64,000 bases of DNA from Escallonia rubra (Eukaryota > Streptophyta > Magnoliopsida > Escalloniales > Escalloniaceae), in NCBI GenBank assembly GCA_033065855.1, contig JAVXUO010000005.1:25004-89003 (forward strand), read 5' to 3'. This document shows, one piece after another, positions 1-64,000 of the stretch (the first letter of the stretch is position 1; the number at the start of each line of letters is the position of its first letter). Below the pieces are notes generated by a model. It was not told the origin of the DNA and did not search any database. It was given only the letters and a program-made list of their open reading frames with translations. The position numbers were made by a program, and so were the translations under genes.

Positions 1-2
1 TG

Positions 3-242
3 AATCGGCCGAAAGGCCGCATACGCGGCCTGCCTAGCACGACTGCTCGTGCCGTGATAGGAGCGTCCTCACCCCCTGCTGCCCCTCCACAAACACCGGC
101 TCCTCAGCGTCAGTTGGACGACGAGGAGATCCAGCGCATTGCTACAGTGGTGGTGAGGATGATCAGGGAGCAAGGCACTGGTGGACATGCCGAGCCAGCC
201 CCGGATCAGCAGGATTCAGATCCGGGATTCGGGAACCCCTGA
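3..242 (+). CDS. TnpA-like (Transposase_24 / Ptta-En/Spm type) protein, C-terminal exon, partial
   Basis: This is the C-terminal end of the second protein of a plant CACTA element, the DNA-binding partner of the transposase. The frame is open from the window edge to a TGA at 240-242, and the protein ends in GFGNP. It begins with a basic NRPKGRIRGLP segment, then an alanine/proline-rich linker, then an acidic amphipathic helix (EEIQRIATVVVRMIREQG) that could be a short coiled coil. The copy at 25643-25999 on the minus strand matches it with scattered substitutions (for example VVVRMIREQG against VVCRMMREQG). Upstream exons are off the window. The role in binding subterminal repeats is inferred from the family. 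Confidence 0.8.
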   Translation, partial: NRPKGRIRGLPSTTARAVIGASSPPAAPPQTPAPQRQLDDEEIQRIATVVVRMIREQGTGGHAEPAPDQQDSDPGFGNP

Positions 243-504
243 TGAGCCCCTTCTGGTGCCCGTTCCTAGCTTCCCCCCCCCCCCGCCCCCCACGCCCGGC
301 TTGTACTCTTCTCCCCTCCTCTAACCGGCTGTATCGGTTCCCGGCTTGTACATATGAGTCTTTTTTATATTGAAACATTTTTTATAATTGATTATATATA
401 TTTCTTTCTGTATTGATTATTGTGCGTTGTTGTTGAGAAATGAAAATTGTATTCCAGGTCTGGAAAATTGAAAATAAATAAAAAAATTCAATTTTTTTTT
501 TACT

Positions 505-880
505 TTTGGCGACGGATTAATTCCGTCGCTAAAAGTATTCCTACTATCAGTTAATTAGCGACGGAATATTTCGTCGCTAAAAAGCTTATTTAGCGACAGA
601 ATATTTCGTCGCTAAAACATTATTCCGTCGCTAATTTGACAAAAAAGAAAATAAATTAAAATACTAAAAATATAATTAGCGACGGATATTCCGTCGCTAA
701 TTAAAAATAAATCCGTCGCAAAAAATTACATTTTTAGCAACGGATTTCAAAATTCCGTCGCTAAACTATTAGTGACGGGCTTTTATACGAGGGACTTTTA
801 GCGACGGTGAATCCGTCGCTAATTGTTTTAGCGACAGATTTTAGGCTTTTAGCGATGGATTTCCCCGTCGCTAAAAGCCT
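505..880. repeat. CACTA-1 subterminal repeat array (TAGCGACGG motif)
   Basis: TTAGCGACGG and its inverse CCGTCGCTAA recur many times in both orientations, often as facing pairs that could fold into hairpins. In En/Spm such motifs are the TnpA binding sites. The mirror array is at 25045-25400. Between 243 and 505 there is only a C-rich 3' untranslated stretch and AT-rich sequence. Confidence 0.85.
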
Positions 881-2607
881 TTTTTCTTGTAGTGTTCAAC
901 TTTATTAGCAAGCCATAAAAATATCAAAGTCATGCACTGAAATATCATTGCATAAGACATTGTATAGTTACAAACAAAAGGAAGGTTAAGTTGCTGTACA
1001 ATTTAAGTTAACAATACACAATTTCACTAGAAACACCTTCTAGAAGGGCAAAAGGCCTACATATATTGCTGTTCAAAAGATGAAACGCAACGCAATTTGC
1101 AATATCAATCAGTCACTCCCATTGCTCGATCTATATGCATTTGCCTCCACATTATCCTGGGACATAATCAAGCACTCATTAGTGTGCGATTCAGTTGACT
1201 ACCATGAAGTTTATTCAACTTCCTTAATAGAACTGAAAACACCAAGTTTCTTAAAGTGAATGACTATAAAAATACTTAGAAGAAAAGATACCAAGAGAAC
1301 AAGTCTGACCAAGATATGCACAAGTTGATATGCTGAGTTTAGCTAGTATGGGAGGACTTATATAGTTGGCGCTCATCAACTTTACAAGCAAGAGGATCAA
1401 ATAAAACAAACTATTTAAAACCATCACTCAACTAACTCGATCCTTTCCTTTTTGAATTCTAGAACTCGTTTTGGTTATTGCATCAAGGACTCAGAACTTG
1501 AAAACCATGAACCAAATATCTCCAAGCCCTTTTCATCGACAATCGGACACATGCAGGACATGATGATCATAAAAATTTATATGTTATAACTGTTAGAACA
1601 ATTTAATTCAAAGCTATATATGGTTCATATAAGCAAACTAAGAATGTGAACTGAGCGAAAAGCCTTGCTACCCATTGGATGCAGTGGACAAACCAAACAA
1701 AAATGCCAAAGTATTAAGTGTTTGAATGCATAAAGATAGATTCAACAAACGTTGCAAAAAGTATGATGTCTAGCCAAGTACATCACAAGATCAGGTATAT
1801 ATACAAAGCACGTGTTTGCAACAGAAGTAGGAAATATTAGCATTGACAGATATCGGAATATTAATGTAAGGTGACAGAATGCGCGTATCTAATTCTCTAA
1901 TGAAATCTGATCGAAGCAAGATTCAGTAACATGGGTTTTTTGGTTCAAAAACACGAAAGAGCAACAGCAGGGAAAAGTGCTAGGCGATGACTAAAACTAA
2001 AACTTAAACCACTGGTCAGATTCCAGGGAAATGTGCAAGCCATTTCGATAAAAACCCAACAACAATGCTCGACCCATTTAGAAAATTTTGGTGACTCGGG
2101 GATAAACACAAGAGGGTGTGAATGGCTTATGTGCAAAGATCACAATACTCTCTTTAATTACTGTGTCTCAACCCTTTTGCTTACCTATACTGGTCAAAGC
2201 CATCATACAATAAGACATAGACTATTGATACATAATCCTGCATTCTACTGAACAAAGCAACAGCAAATCATGTTCCCGGATAACTAGAAATGTTCTTCCC
2301 TCGCAAAACTCAGGTATTTATAGTTTCAAGGCTTAATTATTTGGCATGGTCAATTCAACAAGTAAAAAGGATTACCTCTAAACAACAAAGTCCAACTAAC
2401 AGGTAAAGGTAGAAAACCAAAAAGGGCAGTAAAAGATTAAAAAATACGGGAAAAGAGAAGACCTGTAGAAAAACAGAAAAGAAGCTATAACTCACAGCAT
2501 TAGACTTTACCAATATCAACTAATCTTGAAGAGAAAATATCCAATTTTCTCTTCTTAAATCTTTCACAAAGAATTGCAGTGCAAATGCAATCATTGTGTG
2601 TACCTGA

Positions 2608-2910
2608 CTAGAACCAGTAGCTAGCAGGGTCTGTAAAACTATTCCTTGTAAGTCGTTCAAGAGCTTCTTCCATCCTTACCATTCGTGCCTTCATTTCATT
2701 CATTTCGGCTAGCTCATCCTTAAGAGAACAAATATGTTCTTGAAGTTTCACATTATTGGAAGAACCCCACGTGTTCGAAATATTGGCCATGGCCCCCATT
2801 GCCGTCACCCTACCATGCCGGTCCTTACCCATAACCTTGGAAAGAATATCATTTGGACCGCTATCATCCTGGGGCAATAAGACCTCCTGTTGTAGTCTTT
2901 CGATATCATC
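2608..2910 (-). CDS. TnpA-like (Transposase_24 type) last exon of CACTA-2
   Basis: The exon opens after a good acceptor (TTTTAG at 2911-2916 on the minus strand) and runs in frame for 100 residues to a stop at 2608-2610. It contains VMGKDRHGRVTAMG, which resembles the conserved V-x-G-K-x-R-x-G-R-V-R-G-x-G box near the end of plant Ptta/En/Spm proteins. A leucine- and glutamate-rich helix follows (LQEHICSLKDELAEMNEMK), a likely coiled coil, and the protein ends SYWF. Upstream exons were not resolved. A possible first exon is at about 6112-6168 (MLAARGITRRK..., followed by a GT donor), but its link to this exon is a guess. Confidence 0.65.
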   Translation of the reverse strand, partial: DDIERLQQEVLLPQDDSGPNDILSKVMGKDRHGRVTAMGAMANISNTWGSSNNVKLQEHICSLKDELAEMNEMKARMVRMEEALERLTRNSFTDPASYWF

Positions 2911-4945
2911 CTAAAAGACAATAAAAAACAAGTCATTATCAATGAAAGATTGAGACCGAAAGAAAAATATAGGAGTTCTCGCAGGATAAGCACTAGCTAT
3001 GGCATTTACTATACTAAAATACGAATAGGATAGTTGAAATATAGATTTCTTTTCTGGGTTCAAATGCATAGAAAGAGAAACGATAATAAACTAGTTTTCA
3101 TCGTGTGTGTGTGTGTATATCTCTTCAGAAGTTTAAAGGTCGACCCAGTATAGGTACATATGATTGATAAGCTTCAACATCTTGTAAGATGGAATAATTA
3201 GCAAGAAACTAGGGGTTGACAGGCTACAACTATCTGCAGTTCATGAACACAGAAAAATGAAACAGGGGACTGATTCAGTTTAAGATACTAGCATGGCAAG
3301 CAGGACTTTTAAGTACAAGAATAAGGATGCATTGAACATTTTTGCTGAGGATTATAAACAAGATAATACATCGCACCCTACAGTTTAAAATTCACTAAAG
3401 ACAGTGGATTCAACTACCACTTAAACAAAATGATATGAGAATGAGAATTTATCCATGCAGTCAACTATCGTAGCAGTATTTTAGCATAATAAAAGGATCC
3501 TTTGAATGGTGGGCAAGCTAAACGTCAACAGATTGAGTAGCATGAGGCAAGTGAATTGTGTGTACCTTAGGGCAAAACCTGTTGGATTCTGCTAGATAGA
3601 GCTTACCTTCCTTGAAACCAAGTAAATCCCGATCAGAATGTAAACTTGCATAAGCTGAATCCTTCTACATGGCTTTAGAGATTATATCCCTTGGATAGTG
3701 AATTTAGTGTTCTACAATGATTCTATAAATGTGAAGCATCAATTTGGTCAGCATAGTAATTGGAAAGGCATGACCCAAATGTCCTGCGTATGGCCCTTAG
3801 AAGATGTATATTCCAAGGTCAGCAATTTAAAGGTAGACACAAAATCACTGATAAACAAGATACAAAAAACTGCCACCGCATAATCAGATAACCAAAGGAA
3901 AATGAAAACAATTTCTAAATCATAATCAGAAGGGAGTTCAAGAAATCTGATTATTCACTACTGGATGCGAGCCTCTTGGTATTGCCCAACATATTTGATC
4001 CAGCGTTAGCTCAAACTAAAGCAAAGGGATACCTCTGGGACAAAAAATCAAGCCAGGCATGACCTAAGACGATGGTGGCCTATCATGGATCAGTAGCATT
4101 TTCATGTGACCCTTAACCAAACCCCCCCACCCCCCCCAAGCAGTTCCACGCGACATACCACCAAATGTCCTCTCAATCTAGAGTCCATACACTCAGAAGT
4201 AGCATTTTTCACCAGGAATGAGTTTGACTTCCCAAGGAGTCGGGTCACTCGTTTTTCTCCTGAAGTGAGGTGAGACTTTACCAGGAGTGGGTTAAGTTGG
4301 CAAAGTCCCTACAAAGTAGGTCGAGTGGTCAAGAAAGCTGCAAGTGGCCAGGTGGCATCCTCTTCTATAAGAGTACGGATTGACATAGTCAAGGTAGTTG
4401 CAACTTCATTATGTAGCAAGCTCTGCTTGCATTTGAATAAGTTAAAATTATAAATAGTGGAGTAAATATAGGGGTATGTTTCCACATATCTCCAACTAGG
4501 AGTAAGTGCTTTAGCGGAGACAAGCTTGCATAGACATACGAAACAAAGGGCTTTGCCTTCATCAAACATCTACCAGCTTTCTAAGCTTGAGTTACCCTAA
4601 ATTAAGCATTATATGCCTGCTTATCATTACATTGTTCATAATTATGTAATTCTTGTTGAAAGTACATGTCCACCATGAACAAGGTAATCTGCTTTATTTT
4701 TTGCTGCTAATGCTCTTCCATCTGCAGTGTAATAAATTGCGTATTCCGATTTTAGCCGTTAATTCAGCTTCGTTCCTTGCTTTATTTTAATTTATTACAA
4801 CAATATCCTAATCAAGGCATATGAACCTAGAAGAATTGCTAGTTCCCTTACTTCAGCGCACTAAGAGACAATGTATTAAATTTTGCACACACTTCACCAC
4901 ACTAAGGACAGTGTAGGCTTCACCTATATACATTTTGCATACACT

Positions 4946-4976
<31 letters not shown>

Positions 4977-6329
4977 TCACCACATCGAATGCATTTAAAG
5001 CTCAGGCATGCCCACAACACATTTTTCTAAGCCAGCAGCATGGGTAGGACATAAATGCAATCATTTCCACTAGGAATTGCGCATGAAATTTTGTCGTATC
5101 GTGGTCATGCAATCTATTCATAGTTAGTATAAAAATTAAGGATACATAGGCTTTAGGATAATTCTTTTTAGTAGCTATGTTTTCTGCAATAGAAGTTTCA
5201 ACCACTTTAGATGAGCAAAGGCAAGAAGTGCAGAATCAGGTAATGGGCTACCTTAAGATGTTGCAAGTTTCATTCTGAAGTACCCTTAACTCACAAGTTT
5301 GGTTTCTTTTCATTGAAAAGTGAAAGAAGTCTGTCCTAGCATGTTTATATAGATCAGGACTATAGTCCTTCACAGGTGGAAGGTCACTTTTCATTGTCCA
5401 CTTGCTTCGCAGTACATGTGTAAGTCGGCTTGAAAGAATGTGCACTTCACCATGAAATCGTATTTCATTTTCTAATGGACCTGTTATTTTGTAAGATCAT
5501 CACATTTAGGCCGGCATTTTGCAAAACTCCGCTTTGCCAGAAGTATAGAAATGCATTGAACATTACGTGCTTAGTAAGTTGCGACATCCAAAACATAGAA
5601 AATAGATAACACTTAATATGCTGAAGAAGAGGAAGCAAATGTCCATCATATTGAAGCAACATAAACACAAGCAGTAATTATTAAACGGTAACCACTAAAC
5701 AACTTCATACCTTTGGGAACAATAGACCAGGTCCACTACGTGAGTTGATCATAAGCACCTTAACAATACATCCAGAATCTTCCTGACTACATTCATTAGA
5801 ATCTTGGAATACACCTGATAATGATTTTCCCGGTTAAATTGGAAGGGAACTGATGGGACTCGTTAATCCAATCGTAAGAAACATCAGACCATATTAATGA
5901 GTGATGGCGAAAACAAACCCCAAAATATTCTGCCGAACTGGAATAATTCAATTCCAACAAATCAAAATTCATAAGAACTTACTTCTCTTTCAATTGAAGA
6001 GAAGCCACCGGGTGCCCTCCTAATTTTCACAAGCAGATAAGCTGTCACAGAAAGGGAGATCAAGAGATAGAACCGAGAGAGGGAGATCGATAAACGAGTT
6101 TGGGAAGTAACCTGATAGCGTTGCGTCTGATTGTGTTTCCGTCTGGTGATTCCACGAGCTGCTAGCATTTGCGTCTGATGTGTGTGTGTGCATCTGGGTT
6201 ACATGTGTGCGCGTCTGATCTGTGAGTGTTTGTGTGTGTTTGAGAGAGAAGGAGAATTGAGCCGAGAGTCGAATTGGGGAAAGTAACCAGCTGATTACGT
6301 GAGATCGTGGGATATAGGAAAAAAAGAGG

Positions 6330-6610
6330 GGTCTACGGCAGCAGTATATCCGCTGCCTAAAACTTACTTAGCCACTAGTATTGGGTTTTATTTGGCGCTG
6401 ACATTTTGCGGGCTTTTGGAGCGTAAAGTTTTCAGCCGCGCTGAAGGCGCGAGGAATTTTTTTCATGACCTATGGTAGCGGTATAGTATAGCCGCTGCGG
6501 TATAGCCTCTATACCAGCGACTTTTATGGCCACTGCTATAAACCGCTGCTATATATAGTATATGCCAGCGGTTTTTCTGGCCGCTGTTATAGACCGCTGC
6601 TATAGGGCAT
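6330..6610. repeat. CACTA-2 subterminal repeats (CCGCTG/CAGCGG motif)
   Basis: About a dozen short motifs of the type GCAGCGG, TAGCGG and CCGCTGCTATA occur in both orientations next to the right terminus, with several facing pairs. Position and style match TnpA-binding arrays of CACTA elements, but the motif differs from that of CACTA-1 and CACTA-3, so this is a separate family. Confidence 0.7.
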
Positions 6611-6623
6611 TTTTCTTGTAGTG

Positions 6624-7715
6624 TTGTATAGGGTTTTAATAAGGTTTGCTGCCCAATAAGTCAAATTTACTGATGTGGTAAAGTGCTAAAAGGTTGTGAA
6701 TTTATAATGTCTTGCTTACTGAAGGGGTAATGGTTGAGGGTTGTCTTACAGTTTGCATCTTACTCGGTTAATCTTAATTTTAGTTTTGATAGTTGTTTTT
6801 TCAATTTGCGTCATTAATATTATTGGAACAGTAATAATCAATTAGCAATATTCCTTGTTGGCAACAGTAATTAATTTTAGTCGGCAACAGACAAATAACT
6901 ACAAATTAATAATAAATTTATTTAATTAAGATGGTGTCATAAAATTAATCAGTCAATGAGTCAACAATAATTTACAATAAAATTAATCAAGGCAACATAT
7001 AACAGTAATAAAGTTAACATCAAGTCATTAACCATAAATTAATATTACCAAAGCAGTGGCACACTGGCACTCCATCGTCAAGCACTCAAGCAGACAACAG
7101 ACAATGAAAGACAAGCACTCTGCACTCAAGCAGTCAATCGGCCACAGCCCAGCGCGGCAGCGCCCAACAGCAAATCATTAATTGTCCGTCACCGCCCATT
7201 GGTCACTCTGTCGTCGGCGTCAACAGGTGGCACTGCAGCAGCTCATGGTCGCCGGCAGGGAAGGGTGAGGCACTCCGTCAAGCAGATCTGGTCGCGTGGT
7301 CGGACGACGTCAAGCAAATTTGGTCATCGGCGTTTCTTCAAGATCTGGTCGCCGGTCGAAGTTTTTTCAAGGTCTGGTCGCCGGTCGAAGATCAACAAGG
7401 TGGGTTCAATCGATCGTGTCATCGGCGATGGCTAGATCTAGTCGCCGGTCGTTTGTACAGAGGTGGGTTCAGTCGGTCGCGTCACCGGCAATGGCTAGAT
7501 CTAGTCGCCGGTCATTTGTACTAACTGTCCACCGGTGAGAGAGAGAGAGAGAGAGAGCCGAGTGTGGTCTCGGGGAACGGGGTATCGGGGATTAGGGAAC
7601 GGGGTATCGAGAAAGTGGGGGAACGGGGTGTGCGATTCCCGAAAACCCAAAAAAAAAAAAAAATTCTCAGAATTCAGGGGGTGCCCCCCCCTGCCACAAG
7701 GTAGGTCCGCCCCTG
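6624..7715 (-). mobile_element. hAT-like non-autonomous element, truncated copy
   Basis: The right end reads GTAGGTCCGCCCCTG, the inverse of the CAGGGGCGGACCTA terminus of the complete copy at 23937-24871, and the next 20 bases (poly-C, GCCACAAGG) also match that copy in reverse. The middle (7200-7530) shares the rare stretch around GGTCGCGTGGTCGGACG with 24240-24310 in inverse orientation. The left end is missing; the CACTA-2 terminus at 6623 sits where the body should continue, so CACTA-2 probably inserted here. The element lies inside the PPR gene that resumes at 7716. No coding region of its own is seen. A (GA)n run is at 7537-7556. Confidence 0.7.
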
Positions 7716-8433
7716 ATCACACCATCACACGTACAGCAGCAGAACCAATGGTAATTCCTCTCGAAACTATCTCTTTGTACAAGTCCTGAGCTTCCCCGAC
7801 CATATGTTTTCTAACCAATGCAGCCAATAAAATATTCATAACTTTAAGTGATGGTTCTACGTCACTTTCAATCATCATATTGAAACAATGAATAGCACCT
7901 CTAAGTCGCCCTGCCCGGACATAACTATTCAACAAGTAATCAAACACCCGTGAATCCAACTGAAACTCAAATCTTTTCGCCGAATCAACCAAGTGATCGA
8001 CAAGGGTACCTGCAGCATGATCAGAACTCCCCCGTATGCATGACTTAAGCAAATTCCGTGCAGCTTTATGATGATGCGGCGAACCCATCAGAATATGGAC
8101 CAAAGCGTAGAAAGGGTCAGCAATGCCAGGGACAACGCCAGAATCTTTCTTAGCGCGCCAGAAGTAATTTCATGCCGCATCTGGGTCATTCCCGTGCCTT
8201 TAAAGAAGCTCCACCAGGTGCGTTTGTTTCATGACCGTGGTTTGAGAAATTGGTTCAGCGGGAGTTGATAGTTTCTTTAAAGACTCGGTTTGTAAGTTGG
8301 GTTTCTTGGGAGAACTAGGGACTGAATTGAGACTGTGCAGCCATGATGGTTCCTGGGAACAAAATGATCTTTGGACGGTGCAAGAACGAGTCAGCCACGG
8401 AGGTATTGATGAGGAAACAATGCGATTCCTCAT
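7716..8433 (-). pseudogene. PPR protein gene, N-terminal fragment (At3g54980-like), disrupted
   Basis: Pentatricopeptide repeat proteins bind organelle RNA. The minus-strand frame starts at ATG 8433 with an arginine/serine-rich, acid-poor leader (MRNRIVSSSIPPWLTRS) typical of a mitochondrial targeting peptide. Further on it reads ALVHILMGSPHHHKAARNLL, then LVDHLVDSAKRFEFQLDSRV, then YLLNSYVRAGRLRGAIHCFN, MMIESDVEPSLKVMNILLAAL and EAQDLYKEIVSRGI. This order closely follows the N-terminal quarter of Arabidopsis At3g54980-type PPR proteins as I remember them. Two in-frame stops interrupt it near 8204 and 8168 (TAA after VELL and TGA after DPDAA), and coding sequence ends abruptly at 7716 where the hAT-like element begins. 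The remainder is not in the window. The gene is dead. Confidence 0.8.
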
Positions 8434-8502
8434 GTTTGGTTCTGTCAGGCAATTCATCGAACAGCTGGGCTGCACTCACGTTTCAAACTCGATTTCCCGG
8501 CT

Positions 8503-8838
8503 TGTTGGCAAATTAAACTTGGTGTTGTATTGTTGAATAAGTCAACAATTGTGGGCTGCCAACTCAATTACACCTTCTTACTTCTTTGCTTCATTGTGAA
8601 GAAATCAAAATGAGAAGAACCCAGCTGGCAAGGTGGAGTCTCCACCGCCTCTCCATTTTTCTATATAAAGAGACATGGTCTCACTTATTTGCAGTGTGTA
8701 AACTTGAATGAAAAGCTCCTACGAGCTGAGTTAGAGAAGAGTGTTTGTACTTTGTGTGTTAGCAAATATATATTGGGCGTTTGTTTTGGGTTATTAAAAG
8801 CCGTTTGTTCTTGGGCAATTTATTTTTGATTGCCAACA
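8503..8838 (+). repeat. Copia-1 5' LTR
   Basis: 336 bp, from TGTTGGCA to TGCCAACA, closely matching the second LTR. Polymerase II signals such as TATATAAAG (about 8661) lie inside. Confidence 0.93.
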
Positions 8839-8866
8839 ATTGGTATCAAGAGCCAGATTCTACAAG

Positions 8867-9770
8867 ATGGCCACAAGTTCAACAACTGGAGTTCAACAAA
8901 TTCAACAGGTGCAATCAACAATCTTCAAGTTTGATGGAAAAAATAATTTCGCGATGTGAAGACATTTGATGGAGTTATGTTTGAGAAGCGGTGGCTATGG
9001 AGAAATTCTGGAGAAATATTTTGTTGAAAAAGACAAGCCGACAGATGAAGAAAAACAACAATAGGTACGTGACCGTTCCGTCAATGAAAAGGCCTTATTC
9101 TTGATATGTCAGTCAGTTGAGTTGTCAGTTCTTGAAAAAATATTTTATGCTAAAACCGCAAAAGACGCTTGGAGTATTCTATTGAAAACATATGAAGGTG
9201 CAGATCTAGTTAAACGAACAAGACTGCAAGGTTTAAAAAGACAATTCGAACTAATGGAACAAGGCAAAGAAGAAAATATTCGTGATTATTTTTCACGAAT
9301 AGAAAAACTAGTCAACGAGATGAAAAATAATGGTGATGAAATAACAGAGAAAGATGTTTTGGAGAAGATTATGCGTACGCTGTCAAGTCGGTTCAATTAT
9401 GTAGTGACAGCTATTGAAGAATCCAAAGACCTTAATACTATGACTCTCGATGATTTACAAGCTTCATTAGAGTCATGTGAGATGTGGATGAATGAAAGGT
9501 CACAAAAGCTCAATGGAGCAAGCGTTAAAAGCTCAAGTAAATTTGAGAAATGAGAAGGAGAATACTACAAGTCGAACATAGCAAAATCAAAGAGGCCTAA
9601 ACTTCAGAGGCAGATGAGGCAGGAATTTCAGAATCGCTGCCAGACAAGGAGCACGAGGTAATGAATCTTCTTAGGATAAATCAAATATTCAGTGTTATAA
9701 ATGCAAAAAGCATGGTTACTATCAATCTGAATGCAAGTCGCATGTCCAGTGTCATAACTGTAAAATATGG
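8867..9770 (+). pseudogene. gag: Copia-1 gag region (fossil)
   Basis: It begins ATGGCCACAAGTTCAACAAC just after the primer-binding site. It contains a UBN2-type gag domain (AWSILLKTYEGADLVKRTRL, ENIRDYFSRIEKLVNEMKNN) and, near 9690-9760, a CCHC zinc-knuckle-like stretch (CYKCKKHGYYQSEC). Recognised by family motifs; broken. Confidence 0.85.
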
Positions 9771-12700
9771 CCATTATAATAGAGAGTAGTGCGAGAAGAT
9801 TAGAAAATAAAGAGAATCACGCTGGAGTAGCACATAATGATAGTCGAGAGACCTTATTGCTGGCTAGTCATGAAGCTAGTTGTAATAATGGTCAGTGGTT
9901 GTTAGACTCCAGTTGCAGTAATCACCTGAGTGGAAACAAGGAAATTTTTTCTCATCTAGATGAGTCCTTTCGCTCTTCGGTGAAACTTGGTGATAACTAC
10001 AAAATTTCAGTCCTAGGGAAAGAGAGGATTGCTATTAAAGTATAGGATGGGTCTTCAAATTATATTTCTGAAGTATACTATGCTCCTAGTATTTGTCAAA
10101 ATCTGTTAAGTGTGGGACAACTAGCAGAAAAAGGGCTATGATTTGTGTTTTAACAAGCACGGATGCATTCTGAGTGATGCAAAGAAGGGCACGGTATTGA
10201 AGACAAAGATGTCAACCAACCGTTTATTTTCGACGAATATCAATTATGGTAATTCTTCTTACTGTAATTCTGTGGTTATCGATGATAATTGGTTATGGCA
10301 TATGTGTCTGGGGCATTTGAATTTTGGAAGCATCAAGTTCCTTGCAAATAAGGAATGGGTTTTAGGCTTGCCAACTATTCAAGTTTGTGAGCCCTATGTT
10401 ATGGGGAAGAAGCATAGAGATCCATTTCCTATAAGGCAGCCATGGAGAGCCAAAAGTCCACTTGAGCTTGTGCATTCAGACTTATGCTATATGGAAGTTC
10501 CATCTAATGGAGGTAGCAAATACTTTATTATTTTCATTGATGATTTCAGTAGAAAGGCATGGGTCTATTTTTTGAAGCAAAAATCTGATGCATGTGAAGT
10601 ACTTAAGAATTTTGTGGCATATGTTGAAAAGCGAAGCGGTTATTCTCTCAAAACTTTGAGAACTGATAGAGGAACTGAATATATTGTTTGCGATGATGAA
10701 AAAGCGTGGAATTAATCATCAATTGACGGCCAGGCATACTCCTCAGCAAAATGGAGTGGCAGAAAGGAAAAACAGAACTATTATGGATATGGTGAGAAGC
10801 ATGATGCATTGTAAGTTATTACCTAAAAGTTTTTGGGCAGAAGCCGTGGCTTGAGCGGTTTATATTTTGAACATGTGCCCTCTTAGAAGTATTCGTGATA
10901 AAACTCCACAAGAAGCATGGAGCGGACAAAAGCCTAATATTAGTCAGCTGAGGGTGTTTGGTTGTATGCCTATTCACATGTACCTGATCAGCTGAGAAAG
11001 AAACTTGATGGCAAGGCTGAAAAATGCATCTTTATTGGTTATAGTTTGGAAACAAAGGGTTACAAGCTATATAACCCAAAGGCTAAAATGGTGATTATCA
11101 ATTGGGATGTTACTTTTGACGAAGACGGAGTATGGGATTGGTCAAAAGAAGAACAACGATTGTTGCCAGTACCGATATTCATAAACAATGAAGTAGAAAC
11201 TATTAATCAAATAGGTGAGCCGTCTTCTCCTCCAGTTCCTGAATCCGCCTGCTTATTTACAAGATTAAGAAGTCGATGATGATAATGAGGAAGAAGTTGC
11301 CCATTATGCTTTGTTTGCAGATTATGATCCAGTAACGTTCGAGGAAGCAACTAATGATGATCATTGGATTAAAGCAATGAATGAAGAAATTCATGCCATT
11401 GAGAAGAACAATACATGGGAGTTAACAACTCTACCAAAAGGAAAGAAGCCAATTGGAGTCAAGTGGGTGTACAAAACAAAGTACAAGCCCAATGGTGAAG
11501 TGGAACGCTATAAAGCGAGGTTAGTGGCAAAAGGATACAAGCAAAAGCCAGGTATTGATTACTTTGAAGTATTTGCTCCTGTTGTTAGATTGGATACGGT
11601 TCGTATAATCATTTCTCTAGCTGCTCAAAATCACTGGAAAATATATCAAATGGATGTTAAGTCTGCATTCCTAAATGGTATACTTGAAGAAGAAGTTTAT
11701 GTTGAGCAACCACCAGGTTATGAGAAAAATGAGAAGAAGATAAGTTTATAGGTTGAAAAGGGCTTTATATGGTCTGAAACAAGCACCGAGAGCATGGTAT
11801 ACTCGTATTGACACTTATTTTCTTGATCATGGTTTTCATAAGTGTCCATATGAACATACTTTGTACGTCAAAACCAACAAGGATGGAGACATTGCCATTG
11901 TTTGCCTTCATGTAGATGATTTAATCTTCACGGGCAACAATTCGAAGTTTTTGTCAAAATTCGGGGAGGATATGATTGCTCAATTTGAGATGACAGATAT
12001 AGGGTTAATGCCTTACTTTCTTCGCATAGAGGTGAAGCAGACAAACAAAGGCATATTTATTTCACAAAAGAAATATGCAGGAGATATCGTGAAGAAATTT
12101 AAGATGGATGCTTGCAATCCAATTCTAATACCAATTGAAGAAAGGTAAAGCTCGTGAATGATGGAAGCGGTGATTTGATTAATGCAACAAATTTTCGGAG
12201 ACTTGTTAGAAGCTTAAGGTACTTAACAACAACTAGACTTGACATTGTCTATGGAGTTGGGATTGTAAGCAGATTTATGAATTCACCATAACAGTCTCAT
12301 TGGCAAGCTGCAAAGCGAATTTTGCGATACATTAAAGGTACATTTGATGATGGTATATTCTACTCTAGTTCTAATAACATTGAGTTAGTTGGATATACAG
12401 ATAGTGATTGGGGTGGTGACACTGAAAAACGAAAAAGCACTTAAGGTAATGTATTTTTTCTCCATTCGGGAGCAATTTCTTGGTCGTCAAAGAAACAACA
12501 AGTAGTAGCTCTTTCAACAACGGAAACAGAGTATATAGCAGCAACAAGTTGTGCTACTCAAGCAGTTTGGTTGCGGAGAATGCTTAGTGAATAACAACAT
12601 CAACAAGATTGTCCTACAACATTTTTTTGTGATAACAAGTCAATAATTGCTTTAACAAAGAATCTGGTGTTTCATGGTCGCAGCAAGCATATTAATATTT

Positions 12701-12835
12701 AACATCACTACATCCGAGACTTGGTGAAAGACATAGAGATCATAATTGAGTATTGTGCATCAAAAAATCAAATTGCAGATATCTTTACGAAACCGCTTAA
12801 AGCTCATTTATTTTTCAAGATTAAAAAGATGCTCG
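9771..12835 (+). pseudogene. pol: Copia-1 pol region: protease, integrase, RT, RNase H (fossil)
   Basis: Family landmarks occur in Copia order. The protease-like WLLDSSCSNHLSG is near 9898. The GAG-pre-integrase box (LWHMCLGHLNFGSIK) is near 10290. Integrase core pieces (LVHSDLCY, FIDDFSRKAWVYFLK) lie at 10470-10580. Reverse transcriptase follows from 11311 ([43 protein letters not shown]). RNase H lies at about 12380-12800. Several breaks; non-functional. Confidence 0.9.
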
Positions 12836-12863
12836 GAATGATCAAACCAAGTTTAGGGGAGGA

Positions 12864-13272
12864 TGTTGGCAAATTAAACTTGGTGTTGTATTGTTGAATA
12901 AGTCAACAATTGTGGGCTGCCAACTCAATTACACCTTCTTCCTTCTTTGCTTCATATCAAAAAGCTGGCAAGGTGGAGTCTCCACCGCCTCTCCATTTCT
13001 ATGTAAACAGACATGGTCTCACTTATTTGCAGTGTGTGTGTAAACTTGAATGAAAAGCTCCTACGAGCTGAGTTAGAGAAGAGTGTTTGTACTTTGTGTG
13101 TTAGCAAATATATATTGAGTGCAGTGTGTGTGTAAACTTGAATGAAAAGCTCCTACGAGCTGAGTTAGAGAAGAGTGTTTGTACTTTGTGTGTTAGCAAA
13201 TATATATTGAGTGTTTGTTTTGGGTTATTAAAACTCGTTTTTTCTTGGGCAATTTATTTTTGATTCCCAACA
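12864..13272 (+). repeat. Copia-1 3' LTR with internal tandem duplication
   Basis: 409 bp. It is longer than the 5' LTR mainly because a 92-bp segment (from GCAGTGTGTG) occurs twice in tandem, at 13029-13120 and 13121-13212. Confidence 0.92.
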
Positions 13273-13277
13273 CGGCT

Positions 13278-13641
13278 TCATCGTGCAACGTATTACGGAT
13301 TTAAAAAATGGGCAAACGGGAGATAAAGTGTAGATGGAAATGACGAAAAACGGATTGGCATGCCGGTGAAGTGTTGGCGGGGGTTTCGTGCAACGTTTGG
13401 CGGCAACTGCAATCCAGGGTGGTGGCTAGGGTTTTGACAAGTGACGGTGGTGGGTTGTGGTGGTGATGGGTGGCGATTGCGGCGAAAATGGTTGTTGTAA
13501 GTGATTGAACGGTGGAGTCAGTAGAAGGGAAAGAATAGAGGGCTGTCGTAAGTCGCCGTTAGTGATAAGTTTAGAAGGTGTAGAAATATTTTCAAAATGT
13601 GCATTTACTGGTTATTTACTAATGGCTTTGATAATAGAGAG
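13278..13641. other. Intergenic stretch upstream of the broken PPR gene
   Basis: This continues the host sequence interrupted by Copia-1. It is rich in GGTGG and GGCGG runs at 13370-13500. No gene, RNA gene or element end is recognised. Confidence 0.4.
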
Positions 13642-13650
13642 GGCATACTC

Positions 13651-13971
13651 GAAGTTTTTTCCCTAATTAATACATATTTAAAACTTAATTATCAATTAAC
13701 TCATTTTTTAAACTTATTTACCAGCATACCACACTTTTTGAAAATCGCTGTTTAAAACCACGATTTCAAAGTAAAAATTCCTGTTTGAAACAGCGATTTC
13801 TACTTTAAAGTAGAAAAAGGTAGAAATCGTTATTTGAAATAGCGATTTCTACTTTGAAGTCGTGGTTTCAAACAACGATTTCTAAAAATGTGGTATATGG
13901 GTAAATAAGTTTTAAAATAGAGTAGATTGGTAATTAAGTTTTAAAATAGTATTATTTAGGGCAAAAAACTC
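13651..13971. mobile_element. Mutator-like MITE with long foldback structure
   Basis: The two halves are inverted copies of each other over almost the full 321 bp, with ends GAAGTTTTTTCCC and (reverse) GAGTTTTTTGCCC. A perfect 9-bp direct repeat GGCATACTC flanks it at 13642-13650 and 13972-13980, the duplication size of Mutator-like elements. The centre holds repeated inverse copies of AAATCGCTGTTT and GAAATCGT motifs. No coding capacity. Boundary and duplication are seen directly; the superfamily is inferred from duplication size and structure. Confidence 0.85.
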
Positions 13972-14379
13972 GGCATACTCGTCTGGTTTATAGTTCGACG
14001 AGTGTTTTTATATTTTATCCTAAATTTGTTTCTTAAATTATACGAAAGAAGTTAAGGTTCAAATAAGTCCATGATTTTTGTTTTGCTCTTTCTCAATGAG
14101 ACGAAGGATTGGCAACGAGACAGCTAGACTGTAGAAAAACAAGAGACGTATAAGATTATATCTAAAAGGTTAACCTAATATTTTCTACCTTGTACTTTGG
14201 CAACATTTCTAATTAGTTCTTGAACACTTATTTTTAAAAAATTGTCCGTGCACTTGTCGCCATTTTCATCCCTCTGTTTGTTTTTCTTATTAAATCGATG
14301 GCTAACTTCATCATTTCATGCTTTTAAGGCAAAAATATCACATGTTATGCACGTGGCACTCAAATTAATTTATGGTTTA

Positions 14380-15050
14380 ACCCCCCACCTCTTTCGATGA
14401 CACTATGGTCCGCCTCTTGAACATTTCCACTGCCTTTGACGATGCCAACGTCCAGCACAGCCGCACACCCCTTCCCCTACCCACCCTACCATCATTGCTT
14501 CCACACGGATCACCCTCTTCCCCCCCGCCCCAACCATCACCATCCATCAGAGCCCCATCGCCATTAAAAGCCTAGTGTGGCAACTATCCCTAACAAACCA
14601 CCACCACTGCGACAACCCATCATTATCAGTAACAAACCCCGAACCACCGATCTCTATGCATCTCCTCCAAACCGCCACCACCCACAGCGATCTCATCCTC
14701 TCGATCTCCTTCTTCAACTTCTTCGTTGCTGGCTTTGGCTTACCATCACCACCTCCGCACCATGCTCTGCTGTCTTAAGCCGGACAACTACCCATCACCA
14801 TGACCCCACTCAACAATTCCCAACAAGCTACTGACCCCACCATGACCTGCATAACATCACTACCATCGTATCCACCGGAATCACCAACATGTATCCTCCA
14901 TAACCACCATGAATGGCACATTTATCTACTTGAAACCACCACTGAAGTTAAACAGGATAAAAAATCCACGCTTCACCTATTTTTCTTTAATAGTTGCAAT
15001 TTATTCATAACATTCCCACCTTATTTTTCAAGATTGATGAGGTAATTTCT
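14380..15050. repeat. CACCACC-rich dispersed repeat, copy 1
   Basis: C-rich sequence with repeated CACCACC and CATCACCA. It shares order and wording with 58305-58990, for example GTGTGGC-AC-ATCCC-AA-AAACCACCACC and the CCTCTCGATCTCCTTCTTCAACTTCTTC / CTCCTCGATCTTCTACGTCAGCTTCTT segments. Open frames here are low-complexity and their translations do not resemble a family. Probably an unclassified dispersed repeat. The AT-rich DNA from 13981 to 14380 holds nothing recognisable. Confidence 0.5.
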
Positions 15051-15439
15051 TTTTGTTCTTTTCTTATTTGAAAGAGGGATTCTACATAGTTCAAATTCAT
15101 TTGGTATCAGTCTTCTTGTTATGACCGAAGGTCGACAAAGAGAGTGGCATTCTTGTAGTTCCTAATTTTCTGATAAGGGCATCTTTGAAAATAGAATGCC
15201 CGATAAATCTTACTATGCATGATAGCCTTTAGGCCAAACACCCCATGACTATAGTAATTAAATTCGCTATTTTTTAACTTTTTATTTCTAGGGGCCCTTC
15301 TGCCAGTATTTCGCCCATCAAGCTGTTAAACGAGATTAGGAGCTTCACATGTGATTTTATAAAGTAAGATAAAACACAATATATCAGAAAAATAAAAGTA
15401 TTAATAATAAAACTAAATGCCAGAGCATATATGACTTTC

Positions 15440-16440
15440 ACTTTCAGATCTCTGTTTCTGGCACCACCAGCCGGTTTCCCCGGTGGTGGTGTCGAGGTAA
15501 ATCATTTGTAGTTTTCCAAGGGCTTATCGTGGGGGATCTTGGTGGCTTCGGTGCGCTGGACGGCCTCGTCGTCACAGCGGCTTGCACTTGATCAGGTGGT
15601 TTCTCCATGGTTTTCGGCGCCGAAGTTCGGGTTGGTGATTGAAGAGGGTTAAGCTACCGGGGTCTTGGGGTGTTTCACGATTCGATTGGGGTGGGCTTCG
15701 GGTGCTGATTCGATCTGCCGTCAGGGTGGTGGGTTACGGTCGCCGTTTGATTTTGCTGATTGGTCTTGTCAATGTCGCGCTGTCGTAGGTCAGTGTAGAG
15801 ATGGTGAGTCTAGGGTGACGTTCTTTCTTCTAAGGTTTTATTGTCCCCCTTCCCCCCAGTTGATCCCCCTCCCCCCCTTGCCCTAGAAAGTTTGTTAGAT
15901 GCGAATTGCCGGTGGTGAAGATCTGCTTGTAGTTTGCTTGAGTTTGGTTGGGTTGGCAGCTGTTGGCTCAAGGTGTTTCGGTTGGTGGTTTGACGGTGGT
16001 CCTGCCGGGATCTTCGGTGGTCAGGTTTTCATTTCTCCGATGGTTTCGGTTCTTCTGATGGGTTGAAGGGCTTTTGTTTGTGGTGGTTTTTGGTGGCCTC
16101 TAGCGTCAGGCAGCAGGATAATGGCCAGAAAAGGTGGCATCTCCGGTGCCAGAGTGGTGCACGGAGATCGAGGACAGGTGGCAGCGGCATGACACGTGTC
16201 TGGAGTTGGGCTAGTGGATGACAGTGAGTTGGTGTGGTTTGATTGGTTGTTTTTTTTAGTCTTTATCCTGTTCAGGTTGTAATTATCTTCTTTTTTTCAG
16301 TTAGTTTTCTTAGTTCATTTTACTTGGTTAGTTATCTTGTTAGTTGGTTAATTGATCTTATTTTCTTATAGTGAGCTCACTTCAATGGGGATGTCATCCA
16401 GTTAATCTGTTTTTCACTTTGTGTATATTCGGTCTAAAAA
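15440..16440. other. G/T-rich stretch without a recognised gene
   Basis: Enriched in GGTGG, TTCGG and TTGGTT on the plus strand, with short open frames (for example 15665-15886) of no recognisable family. The style, with a poly-T-rich tail at 16245-16340, would fit a decayed retroelement untranslated region, but no termini were found. 15051-15440 is also empty. Confidence 0.3.
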
Positions 16441-16472
16441 CTTATGTTGGTATATATTTTTGAATATTCTCA

Positions 16473-16476
<4 letters not shown>

Positions 16477-16515
<39 letters not shown>
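16477..16515. repeat. (TA)n microsatellite, left flank of element A
   Basis: About 19 TA units lie immediately left of the GGGGGCCGATCC terminus. The matching tract continues at 22383-22404 on the other side, so element A sits inside one (TA)n array. Confidence 0.95.
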
Positions 16516-16518
<3 letters not shown>

Positions 16519-17561
16519 GGCCGATCCCCATCGACCGGTGGGAAAAATCTAATTTTCCCACCCAATCGCTGCTCTTTGCGGCGATTGCATGAAATGCAAA
16601 AAACCAATCGCAAGTCTTTCTTGCGATTGGAATTATTGAAAAAAAATCCAATCGCAAGAAAGACTTGCGATTGGAATTATTGGAGCAAAAAGCCCAATCG
16701 CAAGTCTTTCTTGCGATTGGTGTTGTCCTTTTTTATGTCCTTTTTTTCTCCCCTTCTCCCCCCGGTCAACAATCACGGCCTCATGGCCCCCACCCCTCCT
16801 CCCCCCCCCACCCCTCCTCCGGTCAACCTTCCTCCCCCCCCCCCTCCTTGGTCCCCACCCTTCATTTCCCCCGTCCTTTATTTATTTGTCACTTAATTAG
16901 ACAGTTTTTTACGAATTTATAAAAAATAGTTAGAGCTAGATTTTGCCAAAGTGCAAAAAAGAGACCCTAATTATTTTTAAAAGATAGGTATCAGGTAAAA
17001 ATTTCAAATTTTTCCAAATACTAGAAACGGGTAAACTGATACGCGCAACCTTGTAACTTTGCAGTGTAATTTAAAATATCAAGCTAACGCGATTTCGCGC
17101 GAAACTTTTTTGAGAACCCTAGGATGTTGGGAAGTTCCATTTCCCAGGAATTCGGGCCATTCCGAAGCCGTTAGCAATTTTTTTGCCGAACGGGCTTTTA
17201 AGCGCTCGATCCGGACACCGGTTCGGGATTTTTGGGCGAAAAATCCCGTAAAATACTTTTTAGATCAAGAATGAACTCAGGAAGCTTAAAATAGCATTTT
17301 AAAGCACTTTTGAGATTTTTCCTGATGCCAGGGGCATTTTGGTAATTTGTCACCCCGAGAGGGGTATTTTGGTAATTTTACAGTGTCAAATTTTTCGAAG
17401 GACTTCTCAGTCCATAAATGTAAGCACAGCACCTGAAAGGCTGATTTGAAGCCGATTCGCGGGGATTAAATGTCGCTAAAGGTGAAAACTTAATTAGACA
17501 GTTTTTCACGAATTTATAAAAAATAGCTAGAGCTAGATTTTGCCAAAGTGCAAACAAGAGA
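16516..17561 (+). repeat. Element A left inverted terminal repeat
   Basis: It contains the terminus, a weak hairpin and three perfect hairpins (16563-16720), a C-rich spacer (16750-16870), and the module starting AATTAGACAGTTTTT that carries GATTTCGCGCGAAAC and CCTAGGATGTTGGGAAG. It ends with a second AATTAGACAG start near 17491. The same modules recur at 21080-22040 in reverse and at 63128-64000. Confidence 0.85.
16563..16720. repeat. Subterminal hairpin ladder, element A left
   Basis: Three 27-bp palindromes at 16604-16630, 16648-16674 and 16694-16720 have perfect 11-nt arms CCAATCGCAAG/CTTGCGATTGG around a 5-nt centre. The middle one is in opposite orientation. A looser stem (CAATCGC ... 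GCGATTG) lies at 16563-16587. Confidence 0.9.
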
Positions 17562-17828
17562 TAATGAACCCCTGAAAGGTTGTTTTTCAAATGACTGCTT
17601 AGTCCACAAATGTAAGCAAAGCACCTGAAAGGTTGTTTCGAAGCTGATTTGGGGCGTTAGGGTGATAATGAACCCCCGGGGGCATTTCGGTAATTTGCCG
17701 CTCATCGGGGGCTATTTTGGTAATTTTACATTATACAAATTTTCCAACAATTACAGTGCAAATAATTTTTATTCTTCTTTTATTTAATTCTATGACTTGT
17801 TGAGAATGATATAATTTTTATTTTTTAG
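17562..17828. other. Inner leader between element A terminus and FAR1-type fragment
   Basis: It repeats pieces of the terminal module (CCTGAAAGGTTGTTT twice, GGTAATTT with CCCCGGGGGCATTT) and leads into an intron-like AT-rich stretch ending TTTCAG at 17830-17835. Confidence 0.5.
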
Positions 17829-17842
17829 ATTTCAGTATAAAT

Positions 17843-18314
17843 ATGGATGACACTGGAGGAAGCAATTTTTGTGAAGGTTCTGATCCACCTTACTTGGGTC
17901 AAGTTTTTCAAACACTGGACAAAGTCGAAGCATATTACAGAGCATATTCGAAAATGATGGGTTTCGGTATTAGAACTAAGACGACTAGAAAACGGGTGAA
18001 TACAGAACAAATTTGTGCAAGACTATTTGAGTGTCATAGTAGCACCGCATGTACCCCCGGTCGTTCAGATCAGTGACGAAGGGACAACAAGACAAAGAAA
18101 ACGAGACACATTTCCGGGTACCGGCTGCAAGGCCCATGTGTATGCAGTACACCGGAAAAATGAAAACCATTGGGTTGTGACGGGAGTGGACACATAGCGA
18201 AAGTGTGCGTTGTGTAATAAGATGACTGATCATGACAAGAGAAACCATTATAGAGTGTTAGGTCTCGCACCTGGCAGTATGGTCGAGGAGGACGATGATG
18301 ATGAAGAGTGTTAG
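17843..18314 (+). pseudogene. FAR1-type DNA-binding domain fragment
   Basis: From ATG 17843 the protein reads PYLGQVFQTLDKVEAYYRAY then SKMMGFGIRTKTTRKR and ICARLFECH. This is the start of the FAR1 zinc-finger-related domain (F-x-S/T-x-E-x-A-Y-x-F-Y-x-x-Y-A-x-x-x-G-F-x-x-R). The continuation (RDTFPGTGCKAHVYAVHRKN, then NHWVVTGVD) is in another frame from about 18039, so a frameshift separates the halves, and a stop at 18195-18197 follows. The last open part ends in an acidic tail (EEDDDDEEC) at 18314. FAR1-type domains occur in FHY3/FAR1 regulators and at the N-terminus of related Mutator-like transposases. No MULE core or SWIM domain follows, so this is a truncated remnant. An acceptor (TTTCAG, 17830-17835) suggests it was a spliced exon. 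Confidence 0.7.
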
Positions 18315-18427
18315 GGTTAATGTTTCAGTTGTATAACGAATAACTTTTATAATGTTTAAATTTGTGATTTGGTTTGTTGAATCTTTAATTTGTGATTTGG
18401 TTTGTGGATTATTGATATTTTTTGAAG

Positions 18428-19095
18428 GGCCTATTCGCGCACACTTTAGCGCCCAATTCATAGCTTCCGAAAAATCTTGTAAATTTTTTGGTTCATTGCA
18501 CCTCAAGCACGCTAGTTAGCCCATTCGTAAGAATTTCGGCAAAAAACGAGACACGTTATTTTTTGAGTTTTCCTATGAAAGGCCTATTCGGGCACACTTT
18601 AGGGCCCAATTCATAGCTTCCGAAAAATCTTGTAATTTTTTTTGTCACTTTTTTTTTCGCTCATTGCACCTCAGGCAAGCTAGTTAGCCCATTCGTAAGA
18701 ATTTCGGCGAAAAACAAGACACGTTATTTTTTGGGTTTTCCTATGAAGGGCCTATTCGGGCACACTTTAGGGCTCAATTCATAGCTTCCGAAAAATCTTG
18801 TAATTTTTTTTGTCACTTTTTTTTCGCTCATTGCACCTCAGGCACGCTAGTTAGCCCATTCGTAAGAATTTCGGCGAAAAAGGAGACACATTATTTTTTG
18901 GGTTTTCCTATGAACGGCCTATTCGGGCACACTTTAGGGCCCAATTTATAGTTTCCGAAAAATCTTGTAATTTTTTTTGTCACTTTTTTTTCGGTCATTG
19001 CACCTCAGGCACGCTAGTTAGCCCATTCGTAAGAATTTCGGCGAAAAATGAGACACATTGTTTTTTGGGTTTTCCAATGAACGGCCTATTCGCGC
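18428..19095. repeat. Tandem array, about 153-168 bp unit
   Basis: The marker GGCCTATTCG begins at 18428, 18581, 18749, 18916 and 19083, giving four full units of 153, 168, 167 and 167 bp plus the start of a fifth. Each unit also has GCGCCCAATTC/GGGCCCAATTC, a T-run, CATTGCACCTCA and GCTAGTTAGCCCATTCGTAAG. The array separates the FAR1-type fragment from the mobile-domain gene, and the gene's last exon reads into it. Confidence 0.9.
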
Positions 19096-20848
19096 ACACT
19101 TTATCCCCCAGGCCCTGACTCTGGGCTGAGAGCCGTACGCGTCAGGAGGCAAGCGACTAGACGGCTCCCCTTGGTAACCCCGGTACGCAACACTAAAGTT
19201 GTGAAGATCAGTCTTGTACCTCTCAATGGAGCTCTTGAGACTGTCAGCCGCATGCGCGACATACCAGTCAAACCGCTCGAGCTGCTTGAACACCTCAGTG
19301 CCCTGGTCAACCTAAAAAACATGCATAGAAAAATCACCGTCATCATTTCAGGCATGGTCGAGAAGGTGCGCAAATAAATATTGAAACAACACTAGGTTGA
19401 CTTACAATGCTCAATGCCCAGAACTGGTCATAGACCTCGCGTGGCGCATACGATTTGGTCCTCACTTGGGAAGGGCGATTCACCCTCGTGCGCGTCACCT
19501 TGAGAAACCACTGCAGGTACTCCTCAGTACTGGTGCCATCGTCCTTGAGCGATACAAGGCTACCATACGTTTCTTGCCAAGTATTCCACTGTTGCACCTC
19601 GTCGCTCAGCAAATTTAAGGCATCAGGCACCTCAAAATTCGGACCTCGACCGCTCCTGTATGGCCGCATGTCTACAGCGGGTTTTGGTATCCCTTGTAGA
19701 CAGCCAGCTTGTTTCATAGCTCGATCGGGCATCTGAAACTCACATACTTCGAAGTGAATAAGTGGCACCCAAACAAAACCTGCCAGCACGTACGACACCG
19801 GAAGTTGCCAACACAACTCATCCAACCGATGCATCACCTTCCCATATGGCTGCCACGTCACCTGGGATGCATCCATCATATCTAGTTCCCCCCGATAGAA
19901 TATTAGATGGTGGTGAGGGTCTACCCGTCTCCTCCGTTTGGTCGTAGGCCCCCAGGCCCACACCCTAGGCCACGTCTCATCGGAATCAGCTACGGGTTGT
20001 GGATGACCCGTGGGTAGCCTCTCGTAAGACCAAACCTGTGAACGCAAACATTATATGGAATTAGTTATTAATCACGAATATATTGACACGTCAACCAAGA
20101 ATATAAATGCTAAATCCTGTAACAGAGTGATGCAGGCGGCAATGGACTTGGCACCCTTTCTCGTAGCTTTGTGCAATGCTCGATATAGGTGCACAAGGAC
20201 AGCTGAACCCCACGAATACGAGTATACCTCCTCAAGATCCTCCAAGAACACCATATACTTCGGATGCACCGTGTTTTTTTTTTACGTCGGAAGTAATATA
20301 GATCCAGTAATATACAAAAGGAATGCCTTCGTATACGTCACCAAATCATGAGGAGTGTATTCATCCGGTAGCTCGCCGTATTGCTCTCTCAGCCATTTAA
20401 GTTTTATGCCGTTGGTTGTAAGAGCGTCCCTCGGAATTCCCGGAAAATACTGCCTAGCCATCTTCGCTATGGATGCAGACGTTTTACTCGAAGTAATGGG
20501 TCTGCCGTGACATGGGATTCCAAGTATAAATCCGACGTCCTCTAATGTAATAGTCATTTCACCAAACCGGAAGTGAAATGAGTTTGTCTCGCCCCTCCAT
20601 CGTTCAACTAGAGCGGATATAAGGCAATCGTCGTGCCAAGACCAAATCCCGCAATCGGTGAACACGGTCAAATTTTGACGGTGTAATAGTTGTATTTGTT
20701 CCTCGTTCAGTACCCACTCGTCGAGGTGACTTGTGCTTTGAATTGTTTCCAAAACACTCATATCGACAGCGTCAAATACGTGCCTCGCGACGTGGTCATC
20801 GTCATCGTATATGATTGATGTATCATGAGGTCCAGGGTTGAAATCCAT
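19018..20848 (-). pseudogene. Plant mobile domain (MAIN/MAIL1-like) gene carried by element A, nearly intact
   Basis: Three exons on the minus strand: 20848-20117 (244 codons), 20035-19406 (210 codons) and 19311-19018. Start MDFNPGPHD. The plant mobile domain (PF10536 type) shows VERWRGETNSFHFRFGEMTI, TLEDVGFILGIPCHGRPI, VTYTKAFLLYITGSILLP, YSYSWGSAVLVHLYRALHKA, then VWSYERLPTGHP and DASQVTWQPY. Acceptors and the second donor (GTAAGT) are good and phases agree. Two defects are seen: an in-frame TAA at 20282-20284 inside an A-run, and a GA instead of GT at the first donor (20116-20115). Total about 550 codons, near the length of MAIN (about 500). The last exon (ERFDWYVAHAADSLK...) runs into the tandem array and ends there, so the natural C-terminus may differ. 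In Arabidopsis MAIN and MAIL1 act in nuclear silencing and meristem maintenance; here the gene is transposon cargo. Function of this copy is unknown. Confidence 0.85.
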
Positions 20849-21370
20849 ATCTGTAAGAACAAAATATAATCGTAAACCAACTTAGCGTCCATAATATTTA
20901 CATTCCAAAACTGTAACTGAATCGTTAACCTAGCTTACCAACGCATTAGCAATAGTCATTAAATCATATTTTAATGTATTAAAATCATTCCTCACTTCCC
21001 ACCACTCCGAACGCTTAATAACGCTAGTTCCCTAAAATTTAGTGCCAACGTGGTTATTTAACAACATCCCCCCCCCCCCCCATTTACGGGATTTTTCGCC
21101 CAAAAATCCCGAACCGTTGTCCGGATCGAGCGCTTAAAAGCCCGTTCGGCAAAAAAATTACTAACGGTTTCGGAATGGCCCGAATTTTTGGGGAATGGAA
21201 CTTCCCAACATCCTAGGGTTCTCAAAAACGTTTCGCGCGAAATCGCGCTAGCTTGATATTTTAAATTACACTGCAAAGTTACAAGATTGCGCGTATCAGT
21301 TAACCCGTTTCCAGAGTTTGGAAAAATCTAAAATTTTTACCTGATACGGATCTTTTAGAAATAACCAGGG
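20849..21370. other. Upstream flank of the mobile-domain gene and duplicated terminal module
   Basis: 20849-21060 would hold the promoter of the mobile-domain gene; no clear TATA box is seen. 21080-21370 is an extra inverse copy of the terminal module (the same text recurs at 21680-21960), following a C-run at 21068-21080. It duplicates the coding-like but non-genic GATTTCGCGCGAAAC region. Confidence 0.6.
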
Positions 21371-22382
21371 TCTCTTGTTTGTACTTTGGCAAAATCTAGC
21401 TCTAGCTATTTTTTATAAATTCGTGAAAAACTGTCTAATTAAATTTTCACCTTTAGCGACATTTAATCCCTGCGAATCGGCTTCAAATCAGCCTTTCAGG
21501 TGCTGTGCTTACATTTATGGACTGAGAAGTCCTTCGAAAAACTTGGCACCGTAAAATTACCAAAATACCCCTCTCGGGGTGACAAATTACCAAAATGCCC
21601 CTGGCATCAGGAAAAATCTCAAAAGTGCTTTAAAATACTATTTTAAGCTTCCTGAGTTCATTCTTGATCTAAAAAGTATTTTACGGATTTTTCGCCCAAA
21701 AATCCCGAACCGGTGTCCGGATCGAGCGCTTAAAAGCCCGTTCGGCAAAAAAATTGCTAACGGCTTCGGAATGGCCCGAATTCCTGGGAAATGGAACTTC
21801 CCAACATCCTAGGGTTCTCAAAAAAATTTCGCGCAAAATCGCGTTAGCTTGATATTTTAAATTACACTGCAAAGTTACAAGGTTGCGCGTATCAGTTTAC
21901 CCGTTTCCAGTATTTGGAAAAATCTGAAATGTTTACCTGATATAGATCTTTTAAAAATAACTAGGGTCTCTTTTTTGCACTTTGACAAAATCTAGCTCTA
22001 GCTATTTTTTATAAATTCGTGAAAAACTGTCTAATTAAGTGACAAATAAATAAAGAAAGGAGGGGTGGGGGCCAGGGGGGCAGGAAGGTTGACCGGAGGA
22101 GGGGTGGGGGCCATGAGGCCGTGATTGTTGACCGGGGGGAGAAGGGGGAGAAAAAAAAGGACATAAAAAGGACAAAACCAATCGCAAGAAAGACTTGCGA
22201 TTGGGCTTTTTGCTCCAAAAATTCCAATCGCAAGTCTTTCTTGCGATTGAATTTTTTTTCAATAATTCCAATCGCAAGAAAGACTTGCGATTGGGTTTTT
22301 GCCTTTGATACAATCGCTGCACAGAGCAGCGATTGAGTGGGAAAATAAGATTTTTCCCACCGGTCGATGGGGATCGGCCCCC
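21371..22382 (-). repeat. Element A right inverted terminal repeat
   Basis: Mirror of 16516-17561, with small length differences in the C-rich spacer and about one base in thirty differing by eye over the module. Confidence 0.85.
22178..22294. repeat. Subterminal hairpin ladder, element A right
   Basis: Three 27-bp palindromes at 22178-22204, 22224-22250 and 22268-22294 use the same CCAATCGCAAG arms as the left ladder. The middle one has one terminal mismatch. Confidence 0.9.
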
Positions 22383-22404
22383 ATATATATATATATATAT
22401 ATAT
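22383..22404. repeat. (TA)n microsatellite, right flank of element A
   Basis: About eleven AT units directly abut the terminus and continue the tract at 16477-16515. Confidence 0.95.
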
Positions 22405-22960
22405 TCGGAAAAATAAGTTTATAATAAGCGCATTACTGGTTGAGGTTGAAACCGACGTACATTAATTTATTACGGAGAGCAGCGACCTGCTTTAGAGATG
22501 ACAGACATCCCCGCCAAAAAAGTTTGGCACTTAGGTCATTTTGCGTTGATTTTATAGGTTAATCTTGATAAATAAAACTTCATTCTAGAATATGCTCAAT
22601 ATATGGAGACAACATACTTTCATCAATAGCAAACATAAGATAATTTGTCTGGCCACGTACGTACTTCTATGTCAAGTAAAAATATTAGCTAGAATTTTTT
22701 TAGTCATTCTTGAGATCTTACAAATTTGTCAACCTTATGGAAAATGTATTGATGTTGAAGAAATTGAAATATCATTTATGTCTTATCACAACTAGGGGTG
22801 AGCATCGAACCAATCTGAACCATTTGAACCGATGAAAGAAACCTAACTAATTCGAACCACATAATAATTTTAATAGTTCAATTTCGCATATCTCAAACTG
22901 AACTCAATTCAGTTTGATTCACGTATAAATATTTTGAAACTAATCATAAACAATAGCCAC
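22405..22960. other. AT-rich stretch without a recognised gene
   Basis: At 22796 CTAGGGGTGAGCATCGAACC resembles an hAT-type MITE end, but no partner end was found. Short open frames look random. Confidence 0.3.
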
Positions 22961-22964
22961 AAAG

Positions 22965-23319
22965 AGCTAAACTGAGTATAAGGCATTTATAGTTTATGAT
23001 TGCACTTCAAACTCTAGAGTGCTAAGTATTTTTGTAATAGCAGTACTGAGTGAGAAAAATCATAGAAGTTTTTATTCACTGAAAAAAAAACATAAGGTGA
23101 ATTTTGGTGTATTTAGGAATTGGCTCTGAGTGACCTAGTGAAATTTTCCTTGCAACTTCCACTTCACAATGCGAATTCTTGATATCTTCCCTGTTGACGT
23201 ACGCAAAAAGTCGTCCCACATTAAATATCTCTTTCCACATTTTTTGTGTGATACTTTTTATATTTTCTCTTTTTCTTGTAGTGCTCGTTGTACCTATTTT
23301 AAGGGTTTAAATCCCGACA
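22965..23319 (+). repeat. Copia-type LTR remnant, copy 1
   Basis: It shares order and wording with 43870-44204: GGTGTATT-GGAATTG, GAGTGA, CTTATAACTTC/TTGCAACTTCCACTT, CTTCCCTGT-GACGTA, and an end GTTTAAATCCCGACA. After the CCGACA end comes ACTAGTATCTAGAGC, which resembles a Met-tRNA primer-binding site. Recognised as the 3' half of a Copia-like LTR; the internal part that should follow is not evident. Fossil. Confidence 0.55.
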
Positions 23320-23483
23320 ACTAGTATCTAGAGCTTCACTGTATCAGCGTTATCAGTTTTTCAAATATTGACAAAATTGGCCGGTCCAATATATGGGGTT
23401 AAGAAATCAAACAATCATGATGGTTTCCCCCTTTAACAAAGTAGAATGGGAGATCTTCTTATTAAAGAAAAGTGTAAACAAAG

Positions 23484-25029
23484 CACTACAAGAAAAGTAG
23501 TTAGAAAATCTCTAAAATGAAGACCAAAAAGAAATGGACATGAAGGAAGGATAGTTCGATTTGATATAGTTTGTCAGATGAAGTTTTGAACAACGTGAAT
23601 GATATTTATAAGGCTGTAGAAATTTGGAGTAGCTATAATGTAATACCCAGAAGTTAGGATTAATTATGGTAAACTGTAGATGGTTATTTGTTACATAGTG
23701 ACGACTGTTGTAAGTAATACAAATTGAGACCTTTAGTGACGACCTAGCGAGCAATATTAATCGGATCTTTAGCAACCATCATTATAAGTTATATTAATTG
23801 GAATTTTTTTTAGTGGCAATTTTTGGAGTGATATTATTGGATCTTTCGCGTCAATTATTGTGAGCGATACTATTTGTTGCATTTAGCGACATATTTGATA
23901 ATAACCATAAGTTATTTGCCGGAAGTATACTGTTACCAGGGGCGGACCTATGTTGTGGCAAGGGGGGGCTAAAGCACCCCTCATTTCTAAAAAAATGGTT
24001 TCGGGAATCGCACCACCCCGTTCCCCGAGACCACAACTCGGCGCTCTCTCTCTATCTCTCTCTCTCTCTCTCATCGGTGGACAGTGGACGTATCGACAGA
24101 CGACTAGATCTAACATATTGCCGGCGACGCCACGCGACTGAACGGTCTGAACCCACCTTGTAGATCTCCGACCGGCTACCAGATCTTTAAGAAACGGCAC
24201 TCCGCCGGCGACCAGATCTCCGAGTCTTTGTTCGGCGTCCGACCACGCGACCAATCACCAGATCTGCTTGACGAAGTGCCACTGCTTGACGCCGTCCGAC
24301 CACGCGACCAGATATGCTTGACGGAGTACCTCACCCAGTCACCCTGCCGGCTGCTGGCGACCGCGAGCTGCTGCACGGACGATTGCTGGGATTTGCTGCT
24401 AAAAATTTTTCTGTTGTATGTTGCTTCATCCCAATGAGTGGTGGAGCTGCATCCAGCCGTGGTGAATTTTTTGTTGTATGTTAAGTGTTGTCTACTTGAG
24501 ACTTGAGTGCTTGATAGAGTGGCCCACTATTTCGATAATTTATTGTTATTATTTATTTTATATTTGTATGTCGATACTTATGCTACAGACTTGGGTTATT
24601 TTGCATGTATATAGATGTCAATACAAATATATTTGTACATTAAAAGTATCATAAACCTAGAGTTTAATTCTAAAATTTTGAGTATCGAAACATTGGTATA
24701 GTTTAATTTCAGTGATTATATAGAGATTTAGTAAAGTTCTTAAATTGCGTTTAATTCAGTGATTATATAGAGATTTTAAAAAATTCTATATAATATTATT
24801 TTACTATAAAATTTTTTTTGGGTGCATTCGATAGAAGCACCCCCTGAAAAAAATTTCTGGTTCCGCCCCTGACTGTTACAGCATTTTTTTTAATCATTGC
24901 CAGAGCATTCTATTTCTGTGCTATTTTCTATCCTTTTGAGTACTCACACCTCTTCCTGGCTAGTTGTACTTTCTGTTTCTATCTTACAATTCCATTGCTA
25001 GCTTACTTTGTTAAAGCTTCATGGTCCTT
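23484..25029 (+). mobile_element. CACTA-type left terminus and subterminal region (CACTA-4), interrupted
   Basis: CACTACAAGAAAAG begins at 23484 after AAG. The following sequence has degenerate TTTAGCGAC, TAGTGACGAC and CTAGCGAG motifs (23700-23900). The region is interrupted by the hAT-like element at 23937 and, further on, by the complete CACTA-3 at 25030. No partner terminus with AAG was found to the right, so the extent is unknown and 25029 is only where CACTA-3 interrupts it. Confidence 0.5.
23937..24871 (+). mobile_element. hAT-like non-autonomous element with perfect 8-bp duplication
   Basis: The ends are CAGGGGCGGACC and, in reverse, CAGGGGCGGAACC. The 8-bp direct repeat ACTGTTAC flanks it at 23929-23936 and 24872-24879, as expected for hAT elements. 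It is 935 bp, with no transposase and a (TC)n run at 24040-24073. The truncated inverse copy at 6624-7715 confirms a family. Interior G/C-rich frames (GGTCGCGTGGTCGGACG region) translate to low-complexity arginine-rich peptides and are not believed. Confidence 0.9.
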
Positions 25030-25044
25030 CACTACAAGAAAACA

Positions 25045-25400
25045 GGCTTTTAGCGACGGGGAAATTCGTCGCTAAAAGCCAAACATCCGTCGCTAAAAGA
25101 ATTAGCGACGGATTCACCGTCGCCAAACATCCCTCGTATAAAAGCCCGTCACTAATAGTTTAGCGACGGAATTTTTAAATCCGTCGCTAAATATGTGATT
25201 TTTACCGACGGATTTATTTTTCATTAGCGACGGAATATCCGTCGCTAATTATATTTTTAGAAATTTTAATTTATTTTCTTTTTTGTCCAATTAGCGACGG
25301 ATTAAATATTTAGCGACGGAATATTCCGTCGCTAAATATTTAATTGAAAGGAATATTTTAGCGACGGAATAAATCCGTCGCCAAAAGTCAATTTTTTTTT
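25045..25400. repeat. CACTA-3 subterminal repeats, 3' side (TAGCGACGG)
   Basis: About fifteen copies of TAGCGACGG or CCGTCGCTA, many as facing pairs, mirror 505-880. Such motifs bind TnpA in En/Spm. Confidence 0.88.
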
Positions 25401-25642
25401 TGAATTTTTTTTTATTTTTCAATTACCTAAACCTGTACAGAAATACAATTCTCAACAACAACGCGCAATAAGCGAAATACATAAAGAAATATATAATCAA
25501 TTATAAAAAATATTTATTATAAAAGAAACTAATACATGTACAAGCCGGGAACCGGAGATAGCCGGTTAGGAGAGGGGAGAAGAGTACAACCCGGGCGCGG
25601 GGGGGGGGGGGGAAGCTAGGAACGGGCACGGGAAGGGGCTCA
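25401..25642. other. 3' flank of the CACTA-3 TnpA-like gene
   Basis: T-rich then AT-rich sequence, with a G-run at 25597-25612 just after the stop codon. It matches 243-500 in inverse orientation. Confidence 0.6.
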
Positions 25643-27247
25643 TCAGGGGTTCCCGAGTCCCGGATCTGGATCCTGCTGAACCGGGGCCGGGGCGGCTGGT
25701 CCAGCAGTGCCCTGCTCCCTCATCATCCGGCACACCACTGTAGCAATGCGCTCGATATCCTCCTCGCGCAACTGAGGCCGAGGAGCCGGTGTCTGTGGAG
25801 GGGCAGCAGGGGGTGAGGACGCTCCTATCACGGCACGAGGAGTCGTGCTAGGCAGGCCGCGTATGCGGCCTTTCGGCCGATTCACGACCTCCGGCGTATC
25901 CAGCCATCGCTTCAACCCCCCAGTACTCGCAGCCGTACTAGTGGACGCTGATGGCTGTCCGGACTGCTGCTCGGACCCCCTTAGCTGTTCATACGAGGCC
26001 TGCAAAAATAGTGGTTTAACGATATGTTATGGCATTAATTAACGAAACAGACATCGAGGATAGAAAGAAACAGATTAACTTAAATAAATTGACTCACATC
26101 GATCCGCCGGGCAATATCTGAAATATAGTCGCCCGCCTGGTGCGTCTCGTCCTTGTCCTTCTTCCGCACGTGCGTCTGAGTATAGGTCAGAGCTATGACC
26201 TCATCCTCCTCTAGATCCGGGTGCTCGACCGCGTTCATATGTCGGACGATGTCGTGTGGCACCGACCCCCCCGTGTGCGTCGGATCTCTGTTCTGTCTGT
26301 TCTCAGCCCCGCTCTTACTCTTGGCGTCCCAACCTGGATCCGCAGCCCACCGATCTATCATCTCCCCCCATACACGGTGAGATATCCAATGTGGGGGATA
26401 TTTCGTCATGTCCGTCATCGGGGCACCCGCGGGCAGCGCCCTCTTCGCCCGGTCCCGTGCATCGTGGAGCCATCGGCGGTAATTCTTGCCGATGTAGGCA
26501 AAGAAAGCCTGCTGCCCCAGTCCCTGCTGCTCAGGCGTATCAAACGTGAACCCCTCCTGTAATGCATTCAATAACACAAATTAACAACATAAAACAAACT
26601 GTAATTTAACATTTACTAACGCTGAAAAAAATACTTCACCGTACCAGCCACTCCTCCCATAGGGCCTCCCTCGCAGCGGCATCCCATTCCTTCCAGTACA
26701 GGCGTGGCTCGAAGAATCGGCCCTTCACAAGAACGCCGATCTTCGTCCTCGCCATATTCTCCAGGATCCTGCCAAAGAAGTAATTAAATTAATTAATACA
26801 GTTCAAATATAAATTAACACCCAAAATTTTTAAACATAAGGCATGAGGTGATATTTTTAGTACTTACAGGCCCTCCTGCGTGAGCGTAACTCTCTGTTTA
26901 CGCTGGGGGTCGATGCGTACCCCGCGTGTCGGACCACGGCCTCGTCGAGATCCTACAAAACACAGACATTAATACAGTTCTAAAATGGGGCTAGCGAAAA
27001 TGTAGGAAACACCGTTATCAACTATACCTGAGGTAGAACCCACGGAAGATGGAGACGGCTGGGGCGACGGCGATGGCTGGGGCGACGGTGACGGCGACAG
27101 CTGGGGCTGGGCCCCCGATGGCTGTCCGCGATCACTCTGTGCCTCGTCATCAGTAGGCAATGACGAGGTGGGACTAACCGGGGAGGAAGCAGCTCGGCGT
27201 CCAGCCCGGCCACGAATAGCCCGTATCCTATCCATATCTGACTTCAT
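25643..27247 (-). CDS. TnpA-like (Transposase_24, Ptta/En/Spm type) protein of CACTA-3, five exons, open
   Basis: Exons on the minus strand: 27247-27028, 26952-26868, 26768-26645, 26556-26098 and 25999-25643, all with GT..AG borders and agreeing phases, giving 414 residues ending GLGNP. Order: an N-terminal serine/proline-rich region (repeated SPSPQPSP); GRGPTRGVRIDPQRKQRV; the family core RFFEPRLYWKEWDAAAREAL then GQQAFFAYIGKNYRRWLHDA and WISHRVWGEMIDRW; NRQNRDPTHTGGSVPHDIVR; and the alanine/proline linker with a C-terminal helix. In this family the protein binds subterminal repeats and assists the transposase. The start at 27247 (MKSDMDRIRAI) was chosen because it opens the basic N-terminus; 27235 is an alternative. 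An upstream 5' exon is possible. No stop or frameshift is seen. A copy of the last exon is at 3-242. Confidence 0.82.
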
Positions 27248-27579
27248 ATAGATTATATACAAAGACATTAACACGTGAAAAACAATAATCTTGGCATAAA
27301 TCATCATCGGCACTATATATATATATATATGAACGGATGTGCAAAAACACATCAATAAACACCAAGTTCTAAAATGTTACTACATTTTTCCCGTGATGTT
27401 ACAACATTACAAGTCAATCATTTTCAGTTTGCGAATCATATGTTATCAATTCCACATTAAATAGAACTCGTTGGCAACGAGTTGAAGCATCTCGTTGCCA
27501 ATGGACTTCTCAAAACAACAATTAATATAAAGAAGGCAGGGTTTGTAAAGAGCGAGTAATTGAACCATCTCTGGGCAAC

Positions 27580-28720
27580 ATGGAGTAATTATGGGATGTA
27601 CAAGGGCTAATTAGGGCTAACTGGGTTATTAGGGAACAAGACACGATTATTAATTATAGCTGATTAGAGTTGATTAGGACTAATCAGAGTTATTTAGTCC
27701 TAATTAGGGTTTAATAATTGCCGAGTAGTGATGATTAGTCCTAATTAGGGCTAATTGGGCTTAATTGGGTTATGTTAGGGCTAATTAATGTTAATGAGGG
27801 ATAGTTTCGGATGATTATAGCTGACTAGGGTTGATTAGGACTAATTAGAGTTATGTAGTCCTAATTAGGGCTTAATTGTGCCGAGTAGTGATGATTAGTC
27901 CTAATTAGGGCTAATTAATGTTAATGCGGGCTAGTTTCGGATAATTATAGCTAATTAGGGTTGATTATGACTAATTAGGGTTTAATTGTGCCGAGTAGTG
28001 ATGATTAGTCCTAATTAGGGCTAATTAGGCTTAATTGGGTTATGTTAGGGCTAATTAATGTTAATGAGGGATAGTTTCGGATGATTATAGCTGACTAGGG
28101 TTGATTAGGACTAATTAGAGTTATGTAGTCCTAATTAGGGTTTAATTGTGCCGAGTAGTGATGATTAGTCCTAATTAGGGCTAATTAGGCTTAATTGGGT
28201 TATGTTAGGGCTAATTAATGTTAATGAGGGCTAGTTTTGGATAATTATAGCTAATTAGGGTTGATTATGACTAATTAGGGTTTAATTGTGCCGAGTAGTG
28301 ATGATTAGTCCTAATTAGGGCTAATTAGGCTTAATTGGGTTATGTTAGAGCTAATTAATGTTAGTGAGGGCTAGTTTCGAATAATTATAGCTAATTAGGG
28401 TTGATTAGGACTAATTAGGGTTATTTAGTCCTAATTAGGGTTTTGATGGTGCCGAGTAGTGTTGATTAGTCCTAACTAGCGCTAATTAGGCGTAATTGGG
28501 TTATGTTAGTGCAAATTATGACTAATTAGGCTAACTACAATCAATATGCACATAATTGGGTTCATTTGGGCTAATTTGAGGTAGTTACAGCTAATTTGAA
28601 TTTTATCAGGTTCTTAGGGTTAATTAAAACTAATTAGGCTCGTTAGAGCTAATTAGGGTTAATTGATTTACTAAAATATTGTTAATCAGGACTAATTAGG
28701 GCTAATTATAGCCAGCGCTG
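27580..28720. repeat. Complex tandem array of CTAATTAGGG-type units
   Basis: The array is built of short variants of CTAATTAGGG, TTAATTGGG and GATTAGGAC, organised into larger units. The marker GCCGAGTAGTG begins at 27720, 27880, 27990, 28150, 28290 and 28451, giving unit lengths of 160, 110, 160, 140 and 161 bp. It decays after about 28500. It lies where the 5' part of a CACTA gene set would be expected. Confidence 0.9.
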
Positions 28721-28835
28721 GAGCCACGATTAGATTCCAGGGGGTGCATGCTAAAAATGTCGCATTAACCTAACTAACCTAAATTTCATGCACATTCAAC
28801 AACCTCAATTCCGACACCTCATATAGGGTGTCGAT

Positions 28836-29060
28836 ATGGTGTCCGATACGTTTCTGACACTTCCGGACACGTGTCAGACACATACCGACACGTGTCTGAC
28901 ACATACCGACACGTGTCTGACACATACCGACACGTGTCCGACGCCTTTGGACACGTGTCCGACGCCTCCGAACACGTGTCCGATGCCCAGCGACACGCAC
29001 CTCCGGACACATCGGCATACGTTAATTTGTTTTCTAAATGTCGGACACCGTCGATCAGAC
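28836..29060. repeat. 21-bp minisatellite with palindromic ACACGTGT core
   Basis: ACACGTGT occurs at 28867, 28888, 28909, 28930, 28951 and 28972, exactly every 21 bp. The first units contain GACACATACC spacers, the later ones GACGCC. Open frames through it on both strands are repeat artefacts. At 29103-29135 and 29189-29220 a TCCAATTGGGTCCCATCC segment is also duplicated. Confidence 0.92.
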
Positions 29061-29449
29061 GTGGTGTCCGTGTCTGCGCTAACTAACAGGTATCTCAATC
29101 CAATTGGGTCCCATCCTCCGTCAACAATCTCAATTCTCAATTCTCAAATGCTCAATGCAATAAAAATTAACAAAAATCACACATTCAATCCAATTGGGTC
29201 CCATCCTCCGTCAATAATCTCAATATCTCAAATGCTCAATGCACAATTAACAATCTAAAATCATCAATTAACAACCTAAAATCATCAATTCATAATCGCA
29301 ATTACTTCAAATGCACAGCTAATAACCTAAAATCATCGATCAATAATCACAATTATAAAACGCACAATTAACAACCTAAAATTCTCAAACAAATGAGCAA
29401 TGTTCAAATTTTTTAAAAAATGTTCAAAATTCACATATCCGATGCGCTT

Positions 29450-29862
29450 GAATTATTTCAATTTAGGGTTCGATTGTATTAGGGCATTCAATTTAGGGTT
29501 CAATTAGTTTCATTTAGGGCTCGGTTCGATTAGGGAATTCAATTTAGGGTTCAATTACTTCAATTTAGGTACAATTAGGGGGTTCTATTGATTCAATTGA
29601 TGGTTCGTTTGATTTGAGGCATTAAATTTAGGATTCAATTAGTTCAATTTAGGGTTCAATTAGGGGGTTCTATTGATTCAATTTAGGGTTCGGTTGATTT
29701 GAGGCATTCAATTTAGGGTTCAATTAGTTCAATTTAGGGTTCGGTTGGATTAGGGGGTTCAATTTGGGGTTCAATTAGGGTTCGGTTAGATTGGGGCAAT
29801 CAATTTAGGGTTCAATTAGTTCAATTTAGGGTTTAGGGTTTAGGGTTTAGGGTTTAGGGTTA
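29450..29862. repeat. TTCAATTTAGGG degenerate repeats ending in telomere-type (TTTAGGG)5
   Basis: About twenty variants of CAATTTAGGGTTCAATTAG are followed by five perfect units of the plant telomere motif TTTAGGG at 29825-29859. The gradual change from degenerate unit to perfect telomere unit suggests local expansion rather than a chromosome end. 29061-29450 is AT-rich with TCAATTAACAA-type short repeats. Confidence 0.88.
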
Positions 29863-29869
29863 AGACCAC

Positions 29870-31070
29870 ATTTTCTTTAACATCTACCAATTTATCATGG
29901 GAAAATTCGTAATTTCTAACTCTTGAACACCTTTGCACCCACATCATCTTATTCTCTCTCCCCACCACCATCGACGTATGTATCACGAACAGATCCACCC
30001 GTACGACGCCCTGATAGCAACCATCGACATCTACCTAAATTACAAAGCCACCACCAAACTTCCTTAATCCTGATGAAAACTTGCGCCTGCCGTGAGTAGG
30101 TAGTTAGGTGGGTAGTATGATACATGTGCAACCAACTATTTAATCAGTCGAAGCCTTGTTCTGGTTGTAAAGATGTTTTTCCATTTCAGGTTTACGATAA
30201 GTCCTGAACGTGCTTGGCAATGACACATTCACTTTTGTAGTGTTTCCTGATGTTGGGTACATGATAGTTTTGGGCAATATAAGCTCTACTAATAGCCCCA
30301 ACCATGAACGTGAAACTGCTTCTAATCACACCCATTTGCACTCGACTTGACTTGCTATTCTTTCTGAAAACCAAACAGTGTAATAAGAAAGGATTAGGCC
30401 TTACCGAATGAAGTAGAAGGATGGTTACTTGGTTGAGATGAGATAAGGGGCCATGAAGCTAATTTATGTGTTGGTGTTATCGTATTCCCCAAGCCTTTTT
30501 TTAAAACCAAAAGGTGAACCCTCTTCCAAGAGTTGATCAACCCCGCCAAGCCAAGCAAAATGCTATAACTACTAAGATCAAAGTTGTAAAAAGGGATTAA
30601 ATATTCAGTATTCGTGTGTCTGTGTATCTGTGTTTCCTAAGCTTCCTTCAGTTCCTAGATCATGCATGAAAGTGAGCTCTGTCAGCAATATACTGGCATT
30701 TGCAATTCTTAAAGCCAAGATGCAACTATACAAGTTGTATCTTGGCTGCTCAATACAAATCAGAAATGAAAACCATGGAACCCCATCTCTTCAGTAACTA
30801 CCCTCAGAAACAATGGAACACCGTCATAAGAGAAACTGTGGAGCACCTTTACAGCAGAAGGGAAATGGAATATTTAAACTTACAGAAACTTGGGCTGATT
30901 TGAAGATGGGCGGCGCGATTGTGGTGGCGGCGCAGCGGTGGTGGTGGCGTCGCAGCAGCGGTCCTTCGGTTTTGAAGATGGGCGGCAGTGGCGGCGTCGG
31001 AGGCGGTGGCAGGATATATTCCGTCGGGGGCTAGGTTGTCGAGGATGGCGACGGAGGATAAATCGCTAGT
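29870..31070. other. CACTA-3 5' body, no gene recognised
   Basis: Mixed sequence with no convincing exon. 30905-31030 is rich in GGCGG and GGTGG on the plus strand and could be a 5' untranslated or signal-like exon of the minus-strand gene. A (GA)n run is at 31071-31096. Confidence 0.35.
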
Positions 31071-31099
31071 GAGAGAGAGAGAGAGAGAGAGAGAGCAAC

Positions 31100-31136
31100 G
31101 GGAGAAAGAAAAGAAGAAGGGGATCTGATCTATTTA
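31100..31136 (-). promoter_or_regulatory. Possible promoter of the CACTA-3 gene
   Basis: On the minus strand CCTTAAATAGATC (31123-31138) resembles a TATA box. It is followed by a CT-rich leader typical of plant 5' untranslated regions (31071-31120). Its position just inside the subterminal array and its orientation toward the TnpA-like gene fit a transposon promoter. Inference from base composition only. Confidence 0.35.
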
Positions 31137-31137
31137 A

Positions 31138-31440
31138 GGCATTTACCGACGGAAAATACCCGTCGGTAAAAGTCCGTTGGCAAAACCCTACTTTCACCGA
31201 TGGATATTTTTACCGACGGAATTATTCCGTTGTTAAATAGTTTTACCGACGGAACACACCCGTCGGTAAAAGTTCGTCGGCAAAACCCGACTTTCACCGA
31301 CGGTTATTTTTACGGACGGAATTATTCCGTCGTTAAATAGTTTTACCGACGGACTTTACCCGACGGGTGTATTCCGTCGCTAAAAAGACTTTTAGAGACG
31401 GAATTTTGTCCGTCGCTAAAAGTCCGTCGCTAATTCCCTC
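31138..31440. repeat. CACTA-3 subterminal repeats, 5' side (ACCGACGG)
   Basis: Repeated TTTACCGACGG and CCCGTCGGTAAAAG motifs in facing pairs. The last 80 bp switch to TTAGAGACGG/CCGTCGCTAAAAG, closer to the motif of the other end. Confidence 0.88.
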
Positions 31441-31456
31441 TTTTCTTGTAGTGCTT

Positions 31457-32281
31457 GTCTTTATTCATGAAACATGGCTTGAATTTAGTCCACGTTTCTC
31501 TTCTTTTCACTAGTTTGAATACCAACCAGTTTTATCAATTCCAAGAATTTTTCTACCAAGGTACTGTTCACACGTCAATTGGCATATGACTTGTTCAGGT
31601 GTATTGCCTCACCTAAAGTTTTACCATTAATATTTTGCCATTTAAAGTTGCTACTACATTTTAAGCCCATATTATTCTTCTTGTTCCAGATTACATGTGT
31701 ACCTTCTTTTAAATTCTACAATTGTAAGTAGTTTTAATCTCGTTGAATCCATATTATTGTGCATGGAAGTGATGCAAGGGAAGGAGAAGAACATGATGGT
31801 AAAATGATGCGTAGGTTTGTGCGAGTGAGGGAGAAGGGGGAAGGGGGGCTGGCATGGGGCAACGTCATGGGTGCTTGTGTGTGCGTGTTTGTATGTGTTT
31901 TGCGTGGGTTAATGGGTGAAAGGGAAGGCTACTGTATGGTGGCAGCCATGAGGTGTGGTGCTCTGTTGTGGTGGTGCGATGGGGGGCTGCCGAAAGAGAA
32001 AGGGGAAGGGAAGGACTGCCATAGGGCAGCCGTGGTGTGGCTTGTGTGTGTGTGTGTGATGGTGTGCCGTGAAAAAAGAGGGGGGTGCCATGGGGCAGCC
32101 GTGATGGTGTGTTTGTGGATAGGTTTCGTGAGGAGGAAAAAGAGGGAAAGAGAGGGGAAAGGACTGCCGAAAAAGGGGCAGCCGTGTATGGTATAGTGTG
32201 GGTGTTGAGGTGCTTGTGCGTGAAGAGTGAGATGGGAAAAAGAGAGGAGGCTGCCATGGGGCAGCCATGGTGCATTGTTTG
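31457..32281. other. Repeat-like region interrupted by Copia-2
   Basis: 31457-31740 holds nothing recognisable. 31741-32281 is purine/G-rich with repeated GGGCAGCC(A/G)TGGTG and GTGTGTG runs, and it continues after Copia-2 at 37070-37380 in the same style. Long open frames here (for example 31759-32196) have repeat-like, family-free translations. Possibly internal sequence of an old retroelement. Confidence 0.4.
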
Positions 32282-32608
32282 TGTTACGAAATCGCTCTAG
32301 ATAAATATGTATAAAACAAGATAACCAAACAAGAGAACACAATAAAACTGAGAGAACTCAAATCTACTTTGCACAAGTCAGATTTACAACACTCTCTCAT
32401 GTGTATTTCTCACTAGGTTTCCTACTCAAAGAAGGACTCTTCTTTCTTGTCCTTAAACACAATACAAGACAACTTACTTATACTAGAGATAAGCAGTGAT
32501 CTTCTCTATCCAACCAAAGTGAGACAAGATGTCTTATATAATAAAGACCAAGTTGCAACTTTCTTTGAGTAACCGATGTGGGATACAAATACAAGACATT
32601 TATCAACA
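32282..32608 (-). repeat. Copia-2 3' LTR
   Basis: 327 bp; matches the right LTR with scattered differences. Confidence 0.93.
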
Positions 32609-32974
32609 ATCTCCACCTTAGCTTGTATTAACAGACAACTCCATAAGGACAGTGTAATATGCCTTCAGTACCTTCTTCAGGTACTCCACCTTGCATCCTC
32701 CTTAAAGGTAGGGATGCACTCCACCTTGAACTCAGTAAGAAAGAAGATGAATCAAGCTCAAGCAATGCTTGAACTTCTCTGTCATGACTGTCTTCGTGAG
32801 CATATCAGCTGCGTTTTCATTAGTGTGAACCTTGTGCACTACAATCTGTCTAAAATTTATCCATTCCGGGACCTAGTTATAACGTACATCAAAATGCTTG
32901 GTCCTTGCATGGAAAACCTGATTCTTTGCCAAATATGTTGCACTCTGACTGTCACACTGTAACAAAACACCACG

Positions 32975-35660
32975 CTATTTGAAGCCAAGCTTCTCTACCA
33001 GTCCCTTCAACCATAATGCCTCCTTAGCTGCCTCTGTCAATGCCATATACTTGGCCTCCGTAGTTGACAATGCTATAATAGACTGTAACATTGATTTCCA
33101 ACATATCGGCCCTCCATAGAATGTAAAAATATATCCAGTCGTGGACCTTCTGGAATCCAAGTCCCCAACATAATCAGAATCCACAAAGCCCAATACCTCA
33201 CCTTTTGCTCCATCACGATCAAACATAATGCCAAAGTTGGTCGAACCTTCTAGGTAACAGAAGATCCACTTCACTGCATCTCAATGCTTCTTTCCTGGGT
33301 TTGCCATATACTTGCTGACCATACTAACTGCATGTGAGGTATCAGGTCTAGTACACACCATGGCATACATAAGACAACCAACCGCATTTGCATACGGTAC
33401 TCGAGACATATACTCAACATCTTCTTCTGTGTGAAGATAATTGAAAATGAGCTCCCAAAGGTGTACTAACCGGTTTAGCGTTGAGCATACTAAACCTCTC
33501 CAGTACTTTTTCAACATAGCCTTTCGATCTTTTTGAATCTCTATACCAAGGATCTTCTTGGCAGAACCAAGATCCTTCGTATCAAACTCCATGCTCAACA
33601 TTTTTTCAAGTGCAGAATATGAGACTTATTTTTCGCAACAATCAACATATCATCCACATATAATGTAAGCAACAACAGTGAACCATCATCAAGGACTCGA
33701 TAATACACACAACAATCATACTCACAGCGAAAGTAACCATGAGTTACCATGAATGTGTCGAATCGCTTGTACCATTGCCGAGGAGACTGCTTCAAACTAT
33801 ATAAGGACTTTTTCAGCTTGCACGCATAGTCCTTCTTCCCAGGCTCAATAAATCCCTTGGGTTGCTGCATGTAGATCCTTTCCTCCAAATCACCATGGAG
33901 GAAAGCTGTCTTCACATCAAGATGCTCCAACTCCATATTCTGCACCGCTATAATGGACAATATGAATCAAATAGAAGTATGCTTAACTACTGGCGAAAAA
34001 ATCTCATTATAATCAATTCCTTCTTTTTTAGAATATCATTTTGCCACCGGTCTTGCCTTGTACTTCTGATATTCTTTTTTCCTATAAACCCACTTGCATC
34101 CAATAGCCTTCACACCCTTTGGAAGTTTTACTAATTCCCAAGTCTGATTCTTCCCTAGAGATTCCATCTCTTCATCCATTGCTGTCAACCACGAGTTACT
34201 ATCCTCTATCTTGATAGCCTCGTTGTAGCTGGTAGGATCTCCACTTCCCACGATCAGTGCAAACGAGACCAAGTCCTTAAAACCATACCTTTGAGTTGGT
34301 TTCTTAGTACGTGACTCTCTATCTCTGACTAGATTCCAAGAATCTCTAGGATGCTCCTCTGGATCTTCCAAAGACTGCTCATCTATAGACCCATCTATAG
34401 ACTCATCAGCTATTTTTTTCCTCTGCTCATGCAACTCTATCTCCACTATGTGACCATGCCTCTCGCTAGAAGTTGCATCCGTATTCAACATCTGTGCTTT
34501 ATTGAATACCACATCTCTACTAATCACCTTCTTCTTGGCCACTGGATCCCATAACATGTATCATTTGACTCCTTCCTCATAACCAAGGAATATACATTCT
34601 TTCGACTTAGGATCAAGTTTAGATCGTTCTTCATTCTGAGGGTGAACATATGCAGGACAACCAAAAATTCTCATTGCAAAAACATTAACTTATTTACCAG
34701 ACCATACCTCCTCGGGAACTCAGTGATTAATGGCAGATGATGGAGAACGGTTGATCAAGTAACAAGCTGTAATTAACAGCTTCAGCCTAGAAACTCTTAG
34801 GCAAATCTGCATTCAACCTCATGTATCTAGCTCGCTCTAGCAAGGTTCTGTTCATCCTTTCGACAATCCCATTCTGCTCTGAAGTCCTCTTCACTGAAAA
34901 GTGTTTGATGATACCCTTATCCTTGTAGAACTGCAGAAACTCCTCATCCTTGTATTCCATGCCATTATCTGATCTGAAGTACTTAAGCTTCTTACCCGTC
35001 TAATTTTCAACTCTAGCCTTCCATTGCTTAAACACGTTGAAAACTTCAGACTTATGCTTCATAAAGTACACCCATACCTTTCTTAAGAAACCATCTATAA
35101 ATGTAACAAAGTAACGAGCTCCCCCATTTAAGATATGCTTGATTGGTCCCCAAACATCCGAATGTACATAGTCTAGAACCCCTTTACTAGTATGAGAAGC
35201 AGTTTTAAAACTAACTTGTTTCTGCTTCCCAAAAACACAAAATTTGCAGAAGTCCAGCTTGCATGATTTCACTCCCTACAGCAACTTGCGTTTGTAAAGT
35301 TCTAGCATACCTCCCCCACTCAAGTGTCCCAGCCGTTTATGCCATAACTCAGAATTATCATTGCTAGAACATACATGAGTTGATACTGAAGCTCCACCTA
35401 TAACTGTGTTCCCTATCAGTTTATACAAATTTTCAGTTTTCTGACATTTCATTATCACCATGGCACCTTTGCTGACTTTCGTGACTACACCTTTTATAAA
35501 TATACTGTAATTTATAGAATCAAGTGTGCCAAAGGAAATCAAATTCTTCTTCAAGTCCGGTATGTACCTTACATCACCTAAGGTTCTCACAATCCTATCA
35601 AACATTTTAATTTTAATGGTTCCTATCCCCATAACTTTACAAACAGCATCATTACCCATT
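32975..35660 (-). pseudogene. pol: Copia-2 pol region: integrase, RT, RNase H (fossil)
   Basis: From right to left: GAG-pre-integrase box (LWHKRLGHLSGGGMLELYKR, near 35310); integrase pieces (DYVHSDVWGP, FVTFIDGFLRKVWVYF); reverse transcriptase (NQTWELVKLPKGVKAIGCKW, EHLDVKTAFLHGDLEE, LTLYVDDMLIVA); and RNase H (LGFVDSDYVGDLDSRRSTTG, ALSTTEAKYMALTEAAKEAL). Several breaks. Confidence 0.9.
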
Positions 35661-36674
35661 TAACACCGTACCACCGTTACATGGAGTAAGACAATCAAAC
35701 CATTCTTTATGTGGGCACATATGAAACGAACATGCAGAGTCAAGAAACCATTCCATAGAAAAAATGTTGTCTCTAACTGATAAAAGATTACCTTCTTGCT
35801 GCTCAACCAAGGAAACCAAGTAGAGATCACCATCGCTGCTTTTGTCATCATCTTCTTCAGCAACATTAGCATTGTTCACATGTTTCTTTCCGTTCTTCTT
35901 CTCCTTCCTTTCTGGACACTTCCTTGCAATGTGACCAATCTCTTTACAATACCAACATTCAATACTGAACTTGTCCTGCTTTCCACGAGACTTAGACCTG
36001 TTTTTTCCATGTCCTGGATTTCTGCTTCTAGATCGACCTCTACCTCTTTTATGACCATTCTTTTTTTTAGACCTTACCACCAGACCTTCACCTTGACTGC
36101 TTGAACTCGTCCCATTAACTCTGCTTGAGTCTATAAGAGCCGACATAACATCATCAACAAGCAATGTCTCCTTCCCATTAAGCAACGTAGTTTTCAAGGT
36201 CTTGTATGATTTTGGAAGCGAAGATAACAACATAATTGCCTGATCTTTTTCCTCGAGTTTAACATCTATACTCGATAATTGGGACATCGATCGGTTAAAT
36301 TTTGATATATGGTCACCCAGATCTGAACCTTCATCCATCCGTAACTAGTACATATATTTCTTCAGATATAATTGATTTGACAAAGATTTTGACATATATA
36401 TCTTCTCTAATTTCTGCCACAGAGTAGTTGGAGAAGTCTATGTCAAAACCTGGTACTTAACCTTCGGGGCTAGATTCAACCGTATCGTAGATACAACCTT
36501 GGCCTGTAATTCCTCCCAATCGTCCTGATCCATTGACTCAGGCTTATTCCCCTGCAAAGGCTTGAGCAATCTTTTCTGCACAAGGATATCCTTCACCGTG
36601 CTCTGCCATATGCCAAAATTCATCTTCCCATCAAATTGTTCACATGCATACTTCATGGTCGTGTTGTTCGACAT
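35640..36674 (-). pseudogene. gag: Copia-2 gag and protease region (fossil)
   Basis: It starts MSNNTTMKYACEQFDGKMNF at 36674. It contains a UBN2-type gag domain, a basic stretch, a CCHC zinc knuckle (CWYCKEIGHIARKC, near 35950) and a protease-like WFLDSACSFHMCPHKEWF near 35720. Broken. Confidence 0.88.
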
Positions 36675-36741
36675 ATTTATCCTCTCAAATTAATTTCAAT
36701 TTTGCCCAAGAAAATAAACTTGGAATGCTCTTGATACCACT

Positions 36742-37069
36742 TGTTACGAAATCGCTCTAGATAAATATGTATAGAACAAGATAACCAAACAAGAGAACAC
36801 AATAAAATTGAGAGAACTCAAATCTACTTTGCACAAGTTAGATTTACAATACTCCCCCACGTGTATCTCTCACTAGTTTTCCTACTCAAAGAAGGATTAT
36901 TCTCTCTTGTCATTAAACACAATACAAGACAACTTATTTATACTAGAGATAAGCAGCGATCTTCTCTATCCAACCAATGTGGGGACATGATGTCTTATAT
37001 ACTAAGGACCAAGTTGCAACCTTTTTTGAGTAACCAATGTGGGATACAAATACAAGACATATATCAACA
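36742..37069 (-). repeat. Copia-2 5' LTR
   Basis: 328 bp, followed inward by the primer-binding site. Confidence 0.93.
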
Positions 37070-37074
37070 GTTTG

Positions 37075-37480
37075 AGTGTTTTTGTTGTGTTTAGATGAAA
37101 GTAGAGGGGAAAATAGGAGAGGGAGGGGCTGTCATGGGCAGCCATCGTAGTGGTGGTGTGTGTGGAATGTAGAGAGAAATAGAGAGAGAATTAGGGCTAT
37201 GGTTTTGTAGAGGTGGCTTGAAGTGGTGGAAAGAGGGGGAAAGAGAGAGGCTCCCATGGTAGCCATGGTGGCCGCGGTGGTAGCCGTGGCATGGAGGGGT
37301 AACTGTGTTTAATGGAGAACAAGCGAGAGATTAGAAATTAGGGTTAGGGTTTCTTGAGGAAGAAGGTGATGAATAGTGAAATGTTAAGGAGCAGTCCTTA
37401 TTTTTATTTTTAGGACTATTTAAAGGTTGATTTAGGCAAATTGCAAAACTAAAACTCCTCTTATTTTTGCAAAACCTTCA
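37075..37480. other. Continuation of the G-rich region after Copia-2
   Basis: Same GGCAGCCATGGTGG style as 31741-32281, so Copia-2 split one older repeat. No gene is recognised. Confidence 0.4.
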
Positions 37481-39011
37481 ACATGGAATTTTTTGGGTTT
37501 TCTCTGAGCATGCGAAGGGCCTAAAATGATTTATTTTGAAATAGATTTTTGAATTATCTGGCATAGTAAGAAATTTTTTCTAGCCAAAATTTTTACAGTG
37601 ATATGATTTTACTGAGCGCTTGAGCGTCTGAAATTTTACAGCATTTTAGCGTCGTTTTATATGTTTTTGAAATATGAGCCTTAGCGTTCAAATTAAGGAG
37701 TGGTTTAGGGTTTCGAATGAAAAATCCCCAGAAGGGCCCTTTTTGTCTGAAAAACCTAGCTAGTCATTTGAAAGAGTGTTTTGAGTTATTGTTGGGTATG
37801 TAATGGTATGTTAGGCATCGGGGGGGGGGGGGGGGGGGTTTGATAAATCAGCACAAGTCTGGGGGCATATTGGTAATTTCACACACTTGGGAGATATTAG
37901 CAGCTAGATATGATTGAGCGTGAAAAAGTAAAAGAAAAAATTGTATGGTTTATTGTTTAGGTTTCGATACACAAGAATTAGGGCAGGCTTGGGAACCAGA
38001 ACCAGAACCAGAATCGCTTAGCAATCGAAGTAAGTACTCTTGCCATGTTCCTTTGTATAACCTATTTTCCAATATAGGTGTATGTATACATGATTTTCCC
38101 AAATGAAAGTTTTAAGTATATGTTATACTTCTGCTATTGTGAAATTGATTTGATGAGAAAAATGAATTAAAATTTCCATGGTTGTGTTGTGTTGTTTTTG
38201 AGAACTCTATGTGAACCATGGTATTGAAAGTTAATATCGGTTGCTGAGCCCCATGTCCACGAAAAAAGTGGATTCCTGGTCCTGGTCAGTACTGTTGCAT
38301 CGTGGTTCACCCCTGCGCCTATAATATTATTTATCCCTAGTGGAGGAGGAATTTTGGGTCCTAGTCAATGGGACCATATGCTGACCGCATTACACCGTGA
38401 AAAGAGTTAGAATTGCAATTGGGAGTTTAAATGCCGTTATTATGTATTCGTTTTGGAAAAGTTCCAATAGGCATGATTTGTCATATAAAGTACACGAGTA
38501 TATGAATTCTTTTGAAATTATTACTCGTGTTAAATCGAAGAAATCATGGCATATTTGTTAAATCCCAAAACCTATTTTAGGAATGTGGTTGTGTACTTGC
38601 TAGGCTCTCGCTCATTCTTTTATTTTTCAGGTGATGGTCTAAGAGAGGCAAGTCCCTATGAGCCACACGAGGAAGGGGCATCCGTAGAGAACCATTAATG
38701 AAGTTTCAATTAACATTAAGAATTTTCAGTTTTATGAATGTTATTTTGAATGAACTATTGTAGGGAGCTTATGTTTCCTCAAATTTCTTCATAGTTGTTA
38801 ATGACTTGTAAGTGAGAGTTTTAAATTGATTCTTGAGGAAATTCTATGTGAGGTTTATAATAGCTAATAAATTGTTATAGAATTTAGCAAGTTGGAATAA
38901 AATTTGAGTACAGTTGTAATAGGCCTAGCAGAGCCTCAATGGAGGCTTAGTGGGCCTGCGGCCAGTCACGGGCCCAACTCGTGGGCTTACCCATAGGTTT
39001 GGGTCGTCACA
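37480..39011 (+). repeat. Possible Ty3/Gypsy-type LTR remnant
   Basis: The right end CCTAGCAGAGCC...GGGTCGTCACA looks like the end of a long plant Gypsy-type LTR. A shared stretch (GGTCCTGGTCAGTACTG, CCTAGTCAATGGGACC, GCATTACACCG) recurs in diverged form at 43445-43590. No primer-binding site follows, so this would be a solo or truncated LTR. The left boundary is not defined. A 20-base G-run is at 37820-37838. Fossil; low certainty. Confidence 0.4.
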
Positions 39012-39049
39012 TATAAAGCTTGTACATGGCAAAAAAAATTTGACAAATA

Positions 39050-40770
39050 AGCTGGTCATGAATTCGAGTGGGTGATAGATTCTGCAATATCTTACTGCTA
39101 TATTCCTACGAAGGAGTATTTTACTTGTTATAAAGGAGGAGAGTTTGGCTATATGAAAATGGGTATATATTGCTGGTATTGATGATGTGTGTTTAAAAAC
39201 CAATATGGGGTGCAATCTAACTTTAATGGATGTATGACATATTTTTGACTTGCGCCTTAATCTGATCTCGACGCACGCTATGAACCTGGTAGTTACCACA
39301 ATTATTTTGCAAGTGGTCAATGAAAACTCACAAAAGGATCTTTGCCAGTTGCAAGAGGGAATGTTTTTTGCACGTTGTACAATACTCTAACAAACATGTG
39401 TAGCAGCAGTTTACTTGTACCTGAAGATGACTCATTTTCGAACTTGTGGCACATACAGATGACCCACATAAGCGAGAAGGGATTACATATTTTTACATGA
39501 AAATCACTCATTCCTTTTGCGAAAGGTACAATGCTAAACTCTTGTGATTATTGCTTGTTTGACAAGCAACACAGGTTCTCTTTTCAGAAGTCCTTAAGAA
39601 GAAAGAAAAATTTTCTCGTGACAGTTTACTTTGCTATATGTGGCCCTATTTAGGCGGAATCCTTCGGTGGCAATATTTTGTCACTTTTCTTAATGATGCT
39701 TCAAGAAAAGTTGTGGGTGTATTTCTTAAAGACAAAAATTCAGATGTTCCAGATTTTCAAAGTTTTCATGCTATGGTGGAAGGAAATTAGGGTAGTCTCT
39801 AAATTACCTCCACGCTGACAATGGAGAGAAGTATACTTCGATCATGTTTGAAAACTTCCCCTCAAAGTATGGCACCTAACACCCTACAAAAAAATGGTAT
39901 AATAGATAGGATGAACCGCATAATTAAAAAAGCGAAATGCATGCTACAGATGGCTAATCTGTCTAATTCATTTTCGGGTGAATCTGTTCGTGCGGCGTGC
40001 TACCTGATCAATACATCTCTATTAGATCACCTTGGCTTTGACATTCTGGAGAGATTGTCGACTAAGTGGGATGCGTTGTACTCTTATTTAAAGGTATTTG
40101 GCTGCAAAACATTTGCACATGTACCTAAGGAGCAAAGGTTGAAGGTGGATGACAAGCCCATTCCTTGATAATGTTATTGGCTATGGTGATGCTGAGTTTG
40201 GGTACATGCTTTGCAATACAAAGAGAAAGAAGATTATCTGAAGCAAGGTGTGGTGTTCGATGAGAATGAGATCATGACAGACTCAAAATTTTCCAATTCA
40301 AAATTCATGGCAAATGGTGTTACAAGGTTTATGCTGATCTCTTCGCAATAAGATAATTTCACATATGGTTGAGGTGTTTCAGAAGATGAAGCTGATGCAG
40401 AAGATGAGTCGACACTAGCTGACTATGGTGATATGTCTGATGATGAAGGTGTCAAGCAGGGTAAGCTAATCGCTCCACCGGTGGTGGCAGAACCTCAAGT
40501 CAAAACATCATCCATATAACATAAGGCACCGACAAGGTATCCAAGTTCACAATATGTTTTGGAGATAGTAGATGACGAAGCGACTTCTTTTCTTAAAGCA
40601 CAATCTCATGTAGACAAAGCCAAATTGCTAAAGCACATGCAAGAAGAGATGATATCCTTGCAAAAGAATAATACTTATGAGTTGGTGGAGCTTCTGAAAG
40701 GCAAAAAAGCCTTAAAGAACAAAGGGGCATTCAAATTGAAGAAATCTAGTGACAAGCTCATTCTCTCTAG
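39050..40770 (+). pseudogene. pol: Copia-type pol remnant (Copia-3, fossil)
   Basis: Pieces of a Copia polyprotein lie in order: a protease-like WVIDSAISYCYIPTKEYF (about 39066), integrase pieces near 39640-40165 (NGIIDRMNRIIKKAKCMLQM, VFGCKTFAHVP) and the start of reverse transcriptase near 40615-40745 (KHMQEEMISLQKNNTYELVE). No LTRs were found. Strongly decayed and incomplete. Confidence 0.75.
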
Positions 40771-42199
40771 AAAAAAAAAACACACACACTCACACGCGCA
40801 CATCAGACGCACACACATAAGCACCACATACGCACCAGACGAACGCACCATTTGCACACATAAATTCACATGCACCGGAGCATACAAACAAAATTTCCTA
40901 TCTTGCTCTCTCTCTCAATTGCTCCAGCCTTCCTAAAATCAACCTTTCTATAATTTAAATTTTCACCTTTTATCTTTTTGTCTCACGCACACATGCACGC
41001 ACAAAACCTTGTCTAATTTTTCTTTGACCTTCATCAATTGATGTGCAGATAGAATACTAGCAATGTCATTACATCGTCGCTACTGGTTTGTGCTTCTGAG
41101 GTAAGTTTGTTGTTACTTTATCTCTAGTTTCTTACAATTTTAATTTACACATCACTTGGTTATGGACTTATCATTAAATAATGAGGTGTTTGATTTTGTC
41201 TCGATCTTGATAGTGGTTTCCCTAATAGGCTACCTAAGATTTATACTCTCAAATCTTGAAAAGTAAATCGAAAGGAAAATAATGTACTTCCATTGTTTCA
41301 TACCTTAGTTCAATTGACCCAAAACTTGTTTCTTACTTATTTATGAAACATGTTTCATCCACAAAATGCATAGTAATTAGACAATTTTTTTGTCTTTGAT
41401 ACTTGTTTCTTCCTTCTTTGTTAATCTGATTTCAGGTATATGGTAATTTATTTGGTGTGCTTTCTTCAGTACTTTAATGGGATATGTTTCCTTTGATAGT
41501 TTTAATTTGCTCACGGGATAGTTTATTATCATGATTATATTTTTGAATTAATGTTTCTTTTATTTTTGTTTGCATTTCTCCTTTGGCTTTATTTGAACAA
41601 GAAAGATAATATGAACAAGAAATGGATGATATTTGTTGTGCTAGCGTCGACATGGTTTTGGATTTTGCATTTGCAAATGCGGCAACAACTTTAACAGAGA
41701 TATTATGTACCTGTAGAAATTGCCTTAATAGCATGTTCTGCACGCGTGAAATTGTGAGAGAACATTTGACAATAAGGGGATTTATGAGCAATTATACAGT
41801 GTGGACAGTTCACGAGGAAGCCTCGTTTCTTGTTCAAATCGCATGAGAAATAATGTAGAGCTCAACTTTGGTGGTGGTGGAGATATGTGTGAAATGGTAA
41901 ATGACATCTTCACTTGTTGGTCAGAGTTTTTTTTTTTATGTTCTATCTTTTCCAGAATAATTTTTTTTAAATGAATGATGTGTTTGCTTTTCGCACATTT
42001 TTATTTCTTGTAGTCATCACATGGAAGGTTAACTTTTTCTTTCAACACTTACGTCGCCAAATACAAGTAGACTAGTATTGGCCCTGTGCGCTGCACATGA
42101 GAGCAACAACTGCTAAAGCTCATACTTGTATGTCGATAGTCATAACAAAATAAGTAGTAATAATAATAACGTTATTTTACCTTTTTATGAGTTTTCTAT
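40771..42199. other. AT-rich stretch without a recognised gene
   Basis: A CACACA/ACGCAC-rich run lies at 40779-40870. The rest is T-rich with short random frames. Nothing convincing. Confidence 0.4.
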
Positions 42200-42445
42200 G
42201 GTGATGGAGAGGAGAGAAATTGTTTCTTGGAATGTGTGACGCTTGGTGGGTAAGTGAAAACGGGTGAGTTACGGGAAGCTCACCAACTTTTTGATAAAAT
42301 GTCCAAGAGAGAACACGGTGAATTAGAACACGATATTGGACAAGTGTGTAAAGGTTCGACAGTTGAATGAAGTGTTTGAGTTGTTTGAGGAGATGTCCAA
42401 CATGAATATCGTATTGATTGACGATACTTTCGAGATATAGCAAAG
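42200..42445 (+). pseudogene. PPR gene fragment, heavily decayed
   Basis: Pieces of PLS-type pentatricopeptide repeats can be read in changing frames on the plus strand: REIVSWNV, then VKTGELREAHQLFDKMSKRE, then NTILDKCVKVRQLNEVFELF and EEMSNMNIV. The W-N-x-M / G-x-L-x-E-A-x-x-L-F-D-x-M pattern is diagnostic. At least two stops and two frame changes are present over 245 bp. It is a different PPR gene from the one at 7716-8433. Confidence 0.7.
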
Positions 42446-42914
42446 CTAGGATTATGGAGAAGAAAAGAATTACTTTGACGGTTGTTTTAACGAGACGTAG
42501 CAGCGTGATCACCACGTTAGATTTGATATCGAGGAAATTCGCGACGTTAATGTGACCTTTTGAACCATAGAGTGTTTTCATATACAACGTATGTATTACC
42601 TATTTTTGAGAAAGCACTACTTATCAGTAATGAACTATTTTTAGTGATGTTTATCTATTTTTGCCTAGAAGAAAAAAACGTTTGCCAAACTACTTTTAGT
42701 GGCGCCCATTTCTCGTAAAAGCTGGACCAGCATGTAAACTTTTGTTATGGAATTTGGATCTAAGATGCTTAATTAGTGCAAAGTTAACTGGATTTTTGAA
42801 TTTGAAATGTCTTGAAAAAATATTGAAATGAAGTGGGATGGTTTAGCCATCAGTGGTTCGTGAGTTTGTTTACGATTGAACAGATTGAGCAATTTGATTT
42901 TCTTAATTAGTTGT
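42446..42914. other. Stretch without a recognised gene
   Basis: The first 150 bp may continue the decayed PPR gene (ends near 42590), but no repeat motif is readable. The rest is AT-rich. Confidence 0.35.
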
Positions 42915-43410
42915 TGTGATATCCCACGTTGAATGTTAGATAATTTATGATTGGCCTAATAGGACCTTACCTATGAACTTAGAAGTACCTACTTAGCTAG
43001 TCCTTTTGAGGGAGGCAAGACCCTATAGTGGGCCGCGAACTGGGTCATTACAGATGGTATCAAAGCCGACTTTTGAAAGCTCGGGTTAGGCTATCAAGTC
43101 GGGTTGCCAATGGCTGGAAAAATCGAAGGCAAGCCCAGGTATATCACACATCAAGAGGATGGTTGGGGCAACGAAGGGTGAGCTGAGTATATCCCACATT
43201 AGCTAGAGAAGAAGATTATGGGCTATGTGCGATCGAGCCTTAGCAAGGATGCTACGGCATAAGGAGGGAGATTGTGATATCCCACATCGGATGTGATATA
43301 ATTTGTGACTCGCCTTATAAGACCCTGCATATGAATATAGAAGTACCTACTTAACTAGCTCTTTTGAGGGAGGCAAGATCCCGTGGTGGGATCGTGTAAT
43401 GGGTGTTACA
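42915..43410 (+). mobile_element. TRIM (miniature LTR retrotransposon)
   Basis: Two 138-bp direct repeats (42915-43052 and 43273-43410) start TGTGATATCCCAC and end TTACA, with conserved internal words (AGAAGTACCTACTTA, TTTTGAGGGAGGCAAGA). After the first comes GATGGTATCAAAGCCGAC, a Met-tRNA primer-binding site; before the second comes the purine tract AAGGAGGGAGA. Total 496 bp with a 220-bp non-coding centre, the plan of TRIM elements. A target duplication is not clear. Fossil. Confidence 0.85.
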
Positions 43411-43869
43411 ATTGATGTGCCCCATATCTAACAAGAAAAAGTTAGAGTTCGGGTCCTTGTCAACAGGACGAAGTGTTGACGCACAATACAGTTGCACATG
43501 GTCGCCCTTACTTCCACAATAATATTTATCCTGAGGTGAGATTCTGGATCCCAGTCAATGAGACTAACATTGATGTGCAGTACACCGTTTGAGTTTTGTG
43601 TGTGTGTGTGTGTGTGTGTATGGTGAAGCATGCTGTATGTAGATAACTTGTGTGTGTGTACATGTGTTGGGTGTGTACTTGTGTACGCGTATTATGTTTG
43701 GGTATATAAATAGCGCGTGCGTGTGTAGTCATCAGGTGTGTGCATGTGTGTGCGCGTGTACTACAAGTTTAATAGGGAAAGAGAAGAGGAAACTTGAATG
43801 GGTGCATGGGATTATTGGTAGGTTCAAGGCTTAAGGCTTAAGGCTTAAGGCTTAAGCAGTGAGAAATAT
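43411..43869. other. LTR debris and microsatellites
   Basis: 43445-43590 resembles the LTR-like sequence at 38240-38400. (GT)n runs lie at 43595-43619. A short tandem TTAAGGC run is at 43826-43856. Confidence 0.5.
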
Positions 43870-44204
43870 GGTATTCGTTCGGAAATCATTGTACCTAAAT
43901 TTGTTAATCGATAGTCACTCAAAATGTGGATTGTTGGGTGTGAGTGCGGTGAAGAAAATGTTTATTTTATCCGCTGAGAGAAAGTAATAAGATGAGTTTG
44001 GTGTATTCGGGAATTGAATTAGGCATGAGGGACTGAGTGAAAGTTTTTCTTATAACTTCTCCACTTTATAATGCAACAGTCGTGCTGTCTCCCTGTAAAC
44101 GTAGGTAAGAGGCCGAACCTAATGTTTGACAATTTTTATTTTTGGTTTTTCCTTTTTTGTTGTTGCACTAGTTGTACATGTTTTAGGAGCTTAAATCCCG
44201 ACAT
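43870..44204 (+). repeat. Copia-type LTR remnant, copy 2
   Basis: Counterpart of 22965-23319, with better preserved text: GTGGATTGTTGGGTG, GGGACTGAGTGAAAG, CTTCTCCACTTTATAATGC, CTGTCTCCCTGTAAACGTAG, and the end CTTAAATCCCGACA. No internal retroelement region follows. Fossil. Confidence 0.6.
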
Positions 44205-44449
44205 AACTGTCCCATATTAGCCCACACGCATGTTTACCTTCAAGTAAGTTTTTCAGCTTCACCCCTACTTTGAGCGAACCATAAACCGAACACCAAGAGA
44301 GGACGGGGTCACGAGAGATGCTTTCTCAACTTTGCTAAATTTCTAAAGCTGGTTTTGACCTAGTCAAGGCAGTTGGGGGTTCACTTTTGGGGGTGGACCT
44401 TCTATTTTTATTGCCTATGGGACATTATTTTAACTTTGCCAGCTACTTA
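44205..44449. other. Short spacer without a recognised gene
   Basis: Nothing recognised. Confidence 0.3.
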
Positions 44450-44963
44450 GGTAGCGTTTGAAATCACTTTCAGTTTTTGTTTTCTGTTTAAAGAAAAAAC
44501 AAAAATAAAAACTAGTTTAATTTTTATTTTTTACAAAAAAAAATAAGTGTTTGATTACCCAATTTTTTATTTTGAGTTTTTTCTTTGGTATTGATTTGCG
44601 GTGGTGGTAGTGGGGCGTGGCGGTCGGCGGCGGTTGCAAGCAGTGGCTGCCGGTGAGCGGCGGTGGTCGCTGACGGTCGCCGAAGGTGGTTGACGATTGA
44701 CAGTTGCCGTCGGTGGCCAGCGGTAGGTAGTGGGCGGTGGCTGTGGCGGTGAGAGGGTGGTGGTGGTGGTTTCAAAAGAAAAACTAAAAGTGAAAACCCA
44801 AAACTCCTAAATGAGAGTTTTAAAAACAACCCTATTTTAAAAATTGATTTTCAAAACTAAAGAAAAATAAGAATAAAACTTATGTGGTAAACGCGTTTTT
44901 TTTTCTTCTCAGTTTACTCAATTAGAGAAAAAACTGAAAACTAAAACCCAACCAAACAGACCC
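44450..44963. mobile_element. PIF/Harbinger-like MITE with G-rich core, copy 1
   Basis: The ends GGTAGCGTTTG and (reverse) GGGTCTGTTTGG are flanked by TTA on both sides (44447-44449, 44964-44966), the duplication of PIF/Harbinger elements. The flanks are A/T-rich inverted stretches (AGTTTTT / AAAAACT), and the core is GGTGG/GGCGG-rich. The copy at 50323-50993 has the same plan and matching words (GTGTTTGATTACCC against GTGTTTGATAACCC, GTGGGGCGTGGCGG against GTGGGGCGTAGCGG). Confidence 0.75.
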
Positions 44964-44966
44964 TTA

Positions 44967-45895
44967 GATTCCGGAAGGATGAGCAGGAAAAAGGAGACTT
45001 TGCCAGTTGACGATGACTTTGCCCGAGACGATGCAAGCTGAGAATCGTTATATATATGTTGGGTGGGTTGTCTACCTCGAAACGAAAACATACCTGAGCC
45101 TTTCAGACCATCTACTATCTCACATTCCTTACAAGGTTCGTCTTCTAAACTCAACTTTCAATTTTGCTTCCTTCTGTGATATGTTTTTCTTGTCATATGT
45201 TAGAGGATCACATACCTGAACCTGTCTACAGTTTGTGGGTGCTTGTGTCTGTTTCAAATATAACATTCTTGTTTTCTTACTGCTATACTTCTGTTACTTT
45301 TAATGTCATTTTCTTACTTTTTGAGCTGTTTGAATTGGTTTCTGGGAAATGCACTATACCAATATTTGCCTAATTGTCACAATTAGTGTCTAGTGCGTTC
45401 TATCTGATTCTTTATCTGACTTGGGCACACAACTCCCTACATTATTTCGACAATAGCTGTATGTGAGCGTCTCACTCACCCCAATCCATAAGTCCCCTCT
45501 TCAGTTCAGTTCCATTGAGCAACACTAACGTAGCTTTTAATTTGCTTGTTGCATGCGCTATGAAGAAGTTCTTGTGCTTATCGATCTACAAATAAAGCCC
45601 CTTTCGTCCTTCTTTTATATTGTTTTGAGTGCTTTTTGCAAGTGGAGACATGTTGTTCACGTCTATAAGCAAGTCTATATGCGGGGGACAAAGTTACGAA
45701 ATAATCTTCATTTTAGTGGCAAAAGTTGTCGCTAATATGGTTAGTCAATACGCAAGTAAGATATTAGCAAGACTTGAAAAGTGCCTCCAAAACTCTACAG
45801 TTGGAGGAAAATAATGAAGAAGGCATTGTGCTAATTCCATCTTCTTCTTCCTTTAACTTCGACAGTAAATAGAGAGGCAAAATAGAGACCATAAA
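44967..45895. other. Upstream region of the DUF247 gene
   Basis: T-rich sequence without a recognised gene. A TATATATATG at about 45049 and a CT-rich stretch at 45837-45860 (TTCTTCTTCCTTT) just before the start could be promoter and leader, but nothing is decisive. Short frames at 45007-45220 and 45553-45735 are unsupported. Confidence 0.4.
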
Positions 45896-47194
45896 ATGGC
45901 CACGTCAAGAAATGCAAGAGAAGGAGAGGGCCACATTTCGGATGACATTGAAGATTCTCATGCTCCATTGATAACTTCCATTCGAGAAATGCTCCATGCC
46001 TTGCATCCAATACCCAACGATTGTTCAATCTATAGAACTCCTACTGCACTACGCAAAGTAAATGAAAAAATGTACACGCCTGAGCTCGTATCACTTGGAC
46101 CTCTTCATCATGGGAAAAAAGAGTTGCAAAAAATGGAAAAGCATAAACTGAGATACCTGCAGACATTTGTTAATCGAACAGGGTTGAGTTTGGAGACTTG
46201 TATTAGTGTGATAAAGAAGCATAAAGACATAGCTAGAAGTTGTTACGCGGAAGAACTTGAGCTTACTGATGATGAATTCGTGAAAATGCTTCTCCTCGAT
46301 AGTTGTTTCGTCATTGAGGTCATATGGAGGGACACTACGCACAACCGTATCCGTAGGCAAACTGATTATTTGTCTAGCCGTGAGTTGATACTTGACGTAA
46401 TGACCGATATGATTCTACTTGAAAATCAGATCCCATTCTTTCTTCTTGATGACCTATACAGCATAGCATTCAAGGATAACAAATTCCTCAAGCTTAGTAT
46501 CAGATACTTTTCTGCTCTAGTGCCTGCCGAGGACTTCCACAAAATGGGACGCAATCTAGTGAAACCAAAGCATTTTCTTGATTTGCTAAGGACATGTCAC
46601 CTACCTTCAACCCCAAGGCCACAATCAACAAAGGAGGCAGAATCATATATTCGTATACGCAGTGCAGCAGAACTTAAGGAAGCAGGAATAGATTTTAAGA
46701 GGGGCTCAAGTGATTGCCTACTTGACATCAGGTATTCGAGTGGAGTGTTGCAAGTTCCACTTATCCGAGTGGATGACAGCACCGAAATTGTACTGAGGAA
46801 CCTCGTTGCCCTTGAGCAATGCCTTTATCCGTATGATAGCTATGTGATAGATTACATTTACTTCATGGATGCGCTTATAGACACTTTTAAAGATGTGGAT
46901 TTACTCACTAAGAAAGGCATTATAAAGAGCGACTTGGGTGACAGTTCTACTGTGGCAGCTCTCTTTAACAACCTTGGGATGAATGTTATGCTGTCGAGCA
47001 CCTACTATTTTCACCATGTTTCAGTAGACCTGAACGCGTACCACGATGTTCCTCAGCACAAATGGAAGGCAACGTTCAAGCGTGATTATTGCAGTACACC
47101 ATGGATGATTGCTTCCACTGTGGCAGCTATCATACTGCTCGCACTTACTCTTATACAGGCTATTTGTTCTATCATTTCCCTTTTCAAAGGCTGA
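45896..47194 (+). CDS. DUF247 (UPF0481) protein, intact single exon
   Basis: A 432-residue protein of the plant-specific DUF247 family (UPF0481, At3g47200-like). Landmarks in order: the N-terminal CSIYRTPTALRKVNEKMYTP and PELVSLGPLHHGKKELQKME (residues about 42-80), HKLRYLQTF, ELELTDDEFVKMLLLDSCFV with the conserved M-x-x-x-D-x-C-F (about 120-140), DMILLENQIPFFLLDDLY, LLRTCHLPSTPRPQS, SAAELKEAGIDFKRGS, VPLIRVDDSTEIVLRNLVAL, and KKGIIKSDLGDSSTVAALFN. It ends with W-K-x-x-F-x-x-x-Y and one hydrophobic segment (about 405-428), probably a C-terminal membrane anchor. Length and lack of introns are normal for the family. ATG 45896 gives the expected N-terminus. In most plants the biochemical role is unknown; in grasses two DUF247 genes determine self-incompatibility. 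Likely a functional host gene; no neighbour explains its role. Confidence 0.95.
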   Translation: MATSRNAREGEGHISDDIEDSHAPLITSIREMLHALHPIPNDCSIYRTPTALRKVNEKMYTPELVSLGPLHHGKKELQKMEKHKLRYLQTFVNRTGLSLETCISVIKKHKDIARSCYAEELELTDDEFVKMLLLDSCFVIEVIWRDTTHNRIRRQTDYLSSRELILDVMTDMILLENQIPFFLLDDLYSIAFKDNKFLKLSIRYFSALVPAEDFHKMGRNLVKPKHFLDLLRTCHLPSTPRPQSTKEAESYIRIRSAAELKEAGIDFKRGSSDCLLDIRYSSGVLQVPLIRVDDSTEIVLRNLVALEQCLYPYDSYVIDYIYFMDALIDTFKDVDLLTKKGIIKSDLGDSSTVAALFNNLGMNVMLSSTYYFHHVSVDLNAYHDVPQHKWKATFKRDYCSTPWMIASTVAAIILLALTLIQAICSIISLFKG

Positions 47195-47481
47195 AGCTGG
47201 TCTGCAGTTCTAATATGATATTTCTGTACTTCTTCCAATTTTTTGTTTGTGATGCATCCCAAAACTTTCTTCACTGGTGTTGTCATTTGTGGCTGTACTA
47301 GTGTACTTAATTCTAAGAACTGTGCTGTATTTATGTAACAGTAACATCGACACTTGAGCAGTAGTGAGCTGCCTCGTTTTTCTTTTCTAGTTCCAGCTAT
47401 GTCCTTAACGTTTGGGGATAACCCCAGTCAAGGACATAGTTTTGACGAAATGCACACTTACATCCAATATTTGATAAAAAG
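47195..47481. other. 3' flank of the DUF247 gene
   Basis: T-rich, consistent with a 3' untranslated region. Nothing else is recognised before the Copia-4 LTR. Confidence 0.5.
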
Positions 47482-47774
47482 TGTTGGGATAACTGGGATA
47501 ATTGTGTAGAGATACTGTAGCGGTGCTAAAAAAACACTAGTATTTGACTAGAAAAACTAGAAACTTCTTATTGTTTATTGGCCTGATATCCTTGACAACA
47601 TGCATAGTCACCTATTTATAAGTGAGTTCATCATCATATCTTAGAGAACATCGACAGTGATATAAAAGTATGCAGAATCCTAGGATACATGAACATCCTA
47701 AAGTACATGAACATATATTCAATGCATGAACATCCTAAATTACATGTACCTAGGAAATGCATTAACTTTTATCA
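47482..47774 (-). repeat. Copia-4 3' LTR
   Basis: 293 bp; shares GAAACTTCTTATTG, TTGACAACATGCATAG and AATGCATTAACTTTTATCA stretches with the right LTR. Confidence 0.92.
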
Positions 47775-47784
47775 CTCCCCCTCA

Positions 47785-48539
47785 GAGCCCGTTTGTGATT
47801 GATTAAAAAAAAGAGATTCTGCTTAAATCTTAATCAGTTTTCAAAATCTGATTTAATCAGAATCAGTTTGCTGTTTGGCAAAAGTAGTTGTAAATTATAT
47901 TAAATTTATAAAAAGTGTTTGGATAAAAAGTACTTAAATCAGTTTCACTATGACAAAATGACCATAGAGGGCATTCAATAAACAATTTTTATAATATCCA
48001 AGTAACGTTAACATAACTTTTATTCGTAAATAATTATAATGTCCAAATAAATTATGAAAATAACTATTTTCACGTCCTACAAAAGTTGTTATTTTTTATT
48101 TTAAATTAAAAACATAAACAATCTTACGTTATTGCTTATAGTAGGACAACATCCCAAAATTACAAATAAAATTTATCTTGAGCAAAAAAAATATATTTAT
48201 CTAGTAGAAACCGCATCACAAATAGCATCACGAACATTAGTATGGAAAAGAGGTTAGCAGAGAAGAGATAAACTCCAGCAATTATCTAATTAATTAAGGG
48301 GTATGAGAGGTCTTTTTGTAAAAAATATAGGGATAAGATGGTAAATTACATGGTCAAACCTGATTATGGAAAAAGTGATTATTTCATAATTCTCACTTTT
48401 GAGGATTATTGATTAAATCAGTTTTTAGCTTTTGGAGATGGATTAAATCTGTTAATCTATTTTGCCAAACACTCACAAACCTAATTTAATCTAGATTAAA
48501 TCAGGTTTGACAAATATTTAATCAATCCCAAACACCCTC
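47785..48539. mobile_element. PIF/Harbinger-like MITE (GTGATTGATTAAA ends)
   Basis: The ends GAGCCCGTTTGTGATTGATT and (reverse) GAGGGTGTTTGGGATTGATT are a good inverted match. The triplets outside are TCA and TTA, compatible with a TTA duplication with one change. AT-rich inside, with inverse TTAATCTGATTTAATC-type motifs near both ends and no coding region. It lies between the Copia-4 purine tract and RNase H region. Confidence 0.7.
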
Positions 48540-48549
48540 TTAATGCATT

Positions 48550-51500
48550 TTACTTGTCACACCGAGTTGCTTTTGGAAGAGCTTTAGTGAAAATATCCGC
48601 CACTTGAAAATTTGTCTTGCAATGCTTCAATGGTATCTCAGCTTTTTCAACTGCATCACGAATAAAATGATACTTGATGGCTATGTGCTTGGTTCTTTCA
48701 TGGCTGACCGGGTTCTTTGCAATCGCAATTGCTAACTTGCTATCAAAAATCTTTGTTCCACCTTTTTGCTTTTCTCCAATATCTTCAAGAATTCTTAGTA
48801 ACCAGATTGCTTCTGATGTCGCCTTCGCTGCTGCCAGAGACTATGCTTCATCCGAAGATTGAGCAATATATGTTTGCTTCTTTGAAGCCCACAAGATTAC
48901 ACCTCCTCCAGATGTAAATGCATATGCCGATGTACTCTTTCGGTCATCAACTGATCCAGCCCAGAGTCACTGTCAGTTTAAACCAAATAGCTTCACTTCT
49001 TCAGCCACTTCATACAAAATTCCATAATCAAGAGTTCCTTGTAGATATCACAGAACTCTCCTAGCTGCTCCAAAGTGAATTTGGCTTGGATTTTGCATGT
49101 ACCTGGAAAGTAGACTTGCTACAAACATTATGTCTGGTCGCGTTGCTGTGAGATACAACAAGCTCCCATACTTCGAAGCATCTGCCTTTCGTGCTCCATC
49201 TTCTTTTATCAACTTTTCTTTGACTTCGAAACAAGTTTCTATTGCTCTACATCCAAGCATCTAAAACTTCTTAATAACATCTTCAACATACTTTCTTTGA
49301 GAAATAAATATTCCTCCTTCTCCTTGAAGGACCTCCATACCAAGAAAATAATGCATTAAGCCCAAATCATTCGTCTCATATGTCTTCATCATGTCAGCCT
49401 TAAATTTTTATACCATCTCACGATTACTTCCGGTAAACACCAAATTATCCATATACAAAGAGATAATTAAAATATCGATACCCTCTGTTTTGATATATAA
49501 AGTGGGCTCGCTCTCACTTTTGTGGAATCCATTTTTCGAGAAGTACTCATTGATATGGCTGTACCAAGTTCGGGGTGCTTGCTTAAGTCCGTACATTGCT
49601 TTCTTCAATTTGTGGACTTTATCATGCTCTCCCTTCAAATAGAATCCTTGTGGCTGCTCAACATATATTTCTTCATTCAAAACACTATTAAGGAAAGCTG
49701 ATTTTACTTCAAGTTGATAAAGAAACCATTTCTTTGTGCAGCCAAAGCAAATAATGCTCTACTTGTCTCCAACCTTGCAACTGGAGCAAAGATTTCATAG
49801 AAGTCAATCCCAGCTTGCTGTGAATACCCTTTCACCACGAGCCTCGCCTTGTGCTTCTGTACAGATCCATCTGGATTAAGCTTTGTCTTGTAGATCCACT
49901 TGACACTAATAATATCTCTATCTTTGGGTTGCTCGACTTGCTCCAATGTTTGATTTTTCTCGATCATCTTTATCTCTTCTTGCGTTGTCTTTTTTATAAC
50001 TACTTGATTTTCTGCTTCTTCAAAAGACCATGGCTCTAAAATGACATAATTACAAGCTTCATAGATCTCTGCTAGGCTCTTTATTCTCCTTCGTAGACTC
50101 CGGTGATGATGGCGCTGACAAAGAAGAGTTTTTGCTCCCAGGTGATTGTTGCTGAAACATGTCAGCTTGGTTTTCTTCCAGCAGTGGTTGATCATTTTCA
50201 TGATCCTCTTCAAGAGTAAGAGGCAACCTGCACTTTTCCTTCTTTCCAGTCCTAAGAAGCACTTTTCATTAAAAATCACATCTCTGATAATAAATAATTT
50301 CTCAGTCTCCATTGTAAGCTTTGGGTTCGTTTGACAAATTTTTTTTTTTTGTTTTCAGTTTTTAAAGAGCAGTTTAATTTTTTTTATATAAAAACAAGTG
50401 AGTGTTTGATAACCCCTTTTTTTTTTGAGTTTTTTTTTTTTTGTTTTTTTTGGTAACCCTTTTTATTTTGACTTTTTTTTTTGGTGGTTTGCGGTGGCGG
50501 TGGTGGGGCGTAGCGGTGGTCGACGGTGGTGGCGGTGGTGGCCGCCGGTGGCTGCCGGCAGTCAACGGCGGTAGTCGCCGGAGGTGGCTACCGGCAGTCT
50601 CCGGCGGCCGGAGGTGGCTACCGGCAGTCTCCGGCGGCCGGAGGTGGCTGCCGACAGTCTCCGGCGGTGGCTGCCGGCAGTCTCCGGCGGTGGTCGCCGG
50701 CGGCCGGAGGTGGCTGCCGGCAGTCTCTGGCTGTGGTCGCCGGCGGCTACCGGCAGTCTCCGGCGGTGGTCGCCTGAGGTGGCTGCCGGCGGTGGGAGGG
50801 TGGTGGTGGTGGTCTAAAAAAAAAAACCAAAAGTGAAAAAAAAAAAACCAGTTTTTGGAGTTTTTTTTTTATTCTTCAATTTAAAAACTGATTTTTTAAA
50901 TTGAAAAAAAAAATGATTACCAAACGCTCCTTTTTTTTCAGTTTTGAAAACGGAAAAAAAAAAAGAGCAAATTTTTTTTTGTCAAACTGGCCCTTAGACT
51001 CGTCAGAATAGCCAAGAAAAACAAATGTTTCACTTTTTTTTTTTCAAACTAATGCCTTTTCTCATCAGGAATATGAGTATAATATAAGCTGCTAAAAATT
51101 CTGAAGTGACTTACACTAGGTTTGATTCCACTCCATGCTTCAACGGGAGTCACATTCTGAACAACTTAATTAAGTAGGACACCAATTGAGAATGTATACT
51201 GCAGTATGAACTGCTTTCGCCCAGAATTTTAGTGGCATGTCTCTATCATTAGGCATTGATCTGGCCATCCCTACTATTGTACAGCTCTTCCTTTCAGCAC
51301 CACCATTTTTGCTGTGGACGGTAAGCTGCTGTCTATTCCTTCCAAATGCCTTCATCCTGGCAAAAAGCTTCAAATTCATTAGAGGTATACTCACCCACTC
51401 TATCACTCTGTATAAGTTTAATATCACATACACTTTGCTTCTCAATAAGAGCTTTGAATCTCTTGAAGACTGCAAATGCTTTAGATTTCTCCTTAAAAAA

Positions 51501-52850
51501 TTAGACCCATGTCATTCTTGGATAGTCATGGACAAAAAGAAGGAAGGATTGATTTTGGCTGAGAAACGGATTTCGCATTTTGCCGCAATGTCCATGTGGA
51601 CCAACTCCAAAGGGTCCTTAGCTCCCCAAGTGCTTGCCTTTATGAATGGGATTCAGTGTTCCTTTCCCGTAATGCACCCTTCACATATAAAAGCTTCTCC
51701 TCAAATTTCTGGTAATCCACTCAACATATTCTTCCTTTGCAATAACTTCGTGCCATTGAAATTGAGATGGCAGAATCTCTTATGCCAAAGACAAATATTT
51801 TCTTCAATTACACGTTTAAGTGCAACACATCCTGTATACTTGAATTCCACCGGATAACTTCTATTCTTCTCTATTTTTATATTTGCAATCAACTGATCAC
51901 CTTTTGAATTATCATATAATTCGCAGCGATCTTCCTCAAAATAGCCATTTTCTACAACTTGTCGAACACTCAACAAACTTTGTTGTAGATCAAGGACTAA
52001 GAGAATATTATGAATAAACTTTGTCCCTTCTTTAGTTTCTATAGTAACAGTGCCTTTACATTTAGTTTAAACCACCGCTCCATTTCCCATCTTCACCTGG
52101 GATTTGACAGAGGTGTCCAATAGGAAAAAGGCCTTCTCATCACCAGTCATATGATTACTGCAACCACTATAAGAGAAACCAAACATTGTCTTTTCTTTAA
52201 TAGCTGATTGACATGCATATAACAAGTTCGCTTCATCTTTTTTCTCCATTGAAAAATTAGCCTGATCATTCTTCCATACTCAATAATTTTTTTTTCAGAT
52301 GCCCAAATCTAGAACAATTATAGCATTGCGGCTTTCCTTTAAACCATCAATCATGCGTAGCATGATTTGACTTTTTACAAACCCTACACAAAGGCTTAGA
52401 GTTATCAAAACTTGTACCTCTTTCAGAAAATTTCTCACCTCCTTTTGTATTTGAGCGCTATTTTCTTTTATTCCTTGCATCTCCTCTGTTGCGACTAGAA
52501 TTTGAGTCTCCTTCAAACTTTCTCTGCGACCTCAAATTCACTTTTGACTGAAATGCACTTTCAACAAGTTTTTCTTTGCTCATGTGCAAGCAAAGAGCCC
52601 ATTAGTTCTTGTATGGACAAGGTACTTAGATCATTTGCTTTATCAACTGCTCCAGCAACATATTCATATTTTTCAGGCAAGCTAATAAGAACTTTTTCTA
52701 CAACTTTATGATCAGTAATTTTTCACCAAGAAATCTCATCTGATTGATTACCTCCATAGTTCTGGAAAAGAAACCCTTCATACCTTCGAAGTCCTTCATC
52801 TTGAGATTCTCCAATTTCGTCCTTAAAAGATTGGAGCTTAATGCTTGTCA
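48550..52850 (-). pseudogene. pol: Copia-4 internal region: gag end, protease, integrase, RT, RNase H (fossil)
   Basis: From right to left on the minus strand: gag with a zinc-knuckle-like stretch (about 52850-52300); a protease-like box (GFSYSGCSNHMTGDEKAF, about 52160); GAG-pre-integrase (CLWHKRFCHLNFNGTKLLQR, about 51780); integrase (about 51650-51020, AERKSCTIVGMARSM, KFWAKAVHTAVYILNWCPT); reverse transcriptase (about 50000-49410, NQTLEQVEQPKDRDIISVKW, ISLYMDNLVFTG); and RNase H (about 49260-48600). Several breaks. Confidence 0.85.
50323..50993. mobile_element. PIF/Harbinger-like MITE with CCGGCGG minisatellite core, copy 2
   Basis: The ends GGGTTCGTTTGAC and (reverse) GGGCCAGTTTGAC are flanked by TTT on the left and TTA on the right. 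The plan matches 44450-44963. The core 50530-50800 is a minisatellite of GGTGGCTGCCGGCAGTCTCC-like units (about 27-36 bp) repeated roughly eight times. Open frames through the core, such as 50441-50836, are repeat artefacts. It separates the integrase and RT parts of Copia-4. Confidence 0.75.
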
Positions 52851-52961
52851 CTTTGGCACCACCTTGAAATTCTTTTTTGTAAAATTACCAATGCGAGTAA
52901 TAGAGCTTTGGCATTTTTAGTTCTATTCTCGTTGAACTTGTCCCTCTCACTAGACCTGGCA

Positions 52962-53120
52962 ATTTTTTGCCCGGACCCGCGGGTCCACCCAGAACCGCAT
53001 GGAAATCACGGGTACGGGCAGCCCAAAACAGTACCCGGCAAAATTGGACCCGGACCCGGACCGGCCCGTTTTTGGCGGTTCGGTTCGGTCCGGGTAACGG
53101 GTAACCCGGATTTACCCGTT
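52962..53120. repeat. hAT subterminal ACCCG motifs, left
   Basis: About twelve ACCCG or CGGGT motifs, mixed orientation, within 160 bp. The mirror set is at 56925-57050. Clustered subterminal motifs are the usual transposase-binding sites of hAT elements. Confidence 0.75.
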
Positions 53121-53128
53121 TTCTGAGG

Positions 53129-53136
53129 TATATATA
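53129..53136 (+). promoter_or_regulatory. Candidate TATA box of the hAT transposase gene
   Basis: TATATATA at 53129-53136 follows the left subterminal repeats and precedes a CT-rich leader. A donor-like AAG|GTTAGT at 53699 and the acceptor TTGTAG at 54277-54282 suggest a non-coding first exon (about 53160-53699) and a 580-bp leader intron. Confidence 0.5.
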
Positions 53137-53265
53137 CTACACACTTCGCGTTGCCCTAACCCTAAAATATCACTTCACATTTTTTCCTTCACTTCACTCC
53201 CTCAACGGCCTCAAGTCGGCCGTCTCTGCGGCTCTGCCTCTCTGGCTGAGATCGCCGGATCTGCC

Positions 53266-53486
53266 CAGTCTCAGTCACCGTCCTCCGTCGCGGGTAGCGG
53301 CGTCGCCCCTCCTCAGCTGACGGCTCTTCCTCCTCTAAAGACGGCCGATCGGTGTTGACTGTTGACCATTCGGCATCCAATCCTCCATCAGCCAGTCTCA
53401 GTCACCGTCCTCCGTCGCGGGTAGCGGCGTCGCCCCTCCTCAGCTAACGGTTCTTCCTCCTCTAAAGACGGCCGATCGGTGTTGAC
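53266..53486. repeat. Direct duplication in the hAT leader
   Basis: A segment of about 93 bp starting AGTCTCAGTCACCGTCCTCC is repeated with a 128-bp period (53266-53359 and 53394-53486) with two or three differences. Confidence 0.9.
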
Positions 53487-54287
53487 CATCCTCCATCAGT
53501 GATCAGTCCATCTACTGATCTACTTCTCCGACTCCGGCCGAGAGATCAACACGGTTGCGGGCTTGCGGCGCTGCCTATCTTCTTAACCGATCTTGAAGCT
53601 CAACCGATCGGTGTAAGGTGTTACCCGACATCTTGAAGCTCAACTGATCAACTCACCACCGTCGTTCACCTCTGTTCGTCACGGATATTTACGAGCAAGG
53701 TTAGTCGTCCCTCTTTAAACTCCTCATTTAATCATTTATTATGAATACCGACCACACCTCAATGAAAATAAGTTAGAACTTTGGACTGTTGAATGAATGA
53801 ATGACGATTTGGAGTTTGCCAGTTTGGATTGTTGAATATTGAGAAGATTTGGAACTATGGAGTTTGGACTATTGAATATTGATAATAGATTAAATGGTTT
53901 CTTGTGTTTGGATTGAATTTTTGGGATTGGTATTGCCGAAATTCTGAAAATCATGCATCTTTGATTCTCTGTACTACATTTGTCACTGCTGCCTATACAT
54001 TTGTCACTGCTGCCTATGATTCAATGAACTGTAATGTGGACTGTTAATCTGTTACTACTGAAATAAACCACTGAAAGAAGATTATAAGAATGACTGGATG
54101 ACTGAATCAAAAAACCACCACCGAAATAATTCAAATAAACACTGAAATGCCAAAGTGACTACTCCTGAATCTGTGAATTGCGATAAAGGATGAGTGAATC
54201 AATAAAGTATTGCACTGGTAATAGGAAATACTGAAATAAAACCACTGAAAAAAGTCCTTGTTTCTTGTTGTTGCTGTTGTAGGATCG

Positions 54288-56513
54288 ATGGAATCTGTGA
54301 ACATGAATCCACCTACTGAAAATCCTGATGTTGAGGTTGTAGACATTGATGAGGAGGACTCCCCTGTTTGTACTAATCATGATGGTATTGAGATTGATTC
54401 TAAGTCTAAAGGTGCTATTTGGGAGAAATTTGACATTGTGAAGGAAAATAATAAACATAGGGCCGTTTGTAGGTCGTGTAGGGAGAAAAGTTTTGCAATG
54501 GGAACCACTCCGGATGGGAAGCCATGCAAGAGTAGTCACGGAACTTCAAATATGCATAAACATCTTAAGGTTTGTAATGCCTACAAGAAACAATTCATGG
54601 ATATTAAACAAATGCAGCTAGATTACTCGGGGAAATTGAGGACTAAAAAGATTTCTCAAGATGTTTATCGTGAAAAAATGAGCATTGCAATCTTGAAGCA
54701 TAATTATCCTTTCTCCATTGTTGAACATGAGGGCCTTAGGGAGGTTCATAGCTATTTAAATGCGGAGGTCAAGCCGTATACTCGTAATACCGCTAAAGCC
54801 GATTGTTTGAAAATTGCTTTGAGGGAGAAAGAGTTACTTAAGCTTGCTTTGGCTAGAATTAGTGGTAAAATATGTCTCACGGCGGATGTTTGGACTTCAA
54901 TTAGATCGGAGGGGTATCTTTGCTTGACTGCACATTTTGTTGATGAAAATTGGAAATTGCATAGTAGAATCCTTAACTTTTCCCATTTTCCTCCGCCGCA
55001 TTCCGGTAAATTCTTGTGTGACAAAGCTTATGAATTTTTAAAGGATTGGGGAATCGAGAAAAAAGTGTTTTCGATCACTTTAGATAATGCCTCTAGTTGT
55101 GATAACATGCAAGATCATTTGAAGAACTTAATGCTAGTCAACAAAGCCTTGGTGAGTAATGGCGATTATTTTCACATTCGATGTTCGGCTCATATTTTGA
55201 ACCTTATTGTTCAAGATGGATTGAAAGTTGGTTGTGAGGCTATTTACAAGATTAGGGAGAGCATTAAGTATGTCAAAGGATCTAAGAGTAGGTTGATAAA
55301 ATTTGCCCAATGTTGTGAACAAGTTGGTGTGAGTGTGACATCTTCAATGGGTTTGCGCATGGATGTTCCCACTCGTTGGAACTCTACTTTTTTCATGCTT
55401 GAGTGTGCGATTAAATTTCGATTGGCATTTGTCAACTATTCTCTTACTGAATCAAACTACAAGTATTGTCCGACTAACGAAGAATGGGATAGGGGGGCTA
55501 GAATTGCAAAGTTTTTGGCCCCATTTGCTGTAATGACCAATCTTGTGTCTGGGACTGAGTATCCAACGGCAAACTTGTATTTTAATTCAGTGTGGAGAAT
55601 TCAGTTGCGCTTAATGGAAGAGATGGAAAGTGAGGATCTAGTTTTGAGAAGCATGGCTACCGAAATGTATCCGAAGTTTTTAAAGTATTGGGAATCTTAT
55701 AGTGTTATTCTAGCTATGGCGACGATTCTTGATCCTCGGTACAAGTTGGAATTTGTGGAATATTGTTATAATAAGATTGATGTGATAAATGGGAAAGAAA
55801 AGGGAAAGGAACTCAAAAAGAGTATGGAGAAGCTCTATCAAGAATATGTTTTCCAAAATTCCGTTGCTCCGAAGGATAAAGCTTTTGTTGGTACGAGTGA
55901 CATTCTTGGGCAAGAAGATGACACTGAAGTAAGTTATTTCCTTTTCTTGTTTACATTTCTTTTCTTACTTTTTAAATTTTGTTGTTTAATTGTTTACGTT
56001 GGCGGTTCTAAAAATATAGGAGTACTTTAAAAAGCGACGACGTGAGGCCAAGAAGAAGTCGGATTTGGATCTTTATTTGGAGGAGCAGCCGTATGATTGC
56101 GTGGATTATGCACACTTGGATATCTTGGAGTATTGGAAAGATAATCGTTCTAGGTATCCCGTTCTTTCGAACATGGCACGTGATATCTTGAGTATTCCAA
56201 TAACCACAGTTGCTTCCGAATCATCTTTTAGTATTGGTGCAAAAGTTCTCAACAAATATCGGAGTTCGCTTACTCCCGATAATGCACAAGCTTTGGTTTG
56301 TGGACGTAATTGGTTGTTTGGTTATGCAATTCAAAGTAAGTTTTTAGTTGTGAAACATTAAAATTATAAATCTATTTATGTGTTTTGAGATATAGTTTAA
56401 CCACGTGTTTGAATGTAGGTGAAGATCCCGAAGATAGTGAATTGGTGCTAAGTTTGCCGAGTAGTCCGAGCATGGAAGGTTCGTTGGATGCAAGAAGTTT
56501 GACGGATGCCTAA
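54288..56513 (+). CDS. hAT transposase (zf-BED, RNase H-like, hATC), three exons, open
   Basis: Exons 54288-55928, 56020-56335 and 56419-56513 have GTAAGT donors and AG acceptors and join in phase to 683 residues ending SLTDA. Start MESVNMNPP was chosen because ATG 54288 lies just after an acceptor; the frame is also open a little upstream. Domains: an acidic N-terminus; a BED-type zinc finger (WEKFDIV..., CRSC, HKHLKVC; about 45-98); an RNase H-like core with LTADVWTS (Asp200), [10 protein letters not shown] (Asp266) and CSAH (Cys299, His302); a DUF4413-like part ([15 protein letters not shown]); and the hATC dimerisation domain ([46 protein letters not shown]). This order and length are normal for plant Ac/Tam3-type or RICESLEEPER-like transposases. 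It would cut and paste the element in the nucleus. The element's own ends and duplication make a resident domesticated gene unlikely. Confidence 0.93.
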
Positions 56514-56924
56514 AGACTTGAAGTGATGCGGATTGGGAAGTTGAATGAATTAGTTGAAGACTTGAAGACTTTTTAAATTATTATCCATGTGATGTTTTAT
56601 GTTTAAGTTAAATTGTCTAATTTTGGATTGTGGGTGGGCGTTGGGGATGGGGCTTGATGCATGCTTGATGACTTGATATTAACGTTCGATCTTATGGTAC
56701 TTATATTAACGTGTACTAAGTCGTGAGTAATTAAGTAGGAGTAAGTGCTATGAGTAGTTTACATAAATTGAAATTGAAGTACCTTTAACAAGAAAGTAGA
56801 AACAGGGAATGCAATAGCTGTTTGTTTGCTAATAAGAAAGTAGATTAGCAAATTGTAATTGTAAAAATGGCAAACTATGGTTTTAAAAAAAGAAAGATTG
56901 AAAAAAGTAAAAAAACTGGTCATA

Positions 56925-57050
56925 CCCGCGGGTAACACCCGGCCCGTCCAAACTGGGTACGGGTACATGAAATAGCTACCCGGAAAAAAATGGGTAATTT
57001 TTACCCGTACCCGGCCGGGTCTTACCCGGACTCGCCGGATTTACCCGTTT
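56925..57050. repeat. hAT subterminal ACCCG motifs, right
   Basis: Dense ACCCG/CGGGT motifs (ACCCGCGGGTAACACCCGG and similar) before the right end, mirroring 52962-53120. Confidence 0.75.
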
Positions 57051-57290
57051 GCCAGGTCTACCTCTCACTGCTGGTTAAAGTCGCTTCATCTTTAGACTCG
57101 GTATAATCATTTTCAACTACACTCCACAGATTTTTGGAATGAACACCGTCTTTATTTTTATTTTCCAAAAAGATCATAGTTTTCTCCTGCAAAAACTGGA
57201 ACATAAGATTGTAAAAAATTTGAGGGTGCATTCATCTTCTTGATACTTAAACGCCCAGTTAAATCGTAACCAGGCTTTGATACCAAAATA

Positions 57291-57597
57291 TGTTGGAATA
57301 ACTTGGGTAATTGTGTAAAGATGCCATGACAGTGCTAAAAAAATACAGGTATTTGACTAGAGAAACTAGGAACTTCTTATTGCTTATTGGCTTGATATCC
57401 TTGACAACATGCATAGCCACCTATTTATAGGTGAGTTCATCGTCATATCTTAGAGAACATGGGTAGTCAACGAAGTATGTAGAATCCTAGGATACATGAA
57501 TATCCTAAAGTATATGAACATATCCAATGCATGAACATACTACGATATATGAACATCCTAAAGTACATGTATCTAGGAAATGCATTAACTTTTATCA
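57291..57597 (-). repeat. Copia-4 5' LTR
   Basis: 307 bp; followed inward (leftward) by the primer-binding site complement. Confidence 0.92.
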
Positions 57598-57602
57598 AAA
57601 AG

Positions 57603-57777
57603 CGTATCGGATTTTCTCCCACCATTACGGTTTTGTAAAAAAATGTCATGGTTAATGCAGATGCGTACAAATTTTTTTTGCATGGACCAAGCTAAACCTT
57701 AGGTGGCGTCGTTGTCATAAAATAGGATTCCCAATTACTGGATAGAACTTTTCGTGCATAAAGAAAAGCTCAATTTC

Positions 57778-57816
<39 letters not shown>

Positions 57817-58304
57817 ACTATCAAACTCACTGTTGTTCAGCAAATAGATAACCGAGCAATGGAGCAACCACTGCTACACTTAAAATTGTTCCCCAGTAAT
57901 GCATAACTGCAGAAAAGAAAAGAAAAGAAAAAAAAAACCTTCAAACGTAATGTTTTTGGAGTAAAATGTTGTTGCATTTAATTAACTATCAAAGCTTGCT
58001 TATTCGATATTCTCTTCATTTCTTGGCTATTAAGAAGCTCAGTTCACAGCTCAAACAAAATGGCCTAGGCTATTTTATAAAATCTTATAATTCTTACATT
58101 GGATTTAAGAAAATAGTGAATCCATCCTAGGCATTATCTAAGGCATAGCAATAAGTTTGTTATGTTATTCTATCTCGCTTTTCATATAACTATGCATTCA
58201 GGGAATAGTGAATTTATTGGTGTGACTTAGATAAGTTTCTTAAGGGTAGCACAATAGGCTCGCTAACCTTTACATAAGTAGCCCGATAAAATAAAGCTGG
58301 GCTG
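57603..58304. other. AT-rich flank with (TA)n tract
   Basis: A perfect (AT)n run lies at 57781-57814 with no GGGGGCCGATCC element in it, useful as an unoccupied comparison site. No gene is recognised. Confidence 0.5.
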
Positions 58305-58990
58305 TTACAGCTTCCGCCGCCTGCCACCGTCCAGCACTGCCTCCGCACCCATCACCCCCTCCCCTTCCCAACCATCACCATTAACACCACCACCCTTCAC
58401 GAACCCCATTCATAGCCTCTTCACCATCAAAACCCAGCGTGGCCACCATCCCCAATAAACCACCACCGTTTCAACCACCCATCGCCACCACTACCAAACC
58501 CATAGTCGCCAATTCCTCCAAAAATGGCCGCCACTCACAGCGAATTCCTCCTCCTCGATCTTCTACGTCAGCTTCTTAGCCACCAGATTTGGCTCACCAT
58601 CGCCACCTCCACATCATACTCGCCACCACAAGCCCACACCCACCATGAGAATAGGCCCTCACTACAACTCCCAAAAAGCTTTCAAACCCACCAACACCTG
58701 CCTTAACATCACTACCATAATTTGCACCATAACCACCCTCATGTATCCACCACAATCACCATGAATTCGACCACCATATTTATCTATTTGAGATTATCTC
58801 TATAGTTAAATTGGAAATAATAAACTCAACTTTGACCAAATTTCCTTTCGTAGATTCTTAGCTCTTCAATTTGTTCGAATCTTGGATTAAGATCGAATTT
58901 AGGATTCTTGGCGGTGGTGAAAGGCTTTGCGCCGACTGTAAGTGGGTTAAGATCGAGTTTAGGTATATCTTAATTTTCTTTTACTTAACA
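58305..58990. repeat. CACCACC-rich dispersed repeat, copy 2
   Basis: Counterpart of 14380-15050 in the same orientation. Boundaries are not defined. Continues into AT-rich sequence without features to about 59440. Confidence 0.5.
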
Positions 58991-59439
58991 AAAGGTTAAG
59001 AAGATGGTGACTCCTAATTTTAAATATTTATCGGGTCTAGGATTTTCTCGAGGCTGTTTTGTTACACTCAGTTTTTCAGATACAAACTTAACAAAAGTTA
59101 ATCAATACAAAGGAAAAAAATATAATATGGAAAATTATAAGAACTCACTATCCTACCAAACATAAATTCATTATAAAAGTTAGAAAGAAAAGGCCTAGTC
59201 GAGCTTGTAGATATTCTGACTCGATTCTATATCGATGAACTTAAATTTGCAGTCATATGCAAAACTTAGTAGATGTAATAGCCTGTCCATCTTTATAAAA
59301 ATAAAAAATGAACATGATAATACATGGACTTATGAACGGCTCTCTAAGGAGTAGTGAAAATTAAGGTATTCATTTTATTGACTTTAATGTTGGTAAGATT
59401 TAGGGTCAGGTTTTGATAGGGTTTTCTTAAAGGTGAACG

Positions 59440-60125
59440 GAGACTTAGCATCATATTTGTACAATTGGGCTAGATATATTAGTGATTCAATTCTTTTGTC
59501 GCCAAAAGATATATTAGTGAAACTTTTAACATCTTTAGCGTTAAAATATTAAAAATTATGCAGAAATGTTGTAGTTTCACCTCACCCTTTTAAAATAAAA
59601 CACACCCTTAGCTTTTGTAAGTTTTATAAATTTAGAAAGGGTATTTTTAAGAAAAATGTTTAGCCATTTTTCCCTTGAGATCATTTTTATGCAGTGGGGC
59701 TAGATCCACATCCGTTTTAGTTAAATCCATACGTTTTGTCATTCAAAGATGCATTAGTAAACTTTTATTAGCAACAAATTGTTTAAATTTAGTCAAAAAT
59801 ATTGTAGTTTAGCCTCAACTAAGAAGTTAAAAAAACACTTAATTTCTTTAAACCTTTCATTTTTCAAAAGAGTATTTTAAATAAAAAAATGTTTATCCAT
59901 TTAATCGTTTGAGATTATATTATACGCTGGGGCCAAATCCTCACCCATTTTGGTAATGTTCATAATCTTTTGTCAATAAAAGATGGATTAATAAACAATT
60001 AACCTCTTTAGCGACAAAGTGTTTAAAGTTCGCCAAAATAGTTTAGCCTTATCTTTTTAAAAGTCATCGGCACCCTTAATATTTGGAAACCTTTTAAACA
60101 TTAAGCAAAAAAAATATTTACTCAT
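59440..60125. repeat. Three degenerate tandem units of about 230-243 bp
   Basis: Each unit has a GGG(G)C(T/C)A(G/A)AT start (59467, 59696, 59939), then TCTTTTGTC(G/A)-(C/A)AAAAGAT--ATTA, then TTTAGCG(A/T) or TTAGCAACAAA, and an AAAATATT/AAAATAGTTTAGCC tail. Strongly diverged. A short open frame at 60126-60437 after it has no recognisable family. Confidence 0.6.
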
Positions 60126-60532
60126 TTGATCCCTATTGCGTATCAGAAGTTAAGAGTTTTCAAGCTAAAAAAAATTCTTAATAATTTAAGCTTGAATAAA
60201 TTGGTGTCTTTATCAATTGAATTTTTACCTAATTCTAATACATATAACACTGAAATATATGAAGAGGATAGTCATGTAAAGAACATGTTTTCATGCCCAT
60301 ACATGGTATACCGGCCTACAGTCGATCATAGAAGGACAAAAACCGTACAAAGAATATATTGTCATGCAAATAAGGGTGTTCCATTACTTTATATTGTCAT
60401 CAACATAGGATTATTTACTTGTCGCTTATGCAGTTAAAAATTTCTAAAAAAATTCTAATTGTGTAATATTAAAATGTAGAATTAAACTTCAGTTTTACGA
60501 TAGTTTTAATGTACTAATATGTTTGTATTGGA

Positions 60533-60534
<2 letters not shown>

Positions 60535-60620
<86 letters not shown>

Positions 60621-60637
60621 ATAATATATATATATAT
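60535..60637. repeat. (TA)n/(GT)n compound microsatellite, left flank of element B
   Basis: TA, GT, TA, GT and TA runs abut the GGGGGCCGATCC terminus at 60638, as for element A. Confidence 0.95.
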
Positions 60638-60681
60638 GGGGGCCGATCCACACCCACCGGTGGATAAAAAAAATTTCTCCA

Positions 60682-60977
60682 CCCAACCGCTTCTCTTACA
60701 TGCGGTTGGGTACGATTTCTTTTTCTCGTGGGCCCCACCACAAAAAAGCACTCCTTTTTTTTTTTAAGCCCAACCGCATGTAAGAGAAGCGGTTGGGTAT
60801 GATTATTTTTTTGACGTGGGCCCCACCACAAAAAACCACTCCACCCAACCGCTTCTCTTATACGCGGTTGGGACAATTTTTATTTTCCCCAACCGCTTCT
60901 CTTAGAAGCGGTTGGTAAGCACTTTTTTTTTTAACAATTTTTTTAAAAAACCAACCGCATATAAGAGAAGCGGTTGG
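60682..60977. repeat. Subterminal hairpin ladder, element B
   Basis: Five hairpins at 60682-60710, 60769-60797, 60844-60872, 60889-60915 and 60951-60977 have arms CCAACCGC...GCGGTTGG. The loops vary around TTCTCTTA and orientation alternates. They correspond in place and spacing to the CCAATCGCAAG ladder of element A, but the arm sequence differs. Confidence 0.9.
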
Positions 60978-61068
60978 TGGCTTTTTTTTTGGGTGGCTCC
61001 CACACAAAAAATTTCAGATTTTTTGGTTGGCTCACACAAAAAAAAAAAAAAATTTTGAGCACAAGCCT

Positions 61069-61295
61069 GCCACGTGGCCCAACCGCATAAAGGGGCGCCG
61101 GTTGGGCGATGGCCCTGCCACGTGGCCTCCCCCGCGCCTGCCACGTGGCCTCCCCCGCGCCTGCCACGTGGCCCAACCGCGTGAAGGGGCGCCGGTTGGG
61201 GCGATGGCCCTGCCACGTGGCCTCCCCCGCGCCTGCCACGTGGCCCAACCGCGTGAAGGGGCCCCGCGGCTTGCCCTCTCCCCCTGCCACGTGGC
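61069..61295. promoter_or_regulatory. Array of seven GCCACGTGGC palindromes (G-boxes)
   Basis: The exact 10-bp palindrome GCCACGTGGC starts at 61069, 61117, 61140, 61163, 61212, 61235 and 61286. Two further hairpin-like units (CCCAACCGC...GCCGGTTGGG at 61078-61106 and 61172-61200) lie among them. CACGTG is the plant G-box bound by bZIP and bHLH factors. Open frames through the block on either strand are artefacts of the repeat. Confidence 0.75.
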
Positions 61296-61439
61296 GCCGC
61301 CCCCCCCCCCACGCGGGTGATGCTCCCCCGTGACTGTCCTTCCCAGTGCTTTTTTCTTTGTTTGCACAGTCTGCCAAATTTTTTTTTTTTGCAGAGACCA
61401 CGGGTATTTTTTTCCCTCTTTTTTCTTCTCTCTTCCTTT

Positions 61440-61600
61440 TTCTTCTCTATTTATAATCCCCTCCCCCCAACCCTTCTTCTCCACACTTCTTCTCCGTACT
61501 TCTTCTCCACAAACCAAAAAATTTCAGCGCTAGAAGATCGGTGGATAATCGCTAGAAGATCGGTAGATTTTTCTTCAAATACATCAAGTCACAACAAGTA
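61440..61600 (+). promoter_or_regulatory. Possible TATA box, leader and splice donor in element B
   Basis: TCTATTTATAATCC (about 61446) resembles a TATA box. It is followed by a CT-rich leader with repeated TTCTTCTCC and, at 61598, the donor-like CAAC|AAGTAAGTAT. Together they look like the start of a spliced plant transcription unit pointing into the element. No coding exon is seen before the nested MITE. Confidence 0.4.
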
Positions 61601-61653
61601 AGTATTTTGAATTTCCTTATAATTCAATGTTAGGTTTATACAAATCAGCGTAT

Positions 61654-62446
61654 GTGTTTGGCGCGCGGGATAAGACCCCGGATAGGATAAAAATAATCCT
61701 ATCCGGTGTTTGGACGTGCACTTTAGTCCCCGGATAAGGTACCCTTGGACTTGTTTTATCCCCCTTGAGTGGGATAAAATAATACCTGGGGGGGGGGGGG
61801 TGGTATAAAATTAGTCCAGATCATGTCGGACTAAAATGAATGGGACCCACCCCACTTTTCTTCCTCTTTCCCTTCAATGCCATATATACATATACATTGT
61901 ATATATACATATACATTGCGGGTGTATATATATATATATATACACATATATATATACACCTATATACATATACATATATACACCTATATACATATATATA
62001 TATACACATATATATATATACATTATATATATATATATACACCTATATACATATACATATATACACCTATATACCTATATATACACCTATATACATATAC
62101 ATATATACACCTATATATATATACATATATACACCTATATATACATATATATATATATATAGATATATATACACCTATATACACCTATATACACCTATAT
62201 ACCTATATATACACCTATATACACCTATATATATACCTATATACACCTATATATACACCTATATACACCTATATATACACCTATATACACCTATATATAT
62301 ACCTATATACACCTATATACCTATATATACACCTATATACCTATATATACACCTATATACCTGTATATATACATATATAGACCTATATACCTAAATATAT
62401 ACATATATATACCTATATACATATATACACCTATATATAAACCTAC

Positions 62447-62483
<37 letters not shown>

Positions 62484-62670
62484 CACTTATATACCTATAT
62501 ATACACCTATATACCTATATATATACATATATAGACCTATATACCTATATATATACATATATATACCTATATACATATATACACCTATATATATATATAT
62601 GTATGTATAAATATATATAGGTATAAATATATATATACACCTATATACCTATATGTATATACACCTATAT

Positions 62671-62709
<39 letters not shown>

Positions 62710-62882
62710 ATGTATCTATACCTACGTATATATATAAACCTATGTATATATATATATATATGCATATTAATATAAATATATATACACACATATATACATA
62801 TATATATACACATATATACATATATATATATGTATACACACATATATACATATATATATACATCTATATATACATATATATC

Positions 62883-62927
<45 letters not shown>

Positions 62928-63087
62928 CTTTGTAAATTGCATATCTGACTTATAATCCGGACTTGGTCCAAACGCTGGATAGGATTTCTTGCTTATCCGG
63001 TCTTATCCGACGGTATAGCTTGTCCGGCCTTATCCGCCCTTATCCTGTCCTTATCCTTATCCATATCCTTGTTGCCAAACGCAGCCA
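61654..63087. mobile_element. GGATAAGG-type MITE enlarged by an AT minisatellite
   Basis: The left end GTGTTTGGCGCGCGGGATAA and the right end (reverse TGGCTGCGTTTGGCAACAAG) are related inverted termini rich in GGATAAGG/CCTTATCC motifs. AGCGTAT occurs on both sides (61647-61653, 63088-63094) as a likely 7- to 8-bp duplication, suggesting hAT. The centre is the 1-kb minisatellite at 61880-62930. No transposase. Confidence 0.65.
61880..62930. repeat. TATATACACC-type minisatellite, about 1 kb
   Basis: Variable alternation of TATATACACC, TATATACC and TATATACATA units, ending in a long pure (TA)n at 62890-62924. Open frames here give only Tyr/Ile/Thr peptides and are not genes. Confidence 0.95.
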
Positions 63088-63127
63088 AGCGTATTACATT
63101 TATAGCGATTCAAAATAACGTATTACA

Positions 63128-64000
63128 TTTATAGACAGTTTTTCACGGATTTATAAAAAATAGCTAGAGCGAGATTTTGCCAAAGTACAAAAAAGAGACC
63201 CTAGTTATTCTGAAAGGATCTGTATCAGGTAAAAATTTCAGATTTTTCCAAAGACTGTAAAGGGGCTAACTGATACGGGGAACCATGTACCTTCGCAGTC
63301 TAATTTAAAATACCAAGCTAGCGCGATTTCGCGCGAAACTTTTACGAGAACCCTAGGATGTTGGGAAGTTCCATTCCCCAGGATTTCGCGCCATTCCGGA
63401 GCCGTTAGCTATTTTTTTGCCCGAACGGCCCTTTCAGCGCTCGCCCTTTAATTAGACAGCTTTTTCACGGATTTATAAAAAATAGCTAGAGCGTGATTTG
63501 GCCAAAGTGCAAAACAGGGACCCTGGTTATTCTGAAAGGATCTGTAGTCAGATAAAAATTTCAGATTTTTCCAAAGACTGTAAAGGGGCTAACTGATACG
63601 GGGAACCGTGTACCTTCGCAATCTAATTTAAAATACCAAGCTAGCGCGATTTCGCGCGAAACTTTTACGAGAACCCTAGGATGTTGGGAAGTTCCATTCC
63701 CCAAGATTTCGCGCCATTCCGGAGCCGTTAGCTATTTTTTTGCCCGAACGGCCCTTTCAGCGCTCGATCCGGACACTGGTTCGCGATTTTTGCGCGAAAA
63801 ATCCGTAAAGTACTTTTTAGGCCAATGATGAACTCACGAAGCGTAAAGTAGCATTTCGAGGCATCTTTGAGATTTTTCCTGATGCCAGGGGCATTTCGGT
63901 AATTTGCCACCCCGCGAGGGGTGTTTCGGTAATTTTCCCGCGCCAAGTTTTTAATTAGACAGTTTTAGTCCAGAAATATGTAATCACAGAACCTGAAATG
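63128..64000 (+). repeat. Terminal module shared with element A, tandemly doubled
   Basis: Two copies of a 320-bp segment (63128-63447 and 63448 onward) contain AGACAG-TTTTTCACGG, GAGACCCTAGTTATTC/GGGACCCTGGTTATTC, GCGATTTCGCGCGAAAC and CCCTAGGATGTTGGGAAG. A third start (TTAATTAGACAGTTTTAG) is at 63951. The order matches 16890-17500. Confidence 0.85.

Follow-up and report, generated by a model that had tools for sequence, protein, structure and literature searches.

How does a gene-bearing element come to sit in the middle of an alternating TA tract, and what moves it when its own transposase core is missing? These questions are raised by a 64,000-nt window of the Escallonia rubra genome, in which an earlier note had described two elements, A and B, as a TA-seated transposon family. 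Positions 16516 to 22382 form a 5,867-bp complete transposon, element A, with (TA)n on either side; its repeats and its relatives elsewhere in the genome identify it as a non-autonomous Mutator-like element (MULE). We consider it very likely that A and B belong to one cut-and-paste MULE family with a FAR1/Jittery-type transposase and mainly (TA)n insertion, and that A is a deletion derivative whose transposase is supplied in trans.

Elements A and B and their hairpin ladders

Sequence alignment delimits a left terminal inverted repeat (TIR) of 1,046 bp in A (16516 to 17561, plus strand) and a right TIR of 1,012 bp (21371 to 22382, minus strand), which are 93.1% identical, and TIR matches were found in 18 paired A-type elements of the genome. 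A thus has the long TIRs of the MULE superfamily, as does the B-type element L076, where the TIR reaches 2.1 kb. Outside A lie a 41-bp flush alternating TA run with A as its last letter on the left (16475 to 16515, found with TRF) and a 22-bp alternating run on the right (22383 to 22404, read from the flank). A tandem array with a 167-bp unit, found by repeat analysis, separates A's two genes (18423 to 19103).

Sequence comparison places the left part of B at 60638 to 64000, comprising the terminus, a hairpin ladder and inner TIR repeats; its far end is absent from the assembly because the window stops where contig C430 (89,003 bp) ends. Over its first 61 bp, B is 80% identical to the terminus of A, and its inner module (63132 to 63998) matches A's repeats at 84–89%, in agreement with the common terminus and module described in the earlier note. 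B is a member of a subfamily related to A's, and L076 is its complete sister. An approximately 1.43-kb segment within B's terminal repeat (61654 to 63087), including about 1 kb of TA-rich microsatellite, is an insertion foreign to the A/B family, as B aligns to L076 on either side without it.

The ladder at A's left end (16516 to 16735) combines two hairpins, GGTGGGAAAA and AATCGCTGC, with CCAATCGCAAG units, which pair singly or as a 28-bp foldback, and a matching ladder lies in the right TIR. Folding as DNA upheld the inner ladders reported in both elements, with z = −12.7 for the first 220 nt of A (0/200 shuffles equally good) and z = −16.0 for the first 353 nt of B (0/100 shuffles). The family therefore has foldback, modular TIRs, a MuTAnT-like feature. 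The ladder is conserved, with 96.4% of 2,488 cells paired compared to 27.9–46.1% when the pairing is slid. Covariation that would speak for upkeep by compensatory change is weak, with two-sided changes in 2 of 59 pairs (9 cells) and shuffles reaching 2 pairs in 284 of 500 cases.

Insertion into TA and the phase of the flanks

The exact shared terminus occurs in 472 copies across the 566-Mb genome, and the reversed-pattern control in none. At 72 of the 75 termini whose flanks were examined, the end lies in, or no more than 40 bp from, (TA)3 or more, and at 62 of the 75 an alternating TA run of 8 bp or more abuts the end, confirming for these ends that insertion is chiefly into (TA)n as for MuTAnT. 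Two candidate ends were left out before counting: L050:192, a partial terminus, and L054, with no terminus match closer than 12 bp to the start of the query. Flanks were taken from 20 of 40 scored B-type termini and from 9 new termini of a further scored set. Genome-wide, ATATATAT directly and flushly precedes 205 of the 472 exact termini; this is the T-ended half alone, the A-ended counterpart being TATATATA plus the terminus, and the share flush in TA is at least 205/472.

The TA seating of A and B could in principle be an artefact, with the assembly breaking or expanding at TA or the TA belonging to the element ends. TA tract lengths are indeed unequal between the two sides and among copies, and terminal G number varies in MuTAnT ends too, according to excerpts of its description (PMC4486113). 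Yet one copy, L031, has the same ends without TA, the flanking DNA outside the tracts is unrelated from copy to copy, and the terminal sequence GGGG...GATC is invariant although TA length differs, and we find this explanation very hard to credit.

L031 carries ATTTTAGAA on both sides, a 9-bp target duplication. MULE target site duplications are 8–11 bp long and typically 9 bp. Insertion of the family most likely proceeds by this ordinary 9-bp staggered cut. In alternating TA, the duplicate would be invisible as a repeat, as the earlier note had argued, but it would not be hidden completely: because its length is odd, the TA phase would shift between the two sides. Among the 21 pairs with clean two-sided TA, 17 have outward flanks whose last letters differ (one-sided p = 0.0036), a count unchanged with L040 removed (its first T was read as terminus) and L049 added. 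A duplication of superfamily length is explicit in L031 only, and within TA it is the odd phase that the 17/21 pairs support; statistically, they argue for a hidden odd-length duplication such as Mutator cut-and-paste leaves. The phase test was devised after the first flanks had been examined: the A-type pairs examined first fit the odd phase in 10 of 11 cases, and the later pairs in 7 of 10, which alone is not significant. Over all pairs except L031 (n = 28), 21 have different letters and 7 the same, with misfits also tallied as 8/28. Scoring T-ended flanks only, on contigs up to C613, gave 19 pairs (11 T/not-T, 2 T/T and 6 not-T/not-T), and T/T pairs beyond C613 include at least C1041, C1391 and C1395.

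Another route into (TA)n, offered as speculation for SaTar elements in the portion of that study available to us, is homologous recombination of a circular intermediate with microsatellite filler, leaving no duplication (PMC5907723). The four strict pairs of 21 that are off the odd-duplication phase show the zero- or even-duplication phase that this route would leave, and in 8 of the 18 paired elements another MULE-like terminus lies no more than 100 bp away, with elements stacked one after another along the TA as in SaTar arrays. Repeated insertion into long TA tracts also yields stacking, however, and circle recombination predicts different letters in about half of the pairs rather than in 17/21; the plain 9-bp duplication in L031 speaks against it as well, and we judge it improbable here. 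MULE entry into microsatellites is disputed between these two routes in the literature, as far as the excerpts go, and our phase data point to cut-and-paste. Comparing TA phase can distinguish an odd duplication from the absence of one; the comparison does not depend on an empty site and tolerates 2-bp slippage.

The transposase gene and described relatives

The earlier note had credited A with two plant genes and no transposase. The transposase core is absent from A itself, but one of the two genes is the remnant of a transposase gene (17810 to 18313, plus strand), identified by a PF03101 match and alignment to the sister element C2769:12724-21955. A FAR1 DNA-binding region (17810 to 18197, one frame change) is fused near 18190–18197 to a C-terminal tail, and only these two ends of the gene are kept. 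The PF03101 matches (E = 1.4e-5 and 0.01) are both below the curated cut-off; compared to the sister gene, the FAR1 part is 91% and the tail 95% identical, with about 1.83 kb of core gone. We therefore rejected the reading of the FAR1 fragment as captured host cargo, and the alignment indicates that it is the family's own transposase gene minus the core.

The C2769 element has TIRs about 92% identical across 0.92 kb and TA at both sides. It contains a 677-aa open frame with FAR1 (E = 2.6e-10), MULE (PF10551, E = 1e-31) and SWIM (E = 1.1e-4) domains, in which the first ATG is not before residue 33; other transposase copies appear among the search matches as frames of 777–779 aa. A FAR1 (WRKY-GCM1) N-terminus, transposase core and SWIM C-terminus define the Jittery/FAR1-type MULE in the excerpted account (PMC2528002), and the C2769 frame has these three domains in this order. 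Compared with solved structures by phmmer, the transposase gave no match. All termini are listed for the contigs up to C613; of the 16 transposase copies there, 13 lie no more than 9 kb from a terminus that points inward (chance expectation about 0.0075 each). The copies on C16, C79, C390 and C1041 have both ends, 11.4–13.6 kb apart. The Mutator-like origin and shared partner transposase proposed in the earlier note are both borne out, and the two checks that it suggested, on flanking TA and on the partner transposase, come out in its favour. Large frames in L048 and L049 were rejected as family genes, being a gypsy element and a disease-resistance-type gene.

On this reading A is non-autonomous: it retains both termini, the first part and the tail of its transposase gene, and a plant-mobile-domain gene truncated ahead of the Ulp1 domain. 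Full-size relatives would provide transposase in trans. We infer that the family transposase moves A and recognises the TIR/hairpin region. The 66 transposase copies scored in the genome are 92–100% identical and 58 of them are stop-free, suggesting that the family may be recently active and a useful test case.

The earlier note knew of no described family that pairs a microsatellite target with a hairpin ladder, but MuTAnT, SaTar and the pineapple mMITEs had already been published; we compare them here from excerpts. MuTAnT of Medicago truncatula is a Mutator-like family that targets TA microsatellites. Like the present family, MuTAnT/AutoMuTAnT has most copies in (TA)n and a few outside with 9-bp duplications, foldback TIRs of repeated modules and a Jittery-like transposase in the full-size element, and its terminal G number is variable (PMC4486113). 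Its printed terminus mask, GGGGTTTGCTAGAACA, compared by eye with GGGGGCCGATCCCC and GGGGNNNGATCC here, shares only GGGG, which argues against membership. MuTAnT elements are mostly 200–300 bp with a mean TIR of 47 bp (longest 4.9 kb), whereas TIRs here are 1–2 kb, and the excerpts mention no plant-mobile-domain/Ulp1 gene (PMC4486113). SaTar/AgS-MULE elements of guayule and rice are likewise non-autonomous, TIR-defined, microsatellite-targeted and arrayed, with full-size MULE partners and some copies with ordinary duplications. They differ in using diverse microsatellites and 10-bp duplications outside them, compared to TA in the ends examined here and 9 bp in the single outside case, and their authors doubt cut-and-paste, which our phase test favours (PMC5907723). 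Ac-mMITEs of pineapple are also MULE-derived and (TA)n-seated, form clusters by inserting next to one another and in a minority of cases show 9/10-bp duplications, but are miniature (210–570 bp), with no full-size element in the excerpted description (PMC8449440). TAFT/TAFTA of maize and Micron of rice are cited in these descriptions as inserting into TA repeats (PMC4486113, PMC5907723). The present family is a separate, further microsatellite-targeting Mutator-like element, of a kind known from several plants.

The plant-mobile-domain/Ulp1 gene

A's second gene (19087 to 20929, minus strand) matches PF10536 in three exon-like blocks, 20929–20117 (frameshifted), 20050–19346 and 19311–19087, with E-values of 5.9e-25, 7.8e-11 and 3.3e-18. 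In sister copies the third block is part of a full-length Ulp1-protease exon, of which A retains a stub. The gene is found in A-type and B-type elements and next to the transposase in C2769, and the two genes are convergent. A bacterial promoter/terminator scan was uninformative for plant DNA.

Pack-MULEs enclose part of an identified host gene within their TIRs, and the plant-mobile-domain/Ulp1 gene could similarly be chance-captured host DNA, a passive cargo without function for the element. A's copy is frame-broken and shortened, A-type copies are without the Ulp1 part, and dN/dS within the A-family is indistinguishable from 1, at 0.89 (0.61–1.30), 1.13 (0.67–2.10) and 0.61 (0.37–1.15) for the three exons; purifying selection within the A-family is unproven, as all four intervals include 1. 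On the other hand, the gene is common to A- and B-type elements, with dN/dS of 0.57 (0.38–0.89) between them, although two captures from a selected host gene would yield an equal value. Its position beside the transposase in C2769 and the convergent layout, similar to the one in which Kaonashi MULEs carry their Ulp1 genes in the excerpted account (PMC2528002), also argue against passive cargo, an alternative that we place a little short of evenly balanced.

The Ulp1 protease domain also occurs in Kaonashi/KIU and other MULEs, including Jittery-like ones of grapevine (PMC13317346, PMC2528002), and the Kaonashi Ulp1 gene is opposite in orientation to the transposase, as here (PMC2528002). From the excerpts, Vandal/KIU elements are non-TIR MULEs with Ulp1 alongside VANC (PMC13317346, PMC2528002), whereas here Ulp1 follows a plant mobile domain between long TIRs, which sets the family apart from Kaonashi/KIU Vandal elements. 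We found no publication joining plant mobile domain, Ulp1 and transposon, although such a fusion may already have been published. Transposon use of such proteins against host silencing has been suggested, in the part of the source available (PMC8616336). By analogy with VANC/KIU of Vandal, the plant-mobile-domain/Ulp1 protein might function in anti-silencing: borne by the transposon and fused to a SUMO-protease-like domain, it would compete with MAIN, a host silencing protein, and so maintain expression of the family. We hold this to be rather unlikely. The gene bears on whether transposons counter host silencing in this way and, if they do so here, non-autonomous copies like A would descend from elements which formerly carried an anti-silencing factor.

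Elements A and B and their family in the genome

Element A (16516-22382; 5,867 bp) is complete, with terminal inverted repeats (TIRs) of 1,046 and 1,012 bp (93.1% identity), and both of its ends read GGGGGCCGATCCCCATCGACCGGTGGG within a (TA)n tract that leaves flush runs of 41 bp and 22 bp. Element B starts GGGGGCCGATCCACACCCACCGGTGG at 60638 and runs to the window end, which is also the end of contig C430; its initial 61 bp match A at 80%, and its inner TIR repeats at 84-89%. The hairpin ladders fold much better than shuffled sequence, with z = -12.7 (A) and -16.0 (B). In an alignment of 45 A-type termini, 44 of them distinct, A's structure covers 2,488 cells, and 96.4% of them are paired; slid controls give 28-46%. 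Two-sided changes in these hairpins came to 2 pairs in only 9 cells, a pair number that shuffles equalled in 284 of 500 runs.

We searched the genome (566 Mb, 3,222 contigs) with the first 220 bp of A, the first 213 bp of B and a third subfamily (L045), giving 587, 514 and 331 candidates, respectively, with 40 scored for each. Eighteen A-type elements, A included, had both ends, with lengths of 1.8-6.9 kb and a K2P between the two TIRs of 0.010-0.152 (0.037 in A). The B-type copy L076 is 6.8 kb with TIRs of 2.1 kb at 95.9%. A 26-base terminus pattern had 472 exact matches genome-wide, 236 per strand, and its reversed control had none.

The sister copy L076 lacks an insertion of ~1.43 kb that B has at 61654-63087, within its terminal repeat; the ends of this piece resemble TGTTTGGC...GCCAAACGC, it contains ~1 kb of TA/CTATATA microsatellite, and it looks like a small nested transposon. 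The window also holds an intact-looking DUF247 plant gene at 45869-47194 (PF03140, E = 1e-117), a 593-aa frame at 54249-56030 whose RNase-H domain is of the hAT-like transposase type (E = 1e-31), and copia-type retrotransposon gene fragments at 10125-10715, 34036-36344 and 49704-50354. At 29825-29861 there are 5.3 exact copies of TTTAGGG, which with the adjoining degenerate TTAGGG-like arrays (27650-29833) form an interstitial telomere-like tract. Elsewhere, a fetched stretch (L049) carries a disease-resistance type NB-ARC/LRR gene at 1-3870 (1,290-aa open frame) no more than 2.1 kb from a family element.

Seating in (TA)n and the target duplication

Flanks were read for 75 ends (46 from the first set and the window, then 20 and 9). 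Alternating TA lay flush against 62 of these for 8 bp or more, and (TA)3 or longer lay within 40 bp of 72, the remainder being both ends of L031 and one of L034. Genome-wide, ATATATAT stands immediately before 205 of the 472 termini, a count that covers only the first of the two flank types, ATATATAT and TATATATA. A second MULE-like end was found within 100 bp in 8 of the 18 paired elements; this stacking resembles that of SaTar elements (PMC5907723) and pineapple mMITEs (PMC8449440). The copy L040 has a foreign end of one kind (...CAACGGATCAGCTCCC) beyond the TA on either flank, as though its insertion had split the TA that separated two elements of a different subfamily.

L031, a copy outside TA, is flanked on either side by ATTTTAGAA. 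Elsewhere the duplication is not directly readable because the flank is alternating TA, but its parity is: an odd duplication makes the last left flank base differ from the last right one (read inward), an even or zero duplication makes them agree, and 2-bp slippage leaves the rule intact. Strict pairs had equal register and 8 bp or more of clean TA on each side (L040 dropped and L049 added by hand); of these, 17 of 21 differed (one-sided p = 0.0036). When the run could be of any length but the register had to be equal, 21 of 26 differed, and 21 of 28 did so when every pair except L031 was taken. The test was devised once the first flanks were already known, and the first set gave 10 of 11 and the later set 7 of 10. 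The list of termini whose flanking TA run ends in T, taken alone over contigs up to C613, gave 19 pairs: 11 T/not-T, 2 T/T and 6 not-T/not-T. An odd-length duplication inside TA is thus supported but not proven.

The transposase gene and its partner copies

On the forward strand, A carries a FAR1-like piece that scores below the Pfam cut-off, whereas the piece in L045, at 43.9 bits, exceeds it. Its origin is explained by the element C2769:12724-21955, whose inner stretch (L086) encodes FAR1, MULE and SWIM domains in one frame of 677 aa that faces the plant-mobile-domain/Ulp1 gene; A aligns to L086 at 1-310 and 2144-3051, and the intervening 1.83 kb is missing from A. FDTTY, ITDQD and SRSEAMNSFF, the putative sites of the catalytic D, D and E, are found at 244, 305 and 413 of the C2769 open frame. 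A protein search gave 4,322 candidates, and the 66 copies scored among them all matched over nearly the full length, at 92-100%, 58 being stop-free.

The earlier note had named a shared partner transposase as a check on its (TA)n-seated family, and this is borne out. Of the 16 transposase copies on contigs as far as C613, the range over which the list of termini is complete, 13 have an inward-pointing terminus within 9 kb (chance ~0.0075 per copy), and the copies on C16, C79, C390 and C1041 have both ends, with spans of 11.4-13.6 kb. The C1041 ends are of B's subtype. Over contigs to C1596, for which the list is partial beyond C613, at least 17 of 35 copies have such a terminus.

Relation to known elements and the plant-mobile-domain/Ulp1 gene

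The nearest description to this family is MuTAnT, a MULE of TA microsatellites with foldback TIRs and a Jittery-like transposase, whose few copies outside TA have 9-bp duplications (PMC4486113). The termini, compared with the published terminus mask, are those of a different family. MULEs of TA microsatellites are already known as a kind, and this family is an added member of it. Its own features are its size, its long TIRs and its plant-mobile-domain (PMD)/Ulp1 gene. Some termini (L036, L040, L082-L085) have a leading G run of 3-4 instead of 5, with TA filling the place, and a variable terminal G count is also reported for MuTAnT (PMC4486113).

The PMD gene (PF10536) lies on the reverse strand of A. 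Its third exon runs on into an Ulp1-type protease region in 9 fetched copies (Peptidase_C48; two copies were tested, with E = 3.2e-8 and 3.4e-8), and ends after 68-75 codons in A and other short copies. Within the A-family, dN/dS showed no difference from 1. Between A-type copies and the B-type L076 it was 0.57 (0.38-0.89) in the first exon, and from this ratio the gene was probably under constraint during subfamily divergence, although a host gene under constraint that was captured twice would leave a similar dN/dS picture. The host PMD proteins MAIN and MAIL1 have a role in transposon silencing, and PMD proteins borne by transposons have been proposed as a counter-strategy (PMC8616336). In Vandal elements, hypomethylation is directed by Ulp1-carrying VANC genes (PMC13317346). 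Our guess is that the PMD/Ulp1 gene of this TA-seated family might act likewise against silencing.
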